64,000 bases of DNA from Alloactinosynnema sp. L-07 (GTDB lineage Bacteria > Actinomycetota > Actinomycetes > Mycobacteriales > Pseudonocardiaceae). This document shows positions 1 to 64,000 of this stretch, piece by piece. Where the stretch lies: contig NZ_LN850107.1 of the NCBI RefSeq assembly GCF_900070365.1, positions 1-64,000 of the forward strand, given 5' to 3'. Both the position numbers and the translations under genes were made by a program. The notes beneath the pieces are model-generated. The model saw only the letters and a list, made by a program, of their open reading frames with translations, was not told the DNA's origin and did no database searches. Position 1 is the first letter of the stretch, and the number at the start of each line of letters is the position of its first letter.

Positions 1-1316
1 CTGCGTTCCGACCCGGACACGGCCGGGTGACCACCGTCGCCGACTTCCACCGTGCCCGCTACCTCTACCAGCTCACCGGAGCCGGTCAGGCCGCCGAGGA
101 AGCGATCGCGGTCTACGAGGAGGCCATCGGCCGACGTGGGTCGCTGCAGTCGGTCGCGCTCGCGGACATCGCGGTGCAGCTGCGCGCGCTCGTGGAGGTC
201 GCTCGCGGAGAAGACCTTGATCCGGCGAAGGTGCATCTCCTGCTGCTCGCCCTCGCCGACCGCTTCACCGGACTGGCCGACAACGCGCAGGCGTTCATGG
301 CCTCGCTGCGCCGAGTGATCGACTTCGCGGACGGCGACGTCGCGGCCTTCGTGGCCTACAAGCAGCGGCTCATCGGCTACGTCGAGCGGTTCATCGCGGA
401 CCTGGCCGACCCGGCGCCGAGATCGCCGGGCTGCTGGCGCGCATCGAGGCCGATGACGTCGAACGCCTGCTGGCCGTCGCCCGCGTCGGGAAGCCGAGGA
501 CGCCGTTCCGGACGAGGACGGCTACGCGGATGTCCTGGCCGCCGCCGTGGCGGGCTGGCGCAACCGATGGCGTGGACTGCGCGACTGGTTCTGTCCGCGG
601 ACGCGCGGCACCTTCGCAGGCCCGGTTGCTCCGCGGCGCGGCGCTGAACGCGATCACCCAGCTCATCGACACGGTGTCCGCGCTGAACGAGCGCCGGTCC
701 GGAAGGTCGGACCGGGCCGCCGACTTCCGTGCGCTCGCCCGATGGTTCGCCAAGACCCCCGACGACGCCGCGGCGCACCGGCTGTGGAGGGTCGCGTTCG
801 GGCTGACCAGCACGCGACACCTCACCGTGACGGCCGCGACGCTGACGCCTGGGAGGCCGACCAGCCGACCCCGCAGACGCCGTGGGCGGACGCGCCCGCC
901 GTGCGGATCAGCCCCCAGCTGCGCAAGACCGGCGCCTACGAGCGGCGCGGCAGGCAGTCCCAGATCACTGATCGGCACGCCCATCGCCAGTTGCTGCTCG
1001 CCCACGCCGAGCGGGAAGCCGACGAAGTGGCCGAAGCCAGACGCCGCCTGGCCACCGACGGCCCGGTGCTGCTGTCCGACCTTGGCGTGTTGGAAGCGCG
1101 AACGTTTCGGCTGTTCCTGGGTCTGCTGGGGACGCGCTGTCCGCGCGGTCGCCGGACGACACGGAGGTCAAGACGACCACCGGCGACGGTTCGATGGAGA
1201 TCCGGTTGTCCCTGGTCGCCGACGGCGGCGAGGTCGCCATCGACACCGAAGACGGTGTTCTGCGTGGACCTGAGCACGTCATCGACATCATCGACCTCAT
1301 GCGGGGGACGGCGTGA
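1..1316 (+). pseudogene. jetA: Wadjet JetA-like protein (TIGR02677/DUF2397), 5' truncated and frame-broken
   Basis: The conceptual protein, assembled across frames, reads as the TIGR02677 (DUF2397) family, the first gene of the Wadjet operon class that also carries TIGR02678, TIGR02680 and TIGR02679. Wadjet complexes recognise and cleave circular plasmids; this subunit is thought to act as a kleisin-like partner of the SMC protein. The N-terminus lies off the window: the first codons (LRSDPDTA) already match the interior of the family. The frame is lost near 25, 413, 480, 590, 601, 846 and 1131. Each break is repaired by adding one G or C to a short run, after which the residues again look like family sequence, for example ALNAITQLIDTVSALNERR and the C-terminal EHVIDIIDLMRG. 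The stop TGA overlaps the next start (GTGA). Either the sequence has undercalled homopolymers or the gene is a very recent pseudogene. Family call is strong; intactness is unresolved. Confidence 0.75.
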
Positions 1317-2498
1317 CAGTGACGGATTCGCTGGCGGGCGATCGGCCCAGCAGCGGCGCAAGGCGCTGCGCGCGCTCCTGGTCCGGCCCCTGCTCGTGGC
1401 GGGGCGCGACGACGAGGCGATCAGGCTGGTGCGCGGACACGCGGGTGAGCTGCGCGAGTGGCTGGCGCGCGAGGCCGGGTGGCGCCTGCAGGTGGACGCG
1501 GAGTCCGTGCGGCTGTTCAAGACCGCGCCGACCACCACAGACAGCACGCACGCCGCTCGGGACGACAAGGGGAAGCCGCGTTCGGCAGGCGGCGGTATGT
1601 CCTGCTGTGCCTGGCGCTGGCGATCCTGGAACGCGCCGACGCGCAGATCACCCTCGGCAGGCTCGGAGGGCGTCATCGCGGCGGCGGCCGAGCCGGATCT
1701 GGCCGCCGCTGGAGTCTCGTTCACGTTGAGTCGCCGGGACGAGCGGTCCGACCTGGTCGCGGTCGTGCGGTGCTGTTGGAGTGGGGTGTGCTCGACCGGG
1801 TCGCGGGCGAGGAGGACGCTTACCTGTCCGACACCGGCGACGTCCTCTACGACGTTCGCAGGCGAGTGCTCGCCGCATTGCTCACCGGTCAGCGCGGTCC
1901 GTCCACAATAGACACAGACACCTTCGAGCGCAGGCTGGCCGAACTGACCGACGAGCCCGCGCCGGACACCGATGAGCTGAGGACCCGTGCCCTGCGGCAC
2001 CGCCTGACCCGTCGGCTGCTGGAGGACCCGGTCGTCTACTACGACGAACTCACCCCAGACGAGCGGGCCTACCTGGTCAATCAGCGGCACGCCATCACCC
2101 GCCGCATCACCGAGGCCACGGGCTGATCGCCGAGATGCGCGCCGAAGGGGTCGCCATGGTCGACGCCGACGACGAGCTCACCGATGTGCGGATGCCCGAG
2201 CAGCGCACGGATGGCCACGTCACCCTTCTCGTCGCCGAGCGGCTCGCGACCGGTCGGAACCAGTGTCGATCGATACGTTGGCCAGGTATGTCCGCACCCT
2301 GGCCGCCCAACACGTGACTACTGGCGCAAGGGCGTCACCGAGCCAGGCGCCGAACTGGAACTCCTCGATGTGGCGCTGGGCAAGCTGCGCGCGCTGCGGC
2401 TCGTCGCCGATCTGCCCGGTGCGATGGTCGTTCCGCTGCCCGCGATCGCCCGCTACGCCGTCGACGCCCCCACGATCAGGTCAGGAAAGGCGCGATGA
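1313..2498 (+). pseudogene. jetB: Wadjet JetB-like protein (TIGR02678/DUF2398), frame-broken
   Basis: Second gene of the Wadjet-type operon, TIGR02678 (DUF2398) family, the probable KITE-like partner of the SMC protein. It begins at a GTG overlapping the jetA stop and ends in an ATGA overlap with jetC, so the four genes are translationally coupled. Restored segments include ALRALLVRPLLVAGRDDEAI near the N-terminus, EDPVVYYDELTPDERAYLV in the middle and DYWRKGVTEPGAELELLDVA near the C-terminus. Frame breaks fall near 1344, 1575, 1664, 1766, 2120, 2250 and 2316; all but the one at 1664 (two bases) are fixed by one extra G or C. The restored length of about 395 codons suits the family, so no large piece is missing. 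The same caveat as for the neighbour applies: technical indels and recent decay cannot be separated from this sequence alone. Confidence 0.75.
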
Positions 2499-5400
2499 CC
2501 CAGGAGCCCCGGACCCAGCGCTGGCAGCCACTGCGCACCGGCTTGGTCGACCTCTTCTACTACGACGTCGAGGAATTCCACTTCCACGACGGCCGCCTGC
2601 TGTTCCGCGGCAACAACGGGACAGGCAAGTCCAAGTCCTCGCGTTGACCCTGCCGTTCCTGCTCGACGGCGACCTTGCCCCGCACCGCGTCGAACCCGAC
2701 GGCGATCGCAACAAGCGCATGGAATGGAACCTGCTGCTCGGCGGCAGACATCCGCACAGCGAGCGCCTCGGCTACACGTGGCTGGAGTTCGCAGACTGGA
2801 CGAGAATGGTGCGCCGGAATACCGCACGATCGGCTGTGGCCTCAAGGCCGTCGCGGGCCGCGGCATGGCACGTCACTGGTTCTTCGTCACCAGCCAGCGC
2901 GTCGGGCCGGAGTTCTCGCTGGTCAGCCCGACCAAGGTCGCCCTCACGCGGGAACGGCTCAAAGAGGCGGTGGCAGGGTTCGGGACGGTCTACGACACGG
3001 CGACCGACTATCGGCGGGCCGTGGACGAGGCCCTGTTCGGCCTCGGTTCCCATCGGTACGAGGCATTGGTCAACCTGCTCATCCAGCTTCGCCAGCCGCA
3101 GTTGACCAAGCGGCCGGATGAGAAACTGCTTCCCGTGCGCTGACCGAGGCGCTGCCTCCGCTGGACCAAACGCTGGTTGCGACCGTCGCCGACGCTTTCC
3201 GCGGTCTGGACGAGGAACGCGACGCGGTGCTCGGCCTGAGCGAGGCGAAGTCGGCCGCCGAGACGTTCCTCGGGCACTACCGCCGCTACGCGAGCGTGGC
3301 CGCCAAGCGCCGAAGTGTCCAACCCCGGCGCGCGCACAGCAAGTACGAGAAGCTCAGCGCGAGCCTGACGGAGGCGGACGCGGCGTTCCACGCGGCGGTG
3401 ACCGCGTTGGCCGCGGCCGAGACCAAGCTGGCTGAACTCGCGTCGGAACGGGCCGTGGTCGACGCGCGGATCCGGGCGCTGGAGAACAGCCCGAGATGGA
3501 CAACGCGCGCAAGCTGGCGGACGCGCGCGAAGAGGCCGATCGGCTCGCCCGGTTCGCTCAGGCGCGCGAACGCGACCAGGTCGCCGCCGCAGAGGGCCTG
3601 AACGCCAAGCGCGGCAAGCTCGATCGGGTCCGGCGGGACGCCGAGGGAGATGCCGCCGCCCTCACCAGGACGCGTTCCGCGGCGGACTCGCGCGCGGAGG
3701 ACGCGTGGCTGCGCGCCGAGCACGCCGGGATCATGTCCGTGTTCGGCGAAGAGGAACCGCCGTATGTGGACGCGGTCGCGGCGGCGGGCGCGCTGATGGA
3801 CAAGCGTCGCCGGATCGTCGCCGAACTCGACGGGCTGCTCATCGCGCGGGACCGAGCCCGAGCGGACTTGCTTTCCGCGCGACAGGAAGTGGAGCGGATC
3901 ACCGGGGAACAGCAGGAGGCCGAGGAGCGGATCGGCCACGCCGCGGCGGTGTCGCCGCGGCGGGCGCGGAACTCGTGGCGGACTGCGTGGCCTACCTGGC
4001 GGCGGCGACCGGGTTCGCGATAGCCGACGTCGACGCCGTGATCGGTGACCTTGAGGGGTGGGTGGAGTCGGCGACCGGACCGAACCCGGTCACCGCCGCG
4101 GTCGACCAAGCGGTGTCCGACGCGACGGCCGACCTGGGCAGGCGGCAGGCATCCGTCGACGCGGAGTCGGCCGCCGTCAAGCGCGAGACGGCCGACGTCG
4201 AGCCGAGGTCCGTCGCCTGACCGCGGGTGGGCACGACGCGCCGCCGTCGCCCCACACCCGCGATCCGATCGGCCGTGCGGGCAGGCCGGGCGCTCCACTG
4301 TGGAGGGTGGTGGACTTCGCCGACGGTGTGGGCGACGCCGATCGGGCGGGACTGGAGGCCGCGCTGGAGGCGTCGGGCATCCTGGACGCGTGGGTGACTC
4401 CGGACGGGGAACTCCGGGACAGGATCACTGACGACACAATCGTTCGGCCCACGGGTCCCGCGCCGGGCGGCGGCCTGGCCCAGCTCTTGGTCCCCGCGAT
4501 CGACCGAGCCGACGAGTCCGCCGCGGCGCTGGACGACGCGGCTGTCGCCACGGTGCTGCGGTCCATCGGCGTCGGGGAAGGCACCACGTGGGTCGATGTC
4601 GACGGCCGGTTCCAGGTCGGCGTGCTGGCGGGTTCCTGGCACAAGGACTCCGCCGTCTACCTCGGCGAGGGCGCCCGCGAGGCGGCCCGCCGGGCGCGGC
4701 TCGCGTTCCTACGCTCGGAACTCGACCGCCTGGCGGAGCTCATCAACGAGTTGGCGGCCGCGAGGCGCGAACTGGATGCCATGCTGGACGTCCTCCGGCA
4801 AGAGCGAAAGCGGTTGCCCGCCGACGAGCCGCTTCGCGAGGCGCACAGCGCTCTCGCCGCCGCGCACGCCGCCAAGCGAGTCATCGATCAGAACCTCGGC
4901 GCGGCGGCAGTCCGCGCGAAGGAATCGGCGGATCAAGCGGCTGTGGCCGAGCGACGGGCCGACGAGTTCGCCGATGATGTGAGCCTTCCCGCCGATCGCG
5001 CCCGGCTCGACGACGTGCGCGCCGCGACCGGGGAGTATCGGATCGCGCTGACCGGGTTGTGGCCCGCGGCCCAGGCCGCGTGGCGGGCGGCACGCGAGGT
5101 GACCGAGGTCGAGGAGGAGATGGCCACCGCCGAGGAGAAGCTGGCGGTCGCCGCCGAGGAGGCAGGCGAGGCGCGGGAGCGGTCGCTGGCCGCCGACGAG
5201 ACCTTGAACGTCCTCATCGAGACCGCGGGCGCGGGCGTCGACGATCTCTACCGCAAGCTGAACGCGGCCAAGGCGGCACTCGAAGCCGCCGCGGCGACGG
5301 AGAAGCACGCCCGCGCGTCGGAATCCCAGGCACTTGGGGACAAAGGCAAGGCCGAAGGACTCCGCGAGCGGTTGGCGGATGAGATCCAGGAGGCCACGCA

Positions 5401-6559
5401 GGAGCGTGCCACCGCCATCGACGACCTCCGGGCCTTCACCGCGACCGGCCTGCTGGCCACCGCGCTCCCTGATCTCGACACCCCGGACCCGAACACCGAA
5501 TGGGCCGCCAAGCCCGCCGTCGCCGTCGCCCGCGCCATCAACGCCGCCTTGGAGGGGCTGGACGACGCCGACCGGCCGTGGGAACTGATCCAGCAGCGGG
5601 TGACCGCCGAGCACAAGCTGCTGACCGACGCCCTTTCGCGGCAAGGACATTCCGTCGGGATGACCGTGCGCAGCGGCGTGATCGTGGTGGACGTCCGGTT
5701 CCAGGGCCGCACCCTGGACGTGCCGACCCTGGTCGACGCCCTCGCCGCCGAGACCGAGCAGCGCGCGACCCTGCTGTCGGCCAAGGAACGCGAGATCCTG
5801 GAGAACCACCTGATCAACGAGGTCGCAGGCACGCTCCAGGAACTGATCGCCGGAGCCGAACAGCAGGTGAGCGGTATCAACGCCGATCTGGAGGCCAGGC
5901 CCACCTCCACCGGGATGCGCCTGCGGCTGCTCTGGAAGTCGGCGAAGTCCGCGCCGGACGGACTGGACCGCGTCCGCGACCGTCTGCTCCGCCAGACCGC
6001 CGACGCCTGGAGCCCGGCCGACCGCGCGCTGGTGGGCGGGTTCCTACAGGAGCAGATCAACCGGGAACACAGCGAGGACATCGGCGGCGGCTGGGCCGAC
6101 CAGCTCACCCGCGCGCTGGACTACCGAAGCTGGCACGAGTTCGCCATCCAACGCTTCCAGGACGGCCAGTGGCGGTCCGCGTCCGGCCCAGCATCGGGCG
6201 GTGAACGCGTCCTCGCCGCGTCGGTCCCGTTGTTCGCGGCAGCGTCGTCCTTCTACAGTTCAGCGGGCAATCCCCACGCCCCCAGGCTGATCGCGCTCGA
6301 CGAGGCCTTCGCGGGCGTCGATGACGATTCCCGCGCGAAGTGCCTCGGCCTGCTCGCGTCGTTCGACCTGGACGTGGTGATGACCAGCGAACGGGAATGG
6401 GGCTGTTACCCGGAAGTGCCCGGCCTCGCCATCTCCCAACTCACCCGCCGCGACGGAATCGACGCCGTCCTGGTCACCCCGTGGCGCTGGGATGGCAAGC
6501 AGCGCAGCAAACTCCCGCGCCCGGGCTCCGGGTCGATCACCGGATCGCTGTTCGACTGA
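2495..6559 (+). pseudogene. jetC: Wadjet JetC-like SMC/SbcC ATPase (TIGR02680), frame-broken in its first 1.7 kb
   Basis: SMC-like motor ATPase of the Wadjet operon, TIGR02680 family. The start ATG overlaps the jetB stop. A Walker A motif GNNGTGKS lies about 45 codons in. Long stretches rich in Ala, Glu and Arg follow (about 3200-4000 and 4650-5450) and suggest coiled-coil arms. The C-terminal ATPase half carries the ABC signature SGGERVLAAS near 6195 and Walker B with D-loop, LIALDEAFAGVDDD, near 6290. The frame is broken near 2634, 2797, 3136, 3492, 3953 and 4207, each repaired by one added base. From 4208 to the stop the gene reads open for about 780 codons. As written, an active ATPase cannot be made because the Walker A half is out of frame with the signature half. 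Restored length is about 1,355 residues, normal for the family. Confidence 0.8.
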
Positions 6560-6615
6560 TGGACACCATTCGGCTGCACAGGGGCAGCCTGGATCTCGCG
6601 TGGCTGGTCGGCTGA
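6559..6615 (+). repeat. 18-codon ORF, degenerate duplicate of the jetD 5' end
   Basis: Between jetC and jetD lies a short ORF whose ATG overlaps the jetC stop (TGATG) and whose own stop overlaps the jetD start, again as TGATG. Its product (MDTIRLHR..LDLAWLVG) is nearly the same as the first residues of JetD (MDTDRLHR..PDLAWLVD). It is therefore a tandem copy of the first 20 or so codons that has lost a few codons and gained a stop. It keeps the chain of stop-start couplings intact and could work as a translational relay. It could equally be a harmless slippage product. Confidence 0.6.
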
Positions 6616-7877
6616 TGGATACCGACCGCCTGCACCGGCTGCTGGGCAACCCGGACCTCGCGTGGCTGGTCGACCGGGTCCGCGCCCGCCTGGAGAAGAC
6701 CGCGCCGCTGACCGGCACGGTCACACTCCCGAACGCTCGCCCTGAACAGCGTCGAGCGGTCGAGCTGCTGCTCGGCCGTCGCGCGGGTCGGGGAACCTCC
6801 GTGTCGGTCTCCCTTGATGAACTGGACGGCCTGCTGCGCACGGGCGGCATCGCACCTGAAGGTCTTGGGCAGGCGGTGCGGGTCCTGCTCGGCGACATCC
6901 GGGACATCGCCGCCGAACAGTCCACCGCCCGAGCCGCGTGGGCGGCGGCTTTCGCCCCAGCGGACGCCTTGGTGCGCGGACGCCCGGATCTGCACCGCTG
7001 GCTGGACTGGTTGACCGCAACCGGGCTGGTTCGCCGACTCGCCCCGGAGCCCGATCAGGCCGCCGACCTGCTGCTCAAGGCAGTGCGAGTCATCGAGGCG
7101 CTGCCCTCACCGGGCATCGCCCTCGGGAGACTCGCCGCGGATCGAGCTGGTGGCGCACACGCCCTTGACGATGGGCAACCGCTGGCCACGGTCGTCCTCG
7201 CGGCAGCGCGGGTCCTCGCGGGCACGAATCCGACCGGCGCGGGCAACGCCGCTGAACGTCGCACCGCGTGGTCGGCTGTCGGTGTCCATCGGGATGACCT
7301 CTCGTCCACCGTGCTGTGCGCAGGGCTGCCAGGGAGCGGCGAGTCCTTCGTGGGTCGGGTCTTGGGCCTGGCCAGGGCTGCGGGGGAACCGTGCGTGGTG
7401 ACGCTGCGGCAGCTTGTGCGAGGCAGCCCCCAACTGGGCGTCGGCGAAGGCCGGGTGTGGGTCTGCGAGAACCCCATCGTCGTCGCCACCGCCGCGGACG
7501 AACTGGGACCGGCCTGCCCGCCACTGGTTTGTCTAGCCGGCCAACCGTCCGCCGCGGCGGTGGAACTGCTGACCCTGCTCGCGACCCAAGGCGCCGACTT
7601 CGGCTACCACGGCGACTTCGACTGGGGCGGCGTCAGCATCGCCAACACCTTGTCGCGTCACATCACGTGGCGGCCTTGGCGGTTCGACGCGGGAACCTAC
7701 GAACTCGCGGTCCGCGCACACGGCGGTGAGGAACTGCGGGGATCGCCGGTGACCGCGGCCTGGGACCCCGGCCTGCGGCCGGCGTTGGTACGGGGTGCGC
7801 GCAAGTTCGAGGAAGAACTCTTCCTGTCCGACCTGATAGCCGACCTTAGGCTGGACGCGGATGGGCGAATGGGTTGA
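6615..7877 (+). CDS. jetD: Wadjet JetD-like nuclease subunit (TIGR02679; DUF3323 plus DUF2399)
   Basis: 420-residue protein of the TIGR02679 family, the last gene of the Wadjet-type operon and the presumed DNA-cleaving subunit. Known JetD proteins carry a toprim-like catalytic domain. Here the C-terminal DUF2399 part contains VCENPIVV (Glu about residue 285) and GYHGDFDWGGVSIAN (Asp-x-Asp about residues 336-338), the expected acidic metal-binding positions. The N-terminal half (DUF3323-like) has no recognisable motif. The reading frame is intact, unlike jetA, jetB and the first part of jetC. The start was chosen because the ATG overlaps the preceding short ORF and begins the family-like MDTDRLHRLL. 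Its 3' end overlaps the convergent vapC by 32 bp. The family assignment is firm; catalytic function is inferred from the family. Confidence 0.82.
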   Translation: MDTDRLHRLLGNPDLAWLVDRVRARLEKTAPLTGTVTLPNARPEQRRAVELLLGRRAGRGTSVSVSLDELDGLLRTGGIAPEGLGQAVRVLLGDIRDIAAEQSTARAAWAAAFAPADALVRGRPDLHRWLDWLTATGLVRRLAPEPDQAADLLLKAVRVIEALPSPGIALGRLAADRAGGAHALDDGQPLATVVLAAARVLAGTNPTGAGNAAERRTAWSAVGVHRDDLSSTVLCAGLPGSGESFVGRVLGLARAAGEPCVVTLRQLVRGSPQLGVGEGRVWVCENPIVVATAADELGPACPPLVCLAGQPSAAAVELLTLLATQGADFGYHGDFDWGGVSIANTLSRHITWRPWRFDAGTYELAVRAHGGEELRGSPVTAAWDPGLRPALVRGARKFEEELFLSDLIADLRLDADGRMG

Positions 7878-8271
7878 GCAGGCGAACGCCGGTCGGTTCG
7901 AAGTCCTTGACGTTGCGGGTGACCACAGTCCAGCCCCGAACCCGCGCGGTCGCCGCGATCAACGCATCAGCCATCGGCGTCAGATGCCGCGAGCTATCGT
8001 GACCCCACTCTTCGGCGATGTCGGCGTCGATCGGGATGACGCGGTCGGCGAACTTGTCTTTCGTCGCCGCCAGCCACGATTCGTACTGCGCCGCCTGGCG
8101 GTGAGCCGATCGATGTTGGAGCCGTGAGATGCCCCGCCGGATCTCGCCGATGGTGACGACACTGATGTAGAGGTCATCGACGTGGACGCGCGCGAACCAG
8201 TCGGCCACTCCGGCGTCGGGCTCGGCCTTGCGCCACTCCGAGAGGACGTTCGTGTCGAGCAGGTAGGTCAC
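7846..8271 (-). CDS. vapC: VapC-family PIN-domain toxin (FitB-like)
   Basis: 141-residue PIN-domain ribonuclease, the toxin of a type II toxin-antitoxin pair. The acidic metal-binding set is complete: Asp6 in LLDTNVLSEW, Glu43 in TIGEIRRG, Asp102 in MADALIAATA, and Asp123 in TRNVKDF. Length and motifs match VapC/FitB proteins, which cleave tRNA or rRNA when the antitoxin is degraded. The GTG start overlaps the antitoxin stop by three bases, the usual coupling of such pairs. The 3' end runs 32 bp into jetD on the other strand, so transcription of either gene could interfere with the other. Target RNA cannot be told from sequence. Confidence 0.88.
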   Translation of the reverse strand: MTYLLDTNVLSEWRKAEPDAGVADWFARVHVDDLYISVVTIGEIRRGISRLQHRSAHRQAAQYESWLAATKDKFADRVIPIDADIAEEWGHDSSRHLTPMADALIAATARVRGWTVVTRNVKDFEPTGVRLLNPFAHPRPA

Positions 8272-8585
8272 TGTGCTGCCCCGTCGGCCAGACCGAGTTC
8301 GATCTCGAAGTCCGTCGCGCGGGGCAGGTCGTTCTTACGCTCGGCCTCGATCTCGTCGAAGACATCGACTTCATCCATGTCGTCACTCTTGGGGAACGCC
8401 ATCAGATGCTCGATGAAGTCGCCCGTCCGACCGCTGAGGCGACGGTACTCCCGAATGTCGATCAGCACCGCGACGTCCTCGCCATGTCTGGTAATCGTCT
8501 GCGGCCCTTCCCGCTCGACGGCGCGCAGCACCTCGCTAAAGCGCTGCTTTGCCTCCTGAACCTGCCAGTGCGCGTGTTCTGACAT
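8268..8585 (-). CDS. Phd/YefM-family antitoxin
   Basis: 105-residue partner of the PIN toxin. The N-terminal 60 residues look like the Phd/YefM fold: QVQEAKQRFSEVLRAV, then GPQTITRHGEDVAVLI and the EYRRLSGR turn. The C-terminal 45 residues are acidic (DDMDEVDVFDEIEAE) and would wrap the toxin. Such antitoxins bind their own promoter as dimers and repress the operon. The ATG at 8585 was chosen because the domain begins there; an upstream open frame has no coding character. A promoter candidate lies 28-55 bp upstream. Confidence 0.82.
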   Translation of the reverse strand: MSEHAHWQVQEAKQRFSEVLRAVEREGPQTITRHGEDVAVLIDIREYRRLSGRTGDFIEHLMAFPKSDDMDEVDVFDEIEAERKNDLPRATDFEIELGLADGAAQ

Positions 8586-8612
8586 CGCCAGCTCCCTATC
8601 TAGACAGCACAG

Positions 8613-8640
8613 ACTATAGCGTCCGACGACGTTGGCGCAA
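8613..8640 (-). promoter_or_regulatory. Candidate sigma70-type promoter for the toxin-antitoxin operon
   Basis: On the minus strand TTGCGC (8640-8635) and TATAGT (8618-8613) are separated by 16 bp, and the -10 ends 27 bp before the antitoxin start. This predicts a leader of about 20 nt. The fit to the housekeeping consensus is good for such GC-rich DNA, but no transcription start is known. Confidence 0.5.
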
Positions 8641-9162
8641 TCGGTGACCGGCCCGCGCGATTGTTCGACGAGCCCGTCGCCGCCGTTCCCTGTGGCGGAC
8701 CTCGCCGCGGCTCCCCTGATCACACCGCGATGGCGTCGGTGAGCTGGTTGACCTGGTCGAGTAGATCGTCGGGTGCGAGGGTCAGGTCGAGCGCGTGGCA
8801 GACGATCTCCACACCCGCCCGCGCCACGACGCCGCTGGGCCAACGGAATCATCCAGCAGGCCGTCGCCCACGTCATCGAAGATCCGCCGCTGCGGAACGG
8901 CCGCGGCGGCGCACTCTGTGGAACCTGGCTGATCGCCGTGTCAGCGCCGCCTGGTCCGCGGCTCCGCGCCGTAACGGTTCGGCCGTGTGCGGACTGCGTC
9001 AGGCTGATCATGACTTCGGCTTGACGCGCGTCTTGACCAAGATCGGGTGACGGTCTCGTCCATGATCACGGACGGTTGGGGAGTACCCGACTAAGATCGC
9101 TATTGGGTGCCCATTAGAGTGGCGCGATTGTTAGCCCAAATGGCGTATTCGGAAGGTGTTCT
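8641..9162. other. 520-bp stretch without an intact gene; possible gene remnants
   Basis: No convincing complete gene lies here. On the minus strand, about 8840 down to 8720, codons for EIVCHALDLTLAPDDLLDQV end in a stop and look like the tail of a lost protein. On the plus strand, 8840-9024, an ORF without a good start has CG and CxxC pairs (GGALCGTWL, RPCADCVRL), reminiscent of small actinobacterial zinc-ribbon-like proteins. Both may be debris beside the defence operon. From 9060 the DNA is AT-richer and probably holds the promoter of the carbonic anhydrase gene. Confidence 0.3.
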
Positions 9163-9894
9163 GTGATCAGTCGTCGTTTGCTCGTTCTTGCCGCCGTACT
9201 CGCTCTACCTGGTCTGGTGCTGACCGCAGGTGGGTCGGTCGCCCAATCACTGCCGAGGCAGAGTCCGATCAACATCACCGCCGCCGCGCTGCGCGCGGAC
9301 TGGCCGTCGTCGCCACTGCGGATCGACTACGGGTGGACCGATGTCTCCCTTGAGTACGTGAGCAGAGACGGCGATCGCGCTGTCCGTGGCGAGGAGGAGA
9401 CCGAGCAGGGCATGGTCGAGCCCGGCGCGGGGCGGGTCGCGCTGGCGGGCGTCCGGTATGACCTGGTCCAGTTCCATTTCCACACCCCGGCCGAACACCG
9501 GTTCGGCGGTCTCGCCGCACCGATGGAGTTGCATCTGGTGCATCGGGACGCGACCGGGAAGCTCTTGGTGATCGGGGTTCCGCTGGTGGTCGGCGGTGGC
9601 GGCTCCACTGTGGACACCGTGTTGCGTACCCTCGCGCCGGAGTGTGGGCCTGCGGTGGCGGTGGGGCGGATCGATTTGAACGGGCTGCTGCCCGCCGAGC
9701 GCTCGTCGCTGCGCTATGACGGGTCGCTCACCACGGCGCCGTTCACTGAGGGGGTGCGGTGGGTGTTGATGCGGGAGAAGCACGTCGCCGCGGCGACGGT
9801 GGCGCGGTTCCAGGAGCTGTTCGCCGACGGGAACTCTCGGCAGGCCCAGCCGCTCAACGGGCGCGGTGTCCACATCGAGCCCGATGTCTGGTAA
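9163..9894 (+). CDS. Secreted alpha-class carbonic anhydrase lacking the N-terminal segment
   Basis: 243-residue exported protein that should hydrate CO2 to bicarbonate. A signal peptide (RRLLVLAAVLALPGLVL, cleaved near residue 28) is followed directly by QSPINI. The three zinc histidines of alpha-carbonic anhydrases are present at about residues 105 and 107 (QFHFHTPAEH) and 124 (MELHLVH). The substrate-pocket segment reads SLTTAPFTEGVRWVL, where most relatives have a PPCTEG-like sequence, and QPLNGR near the C-terminus matches the usual RPxNxR region. The family's N-terminal stretch before QSPI (WxYxGxxGPxxWG) is absent, so this is a shortened version. The GTG start is preceded by GGAAGG. 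It lies 198 bp upstream of the giant exported protein in the same direction. Activity is likely but not certain. Confidence 0.82.
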   Translation: MISRRLLVLAAVLALPGLVLTAGGSVAQSLPRQSPINITAAALRADWPSSPLRIDYGWTDVSLEYVSRDGDRAVRGEEETEQGMVEPGAGRVALAGVRYDLVQFHFHTPAEHRFGGLAAPMELHLVHRDATGKLLVIGVPLVVGGGGSTVDTVLRTLAPECGPAVAVGRIDLNGLLPAERSSLRYDGSLTTAPFTEGVRWVLMREKHVAAATVARFQELFADGNSRQAQPLNGRGVHIEPDVW

Positions 9895-10092
9895 TTGGGA
9901 ACAGATTACTCCAAACGGGGTGTCCTGGTTGGAAACCCACAGATCATGGTGCCGCGCCCGGACCAGTCGCGCGGCCGTTCGGTGGATAGGGGGTTGCTTC
10001 CCCCGCCGGATCGGGGACAGGCTGTTCGACGGACGTACGTGAGCGGGGGCTCGGTCGTCGGGCTCCCCGCCGTGCGGTGGGGACGGGGGAGT

Positions 10093-13000
10093 ATGGGTAC
10101 CAGAGGGTGGGTTTCGCGCGCGCTTGTCGCGGTGGTTGTCGTTGGGCAGCTTGGGGTCGGGGGTGTCGCGGCCGCTGATCCGGAGCCTGATCCAGGGGCC
10201 GAGCACCACCCCACCGGGTTGGTCGCGCAGGATCGGACGGCCGTTGCGCCGAGTGTTCAGCAGATCGAACCGGTGCCGCCGGTTGATCCTGGGCCGGACG
10301 GGTCGGTCTCGGTCGAGCGCGAGACTTCCAAGGCGCTCCAAGACATCCCTGCCCTGCCGGGGTTGAGCCCGGCTGCCGGGACGGTGCCGGTGCCCAAGGG
10401 GCCGATGACCCCGCAGCCGCCGGTGTCGCCCTATCAGCTCACCCTCCCGCAGCGGCCCGGACAGGAACTGGTCGACGCGACCGCCGCCGACGCGCTGGCC
10501 ACGTTGGGGCGGGCCGGGCGCCTTGGGACCGACGGGAAGCCCGCGCTGGATGCCAACGCGTTGCAGCCGCAGGTGGCTTCGGCGCAGGTGATCGACCCGA
10601 CCAGGCGGGCCACGTTGCAGGAACTGATCGACGCGTTGCTCTCCGGAAATCTGCCGCCGCCGCTGCCGGTCGATCCGTTGGCGCTGCTCCAGCAGCTGCC
10701 TGACGGCATCCCGCGCATCACCTATCGCGTTTGTTCGGAGTCGGCGACGAAGCCGGTGTCGTGTTCGCTGACGTTGCCGCTGGGCGTGCCGGCGATCGTC
10801 GACGTCACCGGCGACCGCACCCCCGATGTGCTGGCCGACCTGCTTCCGGCGGTCGCGCTGGGCGACATCCTCGGGGCGGTGCGGGAGATCCTGGACCTGC
10901 AGCGCCAGCTCGACGCCGCCACGTCGCGGCTCAACGCGGTGTTGGACCTGCTCAAGAACCCGCTCAACGTGATCCTGCACCCCGAGCTGCTGATCGAGCG
11001 GCTCAACCTCGAAGGCCTGCTCATCACCCTCGGCGACGCGCTGCGGACCAAGACCGAGGCGCTGCTGCGGGTCATCAACGTCGGCCTCGCGATGCTGGAG
11101 GTGCGGCTGCCCACCAGCGAGTTCGCGGGCCGCGACCTGCCCGGCCACGTCTGGGCGGTCTACGACATCCCCGGCCGCAAACGCTTGTCCCTGGGCTACG
11201 ACGGCTTCCGCCGCGGCACGAGCCTGTCCACCGCGACCCTCGGGGTGTTCACGCTGAACCCGTTCGAGGCCGCCGCGAACGGCGTCTTCGACATCAAGGC
11301 CTCCCTGTTGCAGGTGGGCGCGGGCGACGCGATGGCGATCACCGCCGGTATGGCGTCGGTGCGCGACGACCAGCAGGGCGCGGCGTATGACCCGACGGTG
11401 GCCAGTTCCCGGTTCTCGCCGGTGCCGCTGCTGTTCGAGGCGCACGCTCGGATCGACATGGGCGCGGCCGACCGCGCGCAGACGGCCAAGGTGACCGCGA
11501 CCAGCACCACCGACACCCATCTCGACGCGCAAGTGCTGGCGAACACCGCTCAGGCCAACCGGTTCGACCAGGTCAAGGTCGACGTCCTCCCGCGAAGCGT
11601 GTCCGCCGAGCTGACCAGACCGGTCGGCGGCGGTGAGACGACCGTCCGCTACGACGCCTCCGCGCCCATCGCCGACGTGCTGTTCGCTGACTTTGTCTAT
11701 ACAGGACAGAACTTGACCTGGGCCGTGCAGGCGACCGCGAAGACGGTGCCCGCGCGGTGGACGGCGACCTTCAAGACCGCGCCGGACCGGATCACCGCGA
11801 ACTACTCCGCTTCGGGCAGGCTCGACGCGCTAGATGTGAACTTCTACGACAAGGATCCCGCGATCGTCGGCCGCGGCGCGCTGCGGTCGCTGCCGACCAA
11901 GCTGGACTTGCTGGTCGACCGCGCCGCGAGCCACGTGAGCCTGCTCGGCGACCAGGCGATCGGGTCGGCCACCGTGGCCTTCGCCAAGAACCTCGGCGCC
12001 TACGCGCCGCTCGACGGCGACCACGCCACGGTCATCACCCGCGACCAGGCGATCGGCGCGAGCGCGCGGATCACTGGCATGAAGAAGGTCGACGCCTACT
12101 TCGACGGCCACACCCGCCTCGCCACCGAGTTCGACCCGGGCGGCCAGGCTTTCATCGTCGCGGGCGACATCGATGACGTGCACAAGGCGCGGCTGGAGAT
12201 CTCCAACCTGCCCGCGACCCTGTCCATCGACGCGGACACGGCCGCGCGCAAGGTCGCGTACCAGGCGAGCGCGGTCATCAGCCGCGCGCACGTCGCCTAC
12301 ACCAACACCCGGACCGGCCCGACCCTGTTCGGCACGGTCCTGGCTGTGCCCAGCACCGTCGAGCTGAACTACGACCTCGGCGACAAGCCCCGGCTGCGCT
12401 ACACCGCGAGCAGCCGGATCCCGCGGATCGAGCTGTTCGCCGCGCCCGGCCACGTCGAGCAGCTGCGGCCGCTGGAGGACCACTACCTGTCCGCCGCGAC
12501 GGTGAACGTGCCCACGGGCATCGATATCCTGGTCGACCTGCCCGCCAAGCACCTGCAGGGCACCCTGACCGACGTGCTGGACGGTGTGACCGCCGTGGCG
12601 CGGTTCCCGGTCGGGGGCCGCGACTGGACCGCGATCGCCGAGTTCACCGGAGTCCCGAAGGAGTTCGACGCCGACTGGGCCGACGGGAACCTGCGGTTCC
12701 GCGGCGTCAGCGGGCCGTTGGAGGCCGTCCGGCTTGCCGTGACCAACCACGCGAACACGACCGCGCCCACCGGATTGCACGCCGCTGTCCACTATCGACA
12801 GTCGACGGGCGATCTCGACGCGAGCGTGTCGGTGCGGAAGCTGTCGCACATCGAGTATTCCCGGACCGAGCAAGGCAACCAGACGTTCCGGCTTGACGTC
12901 GACACCGCGGGAGCGCCGGTGTTCGTGGACGCGGACGTGGTCCTCGGCGCCGACGACACCCGCTACGCGGTGTCGGGACGGATCGACAACCTGCCGAGCA

Positions 13001-15843
13001 CGATCCGGGTCGACGTGGCCGACGGCAAGATCACCTACGCCGCCGACCGTAACATCGGGCTCGCGCTGAACGTCGCGTTCGGCAAGGCCGCCGCGCTCAA
13101 CGGCCTGGGCGCGCCGCTGTTCGACAACGGTGTCGCCGCCGTTGCCCGAGGCTGTGACGACGGCGCGGGCTGCACGCGCGACGAGTCGCCGTTCTGCACC
13201 GCGTTCGCGCGCTGCTTCGGCGTCGTGGGCACGGTGAACCTGCCTGGCCTGCCGACCAGCGTCGTGGTCGACATGAAGAACCGCACGTTCACCCTCGACG
13301 ACTACCGCCCGACCGCGCCGCTGCAGGCCTACGTCGGCGTGCACGGGCTGATCGACCGCGCGCCGAGCTTCAAGGCGCTGGCCACGCTCGCGGGCTTGGC
13401 CTCGCCGCTCGACCTGACCGTCGGTCCGATCAGTGTTGGCGACGGCAAGGTCGATGTCGGCTACACCGCGTCCGCGCCGCTGGGCAAGCTGACCCTGGAC
13501 GCTGATGTGTCCACAACGGACAGTCGGTTCCCGGTGCTGCGGGCCAAGGGCGTCGTCGACTCGCTGCCCGCGACACTGCGGGTGACCGGCACGCTGGGCG
13601 ACCGCACGTCGGTCAGCATGCGCAACTCCGCGCCGGTCGAGGAGATCTCCCTGACCGTGACCGGCGACCGGTCCGGCTACCTGCGGACCGGTGTGTTCGG
13701 GGTGCCCGCCGAGGCCGACATCCTGGTGGACATGCCTGCCAAGCACGCCGAGGTCACCATGTCGGCGCCGATCCGGGCGGTCACGGCGCTCGCGCGTGAC
13801 ATCCCGGCCGCGGGCCGCACCTGGTCGGCCTACGGCGACCTGCGGAACATCCCCGCGAAGTTCACCGCGGACTGGGCGAAGGGCAGGTACGCGCTCAACA
13901 CCATCTCCTCGCCACTGGCCTCGGCGGCGTTCGCGGTGACCAACCACGGGGCCGCGAAAGCGCCGGTCGGGTCGCACCTGGCCGTGCACTACCGGCAGTC
14001 GAACGGCGATATCGACGCCAGCGCGTCGCTGTCGGGCTTCCGCCGCGCGGAGTACACCCACACGGGTGGCGACTTCACCACCCGGTTCGACTCGGCGGCA
14101 CAGAAGATCGGCCTGGACGCCGATGTCGTGCTCGCCGCGAACGGCGCGGACGACGTGCGGCTGGCCGCACTCGGCACGCTCGGGCCGATCCCGAGTGAGC
14201 TGACGATCAGCTCGGCCAAGGGCGTGATCGGCTACACCGCCGACAAGCAGCTCAACCTCGAGGCCCAGCTCTGGCTGGGCAAGGTGGCCGCGCTCAACGG
14301 CCTGGGCACGCCGAGGTTCGCCAACGGCATCTCCGCCGTCGACAACCTGTGCGCGCCGGGCGCGGGGTGCGCGAGTGACGACGGCCCGTTCTGCCAGGAC
14401 GGCAAGTGCTTCGGTGCCACCGCGATCATCAACGTGTCCGGGCTGCCGGACAAGATCACGGTGAACACCAAGGACAAGTCGTTCGCGTTCAGCGGGTACA
14501 CCCCGGTGGTGGACCAGCTTGAGTTCTATGTGGACGATCGGGTGTTCGTGCCCGCGCCGCTCACCAGGGCCAGGGCGAAGGTCATCCTCAAGGGCCTGCC
14601 GCAGGCGATCACGTTCACCCTCGGCCCGATCAAGGTCGACGACGGGCTGGACTTCGCCTACGACGCGGGCGTGCAGAAGATCACCTCGATCCAGGTGCAC
14701 GCGGAGGCGTTCGGCGTGCCGGTCCTCGGCAACGCCCGGGCACTGGCCACGCTCGACCCGGCGCCGGGCAAGGTGCACGTGAAGGCCAAGTTCGGAAAGA
14801 CCGCCACGGTGTCGGTCGACAACTCGACGGCGATCAACGAGCTGTCGCTGCGTGCGACCGGGGTCTACGACAACAACCCGGCGTCGGCGATCGTCAAGTT
14901 CACCGACGTGCCCGCGAAGTTCTCGATCACCACCGCCCCGAAGGCGGCGGGCGTCACCGCGCCGAACTTCGTCTACAGCTCGCCCGCCAGCACCCTCGAC
15001 GGCCTGTTCGCCGTGGAGGCGCGGCTGATGACCGACGTGGACCCGGTGCAGGCGGGGATCTCCGGGATCTCCTTCCGATTCCAGGACCTCGGCGGCGACA
15101 CCAAGATCACGCTGCAGGACGACACGTCGCTGAAGTTCACCTCGACGCCGCGCACCCCGCTGATCGAGTTCCACACCGGGCTGCTGGTGTCGGGGATGGC
15201 CCGGCAGTCGGTCGACAAGGAGTTGTTCGAGTACGCGGGCGGCTTCTTCACCGGCCACCTGCGCGGTCACTACGGGTTCGGGGCCAGCCGCATCGACGAC
15301 CTCGGGTTCAAGATCCACGGGATCGGCGACCTGACGATCCGGCCCGCCAAGATCCCGTTCGACGACGAGAACAAGGTGCCGCGCGCGGTCGGCTACCTCA
15401 TGCCCGCGTTCGACAGCGGCGACTACGACCGCGTCGAACTCGGCGCGGCGGGGATCGACATCAAGGGCGACGTGGCACTCGACTTCAAGATCGAGCGGCC
15501 GTCGCCGTTCCCCGACGCCTATCACGAGGTGCTGAACCTGGGGCACACCAACGTGCTCCAGTTCCACCGCTACGACCAGCAGTTCCGCCCGATCAGCGAC
15601 AAACTGCAACTCAAGGCGCTCGGCGCGGATCTGGGCTGCCTGCAGCTGTCGACCCGCCCCGGTAAGGTGGCCACCGGTACCAACGGCATCGTGATCCGCG
15701 CCGCCGACGGGCAGCAGATGGTCAATTTCCTCGACCCCGGAGACGCCGTGGAGGACTACCTGATCGACCTGCTGGCGAAGTTCGCCTCGCCGTTCCCCAA
15801 CGCCGAACTCGACATCAGCGACTGGAACCTCGGCTCATGCTGA
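10093..15843 (+). CDS. Giant secreted repeat protein of unknown function (1,916 residues)
   Basis: I do not recognise the family. A signal peptide (RALVAVVVVGQLGVGGVAAA) is followed by a proline-rich stretch and an Asp/Leu-rich region. From about residue 500 the chain is built from units of roughly 60-75 residues. Each opens with a motif like LPxxxxxxVD, VPTGIDILVD or VPKEFDADW and alternates short beta-like segments. A segment of about 265 residues is duplicated: DNA 12520-13310 and 13716-14510 both encode ILVDxPAKH, then AVTNH, VHYRQS, AALNGLG, a four-Cys cluster and SGYTP-like ends. The C-terminal 250 residues are not repetitive. No LPxTG motif or transmembrane anchor follows. The ATG at 10093 was chosen over the longer frame because of the signal peptide and the GACGGGGGAG sequence just before it. 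The stop overlaps the next lipoprotein gene by 7 bp, so the three genes probably work together at the cell surface. Confidence 0.75.
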   Translation: MGTRGWVSRALVAVVVVGQLGVGGVAAADPEPDPGAEHHPTGLVAQDRTAVAPSVQQIEPVPPVDPGPDGSVSVERETSKALQDIPALPGLSPAAGTVPVPKGPMTPQPPVSPYQLTLPQRPGQELVDATAADALATLGRAGRLGTDGKPALDANALQPQVASAQVIDPTRRATLQELIDALLSGNLPPPLPVDPLALLQQLPDGIPRITYRVCSESATKPVSCSLTLPLGVPAIVDVTGDRTPDVLADLLPAVALGDILGAVREILDLQRQLDAATSRLNAVLDLLKNPLNVILHPELLIERLNLEGLLITLGDALRTKTEALLRVINVGLAMLEVRLPTSEFAGRDLPGHVWAVYDIPGRKRLSLGYDGFRRGTSLSTATLGVFTLNPFEAAANGVFDIKASLLQVGAGDAMAITAGMASVRDDQQGAAYDPTVASSRFSPVPLLFEAHARIDMGAADRAQTAKVTATSTTDTHLDAQVLANTAQANRFDQVKVDVLPRSVSAELTRPVGGGETTVRYDASAPIADVLFADFVYTGQNLTWAVQATAKTVPARWTATFKTAPDRITANYSASGRLDALDVNFYDKDPAIVGRGALRSLPTKLDLLVDRAASHVSLLGDQAIGSATVAFAKNLGAYAPLDGDHATVITRDQAIGASARITGMKKVDAYFDGHTRLATEFDPGGQAFIVAGDIDDVHKARLEISNLPATLSIDADTAARKVAYQASAVISRAHVAYTNTRTGPTLFGTVLAVPSTVELNYDLGDKPRLRYTASSRIPRIELFAAPGHVEQLRPLEDHYLSAATVNVPTGIDILVDLPAKHLQGTLTDVLDGVTAVARFPVGGRDWTAIAEFTGVPKEFDADWADGNLRFRGVSGPLEAVRLAVTNHANTTAPTGLHAAVHYRQSTGDLDASVSVRKLSHIEYSRTEQGNQTFRLDVDTAGAPVFVDADVVLGADDTRYAVSGRIDNLPSTIRVDVADGKITYAADRNIGLALNVAFGKAAALNGLGAPLFDNGVAAVARGCDDGAGCTRDESPFCTAFARCFGVVGTVNLPGLPTSVVVDMKNRTFTLDDYRPTAPLQAYVGVHGLIDRAPSFKALATLAGLASPLDLTVGPISVGDGKVDVGYTASAPLGKLTLDADVSTTDSRFPVLRAKGVVDSLPATLRVTGTLGDRTSVSMRNSAPVEEISLTVTGDRSGYLRTGVFGVPAEADILVDMPAKHAEVTMSAPIRAVTALARDIPAAGRTWSAYGDLRNIPAKFTADWAKGRYALNTISSPLASAAFAVTNHGAAKAPVGSHLAVHYRQSNGDIDASASLSGFRRAEYTHTGGDFTTRFDSAAQKIGLDADVVLAANGADDVRLAALGTLGPIPSELTISSAKGVIGYTADKQLNLEAQLWLGKVAALNGLGTPRFANGISAVDNLCAPGAGCASDDGPFCQDGKCFGATAIINVSGLPDKITVNTKDKSFAFSGYTPVVDQLEFYVDDRVFVPAPLTRARAKVILKGLPQAITFTLGPIKVDDGLDFAYDAGVQKITSIQVHAEAFGVPVLGNARALATLDPAPGKVHVKAKFGKTATVSVDNSTAINELSLRATGVYDNNPASAIVKFTDVPAKFSITTAPKAAGVTAPNFVYSSPASTLDGLFAVEARLMTDVDPVQAGISGISFRFQDLGGDTKITLQDDTSLKFTSTPRTPLIEFHTGLLVSGMARQSVDKELFEYAGGFFTGHLRGHYGFGASRIDDLGFKIHGIGDLTIRPAKIPFDDENKVPRAVGYLMPAFDSGDYDRVELGAAGIDIKGDVALDFKIERPSPFPDAYHEVLNLGHTNVLQFHRYDQQFRPISDKLQLKALGADLGCLQLSTRPGKVATGTNGIVIRAADGQQMVNFLDPGDAVEDYLIDLLAKFASPFPNAELDISDWNLGSC
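12520..14510 (+). repeat. Internal segmental duplication in the giant exported protein
   Basis: Two stretches of about 790 bp (12520-13310 and 13716-14510) encode related segments in the same order: VDLPAKH versus VDMPAKH, LAVTNHAN versus FAVTNHGA, HYRQSTGDLDAS versus HYRQSNGDIDAS, KAAALNGLGAP versus KVAALNGLGTP, and a Cys cluster. Identity at protein level is moderate, so the duplication is old. Confidence 0.65.
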
Positions 15844-16244
15844 ACCTCCGCCGCGGGGCACTCACTTGGGTGCCCCGCGGGCTGGTCCTGTTCGCGCTGG
15901 CGGGCTGCTCGGCGTTCTGCTCGGACACCGCGATCTCGGTCGTGCCGCCGAATGTCGGATCGGGACCGGTGACCTTCGAGGCCAAGCTCACCTCCGGCGG
16001 CGATCCTGTCGCGGGTGCGCGGCTCGATTTCTACATCCTTGCCAAGGGCGCCAACGGTGAGGAAGGCCATCTGGCAGGCCAGGGCACGACCGGGGGTGAC
16101 GGGGTCGCGCGGGTGGTGGTCGACCGGTCGTCGTTGGACCGGCCGGGGGCGACGTTGTCCGCGGTCGAGGTCACGTTCGACAGTCTCGCTGAGATCAATG
16201 GGGAGCACTTTTGCGAGTCCAAGGCGCGTGTCTCGTTGCCGTGA
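15837..16244 (+). CDS. Small lipoprotein with an Ig-like domain
   Basis: 135-residue predicted lipoprotein. After WVPRGLVLFALAGC the lipobox LAGC gives Cys at about residue 24. The rest (VTFEAKLTSGGDPVAGARLDFY, then GDGVARVVVD) resembles bacterial Ig-like beta-sandwich domains that stabilise or space surface proteins. The start ATG overlaps the stop of the giant secreted protein (ATGCTGA), and the end overlaps the next lipoprotein gene by 34 bp, which indicates an operon. Function is unknown; a tethering or periplasmic partner role for the upstream protein is an inference. Confidence 0.7.
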   Translation: MLNLRRGALTWVPRGLVLFALAGCSAFCSDTAISVVPPNVGSGPVTFEAKLTSGGDPVAGARLDFYILAKGANGEEGHLAGQGTTGGDGVARVVVDRSSLDRPGATLSAVEVTFDSLAEINGEHFCESKARVSLP

Positions 16245-17122
16245 CTGTCTTGCTGGTGGGCGCGGTCGGGTGCGGCTCGCCTTCGGCTTCGCCGGACTGC
16301 GCCCGCATCAGTTCGTTGGCTGGTGCGGGGGGTGCGGTGCCTGCTGGGATGCCGGTGCCTTCTGGGGTGGTTGACGCTCGGGCGACGGTGATTCCGCCTC
16401 AGGCTGGTGTTGAGGTTCCGGCGGGGGAGTCCACTTTGGCCATGCCGGATCCGGATGTGCCTCGGACTGTGGTGGCGGGGAAGGTCAGTGGTGATTTGGG
16501 GGAGTTGAGGGCGGCGGTTGAGCGGGACATCGTTGGGCGGGGGTGGCGGGTGGTGTCTGGTTCGACTGGCAGTTTTGGTTATCGGGGGGCGGGGGTTTCT
16601 GGGGCGGTTGTGATCAAGGAGTGTGGGTATTTGGTGACGCAGGAGAGTTCGCCGCCGTTGCCTGTTGGTGGTGATCTTCCTGCGTGCGCGAAGCTCGCTT
16701 TTCCTGCTGGGATCTATGCGGCGGCCGTTGTTGCTCACGCGACTGACGTTGGGCCGACTCGTCGGTGTGAGTTCCGCTCCGGTGACAGCTTGTCTGGTCG
16801 GACCACTGTCACTGTTGCCCGGCCGCCTGTTGATGCGGAGGAATGGCGGCGCCGCTTGCAGAATCTGCGTCGGGCGGCTTCGGACTATTTGGTCCAGGGG
16901 TGTCCTGTGGATGTGGCTGCGGTGGCTTCGCTGGATATTGCGCCGTCTGCGTCGGCTTGTGTTGATACTGACTCGTTTGGTGGGCGGGCGGTTGTGTCGT
17001 TGGTGCGGGACAACGATTTTTGGTTGGGGGTGACGGTGGAGGCTAAGGCATCTGGAGCATCTGGACCGGCTGCTCGGGATGCAGCTGTTGCTGTGGTGAA
17101 GGGCGTGATGGCGGGGCTCTAG
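16211..17122 (+). CDS. Predicted lipoprotein, function unknown
   Basis: 303-residue exported protein of no family I recognise. A hydrophobic start (VAVTVLLVGAVGC) ends in a lipobox-like Cys at about residue 21. Several Cys pairs follow (ECGYLV, ACAKLAF, RRCEFRSG, QGCPVDV, SACVDT), and the layout resembles the sensor-like lipoproteins of actinomycetes that have two alpha/beta sandwich halves. The TTG start at 16211 overlaps the previous gene by 34 bp; a GTG at 16241 is the alternative. Codon use is odd: T and G end many codons, giving runs of GTT, TTG and GGG, unlike the GC3-rich neighbours. That may mean later acquisition or weak expression. The stop is followed within about 8 bp by one copy of the hairpin repeat. 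Confidence 0.65.
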   Translation: MRVQGACLVAVTVLLVGAVGCGSPSASPDCARISSLAGAGGAVPAGMPVPSGVVDARATVIPPQAGVEVPAGESTLAMPDPDVPRTVVAGKVSGDLGELRAAVERDIVGRGWRVVSGSTGSFGYRGAGVSGAVVIKECGYLVTQESSPPLPVGGDLPACAKLAFPAGIYAAAVVAHATDVGPTRRCEFRSGDSLSGRTTVTVARPPVDAEEWRRRLQNLRRAASDYLVQGCPVDVAAVASLDIAPSASACVDTDSFGGRAVVSLVRDNDFWLGVTVEAKASGASGPAARDAAVAVVKGVMAGL

Positions 17123-17129
17123 GCAACGG

Positions 17130-17362
17130 TCGGGCTTGGACTCCGCCGATGAGTGCACTCGTTCGGGCTTCGGAGGGCGGGGTCGCTCCCTCGTCAATCA
17201 GCGTCTTATCCGGAAACAGCGATGTCAATGGCGCCTGCGGCGTCGCTGCGCGATCAGCGAGCTGACCATTGACATCCCTGTTTCCGGATAAGGGATTGCC
17301 AGGACGAGGGTGCAGGGGGAAGTGCAGGGACCTGCGGTCCCTAAGGCAAAAGCCAAGCGCAA
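17130..17362 (+). repeat. Long hairpin repeat element, copy 1
   Basis: About 235 bp that recur in opposite orientation at 27725-27960. It carries a stem of 27-nt arms (17205-17231 and 17266-17292, one mismatch) around a 34-nt loop. Flanks of about 75 bp on either side are also shared (for example CTCGTTCGGGCTTCGGAGG and CAGGGACCTGCGGTCCC). The element starts about 8 bp after the stop of the upstream lipoprotein gene and ends just before the stop of the convergent LPxTG gene. It could end transcription from both sides, but the length and wide conservation point to an interspersed repeat family, not a simple terminator. Confidence 0.85.
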
Positions 17363-17369
17363 GGATGCG

Positions 17370-18104
17370 CTAGGTGCGGCGTCTGCGTGTTAGGGCGATG
17401 AGTACAGCGCCCAGTGCTACGGCCGTTGTGCCGATGATCATTAGCCAGTCTACGTCTGCGCCTGTGTTGGGCAGGCGTGACGTGTCGTGGCGGGGGTTTG
17501 GGGACGTCGTGGTTGGTGGTGGCGGGGTGGTGGTGGATGGGGGAGGCGTGGTGGTGATTGGGGCGATGGAGACGGCGATGTCGAAGCCGGGCTGAGCGGC
17601 GACGGCTGGCGGGGCTGCTCGGACGCCCATGAGGTGGAGGTTGGCGTTGGCCGCCTGGTCCGGGTTGGTCTCCATGTATGGGGCGGTGACGCCGTCTGGC
17701 CAGCGGGTGGGCATGACCTGGTAGGCGACGGTGCCCAGGTTGCCGAAGTCGAAGCGGCCGGAGGCGTCGGTGGTGGTGTTGTGGGCGTCGCTGACGACCT
17801 TGGTGTTCACCGCGTGGACGACCGTGTTGGCGAGTTCTTCGCCGGGGTCGGGTGCGTTGTCGCCGTCCGCGTCGACGAATAGGACGCCTGCGACGCGGGC
17901 CGACGTTTTGGTCACCGGGGCGGTGAAGGTGCGGACGTCGGGGCCGACGCGGACGGCGATCGTCAGGTCCCGGGACGGGTTGGTGTTCCAGCCGGTCACG
18001 GTGCTCGACAGGGATTCGATGGCGGCGGGCTGGGCGTGGGCCGGGGGGCCGCAGACGAGCAACGCGGTCGTCGCCGTGGCGAGCGCGGCGAGACGGAGGT
18101 ACAC
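17370..18104 (-). CDS. LPxTG-anchored surface protein with an SdrD/SpaA-like domain
   Basis: 244-residue exported protein destined for sortase attachment to the wall. Signal peptide (LAALATATTALLVCGPPAHAQ); a beta-domain of SdrD B/Cna B type (VLFVDADGDNAPDPGEELAN, TTDASGRFDFGNLG); a Thr/Pro-rich stalk (TTTPPPSTTTPPPPTTT); then the sorting signal LPNTG, a hydrophobic helix and RRRR. The GTG at 18104 is chosen because AAGGG lies 9 bp upstream and the signal peptide starts there; the longer frame to 18146 has no coding character. Ligand and role are unknown. Its 3' end faces repeat copy 1. Confidence 0.8.
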   Translation of the reverse strand: MYLRLAALATATTALLVCGPPAHAQPAAIESLSSTVTGWNTNPSRDLTIAVRVGPDVRTFTAPVTKTSARVAGVLFVDADGDNAPDPGEELANTVVHAVNTKVVSDAHNTTTDASGRFDFGNLGTVAYQVMPTRWPDGVTAPYMETNPDQAANANLHLMGVRAAPPAVAAQPGFDIAVSIAPITTTPPPSTTTPPPPTTTSPNPRHDTSRLPNTGADVDWLMIIGTTAVALGAVLIALTRRRRT

Positions 18105-18204
18105 GGAATCACCCTTCAGCTGCGGAAAGAGCCCGCAACGTAACACCTTCGGGTGACGTGCTGGTGAACACGAGGTGCTCCGTATACCGCACTAAACTGC
18201 GATC

Positions 18205-19044
18205 ATGTCTCGATTCATCACCGCCGCTGACGGGGTCCAGCTTTGGGCCGACGACCTCGGGGACCCGGCGCACCCGCCGCTGCTGCTGATCATGGGGGCG
18301 AACGCAGCGGGGTACACCTGGCCGGACGCGTTCGTCGGCCTGCTTGCCGAGACCCACCATATGATCCGTTACGACCACCGGGACACGGGCAAGTCGACGC
18401 ACGCGTTCGCCGAGAACCCCTACGCCATCACTGATCTGGCCGCCGACGCGGTCGCGGTGCTGGACGGGTTCGGGGTCGAGAAAGCGCATGTGGTGGGGAT
18501 GTCGATGGGCGGCATCGTCGGGCAGCTCCTGCTGCTGGACCACCCGGACCGGCTGCGCACCATGACGCTGCTCTGCACCGCCGCCCTGTTCGGCGCGGAC
18601 TCCCCGGAGTGGGCCGGTCCGTCGCCGGAGTTGTTGGCGCTCTGGCAGGAGCTCGGGCAGCCGCGTGACCGTGCGGCCGAGATCGACTGGCGGGTCCGGC
18701 ACTGGAAGATCCTCAACGGCGGCGTGATCCCCTTCGACGAGGCCGAGTTCCGCCGGATGGAGGAGCGGATCATCGAGCACGCGGGCACCCACACCGAATT
18801 CCCCGCGCACGCCCACGCCGACACGTCCGGTCTCGTTCGTGGCGACGAACTGACGACCGTGCGTATCCCCACCCTGGTCGTCCAAGGGCCCGAGGATCCG
18901 GTGAACCCGCCGCCGCAGGGGGAGCACATCGCCAAGCTCATCCCGGGCGCGGAACTGCTGGAGATCCCCGGCATGGGCCACGCGCTGCCCTCAGCGGTGC
19001 ACGGTCCGCTGGCGGAAGCCGTCCTCAAGCACGCGCGGCTCTGA
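18205..19044 (+). CDS. Alpha/beta-fold hydrolase, aclacinomycin methylesterase (RdmC)-like
   Basis: 279-residue alpha/beta hydrolase. The nucleophile elbow is GMSMGG with Ser at about residue 100; oxyanion-side residues lie in LIMGANAAGYTW; the catalytic Asp is probably in VVQGPEDPVNPP and His in IPGMGHALP near the C-terminus. The long cap and these motifs resemble RdmC-type methylesterases and similar carboxylesterases of actinomycetes. No signal peptide, so it acts in the cytoplasm. The 3' end overlaps the HxlR regulator by 20 bp on the other strand. The substrate cannot be inferred; no polyketide cluster is present. Confidence 0.8.
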   Translation: MSRFITAADGVQLWADDLGDPAHPPLLLIMGANAAGYTWPDAFVGLLAETHHMIRYDHRDTGKSTHAFAENPYAITDLAADAVAVLDGFGVEKAHVVGMSMGGIVGQLLLLDHPDRLRTMTLLCTAALFGADSPEWAGPSPELLALWQELGQPRDRAAEIDWRVRHWKILNGGVIPFDEAEFRRMEERIIEHAGTHTEFPAHAHADTSGLVRGDELTTVRIPTLVVQGPEDPVNPPPQGEHIAKLIPGAELLEIPGMGHALPSAVHGPLAEAVLKHARL

Positions 19045-19684
19045 CAAGCGGCGCGACGGGGCTCAGCTGGAGCCAGTGCGGCAGCCCCCGCACCACCCAC
19101 CGGGCCCCGGTCAGGGTCAGCCGCCCCGCCTTGGCCGCGTCCATGAGGTCGACCTCGCCCTCCCAGACGCGGTACAGCGTGGCGATGTCCGAGGCCAGGA
19201 CAGCGTCGACGTCGAAGCCGGGGTCGGTGTAGCAGACCGAGGCGTCGTCGGGTTCGAGTACGAGCCAGAAGACGCGCTTGCGGTCGGGGACCTGGATCTG
19301 GATGACCGCCCGGTTCGCGATCTCGCTGGTGTCGACCCGGCCGTGCAGCCACCACATCAGCAGCTCGGGGTCCATCTCCTCGGGCTGCGGGTCACCGAAG
19401 GCGTGCCGGGCGCCCCAGTCGGCCAGGCCGAACACCAGCGGCCGCAGGTCCTCGCCGGAGTGGGTCAGCTCGTAGCCGGTGTCGGTCCGCACGACGATGC
19501 CCGCGTTCTCCAGCTGTCTGAACCGGCGGGCGAGCAGGGCCCTGGACAGGCCGGGCAGACCCCTGGCGATCTCGTTGAAGCGGGTCTTGCCGATCAGCAG
19601 TTCCCGGACGATGAGCAGCGTCCAGCGGTCGCCGAGGACCTCGACGGCTCGGACGATCGGGCAGTACTGGGCGTAGGGACGCAC
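19025..19684 (-). CDS. HxlR-family transcriptional regulator with a C-terminal SCP2-like domain
   Basis: 219-residue regulator. The N-terminal 100 residues are a winged helix of HxlR type: CPIVRAVEVLGDRWTLLIVR, LIGKTRFNEIARGLPGLSRA, then LARRFRQLENAGIVVRTDTGYELT. The C-terminal half (LVLEPDDASVCYTDPGFDVD) resembles an SCP2-like ligand pocket found in many actinobacterial relatives. It diverges from the acyl-CoA dehydrogenase/P450 pair, so control of that pair is the natural guess. An inverted repeat sits 14-31 bp before its GTG start. Confidence 0.85.
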   Translation of the reverse strand: MRPYAQYCPIVRAVEVLGDRWTLLIVRELLIGKTRFNEIARGLPGLSRALLARRFRQLENAGIVVRTDTGYELTHSGEDLRPLVFGLADWGARHAFGDPQPEEMDPELLMWWLHGRVDTSEIANRAVIQIQVPDRKRVFWLVLEPDDASVCYTDPGFDVDAVLASDIATLYRVWEGEVDLMDAAKAGRLTLTGARWVVRGLPHWLQLSPVAPLVRAARA

Positions 19685-19697
19685 ACCAGGTGAGTCG

Positions 19698-19715
19698 GGT
19701 CGGGACGGTCCGACC
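19698..19715. promoter_or_regulatory. Inverted repeat, candidate HxlR operator
   Basis: GGTCGG and CCGACC arms are separated by 6 bp, within the 118-bp gap between the divergent HxlR gene and the acyl-CoA dehydrogenase gene. The position suits autoregulation and control of the divergent pair. Winged-helix HxlR dimers bind such symmetric sites. Confidence 0.4.
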
Positions 19716-19802
19716 GTTACGGGTGCGGTTCAGTTTCTGCACTACCTGGCCGCTCGGACCCTTCCTACCGTCAGTGCCACTACCCAGCGAAAGGCACTGA
19801 AC

Positions 19803-20966
19803 ATGACGCTCATCGATTCACCGCCCGACACCGACACCCGCTTCGTCGGACTCGCCGCCGAGATCGGCGCGGTCGCCGCGAAGCACGCCGCCGAGCACGA
19901 TCGGGACGCCACGTTCGTCAGTGAGGCGTACGCGCTCATGCGGGACCGGGGATATCTCGCGCTGGCCGTACCCGTGGAGCTGGGCGGACTCGGCGCGAGC
20001 TTCAAGCAGGTCTGCCACGCGCAGGCCGAGCTCGCCCGGCATGACGGCGCGACGGCGCTGGCCTGCGCGATGCACCAGTACCTGACCCTGATGCAGGTGT
20101 ATCGGCGGCGCAAGGGTGCCCCGGACGCGGAAGCCGTGCTGCGCCGGATCGCCGACGACGGGATCGTCATCGCGACCAGCGGAGGTTCCGACTGGCTGTG
20201 GCCGACGACCACGGCGGTCGAGGTCGGCGGCGGGTATCTCATCAACGGCCGCAAGGCGTTCTGCAGCCAGTCGCCCGGAGCCACTGTCGTGGCGACGTGC
20301 GCGGTGCTCGGTGAGGGCGCGGGCGCCGAGGTGATCCACTTCAGCGTGCCGTTCGCCGCCGAGGGCGTCCGGATCGAGGAGACCTGGGACACGCTCGGCA
20401 TGCGCGGCACGGCCAGCCACGACGTCGTCATCGAGGATGTCGTCATCCCGGCCGACAAGATCACCGGCCGCCGCCCGTACGGCGAGTTCGGCGGGCCGCT
20501 CGCGGCCGCCGCGATGCACTTCGCGCCGGTCGTGGGCGCCACCTACTACGGGATCGGGGCGGGCGCGCGGGCTATCGCCGTCGCCGCCGCGACCGCCGGG
20601 ACCCGCGGACCGACAGCGCTGGCGAACCTGCCCAGGGTGCAGCGGGCGGTCGGGCTGATGGACACCAGGCTCCGGGTCGCGTGGTGGGCGCTCATGGGCG
20701 CGGTCGACGAGCTCGGCGAGGACTACACCTGCGACCCGACGACGCTGAACACCGTGATGATCGCCAAGCGGCAGGCCGTGACGGCGGCGATCGAGGTGGT
20801 GGACCTGGCGATGGACGTCGTCGGCGGGCGCGCGTTCTACCGCCGGTTCCCGCTGGAGCGGGCTTACCGCGACGTTCGGGCGGGCGCGTTCCACCCGTTC
20901 ACGCCTGAGTTGACTCTTACTTACGCGGGTAAGCTTGCGTTGGGCGACAGCGGCGTCACGGAATGA
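19803..20966 (+). CDS. Acyl-CoA dehydrogenase
   Basis: 387-residue flavoenzyme of the acyl-CoA dehydrogenase family, which introduces a double bond alpha-beta to a thioester. The domain order is normal: helical N-terminal part (YALMRDRGYLALAVPVELGG), beta middle domain with FAD-contact residues (TSGGSDW, INGRKAFCSQSPGATVVAT, DTLGMRGTASHDV) and a helical C-terminal domain (VVDLAMDVVGGRAFYRRFPLER). It is a short version close to those acting in secondary metabolism or on unusual acyl groups. The P450 gene follows 63 bp later on the same strand. The ATG has a purine-rich CGAAAGG upstream. Confidence 0.85.
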   Translation: MTLIDSPPDTDTRFVGLAAEIGAVAAKHAAEHDRDATFVSEAYALMRDRGYLALAVPVELGGLGASFKQVCHAQAELARHDGATALACAMHQYLTLMQVYRRRKGAPDAEAVLRRIADDGIVIATSGGSDWLWPTTTAVEVGGGYLINGRKAFCSQSPGATVVATCAVLGEGAGAEVIHFSVPFAAEGVRIEETWDTLGMRGTASHDVVIEDVVIPADKITGRRPYGEFGGPLAAAAMHFAPVVGATYYGIGAGARAIAVAAATAGTRGPTALANLPRVQRAVGLMDTRLRVAWWALMGAVDELGEDYTCDPTTLNTVMIAKRQAVTAAIEVVDLAMDVVGGRAFYRRFPLERAYRDVRAGAFHPFTPELTLTYAGKLALGDSGVTE

Positions 20967-21029
20967 CGTCACACCGGCCGGGGGCTCGGCGATGTAGCGG
21001 TCAAACCACACATCGCGGAGGCTGCTTCC

Positions 21030-22193
21030 ATGATCACGATCGCCGAAAGCGCGTTCATGGCCCGGTCGGACTCACCCATGACGCTGGGGCGCACGCTGGC
21101 GGCGCTGGGTCGGGAGAACCCGGTCGTGTTCGACGAGCGGATGGGCGCCCCGGTGGTGCTGCGGCACGCCGATGTCTCCACGGGGCTGCGCGACACCACG
21201 ACGTTCAGCACCAAGTTCTACGGCATGGGCCCCATGGCCGCGTCGATGATCGCCCACGACGGCCCCGAGCACGTGCGGCAGCGGCGCATCCACAACCGGT
21301 TCTTCAGCCCCGGCGCGAGCAAGCGGTACGAGGAGCGCATCCGCCCGATCGCGGCCGCGGTCTTCGGCTCGCTGGCCGGGCCGCGGGTCGAGCTGATCGA
21401 GGCGGCGGTCGCGCGCTACCCGATGCAGGTGTTCCTCGACCTGCTGGGCATCCCCGACGAGGTCGGTGACCAAGGGCTTCAGTGGGTGCGCACGATCGTG
21501 AGCTGGCTGGGCTCGCCGATGGACGAGGCGATGGTCGCGCCCGGTCTCCAGGCGTATCAGGAACTGAGCGACTACACCGCGACCCTGGTGGAGCAGGAGC
21601 GGGCGAAGCCGAGTGACAACCTGCTCGGCGAGATCATCCGGGCCCACGAGGGCGAGTTCTCGCTGGAGTCCTGTGTGGCCGCGGTCGTCAGCCTGCTGCT
21701 GGGCGGCTTCGAGACGACGATCCAGATGATGACCGCGACCGTCGGCTCGCTGCTGCTCAACCCCGACGCGCTGGCCCAGGTCCGCGCCGACCGGTCGCTC
21801 ATCGACGGCGCGATCGACGAGGCGTTCCGCTGGGCCAACCCGTCGGCCGGGCTCTACCGGCTGGTCCTGCGCGACACCGAGATCGCGGGCACCCCCATGG
21901 CAGCGGGCAGCATGACCTACTTCTGTATCGCCGCCGCCCACTACGACGCCGAGGCGTTCCCCTCCCCGGAGACCTTCGACGTCACCCGCGCCCCCAGTCA
22001 TCTCGGCTTCGGACTCGGACCGCACTACTGTGTCGGCGCCCCGCTGGCCAAGATCGAGGTCCGGGCCGCTGTCGACGCGCTGCTCGACGCCTACCCGAAC
22101 CTGCGTTCGGACCCGGACCGCCCGATGTCCTTCCAGTACGGCGCCAGGGGTTTCGTGCAGCACGGCACCGACGCCGTCCCGGTCCTGCTCTGA
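21030..22193 (+). CDS. Cytochrome P450
   Basis: 387-residue bacterial class I P450 monooxygenase. The I-helix has LLLGGFETT (GGxET variant of the oxygen-binding motif), the K-helix has EAFRW (ExxR), and the haem loop is FGLGPHYCVG with the Cys ligand at about residue 334. No membrane anchor. It needs a ferredoxin and reductase, none of which lies nearby. Probably co-transcribed with the acyl-CoA dehydrogenase upstream (63-bp gap). An ACAD plus P450 pair next to an HxlR regulator suggests oxidation of a small carboxylic or acyl substrate, which is inference. A strong hairpin follows the stop. Confidence 0.9.
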   Translation: MITIAESAFMARSDSPMTLGRTLAALGRENPVVFDERMGAPVVLRHADVSTGLRDTTTFSTKFYGMGPMAASMIAHDGPEHVRQRRIHNRFFSPGASKRYEERIRPIAAAVFGSLAGPRVELIEAAVARYPMQVFLDLLGIPDEVGDQGLQWVRTIVSWLGSPMDEAMVAPGLQAYQELSDYTATLVEQERAKPSDNLLGEIIRAHEGEFSLESCVAAVVSLLLGGFETTIQMMTATVGSLLLNPDALAQVRADRSLIDGAIDEAFRWANPSAGLYRLVLRDTEIAGTPMAAGSMTYFCIAAAHYDAEAFPSPETFDVTRAPSHLGFGLGPHYCVGAPLAKIEVRAAVDALLDAYPNLRSDPDRPMSFQYGARGFVQHGTDAVPVLL

Positions 22194-22199
22194 GGTGGT

Positions 22200-22238
22200 G
22201 GTCTCCTCGGCACCGTGACGGGCGATGCCGAGGAGACC
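22200..22238. terminator. Bidirectional hairpin terminator between P450 and the 86-residue peptide gene
   Basis: Perfect 13-bp arms GGTCTCCTCGGCA and TGCCGAGGAGACC with a 13-nt loop sit between two converging stops. There is no T-tract, as is common in actinomycetes. Confidence 0.65.
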
Positions 22239-22241
22239 GGT

Positions 22242-22502
22242 TCACATCGCGACGATGATGATGATCACGGTGCCGTCTTCGAGCACGATGACCAGCACGC
22301 CGACGCCGCCCTTGGCCTTGGCCGCCGACCGGTCCAACTGGACGGACACGTCGGCGTCGGCGGCCAGGTCGAGGCCCGCGGCGTTGAGCGTGTCGATCGG
22401 CGCCTCGACCAGCTTGCCGACCTCGCCCGCCGCCAGCGTGCCCGACCATAGGTCAGAGGACTTGAAACCGGAGGTGGTCACGTCGATCTTGGTGAGCTTC
22501 AT
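22242..22502 (-). CDS. Small 86-residue protein, unknown; precursor-peptide-like layout
   Basis: I recognise no family. The N-terminal 60 residues are acidic and helix/beta mixed (MKLTKIDVTTSGFKSSDLW, then TLAAGEVGKLVEAPIDTL). A basic KAKGG then precedes a very hydrophobic C-terminus of about 20 residues (VGVLVIVLEDGTVIIIIVAM). A Gly-Gly before a distinct tail recalls leader/core borders of ribosomal peptides, but the tail has no Cys and only one Thr, and no modifying enzyme or peptidase-transporter lies nearby. The tail could instead form a beta-hairpin that aggregates or inserts in membrane. AAGGGA stands 6 bp before the ATG, and it is divergent from the NB-ARC regulator, so it is very likely expressed. 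Confidence 0.6.
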   Translation of the reverse strand: MKLTKIDVTTSGFKSSDLWSGTLAAGEVGKLVEAPIDTLNAAGLDLAADADVSVQLDRSAAKAKGGVGVLVIVLEDGTVIIIIVAM

Positions 22503-22661
22503 GGTGCTTCCCTTCGTGGATGCCCTGTCTCCCAGGTGGATCCAGTCTCAGCGCGGTCGGTAGCCGGTTGACGGAATCGAACAGAACCGGCCGCCCCAAA
22601 GGGCAAACCGGTTTACAGCCCGGATCCCGGGGAGGACCCTCGACGCCGGAGGGGAGGACGG

Positions 22662-25208
22662 ATGGGTGAGCTGCCCAGACCGAGCGTGTCCGAAGGCCCG
22701 GTCCGCGTGTTCTTCGACGACCTGCACGACCTGCACCATCGCGCGGGCTGGCCGAGCCTGCGGGACATGGCCAAGGAGGTCGGGTGCAGCCACACCACGA
22801 TCTCCGCGGCGTTCTCCGGCTCAGCCGTGCCGCGCTGGGGCCTGGTCGAACTGATCGTGGAGGCGCTGGGCGGTGACGTCGGCGCCTTCCACGCGCGGTG
22901 GCTCGCGGCGAGCAGCAAAGCCGAGCCCGCACCCGAGCCGACCGCGGGGTCCGCGACCTCCGCGCCCCGCCAGCTCCCCGCCGACGTCGCCGCGTTCACC
23001 GGCCGGGCCGCCCAACTCGCCGCGCTCGACCGGGCCGCCGCGCCGCCGCCCGCGGTCACTATCGCCGCGGTGACTGGGACCGGTGGGGTGGGCAAGACCG
23101 CCCTCGCCGTGCACTGGGCGCACCGCGCGGCGGCGCGGTTCCCGGACGGACAGTGCTATCTGAACCTCCGCGGCTACTCGCCCGACCAGCCCGTCCCACC
23201 CGCCGCCGCGCTGGAGTCCCTGCTGGTCGCGCTCGGGGTGGCGCGGTCGGCCGTGCCACACGCACTCGACGAGCGGGCCGCGCTCTACCGCACGACGGTG
23301 GCGGGCAAACACCTCCTGATCGTGCTGGACAACGCCCGTTCGGTCGAGCAGGTGCGCGACCTGCTGCCCGGCGCCCCGACCTGCCAGGTCCTGGTGACCA
23401 GCCGCGACACCCTGGCCGCGCTGGTCGCGCGGCACGGTGCCGTCCGGGTCGACTTGGACGTGCTGACCGTCGCGGAGTCCGTCGACCTGTTGCGCAGGCT
23501 CCTCGGCGACCGGGTCGACGCCGAACCCGGCGAAGCCGAGGCGCTGGCCGCGCGCTGCGCCCGGCTGCCGCTGGCGATCCGGATCGCCGCCGAACTCGCC
23601 GCCGCCCGGCCGAAGGCGCCGCTGTCGTGGCTGACCGCCGAACTGGCCGACGAGGCGGGCAGGCTCGACCTACTCGCCGCGGGCGACGACGACGAGACCG
23701 CCGTGCGGGCGGTCTTCTCCTGGTCCTGCACGCACTTGTGGCCCGCCGACCTGGACTCGTTCCAACTACTTGGGTTGCACCCTGGCCAGCAGGTCCAGGT
23801 CAGTGTCGCCGCCGCGCTCTTCGGCGTGGCCGAGACCGCCGCCCGCCGGTCGCTGGCGGCGCTGGCCCAAGCGCACCTGGTGGACGAGATCCGGCCCGGC
23901 TGGTTCGCGATGCACGACCTGTTGCGCGCGTACGCCGCCGAGCAGGCCGCGGGCCGGGCCGACCGGGCCCAGGCGCGGGAGCGGTTGTTCGATCACTATC
24001 TGTCCCGCGCGCGAGCCGTCGATCCACGCGATACCTGGCTCAGCGACGAGCACGAGAACCTCGTCGCCGTGGCCGCCGTCGCGCCGCCCAGGTTCGCGCT
24101 CGACCTGTCGGAATGCCTGGCCAAGCCCTTCGACCTGCGTGCGCACTACCGTGACGGCCTCGCGCTGCACGAGTCGGCGGTGCGGGCCGCGCGCGACCTG
24201 GGCGACCGCGCGGGGGAGGCGGCGGCGCTGAACCGGCTGGGCACCGCGCTGCTGCGGGTCGGCGCCTATCCGGCCGCCACCGAACGCCACCAGATCGCCC
24301 TCGGCATCAGCCGGGAAACCGGTGACCTGGCCGAGGAAGCCGGGGCGCGGCACGGTCTCGGGGTGGTGTCATGGCGGCTGGGCCGCTACGCCGACGCACG
24401 CGAACACCTGACGGCCGCGCTGGCGATCCGGCGCGACATCGGCGACGTGCCCGGCGAGGGCACCGAGCTCTACGGACTCGGCACCGTCCACCGCCAGCTC
24501 GGCGACTACGAGACCGCGCTCGACTACCAGCGCGGCGCGCTGCTGCTCTATCGCGCGTGCGGCGACCAGCTCGGGGAGAGCCGCGTCCTCAACAATCTGG
24601 GCCCGACGCTGGAGCGGATGGGTCGCTTCGCCGACGCTCTCGACCACTGCGAGCGGTCGCTGGCACTGAACCGGGTGATCGGCAACCGGATGGGTGAAGC
24701 GGTGGCCACCACCAACCTCGCGTCGGCGGAGTGCCGCCTCGGCAGGCTCGATGACGCGGTGAAGCACCACGAACAGGCGTTGGCGCTCTACCTGGAGATC
24801 GGCTACCGGACCGGCGAGGCTGACGGCCGCTATGGCCTCGGCGCCGCCCTGCGCGCGCTGGGCAGGCTCGCCGACGCCGAGCACCAGCTGCGGTGGGCCA
24901 TCGAGATCGCCCACGACGTCGGCGAGATCGACGTCGAGATCGGCGCGTCGGTCGAACTCGGGGAGACCTTGCGCCTGCGCGGCGCGCGGGAGGCCAAAGA
25001 CGTGCTCCGCCAAGCGCACGACCTGGCGGTGCGGACCGGCGACGACTACGACCACGGCCGCGCGCTGGCGGCGCTGGCGGAACTGGATTTCGCCGCCGGA
25101 CACGCGTCCGCCGCGCGCGAGCGGTGGCTCGCGGCGGCGGACTTGTTCGAGCGGCTGGGTGTGCCGGAGGGCGGCGCGGTCCGGCAGCGGCTCACTGGAG
25201 CTTGGTGA
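22662..25208 (+). CDS. AfsR-like regulator: HTH, NB-ARC ATPase and TPR repeats
   Basis: 848-residue STAND-type regulator. Residues 15-85 hold an XRE-like helix-turn-helix (RDMAKEVGCSHTTISAAFSG). The NB-ARC module follows: Walker A GTGGVGKTALAVHWA at about residue 142, Walker B HLLIVLDNA at about 220, sensor VLVTSRD, and the GLPLA-like motif CARLPLAIRIAAELAA. A winged helix (DSFQLLGLHPGQQ) leads to a C-terminal array of TPRs, about 480-840, with GxxxxEAxxxxxLG-like periodicity. ATP binding and ligand or partner binding to the TPRs would release DNA-binding activity. Unlike AfsR itself there is no N-terminal SARP/BTAD domain. The nearest target candidate is the divergent 86-residue peptide gene. 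The 3' end overlaps the convergent protease gene. Confidence 0.85.
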   Translation: MGELPRPSVSEGPVRVFFDDLHDLHHRAGWPSLRDMAKEVGCSHTTISAAFSGSAVPRWGLVELIVEALGGDVGAFHARWLAASSKAEPAPEPTAGSATSAPRQLPADVAAFTGRAAQLAALDRAAAPPPAVTIAAVTGTGGVGKTALAVHWAHRAAARFPDGQCYLNLRGYSPDQPVPPAAALESLLVALGVARSAVPHALDERAALYRTTVAGKHLLIVLDNARSVEQVRDLLPGAPTCQVLVTSRDTLAALVARHGAVRVDLDVLTVAESVDLLRRLLGDRVDAEPGEAEALAARCARLPLAIRIAAELAAARPKAPLSWLTAELADEAGRLDLLAAGDDDETAVRAVFSWSCTHLWPADLDSFQLLGLHPGQQVQVSVAAALFGVAETAARRSLAALAQAHLVDEIRPGWFAMHDLLRAYAAEQAAGRADRAQARERLFDHYLSRARAVDPRDTWLSDEHENLVAVAAVAPPRFALDLSECLAKPFDLRAHYRDGLALHESAVRAARDLGDRAGEAAALNRLGTALLRVGAYPAATERHQIALGISRETGDLAEEAGARHGLGVVSWRLGRYADAREHLTAALAIRRDIGDVPGEGTELYGLGTVHRQLGDYETALDYQRGALLLYRACGDQLGESRVLNNLGPTLERMGRFADALDHCERSLALNRVIGNRMGEAVATTNLASAECRLGRLDDAVKHHEQALALYLEIGYRTGEADGRYGLGAALRALGRLADAEHQLRWAIEIAHDVGEIDVEIGASVELGETLRLRGAREAKDVLRQAHDLAVRTGDDYDHGRALAALAELDFAAGHASAARERWLAAADLFERLGVPEGGAVRQRLTGAW

Positions 25209-27582
25209 GGGACGTCCCGTTCGACACCGCCAGCGCGAAGTTCTGCCGCGCCACCGGCCCCACCGGGACACCAGGGGCGGGCATGATGACCGAGAACCCG
25301 AACACGGCGATCCGGTACACCCCGGGCAGCGCGTCGGGGACGGTCACCTGCTGCACGTTGTTGACCGGGTCCGGGAACCGGCTGACATCGCCGTCGAGCG
25401 CTTTCCCCTCTGGGTCGACCACCCGCAGGTAGAGCTGGTTGACCAGGCCACCGCCCGAACCCGACGGCGCGTCCGTCCACACGAGAGTGACGCGCAGCGG
25501 CTCGCCCGCCGTCATTCCGTCGATCCGCAGGACGCGGAACTCGCCGGTCTGCACGGCGTCGTCAGGCGAGTCGGCGAAGCAGACCGGCTTGCCCGACACC
25601 GTGGTCAGGCAGCGCGCCACATCGACCCGGCCGAACCCGGCGGCCGTCGCGGCGGCGCCGGAGACCTCGCCGGGGAACTGCCCCGGCAGCGGCGTGGCGC
25701 CGTGGATCAGCATCGCCTTGAGCAGGGCGGCCGACGGGTGGTGGCGCCGCTGCTCCACGAGGTGCTGGCGGACCACCGCGACCGCGCCCGCGACCAGCGG
25801 CGTGGACATGCTCGTCCCGCCGCTCCAGCAGTAGAACGGCCGCAGCGGATGGCCCGCGGGCAGCCTGCCCCACAGCGGATCGATCGACTGCGGGATGACC
25901 GTGGACAGCGTCGAGAGCACGTTCGTTCCCGGCGCCACCACGTCCGGCTTGATCCGCTGGTCGTCGGCGGGCCCGCGCGAGGAGAACGCGGCCAGCCCGT
26001 CAGGGTTGTCGGAGAGGTGACCGGCCGGGCCGAACGCGGGGTAGCGCAGGTTCCCGTCCTTGTCCTTCAGCTCGTCCCACCGCTTGTTCCGCCCGGGGGG
26101 CGGCTGGGAGCCCGCGGGCCGCACGTTCTCCGACGCGCCGACCGTGAGGCAGTTCTTCGCCGTGCCCGGCGCGGAAATGGTGTCCTGGTCGACGACGCCG
26201 TCGCCGTTGGCGTCGACGCCCGCGTTGCCCGCCGAGAACAGGATCAGCATGTCCTGGTGGTCCCAGATGAACTTGTCGACCACCTGCGCGGTGGTGGTGT
26301 ACGCGCCGTCCGCGGGCGAGCCCCACGAGTTGGTGTGGATGCGCGCGCCCGCCTGGTAGGCCTGCTCGAACAGCGGCTGCAAGTTGAGGGGAAGCCCGTA
26401 GAGCCCGACCGCGTTGGGCGGCCACTCGTCCTCGAACGGCCTGATCCCCTCAGCGGCAAGCTGCTCAGCGGTCTTCCACGCCACCTTTTGCCCAATGGAC
26501 TGGAAGAACACCCTGGCCTTCGGCGCGACCCCGGACGGCACGGTGTCGCCGCCGACGGTCCTGGCCGCGCGGCCGTTGCCCAGCACGGAACCCGCCACGT
26601 GGGTGCCATGGCCGGAGTCGGGGTCGCCCGGACCGTCGTCGTGCTCGGGTTCGTCGGTGGTGAACCTGCGGTAGTCGGCCTTGGTCGGCCAACTGGTGAT
26701 GCCCGCGACCCGGCCGCGCAGGTCGGGGTGCATGGTCTCGGGCACGCCGGTGTCGATGCCGGAGTCGGCGATGGCCACGATCTGGCCGGACCCGGTGAGC
26801 ACGGTGGTGTCGAAGGTGTTGTCGCTCGGCACCCGCATGACTTTCCTGGCCTGGTCGTTGTGCGCGACCACGCGGGTGTGGGGCTCGATCGACCGCACGC
26901 CGGGGAGTTCGGCCAGTTCGGTGATCGCGGCGGCCGGGGCCGAGGCCACGACGACCCCTGCCTCGGCGCTGAGTACGGAGCCACCTGCGGCCTCGACCAC
27001 GGCGACGACCGGTGCGAGGTCCTCGGCGGGGAAGACCGCGACCTCGACCTGGGCCGCGCGGTAGCCGCCGGGCTCGGCGAGTGCGGCGTGGTCCAGCCTG
27101 CGGCCGCCGCCCCGCAGCGCGGGCGCGACGCACATCGCCGCCCGGTACGGCGTCACGCCCGCCGCCCACGGCTGCGCCCGAAGCCGGTGGGCGGCGTCGG
27201 GCAGCGCGCTGACCAGCAGGGTGAGGTCTTCGAGGCTGTCCAGGACGGTCACCCCGTGCTGGGTCAGCCAGGTGAGCCAGGCCGCCGCGGCGGGACCGGC
27301 CAGCCGGACCAGGTAGTACCCGGTCCGGCCCGGATCGGTCGGCGTCGGCGCGCGCTCCTCGGCGGCCTGCGCGTCGGCGAAGTCGAACTCGTTGCCGGTC
27401 GCCCGCACGGCCTGCGCGGGCAGCTCGGCGGTCTGCAGGCCGCGCTGTTCCAGGTCCGCGACCTGCGCGTCGGTGGCGTCGACCAGGACGGCGTGGGGGT
27501 AGCGGGCGAGCACGGTGGTTTCGGTTTCGCGCAGGGTGTCGAGGTCCTCGGCGGACCTGGGGATGACCAGCAGCGTTGTCAT
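25192..27582 (-). CDS. Subtilisin-like serine protease (S8), no signal peptide
   Basis: 796-residue protein. The catalytic triad is Asp in IVAIADSGIDTG, His in SGHGTHVAGS and Ser in GGTSMSTPLVAG. An N-terminal part of about 250 residues contains two segments that resemble I9-type inhibitory prodomains (YYLVRLAGPAAAAWLTWL and VEVAVFPAEDLAPVVAVV). After the catalytic domain, a beta-sandwich (RVTLVWTDAPS) like that of KP-43-type alkaline proteases ends the chain. There is no signal peptide or transmembrane segment, so the protein either stays in the cell or leaves by another route. It overlaps the NB-ARC gene by 17 bp. Long insertions between Asp and His, and between His and Ser, carry acidic loops that may bind calcium. 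Confidence 0.85.
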   Translation of the reverse strand: MTTLLVIPRSAEDLDTLRETETTVLARYPHAVLVDATDAQVADLEQRGLQTAELPAQAVRATGNEFDFADAQAAEERAPTPTDPGRTGYYLVRLAGPAAAAWLTWLTQHGVTVLDSLEDLTLLVSALPDAAHRLRAQPWAAGVTPYRAAMCVAPALRGGGRRLDHAALAEPGGYRAAQVEVAVFPAEDLAPVVAVVEAAGGSVLSAEAGVVVASAPAAAITELAELPGVRSIEPHTRVVAHNDQARKVMRVPSDNTFDTTVLTGSGQIVAIADSGIDTGVPETMHPDLRGRVAGITSWPTKADYRRFTTDEPEHDDGPGDPDSGHGTHVAGSVLGNGRAARTVGGDTVPSGVAPKARVFFQSIGQKVAWKTAEQLAAEGIRPFEDEWPPNAVGLYGLPLNLQPLFEQAYQAGARIHTNSWGSPADGAYTTTAQVVDKFIWDHQDMLILFSAGNAGVDANGDGVVDQDTISAPGTAKNCLTVGASENVRPAGSQPPPGRNKRWDELKDKDGNLRYPAFGPAGHLSDNPDGLAAFSSRGPADDQRIKPDVVAPGTNVLSTLSTVIPQSIDPLWGRLPAGHPLRPFYCWSGGTSMSTPLVAGAVAVVRQHLVEQRRHHPSAALLKAMLIHGATPLPGQFPGEVSGAAATAAGFGRVDVARCLTTVSGKPVCFADSPDDAVQTGEFRVLRIDGMTAGEPLRVTLVWTDAPSGSGGGLVNQLYLRVVDPEGKALDGDVSRFPDPVNNVQQVTVPDALPGVYRIAVFGFSVIMPAPGVPVGPVARQNFALAVSNGTSLTKLQ

Positions 27583-27724
27583 GGCGTCTCCTGACGGTGG
27601 TTTGGTCCATCGTCAGGCGGTTAGCGGGTGGGTTGACGAAGCTGGACGGAACTGGACAGCCCGCCCTCGGCCTGGCCGACTTCCGAACCCGACTTGCCAC
27701 TTGGCCCAGGCTGACCGCCAGAGG

Positions 27725-27960
27725 CCCTTGCTCTGCTTTTGCTTGTGGGACCGCAGGTCCCTGCACTTCCCCCTGCACCCTCGTCCTGGCAATCCCTTGT
27801 CCGGAAACAGGCCTGTCAATGGTCAGCTTCGCTGATCGCGCAGCGACGCCGCAGGCGCCATTGACAGGCCTGTTTCCGGACAAGACGCTGATTGTCGAGG
27901 GAGCGACCCGTCCTCCGAAGCCCGAACGAGCCCACTCAATCGCGGCGCACCAAGCCCGAG
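27725..27960 (-). repeat. Long hairpin repeat element, copy 2 (inverted)
   Basis: The inverted counterpart of the element at 17130-17362, about 90 percent identical by eye. The stem arms are perfect over 27 nt (27796-27822 and 27858-27884). Where copy 1 has TTATCC paired with GGATAA, this copy has TTGTCC paired with GGACAA, and GATGTC/GACATC is replaced by CCTGTC/GACAGG, so changes are paired. Seen on the minus strand it starts about 12 bp after the stop of the nucleotide cyclase gene, the same relation as copy 1 to its upstream gene. Confidence 0.85.
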
Positions 27961-27971
27961 CGCGACCGGAC

Positions 27972-28742
27972 TCACCGGACAGCACCATCATCGCCGTAAC
28001 GCGGCACGACCGCGAACACCTCAAGCCCACGCGGAGCACCCTTCGCGCGGAATCGCCTGCGCCGCACCGTGTACCGGTCGGTGTCCACATTGGCCAGCGC
28101 GGGCCCGGACACCAGAACCTCACCCCCACCAGCAGCCCCAGCCACCCTGGCAGCGATATTGACATCCACCCCGAGATAGTCCGCACCGACCCGACGCGGC
28201 TGCCCCGCATGCAAACCCGTACGCAACTGCGGCCGATACCCCTCAAGGCTGATCGCACTAACCGCAGTACAAGCCTCATACGCAGCAGAAATCGCCCGCC
28301 CGGTGTCAGCGAACACAGCCATAACACCGTCACCCAGCGACTTCACCACCGTCCCGCCGTGACGAGCGATGACAGTCTCACTAGCCTGCCCAACCTCACC
28401 AAGCAGCCGCAGCACCTGATCATCGCCCGCCCGCAACGCCCAGGTAGAGAACCCGACAAGATCAGTGAACAGAATGGTGACCTCGGCAGTAGCAGGCGCA
28501 GACCCACGAACCGCCTGCCACACCTGCACCGCAGTCAGCCCAAGCTCACGCAACGCACTAGGCCGGTCGACACCCGCCTGCTCAATCAGCCGAGCCACGC
28601 GCGCGGACGGCTGGTTGCCCACCGGCGGCACATACCGCCCAGGCGCCAGCCGACGAACCGTTCGAGCAGTCCGGACGACACCCTCATTACCGTCGGACTC
28701 ACGCAGCAGCCGCCGCACCCTCGCCCAACCCGTGTCATCCAC
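27972..28742 (-). CDS. Class III adenylate/guanylate cyclase domain protein
   Basis: 256-residue soluble protein; the last 170 residues form a class III cyclase homology domain. Metal-binding Asp residues occur in ILFTDLVGFS and SLGDGVMAVF. The purine-selecting pair looks adenylate-type: Lys in VVKSLGDG and Asp in GADYLGVDVN. The transition-state Asn and Arg are in DVNIAARVAG. All catalytic residues are present, so cAMP formation is likely. The N-terminal 80 residues are basic (RVRRLLRESD, RTVRRLAPGRY) and not a known sensor domain. The GTG at 28742, 8 bp after AAGG, begins 11 bp beyond the upstream gene's stop; a TTG at 28748 is the alternative. Repeat copy 2 follows the stop. Confidence 0.82.
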   Translation of the reverse strand: MDDTGWARVRRLLRESDGNEGVVRTARTVRRLAPGRYVPPVGNQPSARVARLIEQAGVDRPSALRELGLTAVQVWQAVRGSAPATAEVTILFTDLVGFSTWALRAGDDQVLRLLGEVGQASETVIARHGGTVVKSLGDGVMAVFADTGRAISAAYEACTAVSAISLEGYRPQLRTGLHAGQPRRVGADYLGVDVNIAARVAGAAGGGEVLVSGPALANVDTDRYTVRRRRFRAKGAPRGLEVFAVVPRYGDDGAVR

Positions 28743-28752
28743 ACCCAAAACC

Positions 28753-29166
28753 TTACTGCCGCACAGCTTTCCGGGACTGTGATCTGAGCACGACCGCCAC
28801 GATGACCCCATAGGCGACGTGGTCGGCCACCTGCGGCCCCAACGGCAGCGCACGGACCCGCGGAAACCGCCGACCAACCAGGCCCAGGTCCACCGCCGCG
28901 ATAGCGAGCCCCGCCAGCGCGCCCACGGTCTTCCTAGGCGGCAGCCGGGCGATCACCTGGGCCCAGCCCAGCGACAGCCCGATGTGGGTGACGGCCGCCG
29001 ACACCAGCAATCTGCCGCGCCGAGTCTCGCGCGGGAGCAGAATCGACCCCGCGGCGAGCGTGGCTTCGAGCGGGTCGGCTCTGGTCAGCAGGGCCCACGC
29101 GGTCGACGGCACGCCGCTGAGACAGGCCGCGACGGCCCCTGCGACCACGGCGTCACTCGACTTCAC
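28753..29166 (-). CDS. Small integral membrane protein, unknown
   Basis: 137-residue protein with three or four hydrophobic stretches (AGAVAACLSGVPSTAWALL, LLVSAAVTHIGLSLGWAQVI, VGALAGLAIAAVDLGLVG and VAYGVIVAVVL). No catalytic motif is seen. Many actinomycetes have similar small membrane proteins of unknown role. The stop lies 10 bp before the cyclase start, so the two are probably co-transcribed and the cyclase may be linked to a membrane event. The GTG start is the only suitable one. Confidence 0.6.
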   Translation of the reverse strand: MKSSDAVVAGAVAACLSGVPSTAWALLTRADPLEATLAAGSILLPRETRRGRLLVSAAVTHIGLSLGWAQVIARLPPRKTVGALAGLAIAAVDLGLVGRRFPRVRALPLGPQVADHVAYGVIVAVVLRSQSRKAVRQ

Positions 29167-29243
29167 GAACTGAGTATGACTTGCGGACTGAATCTGTCCG
29201 CAATGCTCGATAGGTTGGTCCTACCTCGATGAAAGGAACTGAC

Positions 29244-29612
29244 ATGGAGTGCAGGCTCGAACTGATCTCGGTCCCGGTCAGCGACGTCGACCGGTCGATC
29301 AAGTTCTACACCGAGCAGGTCGGGTTCAACCTCGACCACGACCACCGGGTGACCGACGACCTGCGGTTCGTCCAGATCACCCCGCGCGGGTCGGCGTGCT
29401 CGATCTCCATCGGCACCGGGATCACCGAGGCCGAGCCGGGCTCGGTGCAGGGTCTGCAGGTCGTGGTCGACGACGTCGAGGTCGCCCACGCGTATCTGGT
29501 GAAGAGCGGGGTCGAGGTGAGCGAGGTCCAGGACTTCCCGTGGGGGCGGTTCGTGTTCTTCAGCGACCCGGACGGCAACGGGTGGGCCGTCCAGCAACTC
29601 GTGAGTCAGTAG
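29244..29612 (+). CDS. VOC-family (glyoxalase/bleomycin-resistance fold) protein
   Basis: 122-residue vicinal-oxygen-chelate protein. Two beta-alpha-beta-beta-beta modules are visible, from LELISVPVSDVDRSIKFYTE to the end motif VFFSDPDGNGWAVQQL. The usual metal ligands of glyoxalase I are not clearly all present, so enzyme, binding protein or resistance protein are all possible. The ATG at 29244 is preferred over one at 29229 because AAAGGA lies 7 bp before it. The gene diverges from the small membrane protein gene. Confidence 0.8.
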   Translation: MECRLELISVPVSDVDRSIKFYTEQVGFNLDHDHRVTDDLRFVQITPRGSACSISIGTGITEAEPGSVQGLQVVVDDVEVAHAYLVKSGVEVSEVQDFPWGRFVFFSDPDGNGWAVQQLVSQ

Positions 29613-29656
29613 CGTCACGACGGGCGGGACTTGATCGTGGTCGATACCCTCGCGGA

Positions 29657-30454
29657 GTGGACAGACTGGGTGCGGGAGCCGTCGTCATCCTGGTCTTCGT
29701 CACGCTGCTGGGCCTGGCCGTCGGGTCCTTCCTCAACGTCGTCATCCACCGGGTCCCCGCGGGCGAGTCGGTGGTGTCGCCGCCTTCCCGGTGCCCGAAC
29801 TGCGGCAAGCCGATCCGGGCCCGGCACAACCTCCCGGTCCTGGGCTGGCTGATCCTCAAAGGACGCTGCGCCGACTGCGCGGCCCCCATCTCGGCCAGGT
29901 ATCCCCTTGTCGAGATGGGGACCGGGCTTGTCTTCCTCGCCATAGCCGTCACGCTCGCTCCGGCGCTGTGGCCCGCCTTTCTCTGCTTCGCGGCGATCGG
30001 GATAGCACTGGCGTTGATCGACCTCGACACCCGAACCCTGCCCTCGAAGATCATCCTGCCGTCCTATCCCGTCCTCGCGGCGCTTCTCACGGTCGCCTCC
30101 GCCGTCCAGGGCGACTGGTGGGCGCTCGCGCGGGCGGGGATCGGGGGAGCGGCGCTGTTCGCGTTCTACTTCCTGCTGGTGCTGCTCTACCCGGCGGGCA
30201 TGGGGTTCGGGGACGTGCGGCTGTCGGGCATCCTCGGCGGCGTTCTCGCCTATCTGTCCTGGTCGACGCTGGTGGTCGGGGCGTTCGGCGGGTTCCTCCT
30301 CGGGGCGGTCGCCGGGGTCGCGGTGGTGGTGGCCCGACGCGGCGATCGCAAGACCGCCCTGCCGTTCGGGCCGTTCATGATCCTCGGTGCGCTGGTTGCG
30401 GTGTTCGTAGCCGACCCAATCGCCGGGTGGTACCTCGACCTGGTCACCGGGTAG
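29657..30454 (+). CDS. pilD: Prepilin peptidase / N-methyltransferase (A24 family)
   Basis: 265-residue membrane aspartyl protease that removes the short leader of type IV prepilins and methylates the new N-terminus. Two CxxC pairs (CPNCGKPI and CADCAAPI) form the zinc site of the cytoplasmic loop. Catalytic Asp residues occur in ALIDLDTRTLPSKI and in MGFGDVRLSG (GxGD). About eight transmembrane helices. The GTG start places the first helix (GAGAVVILVFVTLLGLAVGS) at the N-terminus. It converges on the end of the pilus operon and overlaps its last gene by 11 bp, so it processes the pilins encoded next to it. Confidence 0.9.
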   Translation: MDRLGAGAVVILVFVTLLGLAVGSFLNVVIHRVPAGESVVSPPSRCPNCGKPIRARHNLPVLGWLILKGRCADCAAPISARYPLVEMGTGLVFLAIAVTLAPALWPAFLCFAAIGIALALIDLDTRTLPSKIILPSYPVLAALLTVASAVQGDWWALARAGIGGAALFAFYFLLVLLYPAGMGFGDVRLSGILGGVLAYLSWSTLVVGAFGGFLLGAVAGVAVVVARRGDRKTALPFGPFMILGALVAVFVADPIAGWYLDLVTG

Positions 30455-32506
30455 CCGAGTAGCTGAGCACGCTCACCTGTCTGGCGCCCGCCACCGGGGT
30501 CACCGGATCAGCGTCGACGAAGGCGACCTTCGCCCGCAGCGACGGGTTTCCGCTGGTCGAGCAGGGGCCGGGGGCCGCGCACACATAGACGCTCAGGTAC
30601 ACGCTGAACACGAAGCCGGGGGAGTCGTCGGGGACCTCGATCACCGGGCCCGTGTAGGAGAAGCTGCCGGTCAGCTTGACCCACAGGGTCCTGGTCACGA
30701 CCCCGAAGCGGAACACCTGCTCCGCGGCGTTGTTGAGGGTGAGGTCCAGGGCGGCGATCGGGGTGTAGGTGGTGCCCTGGACGTAGAACTGGTTGTTCGG
30801 GCTGCCGGTGGAGGTGACGACCGCGCAGCGGGAGGCGTTGCCGCTGCCGGTGTACGGACCCGTGGTGACGCACCCGCTGCCCGCCCGCAGCGCGGGCGCG
30901 GTGTAGGTCAGGTCCAGCTGGATGGCGTCGATGTCCTCGATGTCGTCCTTCTCCGACAGGTTGACCCGCACGTCGATCCTGGCGCCGCTGTAGGTGCCGT
31001 TGTAGATCGCCCTGGCGAGCGAGCCGGTGCGGGAGACATCGATCGGGATCGAGTCGGTCTGGAAGGCGGGGGAGCCGAGTCTGCCGACGCTGGTGCCGGT
31101 GAGCGGGGTGCCGCCCGTCGGGGTCAGGGTGACGGTCAAGCCGTCGAACGTCGTCGGGTGGGTGTGGCGGTGGACGACCTTGACGGCGGCGGACTTCAGC
31201 ACCGAGCCCGCCGGGATGGCCGCGGGCGCCGCGAAACCGTTGACGGACACCGTCGTGTTGTCGTTCTTCTTCTTGGCCTTCCAGGTGGCGAAGTTGGTCG
31301 TGTCGACGTCGGCGAGGTTGACCGTGGTCGCGGTGGGGTTGAAGTCGCCCTGGGAGACGACGGTGGTCAGCTTGCGGCCGGTCAGCACCGTGTCCGACTC
31401 GGCGCCGGACTTGAGCCCGTAGATAGCAACGGGCGGCCTGGTGGTGCTGTAGGTGCCACAGATCTCGGCCTGGCCGGACTTCACCACCAGCTGGCTGTCG
31501 CCGCCGAAGACGAACTGCACGCCGACGGCGTTGGCGTCCTTGATCGGGTTGTTGCACGAGCCGGGGATCGTGGCGGGGACCGGTGGGGACGCGATGACCT
31601 GGCCCGCCCCGTTCACCGGGGTCCCCGCGACCAACGTGCCGTTGTCGATCGTCCAGACGTTGCCGCCCCCGGAGTCGAGCAGCGGGTTCGTGGTGTTGTG
31701 GAAGTCGAAGTAGTAGGCCCCCGGCTTGAACCACCACGTGCTGTCCCGGCAAGGGCTGCTCGACGCCATCATGTCCGTCAGGGCGTGGGCGTCGTCGTAG
31801 TAGCCGGGATTGAAGGTGATCACCGTGTTCTGGGTGGTGCAGGCGGGCAGCGACCGGTGGACCGGCGGCGCCGAGATCGCGGCCGGGTAGTTCGGGTCGT
31901 TGCCCAGCGGGTTGGCGGTGTTGCCGTAGTTGCACGACGGGGCGAGGGGACGCTCATGATCGTGCCGCTGCACGAGGTCCGTGCGTACACCCGGGTGTTG
32001 GTGGTCAGGTTGCCCTTGACGACGTTGATGTTGGAGTTGGAGAACACCACGCCGTGCACCCGGAAGGTCGAGCCGACCGGCTGGTCGATGTGGACGCCGT
32101 CCTCGGCCCCGGACCTGCCGAGGGTGAGCACCGCACTGCCCGGCCGGTTGCACACCGACAGCGACGGGCAGTGGATGAGCACCTTCTTCGGGTCCGGCTC
32201 GCACGTCACCGCCACCGACTCCGCGTCCGCGAGACCGTTGAGCGCCAGCGTGTCCGACCCGCCGAAGCAGTTCTGGCCCGCGGAGTTGTTGTAGGTGCTG
32301 TTGCGGATGGTGTTGATCGCCGCCGCCATCCCGGCGTCCGAAGTGGACGCTGTGGCCGCCTGCTCGCGCAGCTCGACGGTCGTGCGGATGCTGGTGCTGG
32401 AGAACGTCAGCAGCGACAGGATCACCAGGCACACGGACGTGACCAGGACCAGCACCAGGATCAGCGCCGCGCCGGACTCGTCGCGGTTCACGCCGGGGCG
32501 TCTCAT
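30444..32506 (-). pseudogene. PilX-like minor pilin / pilus tip protein, interrupted by one frameshift
   Basis: Last gene of the pilus operon. The N-terminus MRRPGVNRDESGAALILVLV is a PilX-type start: a basic leader and hydrophobic helix with a less typical cleavage site. A large Cys-containing ectodomain follows (SAGQNCFGGSDT, CNYGNTANPLGNDPNYPA, RVNLSEKDDIEDIDAIQ). The frame breaks once near 31950, inside a run of four C on the coding strand. Adding one C joins the two halves smoothly into 687 residues. An assembly error is as likely as a true null mutation. The start overlaps the stop of the upstream pilin gene (ATGA). The large ectodomain suggests an adhesin or tip role; that is inference. 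Confidence 0.7.
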
Positions 32507-33120
32507 GTCTGCCTCCGCTGGCCGTTGAGGCTGATCGGATAGGGATCGGCGCCGGGTTTCGACACGGTGAACGTCATGGTGACCTGTTGTGGCACCGCCG
32601 CGGTGCCGCACGGGCCGCCGCAGTCCACCGCGAGCGATCCGGCGACGACGTTGTGCGCGACGACGATGTCGGTCACGGTGCCCGCGCATTTGATCCGGTG
32701 CAGCTCGGTGCCTTCGAGGTAGTACCCGACCACGTGGACGGTCATCACCGGCTCGGCGCCGGAGCTGTCCCAGTGGTCGGAGAGCAGGCGCAGCCGCGCC
32801 ACCGGGGTCGACGCCGTGCCGCACGCGTACCCGCCCGCGTCGAACGCGGCGTTCTCCTGGATCGACGGCTTGAACGCGACCCCGCCCGCACCCGCCGCGC
32901 TCTCGTAGTCGCGGATTCCGACGGTGGCCACGTCCCGGCCGAAGTACGTCGAGGTGATCTGCGCGTCGTGCGACAGCTCCATCCGGCTCGACGTGGTGGT
33001 GGTGTTGCGCAGCCCGGAGATGAGCATCCCGGCCAGCGGGACGGTGATCACGGCGAGGACGACGATGGCCATCAGCAGCTCGACCAGGGTGAACCCGGCC
33101 TCGTCACGGGTCACGCGCAT
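32503..33120 (-). CDS. PilW/PulJ-like minor prepilin
   Basis: 205-residue type IV prepilin-like protein. The class III leader MRVTRDEAG is cut before FTLVELLMAIVVLAVITVPLA, with Glu at position +5 of the mature helix as the family needs. The ectodomain has Cys pairs (CGTAS, IKCAGT, CGGPCG). The ATG at 33120 sits right at the leader; the longer frame to 33252 overlaps the preceding gene without coding signal. Coupled by overlaps to the genes on both sides. Minor pilins of this type help start pilus assembly. Confidence 0.82.
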   Translation of the reverse strand: MRVTRDEAGFTLVELLMAIVVLAVITVPLAGMLISGLRNTTTTSSRMELSHDAQITSTYFGRDVATVGIRDYESAAGAGGVAFKPSIQENAAFDAGGYACGTASTPVARLRLLSDHWDSSGAEPVMTVHVVGYYLEGTELHRIKCAGTVTDIVVAHNVVAGSLAVDCGGPCGTAAVPQQVTMTFTVSKPGADPYPISLNGQRRQT

Positions 33121-33554
33121 ATCGGGTCCCCCAGTCCGCACGGCTTGCGGATGACGATCACCACGCGCTCGGTGGCCCGCCCGTCGCTGCCCGCCACCTG
33201 GAGCGAGAGCTGCTGCAGCCCCTTGTCCGGCGCGGGGCACGAGCCGACCCACGCGCTGCCGCTCCAGTACTTCGTCGCCGTCACCGACGCGGTGAACCCC
33301 GACGGCGCGGTGAAGCCCGATGGCGCGGTGTACGCGCCCGGTCCCGCGCAGGCGACGTAGCCGCCGGTCGCGACCGCGTGCTGGATGGCCTCGCCGTAGT
33401 CGCGGACCGTGGCCCCGGCCGTGGCCTGCTTGCGGTGGATGTCAGACGCGAGCACCGCGGTGGTCAGACCGGCCCCGATGGCCACCGCGCCGATCCCCAG
33501 TATCACCACGGCGATCAGCAGCTCGATGAGGGTCTCGCCCCGGTCGTCGCGCAT
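33111..33554 (-). CDS. PilV-like minor prepilin
   Basis: 147-residue prepilin-like protein. Leader MRDDRG precedes ETLIELLIAVVILGIGAVAI, with Glu at the first mature position where Phe is usual; the Glu five residues on is kept. The short ectodomain has a six-residue tandem repeat (TAPSGF twice) and several Cys. It overlaps the next minor pilin gene by 10 bp and starts 1 bp after the stop of pilC, so the set is tightly coupled. Cleavage by the prepilin peptidase is expected but the Glu at +1 is unusual. Confidence 0.78.
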   Translation of the reverse strand: MRDDRGETLIELLIAVVILGIGAVAIGAGLTTAVLASDIHRKQATAGATVRDYGEAIQHAVATGGYVACAGPGAYTAPSGFTAPSGFTASVTATKYWSGSAWVGSCPAPDKGLQQLSLQVAGSDGRATERVVIVIRKPCGLGDPICA

Positions 33555-33555
33555 G

Positions 33556-34758
33556 TCAGGACACCTGGTTGAAGATGCCGTACATCGCCGACACCAGTGC
33601 CACGGCGACGAACCCGACGACCAGGCCCATCACCACGATCACCGCGGGCTCGAACAGCGCGGTCAGCTTCTTGAGCTTGTAGTCCAGTTCGCCTTCGTAG
33701 TACTGCGCGGTGACCTCCAGCTGGGTGTCCAGCGTGCCGGTCTCCTCGCCGACCCGGATCATCTGACTCGCCGTGGTCGGGAACAGGCCGGTCGCCGCGA
33801 TCGGCTTGGCCAGGCCCTCACCCTCCAACAGGGACTCACCGGCCTGGGTCAGCGCGCGCACGAACACCCGGTTCCGCAGCGACTCCGTGGCCACCCGCAG
33901 CGCCTCGGGCAGCGACACGCCCGCGCTCACCATCGACGACAGGATCCGGCTGAACCGCTCGACCAGCGCGTACTGGATCGTGTTGCCCACGACCGGCAGC
34001 GCGAGGAACAGCTTGTCCCGCGCGTACCGCCCGCGAGGCGTGCGCACGATCCCGACCACGATCAGCGCGACCAACCCGAAGCCCGCCAGCAGCGCCCACC
34101 ACCAGTTGGTGAGGAAGTCGGTGACCGCCAACAGCATCCGGGTCGGCAGTGGCAGGTCTGCGCCCAGGCTGGAGAAGAACGCCTTGAACCGGGGCAGCAC
34201 GAAGCTGGCCAGCACCACGACGGTCACGATCGACATGCCCGCGATCATCGCCGGGTAGATCAGCGCGGACTTGATCTTGCGCTTGGCCTCCAGATCGCGT
34301 TCCAGGTACTTGGCGAGCCGGTCCAGGACGCTGTCGAGCTTGCCGCTCAGCTCCGCCGACCGCAGGATGCCGCGGTAGAACTCGGGGAAGATCTTGGGAT
34401 GGCGGTCGAAGCAGTCCGACAACTTCTCCCCTCGCCGCAGCCCGTCCTCGACCTCGTGCATCATCTTGCGCACCGACGAGTTGTCCGCCTCGGCCCCCAG
34501 CGTCCGCACCGCCTCGATCAGCGGCAGGCCCGCCCGGATGAACGCGCCGAGCTGGCGCGACAGGTGCATGACCTCTTCGCGCTTGACCCGCGGCGCGGTC
34601 AGCTCGGCCTTGAGGAAGCTCTTCTTCTCGGTGACCTGGATGTCGCGCAGCTCGCGTTCGTAGAGTGCGAGTTCGGCCTGCTCCCGGCTGTCGGCCTTGT
34701 AGGTGCCGCTGGTCGCCGCGCCGTCCGGACCCGTTGCCACATAGGCGAATCTGGCCAT
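33556..34758 (-). CDS. pilC: Type IV pilus inner-membrane platform protein
   Basis: 400-residue GspF/PilC polytopic protein that transmits the motion of the assembly ATPase to pilin subunits. Two repeats of the GspF domain are visible: LSRQLGAFIRAGLPLIEAVRTL (first) and FSRILSSMVSAGVSLPEALRVA (second). Transmembrane segments occur around ALIYPAMIAGMSIVTVVVLASF, WWWALLAGFGLVALIVVGIV and near the C-terminus (PAVIVVMGLVVGFVAVALV). Length is typical. It lies 1 bp from both neighbours. Confidence 0.92.
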   Translation of the reverse strand: MARFAYVATGPDGAATSGTYKADSREQAELALYERELRDIQVTEKKSFLKAELTAPRVKREEVMHLSRQLGAFIRAGLPLIEAVRTLGAEADNSSVRKMMHEVEDGLRRGEKLSDCFDRHPKIFPEFYRGILRSAELSGKLDSVLDRLAKYLERDLEAKRKIKSALIYPAMIAGMSIVTVVVLASFVLPRFKAFFSSLGADLPLPTRMLLAVTDFLTNWWWALLAGFGLVALIVVGIVRTPRGRYARDKLFLALPVVGNTIQYALVERFSRILSSMVSAGVSLPEALRVATESLRNRVFVRALTQAGESLLEGEGLAKPIAATGLFPTTASQMIRVGEETGTLDTQLEVTAQYYEGELDYKLKKLTALFEPAVIVVMGLVVGFVAVALVSAMYGIFNQVS

Positions 34759-34759
34759 C

Positions 34760-36391
34760 TCAGCTCCCGATCACGTAGACGGAACGCAGCACTTCGGCCA
34801 GCGTGGTGACCCCGGTATCGACCAGGTGGACCGCGCTCTCGGCCATGGTCCGCATGCCCTCGTAGCGGGCGACCTTGCGGAATTCCTCATGGGACGCCCG
34901 GCTCAGCACCAGGTCCCGGATCGGCTCGGTGACCGGCATCATCTCGTAGACGCCGATCCGCTCCAGATAGCCCGTGTGGGCGCAGAAGTTGCAGCCTGCG
35001 CCGTGGACGAACCCGGACGTCGGCTTCGCTCCGCCCACCGAGTCGAGGAACACCAACTCCTCCTTGGTCGGCTGGTACGGCTCGGTGCAGTACGTGCACA
35101 CCCGGCGGACCAGCCGCTGGGAGAGCACCGCGGTGATCGACGAGGCGATCAGGAAGTTCTCGATTCCCATGTCCAGCAACCGGTGCAGCGCCGCCGCCGC
35201 GTCCGTGGCGTGCAGCGAAGACAGGACGAAGTGGCCGGTCAACGCCGACTGCACGGCGATCCGCGCGGTCTCCACGTCGCGGACCTCGCCGACGAGGATG
35301 ATGTCGGGGTCCTGCCGCAGGATGGACTTCAGTCCGCCCGCGAACGTGATCCCGGCCTGCTCGTTGATCTGGATCTGGTTGATCGACGGGAACGTGTACT
35401 CGACCGGGTCCTCGATCGTCATGATGTTGCGCTCGGGGCTGTTGATCTCGCCAAGCGAGCCATAGAGCGTGGTGGTCTTGCCGCTGCCCGTCGGGCCCGC
35501 GCAGATCACCATGCCGTAGGGGGAGCGCAGGAGCGCCGAGTAGCGCGCGGCCATCTCGGCGGGCATGCCGAGCTGTTCGAGGCGGTACAGCGGGCGGCTC
35601 TTGTCCAGCAGCCGCAACACGACCTTCTCGCCTCCGACCACCGCGGTGGTGGACACCCGGATGTCGACCGCGCGCCCCTCGACGTCCATGCTGATCTGCC
35701 CGTCCTGCGGGCGGCGGCGCTCGACGATGTTCATGTCGGCGAGGATCTTGATCCGGCTGACCACCGCGGGCCCGATCGACTCCGGCAGGTCGAGCACGTC
35801 GTGCAGCGCGCCGTCGATGCGGTAGCGCACCCGGATCCGCTCCGGCTGCGGCTCGACGTGCACGTCCGACGCGCGGTCGCGCAGCGCCTGGGTGATGATC
35901 AGCTGCACGACCTGCACCACCGGCGCGGCGTCGGTGGCCGAGGCCGAGTCGGTGCGAGCGGCGCTGCGGTTGATCATGTCGCGGGCGGCGAAGTCCTTGA
36001 CCCGCGCATCGATGTTGGTCAGCGCGCGGTAGGTGTTGCCGATGGCCTTGTGGATGTCCGACGGCGTGGCCAACCGCACCGCGAACGGCACGCCCGCGGC
36101 CTCGCGCAGCTCGTGCAGCACGGTGTCGGTCGGGTCGGCCACGGCGAACACCGCGCCGTTGTCGCTCTTGAGCTGCACCGTGACCAGCCTGCGTGCCACG
36201 GCCTCGGTGACCAGCGCGGTCGCGGCGGGCTCCGGGGTCACGTCGCGAAGGTCCACCACTTGCAGCGAACGCTCCTGCGCGATGGCGCGCACCCGCATCC
36301 GCTCGGCCTGCACGTCGGTCGCCGCGGCCTGCGGGGTGGGGGACTGCGCGGCCGGGGCCGCGGACTCGGGGCGGTTGCCGCGGAACTTCAT
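34760..36391 (-). CDS. pilB: Type IV pilus assembly ATPase (PilB/GspE)
   Basis: 543-residue hexameric secretion ATPase that powers pilus extension. An N-terminal MshEN-like domain (RSLQVVDLRDVTPEPAATAL) is followed by the ATPase core: Walker A GPTGSGKTTTLYGSLGEI, Asp box TIEDPVEY, Walker B DIILVGEVRDVETA and His box LSSLHATDAAAAL. The zinc-binding tetracysteine is CTYC with CNFC. The first 40 residues are low-complexity. It overlaps pilT by 4 bp. All catalytic elements are present. Confidence 0.92.
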   Translation of the reverse strand: MKFRGNRPESAAPAAQSPTPQAAATDVQAERMRVRAIAQERSLQVVDLRDVTPEPAATALVTEAVARRLVTVQLKSDNGAVFAVADPTDTVLHELREAAGVPFAVRLATPSDIHKAIGNTYRALTNIDARVKDFAARDMINRSAARTDSASATDAAPVVQVVQLIITQALRDRASDVHVEPQPERIRVRYRIDGALHDVLDLPESIGPAVVSRIKILADMNIVERRRPQDGQISMDVEGRAVDIRVSTTAVVGGEKVVLRLLDKSRPLYRLEQLGMPAEMAARYSALLRSPYGMVICAGPTGSGKTTTLYGSLGEINSPERNIMTIEDPVEYTFPSINQIQINEQAGITFAGGLKSILRQDPDIILVGEVRDVETARIAVQSALTGHFVLSSLHATDAAAALHRLLDMGIENFLIASSITAVLSQRLVRRVCTYCTEPYQPTKEELVFLDSVGGAKPTSGFVHGAGCNFCAHTGYLERIGVYEMMPVTEPIRDLVLSRASHEEFRKVARYEGMRTMAESAVHLVDTGVTTLAEVLRSVYVIGS

Positions 36392-37479
36392 GACGCCTCC
36401 ACCCGGACGTGCGGCCGCGCCTCGATCTCGTGCGGGTACAGGCTGCGGGCGGCGGCGTCGTCGACCGTGATCTGGCCGGACTGGACCAAAAGGGACAGTG
36501 ACTGCTCGAAGGTGACCATGCCCTCGCGCCTGCCGGTGACCAGCGAGTTGCGCAGCTGGTTGGTCTTGCCTTCCTTGACCAGGTTGCGGATCGCGGAGTT
36601 GGCGACCAGCACCTCGAACGCGGCCACCATCCCGCCGCCGACGCGCGGGATGAGCCGCTGGTAGACGATCCCGGTCAGCGCGGCCGCGAGCTGCACCCGC
36701 ACCTGCGTCTGCTGCTCGGACGGGAACACGTCGATCATGCGGGCCAGCGACTGGGCGGTGTCGTTGGTGTGCAGTGTGGCGAAGACGAGGTGGCCGGTCT
36801 CGGCGATCGTCAGCGCGAACCGGATCGAGTCCAGGTCGCGCATCTCACCGACGAGCAGCACGTCGGGGTCCTCGCGCAGCGCGCTGCGCAGGGCGGTGTG
36901 GAACGAGAAGGTGTCGTGGCCGACCTCGCGCTGGCTGATCGCGGCGCGCTTGTGCCGGTGCACGTACTCGATCGGGTCTTCGACGGTGATGATGTGGCAG
37001 GCGCGCTGCGTGTTGATCCGGTCGATGACCGCGGCCAGCGTGGTCGACTTGCCGGAGCCGGTCGGGCCGGTCACCAGGACCAGCCCCTGGTGCTGCTTGG
37101 CGAACTCGCCGAGCACCGGCGGCAGGCCAAGCAGCTCCATCGTCGGGATCTCCTGCGGGATCATCCGCAGGGCGACCGCGGTGTCCCCGCGCTGGGTGAA
37201 GGCGTTGCCGCGGACCCGGCCGTCGGTGCGCCAGCTGAAGGAGAAGTCGTACTCGTGGGTCTTGGCCCAGTGCTGCCGTTGCTCGTCGTTGAGCAATTGC
37301 GCGAGCAGGGCCTCGGTGTTCTCGGCGGTGAGGACCGGGTGGTTGGGGACCGGGAAGAGCGACCCGTGGATCCGGATCTGCGGCGGCAGGCCCACGGTGA
37401 GCAGCAGGTCGGTGGCGCCTTCCTGCCACACGACGTCGAGCAGCTTGTCGACGTGGCTGCCGAGGGCGGGGCCGTGCAT
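36388..37479 (-). CDS. pilT: Type IV pilus retraction ATPase
   Basis: 363-residue PilT family ATPase. N-terminal domain (DLLLTVGLPPQIRIHGSLFP), Walker A VTGPTGSGKSTTLAAVID, Asp box VEDPIEYVH, Walker B DVLLVGEMRDLDSI and His box VFATLHTNDTAQ; the retraction-linked region near AIRNLVKEGKTNQL corresponds to the AIRNLIREGK motif needed for retraction in known PilT proteins. A true PilT suggests the pili retract and could drive twitching or DNA uptake. A strong hairpin lies between this gene and the pilA gene upstream. Confidence 0.92.
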   Translation of the reverse strand: MHGPALGSHVDKLLDVVWQEGATDLLLTVGLPPQIRIHGSLFPVPNHPVLTAENTEALLAQLLNDEQRQHWAKTHEYDFSFSWRTDGRVRGNAFTQRGDTAVALRMIPQEIPTMELLGLPPVLGEFAKQHQGLVLVTGPTGSGKSTTLAAVIDRINTQRACHIITVEDPIEYVHRHKRAAISQREVGHDTFSFHTALRSALREDPDVLLVGEMRDLDSIRFALTIAETGHLVFATLHTNDTAQSLARMIDVFPSEQQTQVRVQLAAALTGIVYQRLIPRVGGGMVAAFEVLVANSAIRNLVKEGKTNQLRNSLVTGRREGMVTFEQSLSLLVQSGQITVDDAAARSLYPHEIEARPHVRVEAS

Positions 37480-37509
37480 CGCGAACCTCCGGGGTGAGTC
37501 GGGGTGGGC

Positions 37510-37538
37510 GGGAGGGCCGCCCCCTGGGCGGCCCTCCC
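37510..37538 (-). terminator. Hairpin between pilA and pilT, probable attenuator
   Basis: Perfect 13-bp arms (GGGAGGGCCGCCC and GGGCGGCCCTCCC) with a 3-nt loop start 8 bp after the pilA stop. No T-tract follows. In an operon this would let most transcripts stop after pilA and a fraction continue, giving more major pilin than machinery. Confidence 0.65.
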
Positions 37539-37545
37539 TGGTGGA

Positions 37546-37905
37546 TCAGACCTGCGTGCAGGCGCCGCTCGCGGTCACGTGGCCCGCGCCGTTGAACGCG
37601 ATGACGTAGTCCGGGCTGTTGGGCTGGCTGTGCAGGAACTTGTTGGGCGCCGTGGTCAGCGCCGCCCAGTCGTCAGCCGGGGGGTAGCTCGACAGCTTCG
37701 CGTAGTAGGCCTCCAGGGCGACTTCAACCGTCTTGACGTCGGCCTTGCAGGCGGAGGCCTTGCCTCTGTCCTGGATGCCGTTGACGGCGAAGACGACGAT
37801 CCCGGCCAGCACGCCGAGGATGACGATGACCATCAGCAGTTCGATCAGGGTGAAGCCCTTCTGGTCCTTCCGGGCCTCGTGCACGGCCTCAAGCAAGCTG
37901 TTCAT
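37546..37905 (-). CDS. pilA: Major type IV pilin
   Basis: 119-residue pilin. The leader ends in DQKG before FTLIELLMVIVILGVLAGIVVF, an ideal prepilin cleavage site and polymerising helix with Glu at +5. The leader of 17 residues is longer than in Gram-negative type IVa pilins. The globular domain is small with two Cys (ASACKADVK and SGACTQ at the extreme C-terminus) that could form the D-region disulphide. AGGAGA lies 7 bp before the ATG, the best ribosome site in the operon. This is likely the bulk subunit. Confidence 0.9.
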   Translation of the reverse strand: MNSLLEAVHEARKDQKGFTLIELLMVIVILGVLAGIVVFAVNGIQDRGKASACKADVKTVEVALEAYYAKLSSYPPADDWAALTTAPNKFLHSQPNSPDYVIAFNGAGHVTASGACTQV

Positions 37906-37955
37906 GGAGTTCTCCTGTGGATTGGAAATGTGGGGGTGACCTGCGGAAAGAGACT

Positions 37956-38750
37956 TCAACCCGGAGGCGGTTCCCGACCGGTCTCCTGGTTGACCGCGAC
38001 CACCTCCCCGCCCCGGATGCGGGTGTCGGCGAACCGACGGACGGCGAGACTGAACGGGTGCCCCGGCGCGGACTCGGCCAGCGGCACCCCCCGGTTGACC
38101 GACGCGGACAACTCCCACGTCGAGGGCAGATAGGCGGCGATCGGGTTGCGCACGACGCCGTCGATGTCCTCGGCGGTGATGCCCGCGTGGCCGTTGGCCC
38201 GGTTGACCACGATCGACCGCGAGGTCTGCCCGAAGGCCAGCAGGTCGAGCATGTCGAGGGTGTTGCGCAGGTTCTTCAGCGCGGGCCGCTCGGGCGTGGT
38301 CAGCAGCACGTGGTGGTGGGAGTAGTCGAAGGCGGCCAGGACGTGCGTGGACAGCTGCGCGGGAGTGTCGATGACGACGTACTCGTAGAGCGTCGGCAGC
38401 AGCGTCAGCAGCGCGCGGACCTGGGTGGCCGGGATGCGCTCGGCGGCGCCGGGCCGGACCGGGGCGAGCACGCAGTCGAGGCCGGGGCGGTAGGTCGCGA
38501 TCGAGGTGTGCGACCACACGGCCCGCTGCGAGAGCGGCAGCGAGTCGGCCAGCGCCCGGTGCGGCTGCAACGTCAGGGTGGCGGCGAGGTCGCCGAAGTT
38601 GAGATCGAGGTCGACCAGGCAGGTCCGCCGCGCGCCGTTGGCGTGCAGCGCGATGGCAAGGTTGGTGGCGAAGGTCGTCTTGCCGCAGCCGCCCTTGGCC
38701 GCGAACACGGTGACCACCGTGCCTGAGCGCTTGCCTCGGCTGCCTGCCAT
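37956..38750 (-). CDS. MinD/CpaE-like P-loop ATPase of the pilus locus
   Basis: 264-residue SIMIBI ATPase of the ParA/MinD group. Deviant Walker A KGGCGKTTFATNLAIAL (signature Lys present), DLDLNFGDLAATL (Walker A'), and VVIDTPAQLS (Walker B). The DLDLNFGDLA sequence is typical of CpaE/TadZ proteins that place Tad pili at a cell site. Here it heads a type IVa-like operon, which is unusual. A receiver-like N-terminal domain, common in CpaE, is absent. The ATG at 38750 has GGAGG upstream. It is the first gene on the minus strand and probably defines the operon promoter. Confidence 0.82.
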   Translation of the reverse strand: MAGSRGKRSGTVVTVFAAKGGCGKTTFATNLAIALHANGARRTCLVDLDLNFGDLAATLTLQPHRALADSLPLSQRAVWSHTSIATYRPGLDCVLAPVRPGAAERIPATQVRALLTLLPTLYEYVVIDTPAQLSTHVLAAFDYSHHHVLLTTPERPALKNLRNTLDMLDLLAFGQTSRSIVVNRANGHAGITAEDIDGVVRNPIAAYLPSTWELSASVNRGVPLAESAPGHPFSLAVRRFADTRIRGGEVVAVNQETGREPPPG

Positions 38751-39041
38751 CCGACACCTCCTCCCGCACCTGCTGGTGGAGAAAGCGTGCGGCGCGGCGG
38801 GGTCCCGGCGGCATCGGGCGAACGGCCACAACTGGCGCAGCTGAGAGGTGACAGAACGTGCCTAACAAGCCGACACTTGTCGGCCGATCGGGTGACGCCA
38901 ACTGGGTCCCTAGGGTCTTAAGACCCCGAACGGCGCGGATGGCGTACGGATCTGTAACTGAGACCGTCGCTCATCCGAAAGGTAGTTGACGCATCAAGGC
39001 GGCCAGTCGAGCAAAGTGGGCGCCTGCCGATGGGAGCAACG
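38751..39041. promoter_or_regulatory. Divergent promoter region with two palindromes
   Basis: The 290-bp gap between the pilus operon and the response-regulator gene holds GCCGACA-CT-TGTCGGC (38869-38884) and the perfect 14-bp palindrome GGGTCTTAAGACCC (38913-38926). NarL-type regulators bind such short dyads. No clear -35/-10 pair can be assigned. Confidence 0.5.
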
Positions 39042-39692
39042 ATGTCGATACGTCTAGCCGTCGTGGACGGCCACACGCTGACCAGGTTCGGACTCACCGG
39101 GCTGGTCGCGCAGCATCCGGACATCGCCGTCGTCGCCGAGTGCGGATCTGTCGCCGAAGCCCGCGCGGCCGTCGCCGAGACCCGGCCCACCGTCGTCACC
39201 ATCGACGTCGACCTCCCTGATGGCGACGGCCTACACCTGGCCCGCGAACTGCGCGACCGGTACCCCGACCTGGGCATCGTCGTCATCACCGCGTGCGGCG
39301 AGGACAACGTGCTCTTCCGCGCGCTCGACTCCGGTGTGTCGGCCTTCGTCGGCAAGACCGCCCCGATGGCCGAGGTCCTCGGCGCGATCCGGCACGCCGA
39401 CGTCGCCGCCACCTCGTTCACCGCCACCGGCCTGGTGAGCGCCCTGGCCCGCAAGCGCGACTGCGACACCCGCTTCGCCCTGAGCCCCCGCGAACGCGAG
39501 GTGCTCGGCCTGCTGCGCGACGGCCTGTCGGTCCCGGCAATCGCCCGGTCGACCTTCGTCAGCCCGTCGACGGCCAAGACCTACGTCGCCCGCCTCTACG
39601 AGAAGCTCGGCGCCAGCAACCGCGCGCAGGCGCTGATGACCGCGCTGCGCCACGGCTTGATCCGCAACGACGACCTTCCCGTCGTCAGCTGA
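39042..39692 (+). CDS. NarL/FixJ-family response regulator with atypical acidic pocket
   Basis: 216-residue two-domain regulator. The receiver has the phospho-acceptor Asp in TIDVDLPDGDG and the conserved Lys in FVGKTAP, but the acidic pair is VDGH where VDDH is usual, so one metal-binding Asp is Gly. Phosphorylation may be weak or absent. The C-terminal LuxR-type HTH is complete (LSPREREVLGLLRDGLSVPAIA, VSPSTAKTYVARLYEKLGA). No histidine kinase lies next to it. The ATG at 39042, 7 bp after GGGAG, is preferred over 39030. Its position suggests it controls the divergent pilus operon. Confidence 0.85.
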   Translation: MSIRLAVVDGHTLTRFGLTGLVAQHPDIAVVAECGSVAEARAAVAETRPTVVTIDVDLPDGDGLHLARELRDRYPDLGIVVITACGEDNVLFRALDSGVSAFVGKTAPMAEVLGAIRHADVAATSFTATGLVSALARKRDCDTRFALSPREREVLGLLRDGLSVPAIARSTFVSPSTAKTYVARLYEKLGASNRAQALMTALRHGLIRNDDLPVVS

Positions 39693-39737
39693 CCCCTATT
39701 CACCGCGTAGTGGTATGGGCACGCGGGGTAAGCCGTC

Positions 39738-40166
39738 CTACTCCGCGATCACGACTTCGATCGCCGCTCCGGTCTCGACCGTACGACTGACTGTGCACAG
39801 CCGGTCGTGGGACTGCTTCACCGCACGCGGCAACGCCTCCCGCGCGGTGTCGCCCTCCGGTCCCTCCGGGAAGTGAACCGCGAAAGTGACGTTCAAGTTC
39901 GCCAGGTGATTCCCGATCACCGGGTCCTTCAGCTTGTCGCCCGCGACGGTCACGGTGAAGGTGACCGGTTCCGCGCGCCTGCTGGTGATGTAGTCGACGT
40001 CGACGGCCGTGCAGCCGCCGATCGCGGCGAGGAAGAGCTCCACGGGGGTGAAATCCGCTCCATCGCCCTCGCCGATCGACAGCGTTCCGCCGCGAACGTT
40101 CGTGGCGGTGTAGTGGCCGAGGCCGCCGCGCTCGATGGAGACCGTGCGCAGCGTGTCGTCACTCAT
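39738..40166 (-). CDS. OsmC-family protein
   Basis: 142-residue OsmC/Ohr-fold protein. The N-terminal beta part (TATNVRGGTLSIGEGDGADF) leads to TPVELFLAAIGGCTAVDVDYI with the first active Cys, and the second Cys is in SHDRLCTVSRTVE. Such proteins reduce organic peroxides with a thiol partner. It starts 23 bp after the stop of the ligase-like gene upstream, so the two are probably co-transcribed, which suits thiol/redox metabolism. Peroxidase activity is inferred from the Cys pair. Confidence 0.85.
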   Translation of the reverse strand: MSDDTLRTVSIERGGLGHYTATNVRGGTLSIGEGDGADFTPVELFLAAIGGCTAVDVDYITSRRAEPVTFTVTVAGDKLKDPVIGNHLANLNVTFAVHFPEGPEGDTAREALPRAVKQSHDRLCTVSRTVETGAAIEVVIAE

Positions 40167-40189
40167 TCAAGTACCCCGTTCGTTGATCT

Positions 40190-41668
40190 CTATGACACCG
40201 GCCAAGTATGCACGGGTTCGTTGCTGTGCATGAACTTCGCATACCGGCGGGTCATCTCCCGCAACGCCTGCTCGCGGTTCACCGACGTGTTCGCCTCCAG
40301 CCCCCGCACCGTGTCCACCTGCCACGTCGCGCCGTTGCGGCCGGTGATGCAGCGCTGCTCGATGACCCCGAGCAGCCGATCCCGGTCAGCCGCCGACACG
40401 CCCCACGCGTCGAGGCCGTCGTGCGCCATCGGCAGCAGCCGCCGCAGCACCAGTTCGGCGGCGGGGACCTCGCCGACCCCAGGCCAGTACACCCGAGCGT
40501 CGATCCCCGCCCGAGCGGCGGCGTGGAAGTTGTCCTCCGCCGCCGAGAAGCTCATCTGCGTCCACAAAGGACGATCCTGGTCCGTCAATGCCCGAACCAG
40601 CCCGAAATACAGCGCCCCATTGGCCATCACGTCCACCACCGACGGCCCAGCGGGCAGCACCCGGTTCTCCACCCGAAGATGCGGCCGACCATGCACCACG
40701 TCATAGATCGGCCGGTTCCACCGGTAGATCGTGCCGTTGTGCAACCGCAGCTCGTGCAGCTCCGGTGTGTCACCCCGGGCGAGCACCTCAGCCGGGTCCT
40801 CGTCATCGGTCAACGGCAGCAGCGCCGGGTAGTACTGCACGTTCTCCTCGAACAAGTCGAAGATCGACGTGATCCACCGGTCCCCGAACCAGACCCGGGG
40901 CCGCACGCCCTGGGCCTTGAGCTCGTCCGGGCGGGTGTCGGTGGCCTGCTCGAACAGCGCGATCCGCGTCTCGGCCCACAGCTGCTTGCCGAACAGGTAC
41001 GGCGCGTTGGCGCCCAGCGCCAGCTGGATCGAGGCGACCACCTGGCTGGCGTTCCAGAATTTCGCGAAGTCCTCCGGGGCGACCTGCAGGTGGTACTGCA
41101 CGCTGGTGCAGGCGCTCTCCGGGGCGATCGAGTCCGCCGTGGTGACCAGCCGCTCCTGGCCCACAATGTTGATCTCCAGGTCCTCCCCGCGGGCGGCGAA
41201 GACCTGCTCGTTGAGCAGCTTGTAGCGCGGGTTGGCCGACAGCGTGTCCTCCGACACGTGCACGCCGCGCAGCGTCGGCAGGATGCCGACCATCACGATG
41301 TGCGAGTTGACCCGGTTGGCCTTGGCCTCGGCCTCGTTGAGGTTGGCGCGGACCATGTCCTCGAAGGCGGCCAGGCCGTTGGGCCGCAGTGGCTGCGGCG
41401 GCAGGTTGATCTCGATGTTGAACTGGCCCAGCTCGGTCTGGAACGCGGGGTCCGAGATCGCGGCCAGCACCTCGGCGTTGCGCATGGACGGATCGCCCGC
41501 GTCGTCGACCAGGTTCAGCTCGATCTCGAGCCCGGCCATCGGCCGGTCGGCGTCGAACCGCGACTCGGCCAGCATCTGGGCGAACACGTCCAGGCAGCGT
41601 CGGACCTTCTGGCGGAACCGCTGGCGGTCGGCGCGGGTGAACTCCGTGGACTCGACATCCTTACCCAT
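40190..41668 (-). CDS. Glutamate-cysteine ligase family 2 (GCS2)-like protein
   Basis: 492-residue carboxylate-amine ligase. ATP-grasp-like glutamine-synthetase-fold elements are visible: GLEIELNLVDDAG near residue 45, FNIEINLPPQPL near 90, and TSVQYHLQVAPEDF and RVENRVLPAGPSV further on, carrying the Glu and Arg residues that bind metal and ATP. It probably joins glutamate to an amine such as cysteine. Actinomycetes rely on mycothiol and this protein is not EgtA, so its true substrate is open. It sits between an OsmC gene and a HerA-like ATPase gene on the same strand with gaps of 23 and 39 bp. Confidence 0.75.
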   Translation of the reverse strand: MGKDVESTEFTRADRQRFRQKVRRCLDVFAQMLAESRFDADRPMAGLEIELNLVDDAGDPSMRNAEVLAAISDPAFQTELGQFNIEINLPPQPLRPNGLAAFEDMVRANLNEAEAKANRVNSHIVMVGILPTLRGVHVSEDTLSANPRYKLLNEQVFAARGEDLEINIVGQERLVTTADSIAPESACTSVQYHLQVAPEDFAKFWNASQVVASIQLALGANAPYLFGKQLWAETRIALFEQATDTRPDELKAQGVRPRVWFGDRWITSIFDLFEENVQYYPALLPLTDDEDPAEVLARGDTPELHELRLHNGTIYRWNRPIYDVVHGRPHLRVENRVLPAGPSVVDVMANGALYFGLVRALTDQDRPLWTQMSFSAAEDNFHAAARAGIDARVYWPGVGEVPAAELVLRRLLPMAHDGLDAWGVSAADRDRLLGVIEQRCITGRNGATWQVDTVRGLEANTSVNREQALREMTRRYAKFMHSNEPVHTWPVS

Positions 41669-41707
41669 GCCTCAAGCGTGATCCATCGGCGCCCGCGGCG
41701 CCACAGC

Positions 41708-43258
41708 TCAGCGCTTGCGGGTGCCGAACACGCCCCGGGTGATCTCGCGGCCCAGGGCGCTCGCGGCCGAGCGGAAGAACGACCTGACCGCGGTGTTGCC
41801 CATGACCTTCTCGAAGAAGCCCTCTTCCTCCTGCTCGCGGCGCTGCGGCTCCGGGGCCTGCTGCTCGTCGGGGGCCTGCTCCGCGGGCGGCGCCATCTTC
41901 TGCGCCATCTTCTCGTAGGCCGACTCCCGGTCGACGGTCTGCGAGTACTTGCCGTGCAGGTCGGACGACGCCGAGGACTGTTTGATCGCCTCGTCGCCGA
42001 TGGTGTCCATCAGCGACCGCGGCGCGCGCAGCCTGGTCCACGCGACCGGCGTCGGGGCGCCCCTCTCGCTGAGGACGGTCACGATGGCCTCGCCGATACC
42101 CAGCGATGTCAGCGCCTTGTCCAACTCGTAGTGCGGGGTGGTCGGGTAGGTCTTGACCGTCCGCGACAGTGCCTTCTGGTCGTCCGGGGTGAACGCGCGC
42201 AGCGCGTGCTGCACGCGCGCGCCGAGCTGGGAGAGCACGGCGTTGGGCACGTCGGTGGGCAGCTGGGTGCAGAAGAACACCCCGACCCCCTTGGACCGGA
42301 TCAGCTTGACCGTCTGCTCGATCCGGTCGAGGAACGCCTTGGACGCGTCGTGGAACAGCAGGTGCGCCTCGTCGAAGAAGAAGACCAGCTTGGGCGCGTC
42401 GAGGTCGCCCTCCTCTGGCAGCTCCTCGAACAGCTCGGCCAGCAGCCACATCAGGAAGGTGGAGAACAGCGCGGGCTTGTCCTGCAGGTTGCCCAGCTCC
42501 AGCAGGCTGATGACGCCCTTGCCGTCGGTCTGGCGGATCAGGTCGGTCACCGCGAGCTCGGGCTCGCCGAAGAACTCGTCGCCGCCCTGGGCGTCCAAGT
42601 TGGACAGTGCGCGCAGGATGACGCCCGCCGTGGCCGAGGACACCCCGCCGATGCCCTGCAGGTCGGCCTTGCCCTCGTCGCTGGTCAGGTGCGTGATGAC
42701 CGCGCGGAGGTCCTTGGTGTCGAGCAGGGGCAGGCCCTTGGAGTCGGCCCAGTGGAAGATCAGGCCGAGGGTCGACTCCTGGGTGTCGTTGAGGCCGAGC
42801 ACCTTCGACAACAGGATCGGCCCGAAGCCGCTGATCGTCGCGCGCACGGGCACGCCGATGCCGCTGGTGCCCAGGGACAGGAATTGCACCGGGTACGCGG
42901 TCGGGGTCCAGTCGTCGCCGGTGTCGGTGGCCCGGGCGGTGATCTTGTCGTTGGATTCGCCCCCGCGGGTGAGGCCCGACAGGTCGCCCTTCACGTCGGC
43001 CATGACCACGGGCACGCCCGCGTTCGACAGCTGCCCGGCGATGCCCTGCAGCGTCTTGGTCTTGCCGGTGCCCGTGGCGCCCGCGACGAGCCCGTGCCGG
43101 TTCATCATCGCCAGCGGGATCCGAACGTGGGCGGTGGCGTCGACCTGCCCGTCCACGACGATCGACCCCAGCTCGATCGCCCCGCCGGACGTGGAATAGC
43201 CCGCGGCGATCTCCTGGGCCGGACTCGACTGCTCGGGCACGGTGGCCTCCCTCGACAC
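41708..43258 (-). CDS. HerA-like ATPase of the DUF853 family
   Basis: 516-residue P-loop ATPase. Walker A ATGTGKTKTLQGIA at about residue 59 and Walker B LVFFFDEAHLLFHDA near 285; an Arg-finger region and sensor (GVFFCTQLPTDVPN) follow. The family (YjgR in E. coli) is related to HerA/FtsK translocases, but its function is not established. The C-terminal 70 residues are Gln/Glu/Pro-rich (PDEQQAPEPQRREQEEE) before a conserved tail FFRSAASALGREITRGVFG. It starts a minus-strand operon with the ligase-like and OsmC genes. A long hairpin lies upstream. Confidence 0.85.
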   Translation of the reverse strand: MSREATVPEQSSPAQEIAAGYSTSGGAIELGSIVVDGQVDATAHVRIPLAMMNRHGLVAGATGTGKTKTLQGIAGQLSNAGVPVVMADVKGDLSGLTRGGESNDKITARATDTGDDWTPTAYPVQFLSLGTSGIGVPVRATISGFGPILLSKVLGLNDTQESTLGLIFHWADSKGLPLLDTKDLRAVITHLTSDEGKADLQGIGGVSSATAGVILRALSNLDAQGGDEFFGEPELAVTDLIRQTDGKGVISLLELGNLQDKPALFSTFLMWLLAELFEELPEEGDLDAPKLVFFFDEAHLLFHDASKAFLDRIEQTVKLIRSKGVGVFFCTQLPTDVPNAVLSQLGARVQHALRAFTPDDQKALSRTVKTYPTTPHYELDKALTSLGIGEAIVTVLSERGAPTPVAWTRLRAPRSLMDTIGDEAIKQSSASSDLHGKYSQTVDRESAYEKMAQKMAPPAEQAPDEQQAPEPQRREQEEEGFFEKVMGNTAVRSFFRSAASALGREITRGVFGTRKR

Positions 43259-43353
43259 CAGCGGTCAGAACCAGGCGGAAGCCTAGTTGACCGCGCCACC
43301 CGAAACCGGCCCGAGCGGCGCTCGTCGGCCCGCCCGGCGTGTCGGGCCAGGGC

Positions 43354-43507
43354 GTGTCCTGTGGATCATGGTGGGTGGGATCCGTGATCCGCTTGGTTCC
43401 TGGGCGGGCCGCGGGGACGGTCGCGTACTGGTTGTCCGTGGCCGTTCCCGCAGCCCGCCCAGGGGCCGAGCGGGCGCGGATAGCGCCCGCCATGATCCGC
43501 AGGACAT
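43354..43507 (+). repeat. 154-bp near-complete hairpin between divergent genes
   Basis: Left half 43354-43421 and right half 43441-43507 are reverse complements with about 16 differences and one gap. Core arms are GTGGATCATGG against CCATGATCCGC and TGGGCGGGCCGCGGGG against TTCCCGCAGCCCGCCCA. Most differences are transitions that give G-U pairs if the plus strand is transcribed. It lies in the 265-bp gap between the DUF853 gene and oligoribonuclease, ending 16 bp before the GTG of the latter. Confidence 0.8.
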
Positions 43508-43523
43508 GGCCTAAGCTCCCCTG

Positions 43524-44132
43524 GTGACGGATCGACTGGTGTGGATCGACTGTGAGATGACCGGCCTCGACCTGGGCAAAGACGCCCTCATCGAGATCGC
43601 GGCCCTGGTCACCGACTCGCAGCTGAACGTGCTCGGCCCCGGGGTGGACCTGGTCATCCACGCCGACGAACCCACCCTCGACGGCATGCCCGACGTAGTC
43701 CGCGACATGCACGCGCGCTCCGGACTCACCGAAGAGGTCCGAGCCAGCACTCTCACCCTGGCCGAAGCCGAGCGGCAGGTGCTGGAGTACATCCGCGGGT
43801 ACGTGCCGGACGTGCGCACCGCCCCGCTGTGCGGCAACTCGATCGCCACCGACCGCGGCTTCATCGCCCGCGACATGCCCGAACTCGACAACCACCTGCA
43901 CTACCGGATGGTCGACGTCTCGTCGATCAAGGAACTGTGCAGGCGCTGGTACCCGCGCATCTACTACGCGCAGCCCGACAAAGGCCTCGCCCACCGCGCC
44001 CTCGCCGACATCAAGGAGTCGATCCGCGAGCTGCGCTACTACCGCGGCACCGCCTTCGTCCCCCAACCCGGCCCCACCTCCGACGAGGCGAAAGCCGTCG
44101 CCGACGCGGTCCTGATCGACCCAGAGTCCTAA
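43524..44132 (+). CDS. orn: Oligoribonuclease
   Basis: 202-residue DEDDh exonuclease that degrades 2-5-nt RNAs including the c-di-GMP product pGpG. The acidic set is [11 protein letters not shown] (Asp, Glu), [16 protein letters not shown] (Asp), and the final [11 protein letters not shown] (His and Asp). Length and motifs are normal for actinobacteria, where Orn is usually essential. The GTG start gives the canonical start [14 protein letters not shown], but no ribosome-binding site is clear; the long hairpin ends 16 bp upstream and may affect translation. tRNA-His follows. Confidence 0.95.
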
Positions 44133-44137
44133 CCGAT

Positions 44138-44167
44138 TTCAAGTCCACCTAGGTGGCACGCTACGAT
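44138..44167 (+). promoter_or_regulatory. Candidate tRNA-His promoter with internal palindrome
   Basis: TTCAAG (44138-44143) and TACGAT (44162-44167) are 18 bp apart, ending 28 bp before the tRNA. The spacer contains the perfect palindrome CCACCTAGGTGG (44145-44156). The fit is moderate. Confidence 0.35.
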
Positions 44168-44195
44168 GTTCACGCGTTGGTTCGCCGACGCACAT

Positions 44196-44269
44196 GGTGG
44201 GTGTAGCTCAGCTGGTAGAGCACCTGGTTGTGGTCCAGGATGCCGCGGGTTCAAGTCCCGTCACTCACC
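44196..44269 (+). tRNA. tRNA-His (GTG)
   Basis: Cloverleaf with a 7-bp acceptor (GTGGGTG with CACTCAC), anticodon stem CCTGG/CCAGG and loop TTGTGGT, giving anticodon GTG. A G before the acceptor at 44196 faces C at 44269, the extra G-1:C73 pair unique to tRNA-His. The T-arm has GGTTCAAGT. The 3' CCA is not encoded in full. Confidence 0.95.
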
Positions 44270-44274
44270 CGGTC

Positions 44275-44318
44275 GCCCGGCCTGTCTGCGGAAAGCGCAG
44301 ACGGGCCGGGTTTTTCAT
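44275..44318 (+). terminator. Intrinsic terminator of tRNA-His
   Basis: CCCGGCCTGTCTGCG pairs with CGCAGACGGGCCGGG around a GAAA loop, followed by TTTTT. This is the clearest Rho-independent terminator in the window. Confidence 0.92.
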
Positions 44319-44336
44319 TGCACCGGGGGGCGACCC

Positions 44337-44625
44337 CCACGGTGCGTACTCTCACGAACCAGCCGTGCCCGTTGTCCGTAGCTGGTGGTGGGCGGGGTGT
44401 GTAACCAATAGCCGAGTCGCCCACGGTGCGTACTCTCGCGATCCAGCCGTGCCCCGCATCCGTAGCCGGTGGCGGGCGTGGTTTGTAACCAATAGCCGAG
44501 TCCCCCACGGTGCGTACTCTCCCGAACCAGCCATGCCCGGCGTCCGTAGCTGAGTCGCCCCCGGGCGTATTCTCGCGATCCAGCCGTGCCCGGCGTCCAT
44601 AGCTGGTGGCGGGCGGGGCCACCAA
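44337..44625. repeat. Tandem 84-bp minisatellite after tRNA-His
   Basis: Units begin at about 44337, 44421 and 44505 (exact 84-bp steps), each starting CCACGGTGCGTACTCTC and including CCAGCCGTGCCC, GTCCGTAGC and GTAACCAATAGCCGAGTC. The third unit is cut short by a deletion of about 36 bp and runs into a fourth, divergent unit (about 44553-44625). As 84 is a multiple of 3, both strands stay open and could suggest 28-residue repeat peptides, but no start site or family supports coding. It may be polymorphic in copy number. From 44626 to 44867 I see only a probable promoter region of the next gene. Confidence 0.85.
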
Positions 44626-44867
44626 GCACTACTGCCAGTGGCATCAGGATCTGTCGATCGCGTGGATGAAGTGCCGTGTTGGCCTTGAGTCGGAATCGTC
44701 CACTCAGGATCCCGGCAGGCGCTGGTCCGGCCTGCGTGTTCCCAAGGCGTGACCGATTGTCGCTGATGGTAACTGGTGACGTTCCCAGTTGGCCATTCAC
44801 ATTGATGGTTGGCACTTAGTTTCCTTCTATCCGCCATGCGAGGGCACGGCGGTGGAAGGAGATCAAC

Positions 44868-45638
44868 ATGAGGATCAGGAGCCTGATCGTCGGACTCGCG
44901 GCGGTCGCGGCCGCGGTTGCGGCCCCGGCGACCGCCGCGGCGGCGCCGGACCCGGGGCCGGACATGACCCCGATGATCGTCGGTGGCGTCAACGCCACGC
45001 AGACGTACAGCTTCATGGTCTCCCTGCAGAGCACCAGTGGCGGTCACTTCTGCGGTGGTTCGCTGATCAAGGCCAACTGGGTCGTCACCGCGGCCCACTG
45101 CGTCCAGGGCAAGTCCCCGTCCAGCGTCCAGGCGCGGATCGGGACCACCAACCGCACCAGCGGCGGCTCGGTGGCCCGCGCGTCGCGGATCATCATTCAC
45201 CCGAGCTACCGGGGCCCGTACGACATCGCTCTGGTCCAGCTCAGCACCAGCGTCAGCCAGGCCCCGGTCCGCATCTCGGCCGCGTCCGGTGCGGTCGGCA
45301 CCCGCACCCGCATCATCGGCTGGGGCCAGACCCGCCCGACCCCCGGCGGCAGCGCGCCGATCACCCTGCAGCAGCTCGACACCTCGATCGTGGCCGACAA
45401 CGAGTGCGGCGGCATCAGCGGCTCGATCGAGATCTGCACCGACAACCCGAACAACAACTCGGGCGCCTGCTACGGCGACTCCGGCGGCCCGGAGATCAAG
45501 TCCGTCGGCGGCGTGTGGGAACTGATCGGCGCCACCAGCCGCTCCGGCGGCGGCTCGGTCTGCGCCCAGGCCCCGTCGATCTACACCGACGTGGTCGCCT
45601 TCCGCAGCTGGATCCAGCAGTACACCGGCGCGCTCTAA
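44868..45638 (+). CDS. Secreted S1-family (chymotrypsin-fold) serine protease
   Basis: 256-residue exported protease. Signal peptide (LIVGLAAVAAAVAAPATAAAA), a short propeptide and the activation site before IVGGVNA. Triad: His in TAAHC, Asp in YDIALVQL, Ser in GDSGGP. Cys pairs are normal (FCGGSL/AAHC, ECGG/IC, ACYGDSGG/SVC). The residue six before the catalytic Ser (position 189 of chymotrypsin numbering) is Gly, not Asp, so preference for Arg/Lys is unlikely although such proteins are often labelled trypsin. GGAAGGAG stands 7 bp upstream of the ATG. A hairpin follows the stop. Confidence 0.9.
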   Translation: MRIRSLIVGLAAVAAAVAAPATAAAAPDPGPDMTPMIVGGVNATQTYSFMVSLQSTSGGHFCGGSLIKANWVVTAAHCVQGKSPSSVQARIGTTNRTSGGSVARASRIIIHPSYRGPYDIALVQLSTSVSQAPVRISAASGAVGTRTRIIGWGQTRPTPGGSAPITLQQLDTSIVADNECGGISGSIEICTDNPNNNSGACYGDSGGPEIKSVGGVWELIGATSRSGGGSVCAQAPSIYTDVVAFRSWIQQYTGAL

Positions 45639-45649
45639 GCGCTTCCCCA

Positions 45650-45681
45650 GGTGCCCCCACCCAGCCCCGGGTGGGGGCACC
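45650..45681 (+). terminator. Hairpin terminator after the S1 protease gene
   Basis: Perfect 13-bp arms (GGTGCCCCCACCC and GGGTGGGGGCACC) with a 6-nt loop begin 12 bp after the stop. No T-tract is present. Confidence 0.7.
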
Positions 45682-45706
45682 GCCATGTCCGCGCGATGAT
45701 GGACGG

Positions 45707-45919
45707 ATGCGGGACATCGAGATCCGGGACGACATGATCAGGCTCGGCCAGCTGCTCAAGCTGGCAGGCATCGCCGAGGACGGCACCCACGCCAAAGACC
45801 TACTGGACGCCGACGAGGTAGCCGTCAACGGCGAACCCGAGATCCGCCGAGGCAGGCAAGTACACCCCGGCGACATCGTCACCGTAGGCCAAGACGAAGT
45901 CCGCGTAGTCAAGAGCTAG
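45707..45919 (+). CDS. S4-domain RNA-binding protein (YaaA/RlbA-like)
   Basis: 70-residue protein made of a single S4 fold: MIRLGQLLKLAGIAEDGTHA, LLDADEVAVNGEPEIRRGRQ, then VHPGDIVTVGQDEVRVV. Small S4 proteins bind structured RNA, often ribosomal. It lies only 25 bp after the terminator of the S1 protease, so it probably has its own promoter. The large hairpin at 45974-46112 follows its stop. Confidence 0.85.
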   Translation: MRDIEIRDDMIRLGQLLKLAGIAEDGTHAKDLLDADEVAVNGEPEIRRGRQVHPGDIVTVGQDEVRVVKS

Positions 45920-45973
45920 AACGAGAACAAGCCAGAAATCGGTTCACCCCAACGTAAGGGGCCGAATCGAACG

Positions 45974-46112
45974 GCCTGTTTGGGTGGTTCGCCTTGATTT
46001 GGGGGAAATGGGCCTAAAATCGCGGTGCGGGTGAGGTTCCTTGAGCTCGCCTTTTGACCCGCACAGGCCCATTTCGAGGGGCCCCAAATCAAGGCGAACC
46101 ACCCAAACAGGC
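45974..46112. repeat. 139-bp nested hairpin between convergent genes
   Basis: Three nested perfect stems: 31 bp (45974-46004 with 46082-46112), 11 bp (46005-46015 with 46065-46075) and 7 bp (46026-46032 with 46057-46063). The outer arm starts GCCTGTTTGGGTGGTTCGCC. It separates the S4 gene and the L,D-transpeptidase gene, which converge. It could stop transcripts from both sides, but perfect arms this long are more typical of a small transposable or interspersed repeat. Confidence 0.88.
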
Positions 46113-46132
46113 GCCCCACGGTCAAGCCCGTT

Positions 46133-47332
46133 CTAACGCTTACCGCCCAGCTTCCACGTCTCCCACGGAATCTGCCAAACGCTCAGCCCGTCAGTAGGCT
46201 CCAGCACCGGCCCACCAGTGTTCTGAACCGTGATCACATCACCCTTGACCGAGATGCTCTGTAACCAAGCAGCGTTCTCCGTCGACATGTTGACGCACCC
46301 ATGGCTGACGTTGCGCTGCCCCTGATCCCGCACCGACCACGGGGCCGAGTGATAGAAGATCCCGCTGTTGGACATCCGGCTGGCCACCGCCACCTTCGTC
46401 CGATAACCCCGAGGATCATCCACCGGAACACCGTACGTAGACGAGTCCATCGTGTAGTTCGTGTGCTCGCTCATCACGACATAAGTGCCCACCGGCGTCT
46501 CATGCGCCTTCTTGCCCATGGAGATCGGAATGGTCCGCGCGAGCGTGCCATTGACCGTCACCGTCATCTGGTGGGTCACCCCGTCGGCCACCGCCACCAC
46601 CGCGTCCCCGACGGTCACCGTCGCCTTGCGGTCCTGTTTGCCGAAGACCCCATTGCCGAAGTGCCGCCCGTAGATCCCGGCGTTGATGGTGATGGTGGTC
46701 CCCGTCGGCCAATACTGCTGCGGCCGCCAATGCACCTCACGGTCACTGAACCAATAGAACGCACCCTCGATCACCGGCGCCGAAGTGATCTGGATCGCCT
46801 TCTCCACCGCCGCCTTATCGGCGATGGCCGATTCGAAATAGAACGCGAGCGGCTGGCCGACGCCGACCTTGTCCCCGTCGAGCGGATTCATCGACACCGA
46901 GATCTGCCGCTTCGGCTTGGCCGTGGTGAAGGTCGACGCAGACGTCGCGGTCTTTCCCTTGGGGTCGGTGGCCGTCGCGGTGGCCGTGTAGGTCTTGCCG
47001 TACCCCAACCCCTCAGCGGCCTTCCACGTCCCCCCGTCGGCCGCGAGCGCACCCGCGACGGGCTTCCCGTCGGCCCCGCTGACCAGCACCTCGGTCACTT
47101 TCCCCCCGGTCGCCGCGATACTCAGCGGCTCCCCGGGTGCCACGTCCACCGCTTTGTCCGCGGGCGTCAACGCCAACGCCAGCGGCCCCGCGGCCGCGGC
47201 GGAGGACTCGGTGACCTTGGAACTCGCGGTCGTCGTCGTACCGCCCCCTTGAGCCACCTCGGCGGTGCACCCACCCAGCGCGAGCACCGCCCCGATGGCG
47301 ATCCCCGCCCGCGCTCGACAACCCCAGTTCAT
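46133..47332 (-). CDS. L,D-transpeptidase lipoprotein (Ig-like domains plus YkuD)
   Basis: 399-residue cell-wall enzyme that makes 3-3 peptidoglycan cross-links. Lipoprotein signal AIGAVLALGGC with the Cys at about residue 22. Two Ig-like domains follow (ALTPADKAVDVAPGEPLSIA; KRQISVSMNPLDGDKVGVGQ), then the YkuD domain with YHSAPWS and the active site SHGCVNMSTENAAWL (catalytic Cys and His). The layout matches mycobacterial LdtMt2. The ATG at 47332 is used because the signal peptide starts there. Actinomycetes with such enzymes resist some beta-lactams; carbapenems inhibit them. Confidence 0.92.
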   Translation of the reverse strand: MNWGCRARAGIAIGAVLALGGCTAEVAQGGGTTTTASSKVTESSAAAAGPLALALTPADKAVDVAPGEPLSIAATGGKVTEVLVSGADGKPVAGALAADGGTWKAAEGLGYGKTYTATATATDPKGKTATSASTFTTAKPKRQISVSMNPLDGDKVGVGQPLAFYFESAIADKAAVEKAIQITSAPVIEGAFYWFSDREVHWRPQQYWPTGTTITINAGIYGRHFGNGVFGKQDRKATVTVGDAVVAVADGVTHQMTVTVNGTLARTIPISMGKKAHETPVGTYVVMSEHTNYTMDSSTYGVPVDDPRGYRTKVAVASRMSNSGIFYHSAPWSVRDQGQRNVSHGCVNMSTENAAWLQSISVKGDVITVQNTGGPVLEPTDGLSVWQIPWETWKLGGKR

Positions 47333-47503
47333 CTCGCTCTTCCGTCCCTGCTCAAGCCCACCCCGACCCTGCTGGACAAGTGTGCCTGACTGGAGGGCCA
47401 TCCGGTGCCAGGTCCGGTCAACCCGTGACCTGACCCCCCGATTTCTTTGCGGCAGACACCCTGTGCTAACTTTTCTCCCGTCAGCAGGACAGAGTCCTGA
47501 TGA

Positions 47504-47579
47504 GCGTCGCTAGCTCAACTGGCAGAGCAGCTGGCTCTTAACCAGCGGGTTCGGGGTTCGAGTCCCTGGCGGCGCACCA
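47504..47579 (+). tRNA. tRNA-Lys (CTT)
   Basis: Acceptor GCGTCGC pairs with GCGGCGC (one G-U), anticodon stem GCTGG/CCAGC with loop CTCTTAA gives anticodon CTT. T-loop GGTTCGAGT is normal. The discriminator A is at 47576 and CCA is encoded at 47577-47579. No integrase or direct repeat marks it as an attachment site. Confidence 0.95.
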
Positions 47580-47625
47580 CAAATCCCTTGGTCGACATTC
47601 GTGTTGACCTGGGGATTTGTTGTTT
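47580..47625 (+). terminator. Intrinsic terminator of tRNA-Lys
   Basis: CAAATCCC pairs with GGGATTTG, with an inner GGTC/GACC helix, followed by TTGTTT. Strong stem plus T-rich tail. From here to 47840 I see no gene. Confidence 0.75.
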
Positions 47626-47840
47626 CTGGTGAATCTTCTTCGTGAAGTCGACTGTCCATTGTGGTCTCCTGCGAGCCCGAGGGGAGCCCGAGAAGACGCG
47701 TCGAGGCCCGAGGGACTTGACCACGGCGATCCGTTCGGCGTCGCCGCTTCCCTGGCAGGCACGATCTCGTCGTTGTGTCGGTGGCGACCGTGCCGCGCGG
47801 CGTGGGTTCGTCGGTGATGATGGTGGGGGCGCCGTCTGGA

Positions 47841-49388
47841 ATGGTGGTGGTCGCGGTGCGGCTGGTGGATCTGTTGGCGGGTTTGTCGCGACTCGCCGAC
47901 CTCGGGTTCGGGCTCCGCGCTGGGGAAGCGATGCGGTCGTGTGCGCTGGCCACGGCGCTCGCGCGGTCGATGGATCTGCCCGACGGTGAGGTTCGCGCGG
48001 CCCTGTACACCGCGCTGCTGCACCATGTGGGGTGCACGGGCTACGCCCATGAGACCGCGAGCCTCTTCGGTGACGAGCTTGCCGTGAACGTGGCCGCGGG
48101 TCGGGGGGACGACGCTGATCCCCGTGACGTGTTCACCACATTTCTTCCCATGCTCACCCACGGCAAGCCCGTGCTGGAGCGGGCTCGGCTGGTGTTGACG
48201 ACCTTGGCGAAGGGGAGTCGGTTCGGGGTGGACTTCACCACGGCCGCGTGCGAGGTCGGTCGGGCGGCGGCGCGGCGGCTAGGGCTGCCCGACGAGGTCC
48301 AGGGCGGGGTTTACCACGTCTACGAGATGTGGGCGGGCTCCGGGTTTCCGAGCGGCTTGCGCGGGGACGAGATCCCGGTCGCCTCCCGTATCGCGCGGCT
48401 GACCGGCGTCGCGGTCCTGTTCGACACGGTTGGTGGGGTGGACCTGGCTGTCGCCGCGGTCGCCAAGCGCGGTGGCGGCATGCTGGATCCGGGCATGGTC
48501 GCGCATTTCACCGACCGCGCCGCGGCCATGCTCGGTGATGTCAATCGAACCGATCCGCGGTCGGTGGCGCTCGCCGCGGAACCCCGACCGGTCGTTTCCG
48601 TGGCGGATGAGCGGCTCGCCGAGGTGGCCGAGGTCTTCGCCGACCTCGCGGACCTGAAGACGCCGTACCTGCACGGTCACTCGACCGGTGTCGCGGCGCT
48701 GGCGGGCCGGGCGGGTGAACGGCTCGGTCTGACCGCCGATCTGCGGGTGGCCGGGTTGCTGCACGACGTCGGCCGGGTCGCGGTCTCGACCTCGGTCTGG
48801 GAGAAGCCGGGCAGGTTGACCGGCGACGATGGTGAGCAGGTCCGGCTGCACGCCTATCACTCCGAGCGGATCCTGGCCGGATCGGATCGGCTGGCGCCGC
48901 TGGCGCCGATCGTGGGAAGGCACCACGAACGGCTCGACGGCAGTGGCTACCACCGCGGCTGCACGGGTGCCGACCTCGCCATGCCCGCGCGGGTGCTGGC
49001 CGCGGCGGACGCGTACCAGGCGATGACCGAGCGCAGGCCGCACCGCCCCGCGCTGCCGCCGGAGCGCGCGCGAGTGGAACTGATCGCCGATGCCCGTGCC
49101 GGACTGTTGGACGCCGAGGCCGTGCGCGCCGTGCTCGCCGTGGCGGGCGACGATCCGGGGCGCGTGCGGCGGGCACTGCCCGCGGGGCTGTCCGACCGGG
49201 AGCTGGAGGTGCTGAGACTGGTCGCCGAAGGGTGCGGCAACGCCCGGATCGCCGAGCGGCTGGTGATCTCGCGGCGGACGGCCGAGCACCACGTCCAGCA
49301 CATCTACACCAAGATCGGGGTGTCCAGCCGCGCCGCGGCGGCGTTGTTCGCGATGGAGCACGACCTGCTCGCGGACAAGGATGGGTAG
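47841..49388 (+). CDS. HD-GYP-type phosphohydrolase fused to a LuxR DNA-binding domain
   Basis: 515-residue protein. Residues 1-270 look like a degenerate HD-like domain (AALYTALLHHVGCTGY, VYHVYEMWAGSGFPSGLRGDE). Residues 280-430 form an HD-GYP domain: HGHSTGVAALAG, GLLHDVGRVAVSTSVWEKPG, YHSERIL and GRHHERLDGSGYHRG. The GYP triplet is GYH, so c-di-GMP hydrolysis is doubtful. The last 65 residues are a LuxR HTH (LSDRELEVLRLVAEGCGNARIA, ISRRTAEHHVQHIYTKIG). It would link a signal nucleotide to gene control. The ATG at 47841 is chosen over a GTG at 47775 and ATGs at 47817 and 47820, since the domain starts there; the true start is uncertain. Confidence 0.82.
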   Translation: MVVVAVRLVDLLAGLSRLADLGFGLRAGEAMRSCALATALARSMDLPDGEVRAALYTALLHHVGCTGYAHETASLFGDELAVNVAAGRGDDADPRDVFTTFLPMLTHGKPVLERARLVLTTLAKGSRFGVDFTTAACEVGRAAARRLGLPDEVQGGVYHVYEMWAGSGFPSGLRGDEIPVASRIARLTGVAVLFDTVGGVDLAVAAVAKRGGGMLDPGMVAHFTDRAAAMLGDVNRTDPRSVALAAEPRPVVSVADERLAEVAEVFADLADLKTPYLHGHSTGVAALAGRAGERLGLTADLRVAGLLHDVGRVAVSTSVWEKPGRLTGDDGEQVRLHAYHSERILAGSDRLAPLAPIVGRHHERLDGSGYHRGCTGADLAMPARVLAAADAYQAMTERRPHRPALPPERARVELIADARAGLLDAEAVRAVLAVAGDDPGRVRRALPAGLSDRELEVLRLVAEGCGNARIAERLVISRRTAEHHVQHIYTKIGVSSRAAAALFAMEHDLLADKDG

Positions 49389-49454
49389 GTCTACCGATGT
49401 TCGCCCCGGCGTGCGAAGGGAGCCTGGAACTTCCCGACACAAAGGACGGACGTC

Positions 49455-50270
49455 ATGACACGCACAGATGAGGCGACACTGGTGGTGTCGCGCGACGGCA
49501 CCGAGATCGCCTACTGGTCGAGCGGCGAGGGGGCGCCCCTGCTGCTCGTGCACGGAACCACCGCCGACCACACCCGTTGGCTCCCTCTGGTGCCGTACTT
49601 GCGGGGCACCGAGGTGTGCATGATGGACCGGCGAGGCCGCGGTGCCAGCGGCGACGGCCCGGGCTATGACCTGGCACGCGAGTTCGAGGACGTCGCCGCC
49701 GTGGTGGACGCGATCGCCGAGCGCAGCGGTTGCCCGGTCGACGTGCTCGGCCACTCCTACGGCGGGGAGTGCGCGTTCGGCGCGGCCGCGCTGACCTCGA
49801 ACATCGGCAGGCTGGTGCTGTATGAGGGCTGGCCACAGCAGCACCCGCACGCCGAGGTCCTCCCGCCCGGAATCATCGAGCGGATGAACTCGCTGCTGAC
49901 GGCGGGCGAGCGCGAGAAGGTGCTGGAACTGATGTTCCGTGAGGTCGTGGGGATGCCCGACGCCGAGTTCGCCGCGTACCGCGCGCTGCCCGTGTGGCAG
50001 GTCCGCATCGCCGCCGCGCACACGATTCCCCGTGAGTTCGCCGTCAACCTGTTCCATCCTGACGCGGCGGCGAAGATCACCGTGCCGGTCCTGCTGCTGG
50101 TCGGCGGCGACAGCCCGGACCTGATCAAGGCCGACTACGAGACCGTGGCCGCCGCACTGCCCGACGCGCGCGTGAGCATCTTCGAAGGCCAGGGGCACGT
50201 GGCCATGGACTTCATCCCGGACGTCTTCGCCGAGCGGGTCCTCGCCTTCCTGGGCAGGACCGCGGCCTGA
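49455..50270 (+). CDS. Alpha/beta-fold hydrolase
   Basis: 271-residue hydrolase. Oxyanion loop LLLVHGTTADHTRW, nucleophile elbow GHSYGGECAF with Ser at about residue 98, catalytic Asp probably in LLLVGGDSPDLIK and His in FEGQGHVAMDF. No signal peptide. The LuxR/TPR regulator gene follows 40 bp later in the same direction and may control it. Substrate unknown. Confidence 0.85.
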   Translation: MTRTDEATLVVSRDGTEIAYWSSGEGAPLLLVHGTTADHTRWLPLVPYLRGTEVCMMDRRGRGASGDGPGYDLAREFEDVAAVVDAIAERSGCPVDVLGHSYGGECAFGAAALTSNIGRLVLYEGWPQQHPHAEVLPPGIIERMNSLLTAGEREKVLELMFREVVGMPDAEFAAYRALPVWQVRIAAAHTIPREFAVNLFHPDAAAKITVPVLLLVGGDSPDLIKADYETVAAALPDARVSIFEGQGHVAMDFIPDVFAERVLAFLGRTAA

Positions 50271-50310
50271 ACGGCGGGCACCGGCCGCGCTCGTCTCGTA
50301 CCGTGGTCTC

Positions 50311-51939
50311 GTGTCCGAGTCACCGCTGGTCGGGTCGGGCGTGGCCGACGGGAGAGCCGCGCTGTCGCGGGGCGCGTGGACCGTGGCGCGGGCTTGTTTC
50401 GAGCGGTCCCTGGCCGAGGCGACGACGCCGGAAGCGCCGGAAGGGCTCAGCTGGGTCGCCTGGTGGCTGGAGGACGTCGCCGCGTGTCTGGACGCGCGGG
50501 AGCGGGCGTATCGGCTGCACCGCGAGTCCGGCGATCTGCGGGGCGCGGCGCGGATGGCGCTGTGGCTGGGCGACGACCACATCGAGTTCCTGGGCGCGGC
50601 CGCGGTGGCCGAGGGCTGGTTCGGGCGGGCTCGCAGCCTGCTGGGGGAGTCGGAGCCGTCGCCGGAGCACGGCTGGTTGGCCGTGTTCGAGGCGCACGCG
50701 GCGCTGAACCGACACGATCCGGGGACGGCGATTCTGCTCGCGGGCGAGGCGCGGGCGGTCGGGCGCCGACATGCCGCCGTGGACCTGGAGATGTTCAGTC
50801 TCGCCACTGAGGGCCTGGCGATGGTCGAGCGGGGCGAGGTGGAGCCGGGCCTGCGCTGCCTCGACGAGGCGACGGCCGCGGCGCTGGCGGGCGAGTACGA
50901 GAACTTGGCGCCCGCCGCGTGGACCTGTTGCCGGTTGATCTCGGCCTGCGAGCAGGTCCGCGACTACGACCGCGGCGCCCAGTGGTGTGCGAAGGTGGCG
51001 GAGTTCGCCAGGCGGATGGACACCCGGTTCGTCACCGGGGTGTGCCGTGCGCACTACGCGGCGATTCTTGTGCGGCGCGGCGAGTGGGGCGCGGCGGAGC
51101 GGGAACTGGTCGGGGCACAGGCGGATCTGACCGCGAACCGGCCGTTCTGGCTGGCCGAGGCGTTGGTTCGGCTGGGCGACCTGCGGCGCAGGCAGGGGCG
51201 CACGGCGGCGGCGGAACGGCTGTTCGAGCAGGCGGGCGGGCATCCGCTGGCCCGGCTCGGCCTCGCCGAGCTGAGGCTCGACGGTGGTGACGCCGCACTG
51301 GCCAGGGATCTGCTCGAACGGATGCTGCGCGGGTTGCCCGCCGAAGCCACGATGAGTCGGGTCGGGCCCCTGGAACTGCTCATCCGCGCCGAGATCGCGC
51401 TCGGCGACACCGTGTCGGCGGTGCTCCGGCTGGAGGAGCTGCGCGCTGTCGCGATGCCGACGCTGCCGCTGCGCGCCGCCGTGTGCTTCGCGGAGGGGCT
51501 TGTCTCGGCCGCAAGGGGCGACCACGACCACGCGCGCGGCTGCTTCGAGGACGCGGTCGACCTGTTCGGGCGCGGGGGCGCCGCCGTGGAGGCCGGTTGG
51601 ACTCGGTTGGAGCTCGCCAGGTCCCTGTCCGCGCTCGGTCGCGAGGACGCCGCCCGGCGTGAAGCACGGGCCGCGCTGGACACGCTGCGGGCAGTGGGCG
51701 CGGTAGGCGGCGAGGAGACCGTGCTGGATGGACTCGGTCTGACCCACCGGCTGCTGAGCGCACGTCAGGTGCAGGTCCTTCGACTGGTGGCCGAGGGGCT
51801 CGGCGACCGGGAGATCGCAGCCAGGCTCGTCCTGAGCGAGCACACGGTGCACCGCCATATCGCCAACATCTACACCCGGCTCGACTGCTCCACCAGGGCG
51901 GCCGCCGTCGCGCGGGCAGGCAAACTCGGTCTGTTGTAG
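50311..51939 (+). CDS. LuxR-family regulator with TPR-like repeats
   Basis: 542-residue regulator. A helical repeat region of about 460 residues (ARACFERSLAEATTPEAPEG, WVAWWLEDVAACLDARERAY, AERLFEQAGGHPLARLGLAE) resembles the TPR part of LAL/MalT-type regulators, but the ATPase module is missing. The C-terminal LuxR HTH is complete: LSARQVQVLRLVAEGLGDREIA, SEHTVHRHIANIYTRLDCST. Ligand or partner is unknown. GTG start with coding sequence from MSESPLVG. The upstream alpha/beta hydrolase gene is the likely partner. Confidence 0.82.
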   Translation: MSESPLVGSGVADGRAALSRGAWTVARACFERSLAEATTPEAPEGLSWVAWWLEDVAACLDARERAYRLHRESGDLRGAARMALWLGDDHIEFLGAAAVAEGWFGRARSLLGESEPSPEHGWLAVFEAHAALNRHDPGTAILLAGEARAVGRRHAAVDLEMFSLATEGLAMVERGEVEPGLRCLDEATAAALAGEYENLAPAAWTCCRLISACEQVRDYDRGAQWCAKVAEFARRMDTRFVTGVCRAHYAAILVRRGEWGAAERELVGAQADLTANRPFWLAEALVRLGDLRRRQGRTAAAERLFEQAGGHPLARLGLAELRLDGGDAALARDLLERMLRGLPAEATMSRVGPLELLIRAEIALGDTVSAVLRLEELRAVAMPTLPLRAAVCFAEGLVSAARGDHDHARGCFEDAVDLFGRGGAAVEAGWTRLELARSLSALGREDAARREARAALDTLRAVGAVGGEETVLDGLGLTHRLLSARQVQVLRLVAEGLGDREIAARLVLSEHTVHRHIANIYTRLDCSTRAAAVARAGKLGLL

Positions 51940-52047
51940 CCGGCCTGTTCGGGCCATGCCGTGTCATCACCGGAGTTGGCTTCCACAGGCGAAGCGCGGC
52001 GAGGTGTCCGGACTCGACACTGGGCGGCGCGACCAAGGAGGTCAGCC

Positions 52048-52860
52048 ATGCCGCGACTGTCGGAGTTCAAGGAGATCGCCAAGTCCACTTGGGCCAGTGG
52101 CGACTACGACGCGATGATGCGTCAGGAAGGCCTGTATGTGGTGGGGGAGCGCCTTGTCCGGCGCCTGGGTGTCGGGGCGGGCGACGAGGTGCTCGACGTG
52201 GCGTGTGGCACCGGCAACGCCACGATCCCCGCCGCGCGGGCCGGGGCACGGGTCACCGGCCTGGACCTGACCCCGCAGATGCTCGCGACCGCGCGCAGGC
52301 GGGCGGTCGGGCTCGACATCGACTGGGTGGAGGGCGACGCCGAGGATCTGCCCGCGCCGGACGAGCGGTTCGACGTGGTGCTGTCCACCTTCGGCTGCAT
52401 GTTCGCACCCCGCCACGAGGTCGTCGCCGACGAGATCGCCCGCGTCCTGCGGCCCGGTGGTCGCGTCGGATTGTGCACATGGACGCCGGACGGGTCGATC
52501 GGTGACTTCTTCCGCACCGTCGGCGCCTACCTGCCGCCGCTGCCGGAGTTCGTCGACCCGCCGTTGGCGTGGGGGGACGACGATCACGTGCGGGAGCTGT
52601 TCGAGGGCACCGGGATCACCCTGGAGTTCCACCACGAGACCGCCGACATCCACCACGACTCGCTCGATGCCGCCGTCGACTGCTACGCGACCAAGTTCGG
52701 CCCCGTCATCCAGGCTCGAACGCTGGCCGACGCGGACGGACGCTGGCCAGACCTGCGCGCGGACATGGTCGAACTCTTCGCCCGCCACAACACCTCACAC
52801 GACGCCCAGATCGTCGTTCCCGCCGAGTATCTCGTCGTGGTCGGCAGGAAAGCCCGCTGA
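52048..52860 (+). CDS. SAM-dependent methyltransferase (class I)
   Basis: 270-residue Rossmann-fold methyltransferase. Motif I EVLDVACGTGNATIPAA at about residue 48, acidic loop VTGLDLTPQML, motif II-like GDAEDLPAPDERFDVVLSTF and RVLRPGGRVGLCTWTP. It resembles UbiE/COQ5-type and small-molecule methyltransferases of actinomycetes; the acceptor is not known. AAGGAGG 7 bp before the ATG supports this start over the longer frame from 51961. Single gene, followed by a 144-bp gap. Confidence 0.87.
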   Translation: MPRLSEFKEIAKSTWASGDYDAMMRQEGLYVVGERLVRRLGVGAGDEVLDVACGTGNATIPAARAGARVTGLDLTPQMLATARRRAVGLDIDWVEGDAEDLPAPDERFDVVLSTFGCMFAPRHEVVADEIARVLRPGGRVGLCTWTPDGSIGDFFRTVGAYLPPLPEFVDPPLAWGDDDHVRELFEGTGITLEFHHETADIHHDSLDAAVDCYATKFGPVIQARTLADADGRWPDLRADMVELFARHNTSHDAQIVVPAEYLVVVGRKAR

Positions 52861-53004
52861 GCGCCACCCTCGCGCGACCGTGGGACCGAATCTGGCCCAC
52901 GAAGGACTGGCGGACTCGTCACAGCGGTCATTCCCTGCAGAGCGGACCGCGAGTGTGATCGGTCGCTCAGTCGTACAGTTAGGCGTCTCTCCCCGGAGGC
53001 GCGC

Positions 53005-55056
53005 GTGGACGAGCTACGCATCTGGCTTCTCGGCGGGTTCCGAGTGGCTGTGGGTGGCCAGGAGGTGCCCGAGGCGGCCTGGCGGCTACGCAAAGCGCGC
53101 GCGATCGTCAAGTTGCTCGCGCTGACACCCGGTCGTCGAATGCATCGCGAGCAGCTCGCCGACGCACTGTGGCCAAGCCTGCCGGTCGCCGCGGCCGCCA
53201 ACCAGTTGCGCAAAGCCCTGCACGAGGTCCGACAGGTGCTGGGGGTCGACAGCGTCGCCTCTATCGGGGACCAGCTGAGCCTGCGCGCGGACTTCGTGGA
53301 CGTCTCCGCGTTCGAGACGGCGATTCTCGCCGCTCGCCGCTCCGGTGAGCCGGGGGCCTACCAAGCCGCGGTGGACCTCTACGACGGAGACCTGCTCCCC
53401 GAGGACTGCTACGAGGAGTGGGCCGAACCCCACACCGACCGCTTGCGCCGCGAAGCCCACGAGCTACTTGTCGAGTGGGCCGCCCTGTTGGCGGCGCGGG
53501 CCGACGTCGACGCGGCGATCGCTGCCCTGCGTCGGGTTCTGGCCGACGAACCCAGCCATGAGGAAGCCGGGGCGGCGGTGATGCGGCTGCACGCACTCGC
53601 CGGGCGCAGGTCCGTGGCGATGGCCGCGCACGACGCGTTGCGGGCGGCGCTGGACCGCGACCTCGGGGTGGCCCCGAGCCCCGCGACCGAACAGCTCTAT
53701 GAGCAGATTCGGGCGGGCCGCATGACTCCGCCGGAGTTGACCGCCGACCTGTGGCACCAGGTCGGCGACCTCCGGTCGGAAGCGGGCGACCTGCGCGGCG
53801 CTCGGCTCGCCTATGAGTCGGCGCTGGCGTCGGCCGCCGCGCCGGACCGGGCCCGGCTGCACCGCAAGGCGGCGGGCGCGCTGCTGATGTGCCATGACCC
53901 CGGCGCGGCCAACCGTCACCTGCGCGCCGCGAGCGCCCAGCCTGCCGACGCGGCCGAGCGGGCGCGGCTGCTCGATGTCCGGGCGAACTGGCTGTGCGAA
54001 CTCGGGCGGTTCGACAACGCGTTGGCGACCGCCGAGGACGCGCTGGCGGCCGCGATCGAACACGGCACCGCGCACGATGTGGCCACCGTGAATGAGACGC
54101 TGGCCATCGTCCACCACTTCCGCGGTGACTGGCGCGAGGGCATGCACCGCGAGTTGCAGCGTCTCGAACTCGACGACGATCAAGCGCTGGCCCGGATCTT
54201 CGACCTGCACCACTGCATCGGCCAGTACCACCTCTACGGGGACGACCTGTCCGCTGGAGTCGAGGACTACGCCCGGCGCACCCTCACCGTCGCCACCCAG
54301 CGGGGGGCGTTGCGGGCGCAGGCTTTCGCCTGGTGCCTGCTCGGTGAGTCCCTGCTGCTGCACGGCAACTGGGACGAAGCCGAAGGGTGCCTCGACCGAA
54401 GCGCCGAGATCCATGGCGAACTCGGCTCGAACTCCGGCGCCCTGCCCTGGCAGCGGCTCGCCGAGCTCGCGGCGGTCCGGGGCGACAGCGAGTCGGCGGC
54501 GGCGGCGTTGCGGCACGGCATGGCGATCGCCGTGGTGTCCCCGCTCGCGCGGCACCACTGGGGGCGGCTGTACGCGACCGCGGCGCTGGACGCGGTCGAG
54601 CGCGGACAACCCGAAGAAGCGCTTCGGGCCATTCGCTCGGCGGGCGGCGCGGCGGCGCGCCACGGTGCGTGCCCCAGCTGCGCGGCACTGCTCAACCCGA
54701 TCGCGGCCGAGACCTGTGCCGCGCTCGGCGATGTCGCGGCGGCAGATTTGCACGCGGCCGCGGCCGAAGAGGTCGCCCGCATGTTCGACAGTTCCGCCTG
54801 GCGGGCCATGGCCGAGACCGCTCGGGCCGCGGTCGACGCCGCCAAGGGCGAGTCGGCCGCGGCCAAGGAGCATTTCGCGGCGGGCGTCGCACTGTACGAG
54901 CGGGCCCGGATGCCGTTCTGGGCCGCCCGGACCACCATGCAGGCAGCTCAGGTCGGGCAGGTCGCGCCGGGACAGTTGGACGCCGCGATCGAGGTCTTCG
55001 ACCGTGTCGGCGCGGTCCGGCGGCTGAGGAACGCTCAGGGAATGGCTGGTTTCTAG
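53005..55056 (+). CDS. BTAD-domain (SARP-like) transcriptional regulator with TPR repeats
   Basis: 683-residue regulator. The first 100 residues are an OmpR-like winged helix (IWLLGGFRVAVGGQEVPEA, REQLADALWPSLPVAAAANQLRKA split over two helices). The BTAD domain follows (VDVSAFETAILAARRSGEP to GVAPSPATEQLYEQI). The rest is a long array of TPR-like helices (GRFDNALATAEDALAAAIEH, NWDEAEGCLDRSAEIHGELG). No NB-ARC domain, so it differs from AfsR. The GTG start is the only one before the conserved domain. The two small genes that follow at short spacing are its likely targets or partners. Confidence 0.85.
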   Translation: MDELRIWLLGGFRVAVGGQEVPEAAWRLRKARAIVKLLALTPGRRMHREQLADALWPSLPVAAAANQLRKALHEVRQVLGVDSVASIGDQLSLRADFVDVSAFETAILAARRSGEPGAYQAAVDLYDGDLLPEDCYEEWAEPHTDRLRREAHELLVEWAALLAARADVDAAIAALRRVLADEPSHEEAGAAVMRLHALAGRRSVAMAAHDALRAALDRDLGVAPSPATEQLYEQIRAGRMTPPELTADLWHQVGDLRSEAGDLRGARLAYESALASAAAPDRARLHRKAAGALLMCHDPGAANRHLRAASAQPADAAERARLLDVRANWLCELGRFDNALATAEDALAAAIEHGTAHDVATVNETLAIVHHFRGDWREGMHRELQRLELDDDQALARIFDLHHCIGQYHLYGDDLSAGVEDYARRTLTVATQRGALRAQAFAWCLLGESLLLHGNWDEAEGCLDRSAEIHGELGSNSGALPWQRLAELAAVRGDSESAAAALRHGMAIAVVSPLARHHWGRLYATAALDAVERGQPEEALRAIRSAGGAAARHGACPSCAALLNPIAAETCAALGDVAAADLHAAAAEEVARMFDSSAWRAMAETARAAVDAAKGESAAAKEHFAAGVALYERARMPFWAARTTMQAAQVGQVAPGQLDAAIEVFDRVGAVRRLRNAQGMAGF

Positions 55057-55088
55057 GGTCGGGCCAACCGACCTGAAGGGAGCCGGAC

Positions 55089-55409
55089 ATGAACGGACAG
55101 CGTTACACCTCGGGCGCCTGGCACGTGTCGCCGGGCCAGGCGGACGACTTCATCGCTCGCTGGACCGAATTCACCACCTGGGCGCACTCCGAAGCACCGG
55201 GCGCACGGATGTTCCTGCTGCTGCGCGCGGCCGACGCACCGGATGAGTTCGTCTCGTACGGCGCGTGGGACAGCGACGAGAGCGTCGCGGCCTGGAAGGC
55301 ACAGCCGGAGTTCGGCCGGTACTTCACGCGTTGCCGTGAACTGTGCGACGAGTTCAGCGGTGTCGACTACACCCTGGCGTCCAGCGTGAACCTGATGGTG
55401 ACGTCATGA
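55089..55409 (+). CDS. ABM-superfamily (antibiotic biosynthesis monooxygenase-like) protein
   Basis: 106-residue dimeric alpha/beta-barrel-type protein. The first strand is YTSGAWHVSPGQADDFIARW, and FVSYGAWDSDESVAAWKAQPEF is the typical second strand and helix. Members serve as cofactor-free monooxygenases or small-molecule binders; the role here is open. AAGGGAG stands before the ATG. Coupled to the next gene through ATGA. Confidence 0.75.
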   Translation: MNGQRYTSGAWHVSPGQADDFIARWTEFTTWAHSEAPGARMFLLLRAADAPDEFVSYGAWDSDESVAAWKAQPEFGRYFTRCRELCDEFSGVDYTLASSVNLMVTS

Positions 55410-55771
55410 TCCGCGGGCTCGTGGCGGCGGCCGCCGCCGGGCTCGTGGTCCTCGCGACCGCGGCCCCGGTCGCCGCTGACCCGTACGACAACGGGAACGC
55501 CGCGACCTTCACCCTCGCCGGAACGTGCGACGGTGCGCAGACCACCATCGTCCACGGACCCGGCAACAACACCGTCGGGTTCATCGACGGCAGGCCGACG
55601 ATCGCCCGCAAGCTGGTCTTCTACGCACCCGACGGGATCAGCGTCGTCTTCGTCCACGAAGGCGCCTCATACCCGGCCTTGGCCGCACGGCACGAACTCC
55701 TCGAGTGCGATCTTGTTCTGTCGCTCACCGGAAACCGCGTCACCGCATGGGTCCAGACGCCGAGTGGGTGA
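55406..55771 (+). CDS. Small secreted protein, unknown
   Basis: 121-residue protein with a clear signal peptide (GLVAAAAAGLVVLATAAPVAA, cleaved near residue 25). The mature part of about 95 residues has two Cys (GTCDGAQ and ECDLVLS) and alternating beta-like segments (TTIVHGPGNNTVGF, KLVFYAPDGISVVFVHE). I recognise no family; many actinomycetes secrete such small beta-rich proteins. ATG overlaps the upstream stop. Confidence 0.7.
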   Translation: MIRGLVAAAAAGLVVLATAAPVAADPYDNGNAATFTLAGTCDGAQTTIVHGPGNNTVGFIDGRPTIARKLVFYAPDGISVVFVHEGASYPALAARHELLECDLVLSLTGNRVTAWVQTPSG

Positions 55772-56133
55772 TGTCGCACGGGAGGCTGGTCCGGCGCCGA
55801 CATCGTTTCGTGGCGGAAGCCGGACCCCACTTCCTGCGTTCCCACGCGCCGGGTCAGGTCGGTGTTCGTCAGGGTCTGTCATCGGAACGCCTTCTCCCCG
55901 CCGCGACGGATGCGTGCGCTACTCCGTTCGGAGGACGACAGGTCGCCGTGAGGATACCGGTGGGTAACCGCGTTGGGCTGAACGGCTTTCGCGGTTGCCG
56001 GTTCATTCACTTTATTCGTCCGGTGCTGATTGAATCTCGATTCACGTTCGCGCGAACCCATCCCATCCACGGTGATCACCCCGGGCCGACTCGCACCGGC
56101 CTGGGGTGAGCGCCCTCGCAAGGGAGCCCTCAC
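55772..56133 (+). other. 360-bp stretch without a gene; probable promoter of the subtilase
   Basis: I find no supported gene. GC falls in the second half (about 55985-56050, TTCATTCACTTTATTCGTCC), which suits a promoter. GCAAGGGAGCC precedes the next ATG and is a good ribosome site. Confidence 0.4.
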
Positions 56134-58302
56134 ATGGGACACGTTCGCGTTGGTCGCCGATTAGCCGGTCTTGGAACCGTCGGGGCAGCGGCCCTGTTGA
56201 CGCTCGTCGGGCTGGCGACGCCCGCTTACGCCGAAGGCCAGGTCCACACGGTCGCCGAGGCGGTGCCGGACAGCTACGTGGTGGTGCTCGACGACAGCGC
56301 GTCGCCGCGGTCGGCGTCGGCGCGGGCGGCCGCCGACTTGGCGGGCAAGTACGGCGGCACGGTAACCGCGTCCTGGCGGCACGCGCTCAACGGGTTCGCG
56401 GCGACCATGTCGGGGACGCAGGCGCGCAGGCTGGCCGCCGACCCGAAGGTGGCCTTCGTCCAGCAGAACCAGGTCCTGCGGGTCAACGACGTCCAGCCCA
56501 ATCCGCCGTCGTGGGGACTGGACCGGATCGACCAGCGGGATCTGCCGCTGGACCAGAGCTACACCTATGACACGACGGCGGGCAACGTGCGCGCCTACAT
56601 CCTCGACACCGGTATCCGCGTCACGCACTCCACGTTCGGCGGTCGCGCGACCTGGGGTACGAACACGGTGGACAGCAACAACACCGACTGCCACGGCCAC
56701 GGCACGCACGTGGCGGGCACGGTCGGCGGCAGCCAGTACGGCGTCGCCAAGGGTGTGGCGCTGGTCGCGGTGAAGGTGTTGAACTGTCAGGGGTCCGGCA
56801 CGACCGCCGGTGTGGTGAACGGCGTCGACTGGGTCACCCAGAACGCGGTGAAGCCAGCCGTGGCGAACATGAGCCTCGGTGGTGGTGCCGACGCGGCGCT
56901 GGACACCGCGGTGCGCAACTCGATCGCCTCCGGTGTCACCTACGCGCTGGCCTCGGGCAACTCGAACGCCAACGCGTGCAACTCCTCCCCGGCCCGAGTG
57001 GCCGAGGGCCTCACGGTGAACGCCTCCGACATCAATGACGCGCGGGCGTCGTTCTCGAACTTCGGCACCTGCACCGACATCTTCGCCCCCGGTGTCGGCA
57101 TCACGTCGGCGTGGATCACCAACGACACCGCGACCAACACGATCAGCGGCACTTCGATGGCCGCCCCGCACGTCGCGGGCGCGGCGGCGCTGTGGCTGGC
57201 CACCCATCCCAACGACCTGCCCCCGGCCGTGGCCACCGCGCTGATCAACAACTCGACCCCGAACAAGATCACCAACCCGGGCACCGGTTCGCCGAACCGG
57301 CTGCTCTACACCGCACCCGGCGGCGGCACCCCTGGCTCGCCGTCGGTGACCAACCCGGGCGCCCAGTCCGGCGTCGTCGGCACCGCCGCGAGTCTGCAGC
57401 TGGCGGCCTCGGGCGGCACACCGCCGTACAGCTGGGCGGCGACCGGCCTGCCCGCCGGGCTGTCGATCAACGCGAGCACCGGCCTGATCTCCGGGACGCC
57501 GACCACCGCGGGCACCAGCAGCGTGACCGCCACGGTGACCGACTCGGCGAGCCGGACCGGAACCACCACGTTCAGCTGGACCATCACCTCGGCGCCGGTC
57601 CCCGGGTGCTCCGGCACCAACGGCACCGATGTGACGATCCCGGACCTGTCCACAGTGGAGAGTTCGATCGCCATCGCGGGTTGCACCGGCAACGCCTCGG
57701 CGACCTCGACGGTGGAGGTGCACATCGTGCACACCTACATCGGCGACCTCGTGGTGACCCTGGTCGCGCCGGACGGCAGCACCTATGTGGTGCACAACCG
57801 GGCGGGCGGCAGCGCCGACAACATCAACCAGACCTACACCGTCAACCTCTCCGGTGAAGCGGCCAATGGGACCTGGAAGCTGCGGGTGCAGGACGCCGCG
57901 GCGGCCGACACCGGCCGGATCGACTCGTGGACGCTGTCACTCGGCGGCGGTGGGACACCGGCGTGCGGCGGCACCAACGGCACTGACGTGACGATTCCGG
58001 ACCTGTCCACGGTGGAGAGTTCCATCGCGGTCTCCGGCTGCGCCGGGAACGCGTCGGCGGCGTCGAAGGTGGAGGTGCACATCGTGCACACCTACATCGG
58101 CGACCTCGTGGTCAGCCTCATCGCCCCGGACGGCAGCGCTTACGTGCTGCACAACCGGGCGGGCGGCAGCGCCGACAACATCAACCAGACCTACACCGTG
58201 AATCTCAGCGGTGAGGCCAAGAACGGGACCTGGAAGCTGCGGGTGCAGGACGCCGCGGCCGTCGACACCGGACGAATCGATAGCTGGACGCTGACCTTGT
58301 AG
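56134..58302 (+). CDS. Secreted subtilisin-like protease with I9, Ig-like and two P domains
   Basis: 722-residue exported protease. Signal peptide (LAGLGTVGAAALLTLVGLATPAYA), I9 inhibitory prodomain (DSYVVVLDDSASPRSASARA to VAFVQQNQVLRV), S8 catalytic domain with Asp in YILDTGIRVTH, His in GHGTHVAGTVGG, Asn in ALASGNSNANAC and Ser in SGTSMAAPHVAG. It matches the aqualysin/proteinase K group. A putative Ig (He_PIG) domain follows (SVTNPGAQSGVVGTAASLQL), then two near-identical proprotein-convertase P domains (NGTDVTIPDLSTVESSIA, HTYIGDLVV, GTWKLRVQDAAA). Calcium binding is likely. A hairpin follows the stop. It is probably a degradative extracellular enzyme. Confidence 0.93.
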   Translation: MGHVRVGRRLAGLGTVGAAALLTLVGLATPAYAEGQVHTVAEAVPDSYVVVLDDSASPRSASARAAADLAGKYGGTVTASWRHALNGFAATMSGTQARRLAADPKVAFVQQNQVLRVNDVQPNPPSWGLDRIDQRDLPLDQSYTYDTTAGNVRAYILDTGIRVTHSTFGGRATWGTNTVDSNNTDCHGHGTHVAGTVGGSQYGVAKGVALVAVKVLNCQGSGTTAGVVNGVDWVTQNAVKPAVANMSLGGGADAALDTAVRNSIASGVTYALASGNSNANACNSSPARVAEGLTVNASDINDARASFSNFGTCTDIFAPGVGITSAWITNDTATNTISGTSMAAPHVAGAAALWLATHPNDLPPAVATALINNSTPNKITNPGTGSPNRLLYTAPGGGTPGSPSVTNPGAQSGVVGTAASLQLAASGGTPPYSWAATGLPAGLSINASTGLISGTPTTAGTSSVTATVTDSASRTGTTTFSWTITSAPVPGCSGTNGTDVTIPDLSTVESSIAIAGCTGNASATSTVEVHIVHTYIGDLVVTLVAPDGSTYVVHNRAGGSADNINQTYTVNLSGEAANGTWKLRVQDAAAADTGRIDSWTLSLGGGGTPACGGTNGTDVTIPDLSTVESSIAVSGCAGNASAASKVEVHIVHTYIGDLVVSLIAPDGSAYVLHNRAGGSADNINQTYTVNLSGEAKNGTWKLRVQDAAAVDTGRIDSWTLTL
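57607..58302 (+). repeat. Tandem duplication of the P-domain coding region (357-bp period)
   Basis: 57607-57963 and 57964-58302 encode P domains that agree almost everywhere, with the DNA also closely matched (for example ACGGTGGAGAGTTC and CACACCTACATCGGCGACC, each present once per copy). The high DNA identity implies recent duplication or gene conversion. Confidence 0.8.
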
Positions 58303-58311
58303 GCGGGCACG

Positions 58312-58344
58312 CTCCGGTGGGCGGGTCGCTCCCGTCCACCGGAG
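58312..58344 (+). terminator. Hairpin terminator after the subtilase gene
   Basis: CTCCGGTGGGCGGG pairs with CCCGTCCACCGGAG (one G-T) around TCGCT, 10 bp after the stop. No T-tract. From 58345 to 58557 I see no gene. Confidence 0.65.
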
Positions 58345-58557
58345 CACACCTCGCCGCGGACCAGCACGTCGGCCTCGCCGGAGTGGAATGGCGGTGCGGT
58401 CGGTGCCCGTCCTCCGCCTCATCCCGGACGAAGGCGCCGTCGTTATCCCGGAGGAGACCGTCGATCCCAGCCGGTACAGGCAACGGACTGACCGCGCTGC
58501 GCGGGGGCCGCGCTGGGACAGCAGGCTGAGCCGGGTGACGGGCTTTAGACTGTGCGC

Positions 58558-60123
58558 TCATCTACCTCCTGCTGGGACAGCTGGCTGCGGAGGTGGGTCG
58601 GACCTCGACAGGAACGGGCGTAAGAGGTCGGGGATCGCTGTGTCGGCCAAGGTCAGTCCGGCGCTCTCGCCGATGTCGACGACGGGGTAGCCGCCTTTGC
58701 CCGCCGCCGTGATCGCGGTGACCGTCAGCAGGTCCGCGCGGCGTTGGAAGACCGTCTGGGTGAACTTCCAGCCGATGATGCCGGTGCGCTGCAAGGCGAC
58801 CGTCTCGCGGTCCAATGACCCGGACCGGCTGACCAGGTAGCGGTCGGTGAGGGCGTGGCCGAGGTTGCGGTAGCGGTCGAGTCCGATGAGGACGGACACG
58901 GGGAGCAGACCCGCCGCGGTGATCCACGGCCAGTTCGGCCAGTGCGCCAACAAAGCCAGCAGCAGGAGCGCGCCGACTAATACGAGGTTGGGTGCCAAGG
59001 CCCGCACCAGGCGACGTGTTCTCGCGCGGGCCGGGTGCCGGGTGAGTGCGACGGCGGTGGCGGCCGTCGTCGTGCGCAGGACTTCGGCGCTTACCCGGTC
59101 GGCCTCGGAGCGGGGAGCGGGCGGCAGGAGCAGGCCGCTGCCGCTGGTCCTGCCCAACCCCGTGGTGACGGCGGTCAGCCGCCCGCCGCGTCCGGCCCGC
59201 AGTAAGAGGGGTTCGTGCAGGGTGACGCCGCGTAAGCGTTGTTCCTCGACCGAGACCGAGCGGGTGGTGAGCAGGCCGCGCCGGACCCGGACGGTGCCGT
59301 CGGCGTGGCGGTTGAGGTGGAAGCCGTGGTTCTGCAGCAGGTAAGTCACGAAGGACAGCGCCACCGAGACCACCAGCACGACCCCCACCACGGCGGGCGC
59401 CACCACCGGCGGGCTCGATTCGGTGACCCACGTGAAGACCGAGCGGATCACGCCGACCTGGGAGAACTCCAGGTCGAGCTCGTTGGCGATGTTCATCCCG
59501 AAGCCGACCGCGATACCGATCGTGACCAGGCCCGACATGCTCAGCGGGGCGTAGCGGTACCAGCGGCGGTCGAGGGTGGAGATGGGGGTGCCCTCGTCGG
59601 CGGGCAAGTCGGCGGGCTCGGTGGTGTCGGTGCTCGCGCGGCGGTGTAGGAAGACCTGGCGCAACCGGTCGGCCTCGGCGGCGGTGACCGCGTCGAGGAC
59701 GACCCCCTCGCCGGGGGAGCGTTCCTGCTGGCCGGTGCCGACCCGCACGGCCGTCAGGCCGAACAGACGGTGGCCGAGCTTGGACGTCAGGTCGACCGTG
59801 CGGATGCGATCGCGCGGGATGGCCAGGCGCTGACGGTGTAAGAGTCCTTTGTGGAGTTCGACCTGGGTGTCGGAGATCCGGTACTTCGTGGTGAGCCACG
59901 CGAACAGTCCATAGAGGAACAACGAGCCGACTGCAGCCCCGCTCAACCCCAGGCGCCACGGCTCGCCGTTGCCGAGGAACACGAAGGCGAACACGGGGAT
60001 CAGCAGGCCGAGCATCTCGTTGAGCGGTCGGACGATGACCATCCGCGGGTCGAGCCTGCCCCACTCGTGACTCGGCTCGACGACCGGTGGTGCCGCGGGG
60101 AACTCCTGCGCCTGGGTCGTCAT
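58558..60123 (-). CDS. Membrane protein with bacterial PH (bPH2) domains, YdbT-like
   Basis: 521-residue membrane protein. It has several transmembrane segments in pairs (PLNEMLGLLIPVFAFVFLG, LVTIGIAVGFGMNI, VGVVLVVSVALSFVTYLL, LVLVGALLLLALLAHW), each followed by a bPH2 domain (KYRISDTQVELHKGLLHRQR, IPRDRIRTVDLTSKLGHRLF; SVSVEEQRLRGVTLHEPLLL). This three-domain plan is that of YdbT. In Bacillus, YdbS/YdbT proteins help defence against a bacteriocin. Start overlaps the stop of the YdbS-like gene by ATGA. Confidence 0.85.
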   Translation of the reverse strand: MTTQAQEFPAAPPVVEPSHEWGRLDPRMVIVRPLNEMLGLLIPVFAFVFLGNGEPWRLGLSGAAVGSLFLYGLFAWLTTKYRISDTQVELHKGLLHRQRLAIPRDRIRTVDLTSKLGHRLFGLTAVRVGTGQQERSPGEGVVLDAVTAAEADRLRQVFLHRRASTDTTEPADLPADEGTPISTLDRRWYRYAPLSMSGLVTIGIAVGFGMNIANELDLEFSQVGVIRSVFTWVTESSPPVVAPAVVGVVLVVSVALSFVTYLLQNHGFHLNRHADGTVRVRRGLLTTRSVSVEEQRLRGVTLHEPLLLRAGRGGRLTAVTTGLGRTSGSGLLLPPAPRSEADRVSAEVLRTTTAATAVALTRHPARARTRRLVRALAPNLVLVGALLLLALLAHWPNWPWITAAGLLPVSVLIGLDRYRNLGHALTDRYLVSRSGSLDRETVALQRTGIIGWKFTQTVFQRRADLLTVTAITAAGKGGYPVVDIGESAGLTLADTAIPDLLRPFLSRSDPPPQPAVPAGGR

Positions 60124-60656
60124 GTCGCGTCCCCCGGGGTGGCCTTCGTGGTGCTGGTGAGCTCGTCGGCGAGGCGGGCGGCCACGGAGGCGTCCAGATT
60201 CTCGATCTTGACCGGCCCCGCCGCCGACGCCGTGGTCACGGTGACGGTGGCGAGGTCGAGGACCTGCTGTAATGGTCCCCGCGCGGTGTCGACGGTCTGG
60301 ATCCGCGACACCGGCGCCAGCCGCCACTCCTGGTTGATCCAGCCGCTGCGGGTGTAGACGGCGTCGGGATTGGTCTCCCAGCGGTGCACCGCGTACCGCC
60401 ACCGCGGCATCACCGCGACGTGCGCGACGGCGACCACGAGGCTGACCAGCGCCGCGATCCGCACCCAGGTCGGCGAATCGGTGTTCACCAGCAGGTGGAT
60501 GGCCTGCGCTCCGACCACGATGACCCATCCGACCGCCGCACGCAGCGTCCAGTGCAGGATGGCTCGCCTGCTGACCAGGTTGGCTGGGGGCCGAAGCCGC
60601 CACTCGGTGTTCTCCACGGGTCCAGTCTGCCTGGTTTGGGCGTGCGCCGAACTCAT
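60120..60656 (-). CDS. Membrane protein with one bPH2 domain, YdbS-like
   Basis: 178-residue protein with two transmembrane helices (LRAAVGWVIVVGAQAIHLL, IAALVSLVVAVAHVAVM) and a PH-like domain (VYTRSGWINQEWRLAPVSRI, TARGPLQQVLDLATVTVTTA). It is the single-domain partner of the YdbT-like protein encoded immediately downstream; they probably form a complex. The start could also be a GTG 14 codons later (VENTEWRLRPP). Confidence 0.82.
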   Translation of the reverse strand: MSSAHAQTRQTGPVENTEWRLRPPANLVSRRAILHWTLRAAVGWVIVVGAQAIHLLVNTDSPTWVRIAALVSLVVAVAHVAVMPRWRYAVHRWETNPDAVYTRSGWINQEWRLAPVSRIQTVDTARGPLQQVLDLATVTVTTASAAGPVKIENLDASVAARLADELTSTTKATPGDAT

Positions 60657-60665
60657 CCTTTGGTC

Positions 60666-61496
60666 TTAGGACCAAAGCCCTAGCCGGTACTCAGACCAGT
60701 CCCGCGCCGCCGCGACCAGGGCTGGTCCGTGCGGGCGCGGGTCTGTGTGTCGCAGGTGCGTCCAGATGCCCAACACCGCGACGGCGAACGCGGTCGCGCC
60801 GGGTCCGGGCAGCGGCCCCGCGAGCCGCTCGGCCTCGGCGGGCGCATGACCCGCCTCGATCAGCCGCAGGACGAGAAACGCACGGTCCACCCAGGACGCG
60901 CCGCGTCGCGCCCACGCCCAGTCCACCACCCTGATGTTCCCGTCGACCAGCAGGTTGAGGGCATGGATGTCGGTGTGGAGCAAGGTGTCGCCGTCGACAA
61001 GGTCGAACGCCCGGGACTCCCAGGCGACGAAGTGATCGGGGACCCGCTGGTGGACGCGCAGCCGCCGCCAAGCCGCGAGCCTGCTCCACTGACCGGCCAG
61101 CGAGGGCGCGATCGGCGGGGCGGGCACGGCGAGCCCCGCGACCGCCCTCGCCACCGCGCCGACGTCCGGCGAGCCGGGGGAGAGGTCGGCGTGTCCACCC
61201 TGGACGTGCTCGAAGCCGAGGACCAGCCAGCCCGACACCTCGACCATCCAGCGCAACCGGGGTGCCGCCGCGGGCAGATGCGGATTGATCGCCGCCTCGT
61301 GCCGGTGCATGGCCGCCCGCGGTGTGGTGGTGCGGATGCCTTTGCAGAACACGGGTTCCGCGTCAGTGTGGAGGGTGGCGGTGAAGTCCGACTGGCTCCC
61401 CGCGTCTGGGTGGTCGACTCGGCGGACCGCGCCGCATTCGGCGATGATCGCCGCCCGGACGGCGTCGGGCAGGTCGGTCCAGGGCGTGCGGCTCAT
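60666..61496 (-). CDS. Aminoglycoside phosphotransferase-like kinase
   Basis: 276-residue APH/choline-kinase-fold protein. The catalytic loop is LLHTDIHALNLLVD (HxDxxxxN) and the metal-binding Asp is in IRVVDWAWARRG. The N-terminal lobe is short and its Gly-rich loop weak. Actinomycetes carry many such kinases; antibiotic resistance cannot be assumed. It starts 6 bp after the stop of the upstream gene, forming a two-gene operon. Confidence 0.82.
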   Translation of the reverse strand: MSRTPWTDLPDAVRAAIIAECGAVRRVDHPDAGSQSDFTATLHTDAEPVFCKGIRTTTPRAAMHRHEAAINPHLPAAAPRLRWMVEVSGWLVLGFEHVQGGHADLSPGSPDVGAVARAVAGLAVPAPPIAPSLAGQWSRLAAWRRLRVHQRVPDHFVAWESRAFDLVDGDTLLHTDIHALNLLVDGNIRVVDWAWARRGASWVDRAFLVLRLIEAGHAPAEAERLAGPLPGPGATAFAVAVLGIWTHLRHTDPRPHGPALVAAARDWSEYRLGLWS

Positions 61497-61502
61497 CGGC
61501 TC

Positions 61503-61949
61503 TCAACTCGCGGGCGGGGGCGGCGGGTCGTCGTGGCAGCCGCCGTGGCACTGGGTGCACACGGCGCTGGAAGGCAACCACAGCTCGTCGCGCACGAGGT
61601 ATCCGGCTCGGTGGATCGCCCGCTTGGAGCGTTCGAGGTGATGGCTGCCGAACATGGGTTCGTCGGACGGGCGGTGGTGCAGGAACCGGCCCGCGATCAT
61701 GCGGCAGAACTCGGCGTACTCGCGGGTGTGCAGGACGAAGGCATGCCACCCCTCATCGACGAGCGGGCTCGGGGTCAGCGGCTCACCCACGTTGACAGCG
61801 CACGCGCCAAGGAAGGCGAGCGCCTGGTCGACGATGAGTTCCGCGCGGCCCTGCCGATGCCCGTCGCGGACGAGTCTGGCCACGAGCTTGGCGAAGAGTC
61901 GGTCGGGGACGAGGGATCGTCCGTTGGTCAGATGGACAGTGCTGGTCAT
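61503..61949 (-). CDS. Glycine-rich-domain-protein-like small protein
   Basis: 148-residue protein. The motif VDEGWHAFVLHTREYAEFC and the following GRFLHH resemble the conserved core of plant and bacterial glycine-rich domain-containing proteins (GRDP type), whose biochemical role is not known. The C-terminus has Cys/His pairs (CTQCHGGCHDD) that could bind a metal and a proline tail. The ATG at 61949 was chosen where similarity starts. Co-transcribed with the kinase gene and divergent from the NsdA-like regulator. Confidence 0.65.
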   Translation of the reverse strand: MTSTVHLTNGRSLVPDRLFAKLVARLVRDGHRQGRAELIVDQALAFLGACAVNVGEPLTPSPLVDEGWHAFVLHTREYAEFCRMIAGRFLHHRPSDEPMFGSHHLERSKRAIHRAGYLVRDELWLPSSAVCTQCHGGCHDDPPPPPAS

Positions 61950-62129
61950 CGGTGTCCTTCCCGAACGTCGTAGTGGCTTCAGCGAAGCGGCCAGGACGCG
62001 GGCGCGGGAGTCCCGGTGGCGGCGCTGTCCGATCACTGCGGTGGCAGGGGTCTCACTGGGGTCCCACTTCTGCCTTGGGGGCACTCGGGGCGTCCCGATT
62101 GTCGGTGGGAGCGGCTACCGTGAGCGACT

Positions 62130-63512
62130 GTGCGACTACTGCAGGCCGATGGAGACGGCCTTGACGGAAACCTGGCGTTGCAAGTGCTGATGGCCGACGC
62201 CGAGATGAGCAATACCGCGCTCGCCAACGCGATCGTGGCGGGCGGGCGGGCCGAAGGAGTGCATCTGGGCACGACGACCACCTCGGTCCGGCGCATGCTC
62301 GACGGGTGTCAGCCCAGGTGGCCGGTGCCGAGGGTGGTCGCCGAGGTACTGAGCAGACGGCTCGGCTACCGGGTCTCGGTGGCCGACTGCGGCTTCTCCG
62401 ACCGAGCGCAGGACGGCGACACGTTCGACGGGTTGCGCACGGCGGTGACGTTCGGTGGCACTATCGCCACTGTGGCGGAACTGTCGGGGCGGGACCTCAG
62501 TCGGCGGAACTTCATGCTCGGGTCCACCTTCGCCGCGGCGGCGTTCGCGGAGCCAGCGTGGATGGCGATGACGTCCGGGCCGGCGCGGGACCTGGCCGAA
62601 GGTGGGCGCATCGGGCGGACCGACGTGGAGATCCTGCGGTCGACGGTGCGCCACTTCGAGCGGTTGCACCGGGTGCACGGTGGTGGTCGGGTTCGGCCGC
62701 AGGTGGTCCAGTTGGTGCATCAGCACAGTCGCGCCATCCGGGACGGCAACTACGGCGAGGCGGTCGGGCGAGACTTCGCAGGCGCACTCGCCGAGGCGAC
62801 CTTCCTGGCGGGGCTCGCTACGGTCGACAGCGGGCGCCACGCCCTCGGCCAGCGATACTTCGCCCAGGCACTCGGGTTGGCGATGCGAGCAGGGGATCAG
62901 TCATTCGGAGCGAATGTGCTCGCCGAGATGAGCGTCCTGACGATCGACATCGGGGCCAACAGCGTGGATCAGCGTGAGGCTGGTCAGGCAGGGCAGCACG
63001 CGGTCTCGCTTGCGCGATCCGCGCAGCACGTGATCGGTGGCCGTGCTACGCCCGCCGTGTCCGCATACCTCCACGCAGTGGAGGCGCGCAGCCTCAGCCT
63101 GCTCGGTGATCGGCAGTCTTCTGCCGTGGCGCTCGACGCCGCGAAGCGCGCGTTCGATCGAGGCCCGTGTGACGAGCCGGGCTGGCTGAGCCACTACAGC
63201 GAAGTCGACTTCACCTCAGATATTGGCCAGTGCCTGCGCGACATCGGCAGGCCGCAGCAAGGGATCGCCCTGCTCGAGCGCGCGGTGGCCGACCTTCCCG
63301 CAGGTCGGGTCACGTCGCAGGTCAAGACCCGCATTCACATCGCCACCGCCTTCCTTGAGCTTGGTGAGCATGATCAGGCAGGCCGGATCACTGGTGAGGT
63401 GATCAATGCGATGGAGGGGGTTGCCTCCGAGCGGATCGCCGAGCGAATGAAGCGTCTACGCAAGCGGGCGCAGCAGTGTGGGGCTACGCAGGTGGACGAA
63501 CGGTTGGCTTAG
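62130..63512 (+). CDS. NsdA-like transcriptional regulator (HTH plus TPR-like helices)
   Basis: 460-residue protein. The N-terminus (GNLALQVLMADAEMSNTALA, TTTTSVRRMLDGCQPRWPVP, VVAEVLSRRLGYRVSVADCG) matches the HTH of a Streptomyces family that includes NsdA, a negative regulator of development and antibiotic synthesis. The rest is helical and TPR-like (HALGQRYFAQALGLAMRAGD, DIGRPQQGIALLERAVADL). GTG start is the earliest fitting one. It diverges from the kinase/GRDP-like pair. Its end overlaps the SDR gene by 4 bp. Confidence 0.75.
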   Translation: MRLLQADGDGLDGNLALQVLMADAEMSNTALANAIVAGGRAEGVHLGTTTTSVRRMLDGCQPRWPVPRVVAEVLSRRLGYRVSVADCGFSDRAQDGDTFDGLRTAVTFGGTIATVAELSGRDLSRRNFMLGSTFAAAAFAEPAWMAMTSGPARDLAEGGRIGRTDVEILRSTVRHFERLHRVHGGGRVRPQVVQLVHQHSRAIRDGNYGEAVGRDFAGALAEATFLAGLATVDSGRHALGQRYFAQALGLAMRAGDQSFGANVLAEMSVLTIDIGANSVDQREAGQAGQHAVSLARSAQHVIGGRATPAVSAYLHAVEARSLSLLGDRQSSAVALDAAKRAFDRGPCDEPGWLSHYSEVDFTSDIGQCLRDIGRPQQGIALLERAVADLPAGRVTSQVKTRIHIATAFLELGEHDQAGRITGEVINAMEGVASERIAERMKRLRKRAQQCGATQVDERLA

Positions 63513-64000
63513 CGCAGCCTGCGCCAGAGGGGGCGGATCGCGGCGGAGACGAGTGCCGACACGGGTGCCTCCGGCCGTTCCCGGGCCTCGGGCGCCGACT
63601 CCGGCATCACCCGATACGCCAGGTTCAATGCCTGCCGGGCCACTCCGGGCAGAAACACCCGCAGCACCTCCATCGCCAGCCCCTCCGGTCGCTGAACCAC
63701 CTCACCCCGCCCGGTCAGCCCCTTGATCACCAGATCCGCGGCGGCCATCGGCGAGGTCGCGGGCATCCGGCTGTAAGCGTCCGTGGCCCCGATCATCGGC
63801 GTGCGGACCAGCGGCATCCGGACCGACACCACCGTCACCCCGTCCGCCAGCAGCTCTCGCCCAGCCGACCGCCCGAACGCCTCCAGAGCGCCCTTCGACG
63901 CCAAGTACGCCGAGAAGCGCGGGGTGTCGGTCTGCAGTCCCATGGTCGTCACGTTCACGATCCGCCCGAACCCACGAGCGCGCATGCCTGGCAGCAGGCC
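63509..64000 (-). CDS. Short-chain dehydrogenase/reductase, 5' end beyond the window
   Basis: At least 163 C-terminal residues of an SDR. The catalytic Tyr and Lys are in YLASKG (YxxxK) and the Ser region is GRIVNVTTMG. The following segment (VVSVRMPLVRTPMIG) is the usual post-Tyr strand. The cofactor-binding TGxxxGxG lies outside the window. The C-terminal extension after about 120 residues (EVLRVFLPGVARQALNLAYR) is typical of actinobacterial fatty-aldehyde/FabG-like SDRs. Confidence 0.82.
   Translation of the reverse strand, partial: GLLPGMRARGFGRIVNVTTMGLQTDTPRFSAYLASKGALEAFGRSAGRELLADGVTVVSVRMPLVRTPMIGATDAYSRMPATSPMAAADLVIKGLTGRGEVVQRPEGLAMEVLRVFLPGVARQALNLAYRVMPESAPEARERPEAPVSALVSAAIRPLWRRLR

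Follow-up and report, generated by a model that had tools for sequence, protein, structure and literature searches.

A dispersed, covarying hairpin family of Actinobacteria with a layout resembling that of single-stranded-DNA promoters

The first 64,000 nt of contig NZ_LN850107.1 of Alloactinosynnema sp. L-07 (the window in what follows) hold an inverted pair of long hairpin elements, each lying just behind the 3' end of a gene, and this raises the question of what such elements are and on which of the two strands their fold matters. The two copies, W1 and W2, are about 90% identical, as a preliminary description made from the letters alone had reported, and their inverted arms (complementarity of 92% and 94% over 99 and 81 nt) stand 10.4-10.6 kb apart. 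The stem differences between them are indeed compensated, both arms having changed together (TTATCC/GGATAA versus TTGTCC/GGACAA, and GATGTC/GACATC versus CCTGTC/GACAGG), with one C.C mismatch in the W1 stem. Placement right after a stop codon, proposed at the same time, holds for W1 (8 nt) and W2 (12 nt), but not as a rule for the family, whose trait is a location at gene 3' ends, around half of the time between converging genes, and at no fixed distance from a stop. The parts of the two copies and the adjacent open reading frames are as follows:

17130..17364, plus strand as first described (fold and putative promoter strand: minus): W1, whole element
17303..17310, minus strand: W1 outer stem P1, 5' arm on the fold strand (from family pair counts, weaker for the inner three P1 pairs)
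17292..17302, minus strand: W1 internal loop, 5' side; putative template strand of a pre-opened bubble
17266..17291, minus strand: W1 main stem P2, 5' arm on the fold strand (family covariation and DNA fold)
17254..17265, minus strand: W1 small hairpin P5 (covaries across the family)
17243..17253, minus strand: W1 small hairpin P4, loop GCA on the fold strand (hardly varies)
17232..17242, minus strand: W1 small hairpin P3, loop GCA on the fold strand (family alignment)
17206..17231, minus strand: W1 main stem P2, 3' arm, with the -35-like box and 17-nt spacer
17223..17228, minus strand: W1 -35-like box TTGACA (sequence and family conservation)
17200..17205, minus strand: W1 -10-like box GACGCT, in the internal loop, 17 nt past the -35-like box
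17188..17195, minus strand: W1 outer stem P1, 3' arm
27726..27959, minus strand as first described (fold and putative promoter strand: plus): W2, whole element
27797..27822, plus strand: W2 main stem P2, 5' arm on the fold strand
27823..27857, plus strand: W2 small hairpins P5, P4 and P3
27858..27883, plus strand: W2 main stem P2, 3' arm
27861..27866, plus strand: W2 -35-like box TTGACA
27884..27889, plus strand: W2 -10-like box GACGCT
16211..17122, plus strand: open reading frame ending 8 nt before W1 (no Pfam match)
27972..28877, minus strand: open reading frame with its stop 12 nt from W2 (guanylate cyclase domain)

Far from being the only two copies in the genome with none in relatives, W1 and W2 belong to a dispersed multi-copy family, which by our own count occupies 39 loci scattered between ordinary genes of the L-07 genome with 82 of 150 genomes from the host's bacterial family also giving matches. 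No gene is obviously driven by the chromosomal copies, which are found at the 3' ends of genes: among the 67 single copies whose neighbours were callable by a crude gene caller, 33 lie between converging genes and four between diverging ones, and those between tandem genes split into 19 sense and 11 antisense, which makes for a weak orientation test. No link between the own-genome copies and the direction of replication was apparent when judged by eye.

The W1 stem goes beyond chance as DNA (z of -8.6 on the minus and -7.2 on the plus strand, equaled by none of 200 shuffles), and an RNA fold on the strand originally read was matched by 0 of 200 shuffles for W1 and by 1 of 200 for W2. The stretch 17292..17302 of W1 is open in the centroid DNA fold, the minimum-energy fold adding three pairs there, and the P4/P3 region of W1 is, on its own, predicted to pair differently. 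Across the family, the covariation score (alignment A2) reaches 0.440 versus 0.147 after shuffling and 0.06-0.09 for slid structures, and 19 of the 26 main-stem pairs change on both sides; this overwhelming covariation of the main stem bears out the selection on the fold that had been suspected from W1 and W2 alone. The small hairpin P5 covaries as well, and P4 and P3 hardly vary, the P4 tetraloops being GNNA in 28 of 30 cases (GNYA in 18, GNRA in 10). Compact loops of the GNA type are also found in the hairpins of Streptomyces telomeres and parvoviruses (GCGNAGC), which the element resembles in this respect, its sites, however, being internal to chromosomes and plasmids.

The strand on which the fold is selected is the one opposite to that first assumed, i.e., minus for W1 and plus for W2, because the imperfect pairs there are G.U and not A.C. 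Outside the outer stem, 157 G.U cells stand against 7 A.C cells (94 elements from 42 genomes), and within the main stem 41 G.U cells in the fold-strand alignment (44 sequences) compare with four in the mirror-strand alignment (48 sequences), both made by MAFFT without structure; the outer stem shows no strand asymmetry (17 G.U and 13 A.C, counted as per-genome-distinct). The initial idea of a 3'-UTR RNA belonging to the preceding gene is not supported, as the selected strand is the opposite one, the tandem copies are of mixed orientation, and in Rfam searches of the window and ten other loci the element itself went unmatched (what came up was tRNA and RNase P genes elsewhere in them), with a single chance-level match when W1 was searched at a lax threshold.

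The same strand is singled out by promoter-like boxes. The 3' arm of the main stem begins with TTGAC, which the mirror strand carries too, and in an alignment built without a motif search its TTGA is either invariant or conserved to at least 90%. The fold strand has, exactly 17 nt downstream of TTGAC, a hexamer xAxxxT in 79 of 84 elements, versus 2 of 83 on the mirror; this hexamer occupies an unpaired internal loop and is kept at this spacing by 37 of the 39 own-genome copies. The GACGCT of the window copies agrees with TATAAT at two positions only, and a standard promoter scan at W1 found nothing. The layout nevertheless reads as the anatomy of a single-stranded-DNA promoter of the Frpo/sso type, with the -35 box and spacer in a duplex, the -10 box in a bubble and the 5' flank as the template.

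Each copy is probably a single-stranded-DNA promoter, i.e., an RNA-polymerase-type single-strand initiation site. Upon becoming single-stranded, the minus strand of W1 (plus strand of W2) would fold so that the 26-pair stem P2 offers the -35 box (TTGACA) and the 17-nt spacer as a duplex, capped at its upstream end by the small hairpins with their GNA/GNNA loops, and the -10 box (xAxxxT), in an internal loop of 10-12 nt closed by the short downstream duplex P1, would approximate an already opened transcription bubble. We infer that the host RNA polymerase with the housekeeping sigma factor would bind there and transcribe the 5' flank of this strand, yielding RNA that could serve as a primer for complementary-strand synthesis or, on plasmids, as an early transcript. 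PMC11541004 describes Frpo of the F plasmid and related ssi sites as folded single strands with -35 and -10 boxes that host RNA polymerase uses as promoters, located in plasmid leading regions near SSB and anti-defence genes; the likeness to these is one of layout, the present element differing in its GNA/GNNA small-hairpin caps, its occurrence in Actinobacteria and its dozens of chromosomal copies. The sso of rolling-circle plasmids and of ICEBs1, as presented in PMC4595007, is a stem-loop active only when single-stranded, orientation-specific and often RNA-polymerase-dependent, to which the copies on small plasmids might be likened.

That the core of the element is present on actinobacterial plasmids emerged only with a more canonical core taken from another genus and a laxer E-value of 0.01, as Blast of W1 against plasmids and phages gave no match, and phages had no Blast match to the canonical core either. 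Most of the copies counted are chromosomal. Boxes at a spacing of 15-17 occur in 19 of 25 plasmid copies (two of them identical) on the fold strand versus 3 of 24 on the mirror, with about 0.10 expected after shuffling. The contexts include mobF, ArdC with a Tra gene, mobC/relaxase and small replicons, some copies being on plasmids of 1.6-3.5 kb, and a Kocuria copy beside ArdC, a Frpo-like neighbourhood, passes the box test. The hexamer is missing from six of the 25, including the copy on a 1,579-bp Curtobacterium plasmid, and some copies on rep, mobF, relaxase or Tra plasmids fail; the Prauserella copy that lies, again as in Frpo, upstream of an SSB gene (by 141 nt) has neither the hexamer nor TTGA. 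The sso comparison has its own discrepancies: the copy on a plasmid with a Rep_trans-like open reading frame fails the box test, two small replicons, whose initiator is of the Replicase family (PF03090), might replicate by a mode other than rolling circle, and pIJ101 (8,830 nt) has no match to model R1 at E <= 0.5. In 14 of 22 plasmid cases the gene on the template side points away from the element (a hand tally, indicating a trend only), and the orientation differs by locus: the element shares the strand of rep on L186 and L192, is oriented as expected on L191 and looks to be the wrong way round beside the relaxase on L196.

The alternative that fares best, albeit an unlikely one, is a structured RNA made from the fold strand (a 3'-UTR element or a small RNA), whose fold the compensated changes would maintain and in which TTGAC and xAxxxT would be a protein-binding or RNA motif. 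One-strand G.U wobbles at the same pairs are classical evidence for RNA, and the deep covariation suits it equally well; yet Rfam holds no relevant match, the orientation relative to neighbouring genes is unclear, the P4 tetraloops are more commonly GNYA than GNRA, and neither the one-strand -35/-10-like boxes at promoter spacing nor the presence on the smallest plasmids is what such an RNA would lead one to expect.

Less probable still is REP/REPIN- or MITE-like mobile DNA whose transposase recognises a single-strand hairpin and whose promoter features are incidental, a reading that can be true together with that of a single-stranded-DNA promoter. The dozens of dispersed, species-specific copies of this family, its head-to-head pairs, the identity of up to 97% between copies at different places and the shared units of roughly 350-700 nt in genome G014 all speak for such a reading. 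REP/REPIN sequences are likewise short palindromes scattered between genes, in many cases as inverted pairs, but the present element is longer, three-armed and equipped with promoter-like boxes. Spread by a RAYT had to be discarded, as no RAYT was found in the own genome and the sole Y1_Tnp found there belongs to an IS200/IS605 unit with TnpB, and there is no element within the 3.4 kb around it. The genome also encodes one group-II-intron-type reverse transcriptase, at 2.12 Mb, which touches upon the idea of a retroelement. Among the sites compared in G001, G010 and G014, none proved to be a clean empty site or showed a target duplication for an element, the comparisons of G010 with G014 showing losses or larger gaps instead (e.g., both places of L145/L146 carry the element in G014, and in G010 it has been cut down by deletion, and at L120/L153 there are 356 nt in G014 where G010 has 10). 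Three gene ends have the element in two or three species, and there the own, G001 and G014 copies are each of their own type, those of G010 and G014 being alike, a pattern of either concerted change or repeated insertion. Mobility, moreover, leaves the 17-nt spacing of the boxes on one strand unaccounted for.

Template switching from arm to arm during replication, which would keep palindromes perfect with no selection on function and had been the other option of the preliminary description, is very improbable: multi-base blocks do differ jointly in both arms, and deletion also removes palindromes, but such copying would produce neither G.U wobbles on one strand at the same pairs across many genera nor conserved loops and a -10-like hexamer fixed in position outside the palindrome. 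A bidirectional terminator, for which the frequent position between converging genes speaks, merits hardly any credence, given that a scan of W1 found no U-tract terminator site at its hairpin, at least two copies (L030 and L057, read by eye) directly follow an ordinary terminator-like hairpin, and strand-specific constraints do not fit.

If the elements are single-stranded-DNA promoters, a further possibility, though not a likely one, is that the chromosomes of this bacterial family hold tens of them, silent in duplex DNA and firing only when a locus becomes single-stranded (at stalled forks, during DNA exchange or in plasmid-like replication). This would amount to a system acting across the whole chromosome, either for restart primed by RNA polymerase or for sensing single strands, and one that stems from actinobacterial plasmids or is shared with them; the sequence of the stem would then drift freely, because only the duplex, the spacing and the boxes would matter. 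Should the proposed reading be right, it would also show that the asymmetry of wobbles between strands can tell the acting strand of a DNA palindrome without an experiment. Actinobacteria would then have a large and structurally explicit family of single-stranded-DNA promoters, detected through covariation and not through similarity to Frpo, together with a covariance model for seeking such signals on plasmids and chromosomes alike, and a way in which actinobacterial plasmids could prime the complementary strand or express genes early; a single chromosome with about 40 such promoters would be an unexpected case.

The two hairpin copies of the preliminary description, proposed there to belong to a mobile 3'-UTR or structured-RNA family, are present as described, inverted, about 90% identical and separated by about 10.4 kb:

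17130 to 17364, plus strand: element copy W1
27726 to 27959, minus strand: element copy W2

Folded as RNA on the strand first read, they outdo shuffled versions, which did as well in 0 of 200 cases for W1 and 1 of 200 for W2; folded as DNA, either strand of W1 does better than shuffles. Genes for an LPXTG protein, a subtilase and a guanylate cyclase are found near the two copies. A BLAST search of the 7.4-Mb host genome with W1 gave 62 rows, and a covariance model of 44 elements, taken on the complement of the strand on which W1 was first read, gave 79, comprising 39 primary places (a copy split by an insertion sequence counted in), two weak ones excluded from that count, and 38 rows in which these palindromes show up again on the mirror strand. 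At the thresholds set, 82 of the 150 genomes from the host's family had matches, in 34 of 46 genera, as did 64 of 249 genomes of its order (a set that again includes family members) and 10 of 296 genomes of its phylum (host included, several matches covering the core only), all copy numbers from these searches being lower bounds, as stricter filters were applied and few candidates were scored per genome. Carriers include Amycolatopsis, Prauserella, Pseudonocardia, Actinophytocola, Streptomyces, Isoptericola and Rothia; in Streptomyces zaomyceticus, elements sit at the extreme ends of several stretches (L158, L161, L184), perhaps because the assembly breaks at near-identical repeats. No description of the family was found among the listed open-access titles and abstracts (two of the lists covering 15 of 35 and 20 of 86 entries) on actinobacterial or Streptomyces palindromic repeats, REP/REPIN, Frpo, sso and single-stranded-DNA promoters.

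On the strand carrying the selected fold (the fold strand; its complement is the mirror strand), the element reads, 5' to 3':

5' flank, conserved and rich in pyrimidines
P1, the outer stem
about 11 nt
5' arm of the main stem P2 (26 nt)
small hairpins P5, P4 and P3
3' arm of P2, starting CC(C/A)TTGAC
about 10 nt, starting (G/A)AC(G/A)(A/C)T
3' arm of P1

The sequence of P2 is nearly free to vary among copies and species while its pairing is kept, with two-sided changes at 19 of 26 pairs and 96.9% of cells paired. Covariation extends to three of the five P5 pairs; P4 and P3 are nearly invariant in the alignment and so receive no such support, and a different pairing is predicted for the P3-P4 region of W1 alone. 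Pairing in P1 reaches 74% and is poor in the inner three pairs.

Either strand of a palindrome can fold, and an imperfect pair that reads G.T on one reads A.C on the other. In MAFFT alignments built without structure, P2 showed 41 wobble cells on the fold strand (44 sequences) versus 4 on the mirror strand (48 sequences). Across 94 primary hits from 42 genomes, eight outer pairs excluded, G.U outnumbered A.C by 157 cells to 7, or 126 to 7 (plus 86 other mismatches) with each pair type entered a single time per genome, in an alignment fitted to the covariance model and biased towards it, and with related copies that are not independent. P1 showed no such asymmetry (17 versus 13, per-genome-distinct). 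From the asymmetry inside the outer stem it follows that selection acts on just one of the two strands, the minus strand at W1 and the plus strand at W2.

Whether that strand acts as DNA or as RNA is addressed by its loops. The P4 and P3 loops are mostly C-G-closed GNA triloops or GNNA tetraloops (among the 94 primary hits, P4: GCA 58, GAA 9, GTA 6, GGA 5, GTCA 5, others 2, unrecognised 9; P3: GCA 29, GAA 21, GTA 12, GGA 3, others 8, unrecognised 21). Among P4 loops of 4 nt, whatever their sequence, that a scan of genome contigs picked up in the canonical position, 28 of 30 were GNNA (GTCA 8, GCAA 7, GATA 4, GCCA 4, GGCA 2, and GTGA, GGAA and GCGA once each), the exceptions being CTAG and GAGC; GNYA exceeded GNRA by 18 to 10, or, by hand count, 15 to 5 once per organism and loop. 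RNA loops of this class favour GNRA, whereas in DNA it is cGNAg and cGNNAg loops that have unusual stability. The evidence leans towards DNA, short of proof.

Promoter-like boxes are found on the same strand. In an alignment made without motif search, each letter of the TTGA starting the P2 3' arm is invariant or at least 90% conserved. For the spacing test, the arm was located by a regular expression that partly fixes TTGA itself (104 of 114 elements, 10 missed). With one vote per genome, conservation downstream of the stem is highest at two positions, an A (86%) and a T (80%), which are letters 2 and 6 of a hexamer, xAxxxT, lying 17 nt further on and correspond to -11A and -7T in a -10 box of the sigma-70 type. 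The hexamer stood at spacer 17 in 79 of 84 elements, these being the primary hits, out of 94, with a recognised arm; weighted by genome, this is 30.2 of 33. The mirror-strand control, carrying the same TTGAC by symmetry, had it in 2 of 83 at spacer 17 and 16 of 83 at spacer 16. In the host, 37 of 39 copies keep the box, one of the two misses having lost a base in it and the other being the split copy. A consensus scan at W1 found no ordinary promoter, an outcome to be expected, by argument, of a promoter that depends on a bubble opened beforehand.

On the chromosome, a crude gene caller placed 33 of 107 elements singly between converging genes, 30 singly between tandem genes (19 sense, 11 antisense) and 4 singly between diverging genes; the setting of 16 was unclear, and 24 lay in pairs. 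Ten neighbour proteins at six host loci match ordinary families (e.g., MFS, molybdopterin oxidoreductase, abhydrolase), and none matches a transposase or plasmid family. Stem types vary from species to species, while at three gene ends an element is present in two or three species. The central hairpin is deleted in four host copies (L035, L036, L037, L041) and one in the related genome G010 (L145), with differing end points, as in unstable palindromes. In one host copy (L031 2990-4360, about 7.324 Mb) the loop holds an insertion sequence whose 442-aa ORF is by eye DDE-type and IS481-like. In G014, another relative, head-to-head pairs are embedded in longer stretches, some 350-700 nt, that are shared between loci (L109, L117, L154), the first two with ~42-nt tandem repeats downstream. 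Mini-hairpins GGGACC-TNC-GGTCCC, seen by eye at window 17325-17345 and in the 3' tails of many copies, are often repeated 3' of the element and have GNA loops on the fold strand. An intergenic tandem array of ~84-nt units (window 44336-44640) has at its orthologous site in G010 a longer 92-nt array and a hairpin-element remnant (L142, about 1940-2790), and in G014 a full hairpin (L155). Two 300-nt direct repeats, 87% identical, lie at window 57601-58257 (357 nt start to start), and a single reverse transcriptase match (host 2121869-2122522; 477-aa ORF) is by eye of group-II-intron type.

The element also occurs on plasmids: its core as query retrieved 22 plasmid records, all from actinobacterial genera, and a Rothia query 20, the lists overlapping; 24 records and one Rothia contig were examined.

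Settings of the element on plasmids
Curtobacterium, 1,579 bp (L186): 30 nt after a Rep_trans-like ORF
Rothia, 2.5 and 3.5 kb, plus a high-coverage contig of 4.0 kb: two of these three show Replicase-family genes
Pseudonocardia autotrophica pPA43082, 8 kb: upstream of rep (model match 81.8 bits)
Streptomyces: upstream of mobF
Kocuria pCE7: ArdC and a Tra gene
Gulosibacter: mobC/relaxase
Prauserella (L198): between SSB and primase-polymerase genes

In these 25 sequences, two of them identical, xAxxxT stood at spacing 15-17 on the fold strand in 19 (18 by another script), versus 3 of 24 at spacing 15-18 on the mirror strand and a fraction of about 0.10 expected after shuffling the downstream letters. 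Good boxes are TTGAAG-16-TAGAAT and TTGACG-16-TAGATT in Rothia and TTGACG-16-TACAAT in Kocuria; the hexamer is missing on L186, L193, L197, L198, L200 and L207, and L198, adjoining SSB, also lacks TTGA. Of the 22 plasmids for which a neighbour is annotated, 14 have a template-side gene pointing away from the element, a trend only (hand tally; L187, L199 and L209 omitted; gene table of PLSDB incomplete).

One published report describes Frpo as a secondary structure mimicking duplex, so that RNA polymerase can work on single-stranded DNA (PMC11541004); sso elements are described as orientation-specific sites exposed on becoming single-stranded (PMC4595007), and Streptomyces rolling-circle plasmids as requiring an sso (PMC3583192). 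The anatomy of the element resembles this class and fits a putative single-stranded-DNA promoter of the Frpo/sso type, with a -35-like box in the 3' arm of P2 and xAxxxT as the -10-like hexamer, from which, at W1, the predicted RNA would start near 17300 and run right.
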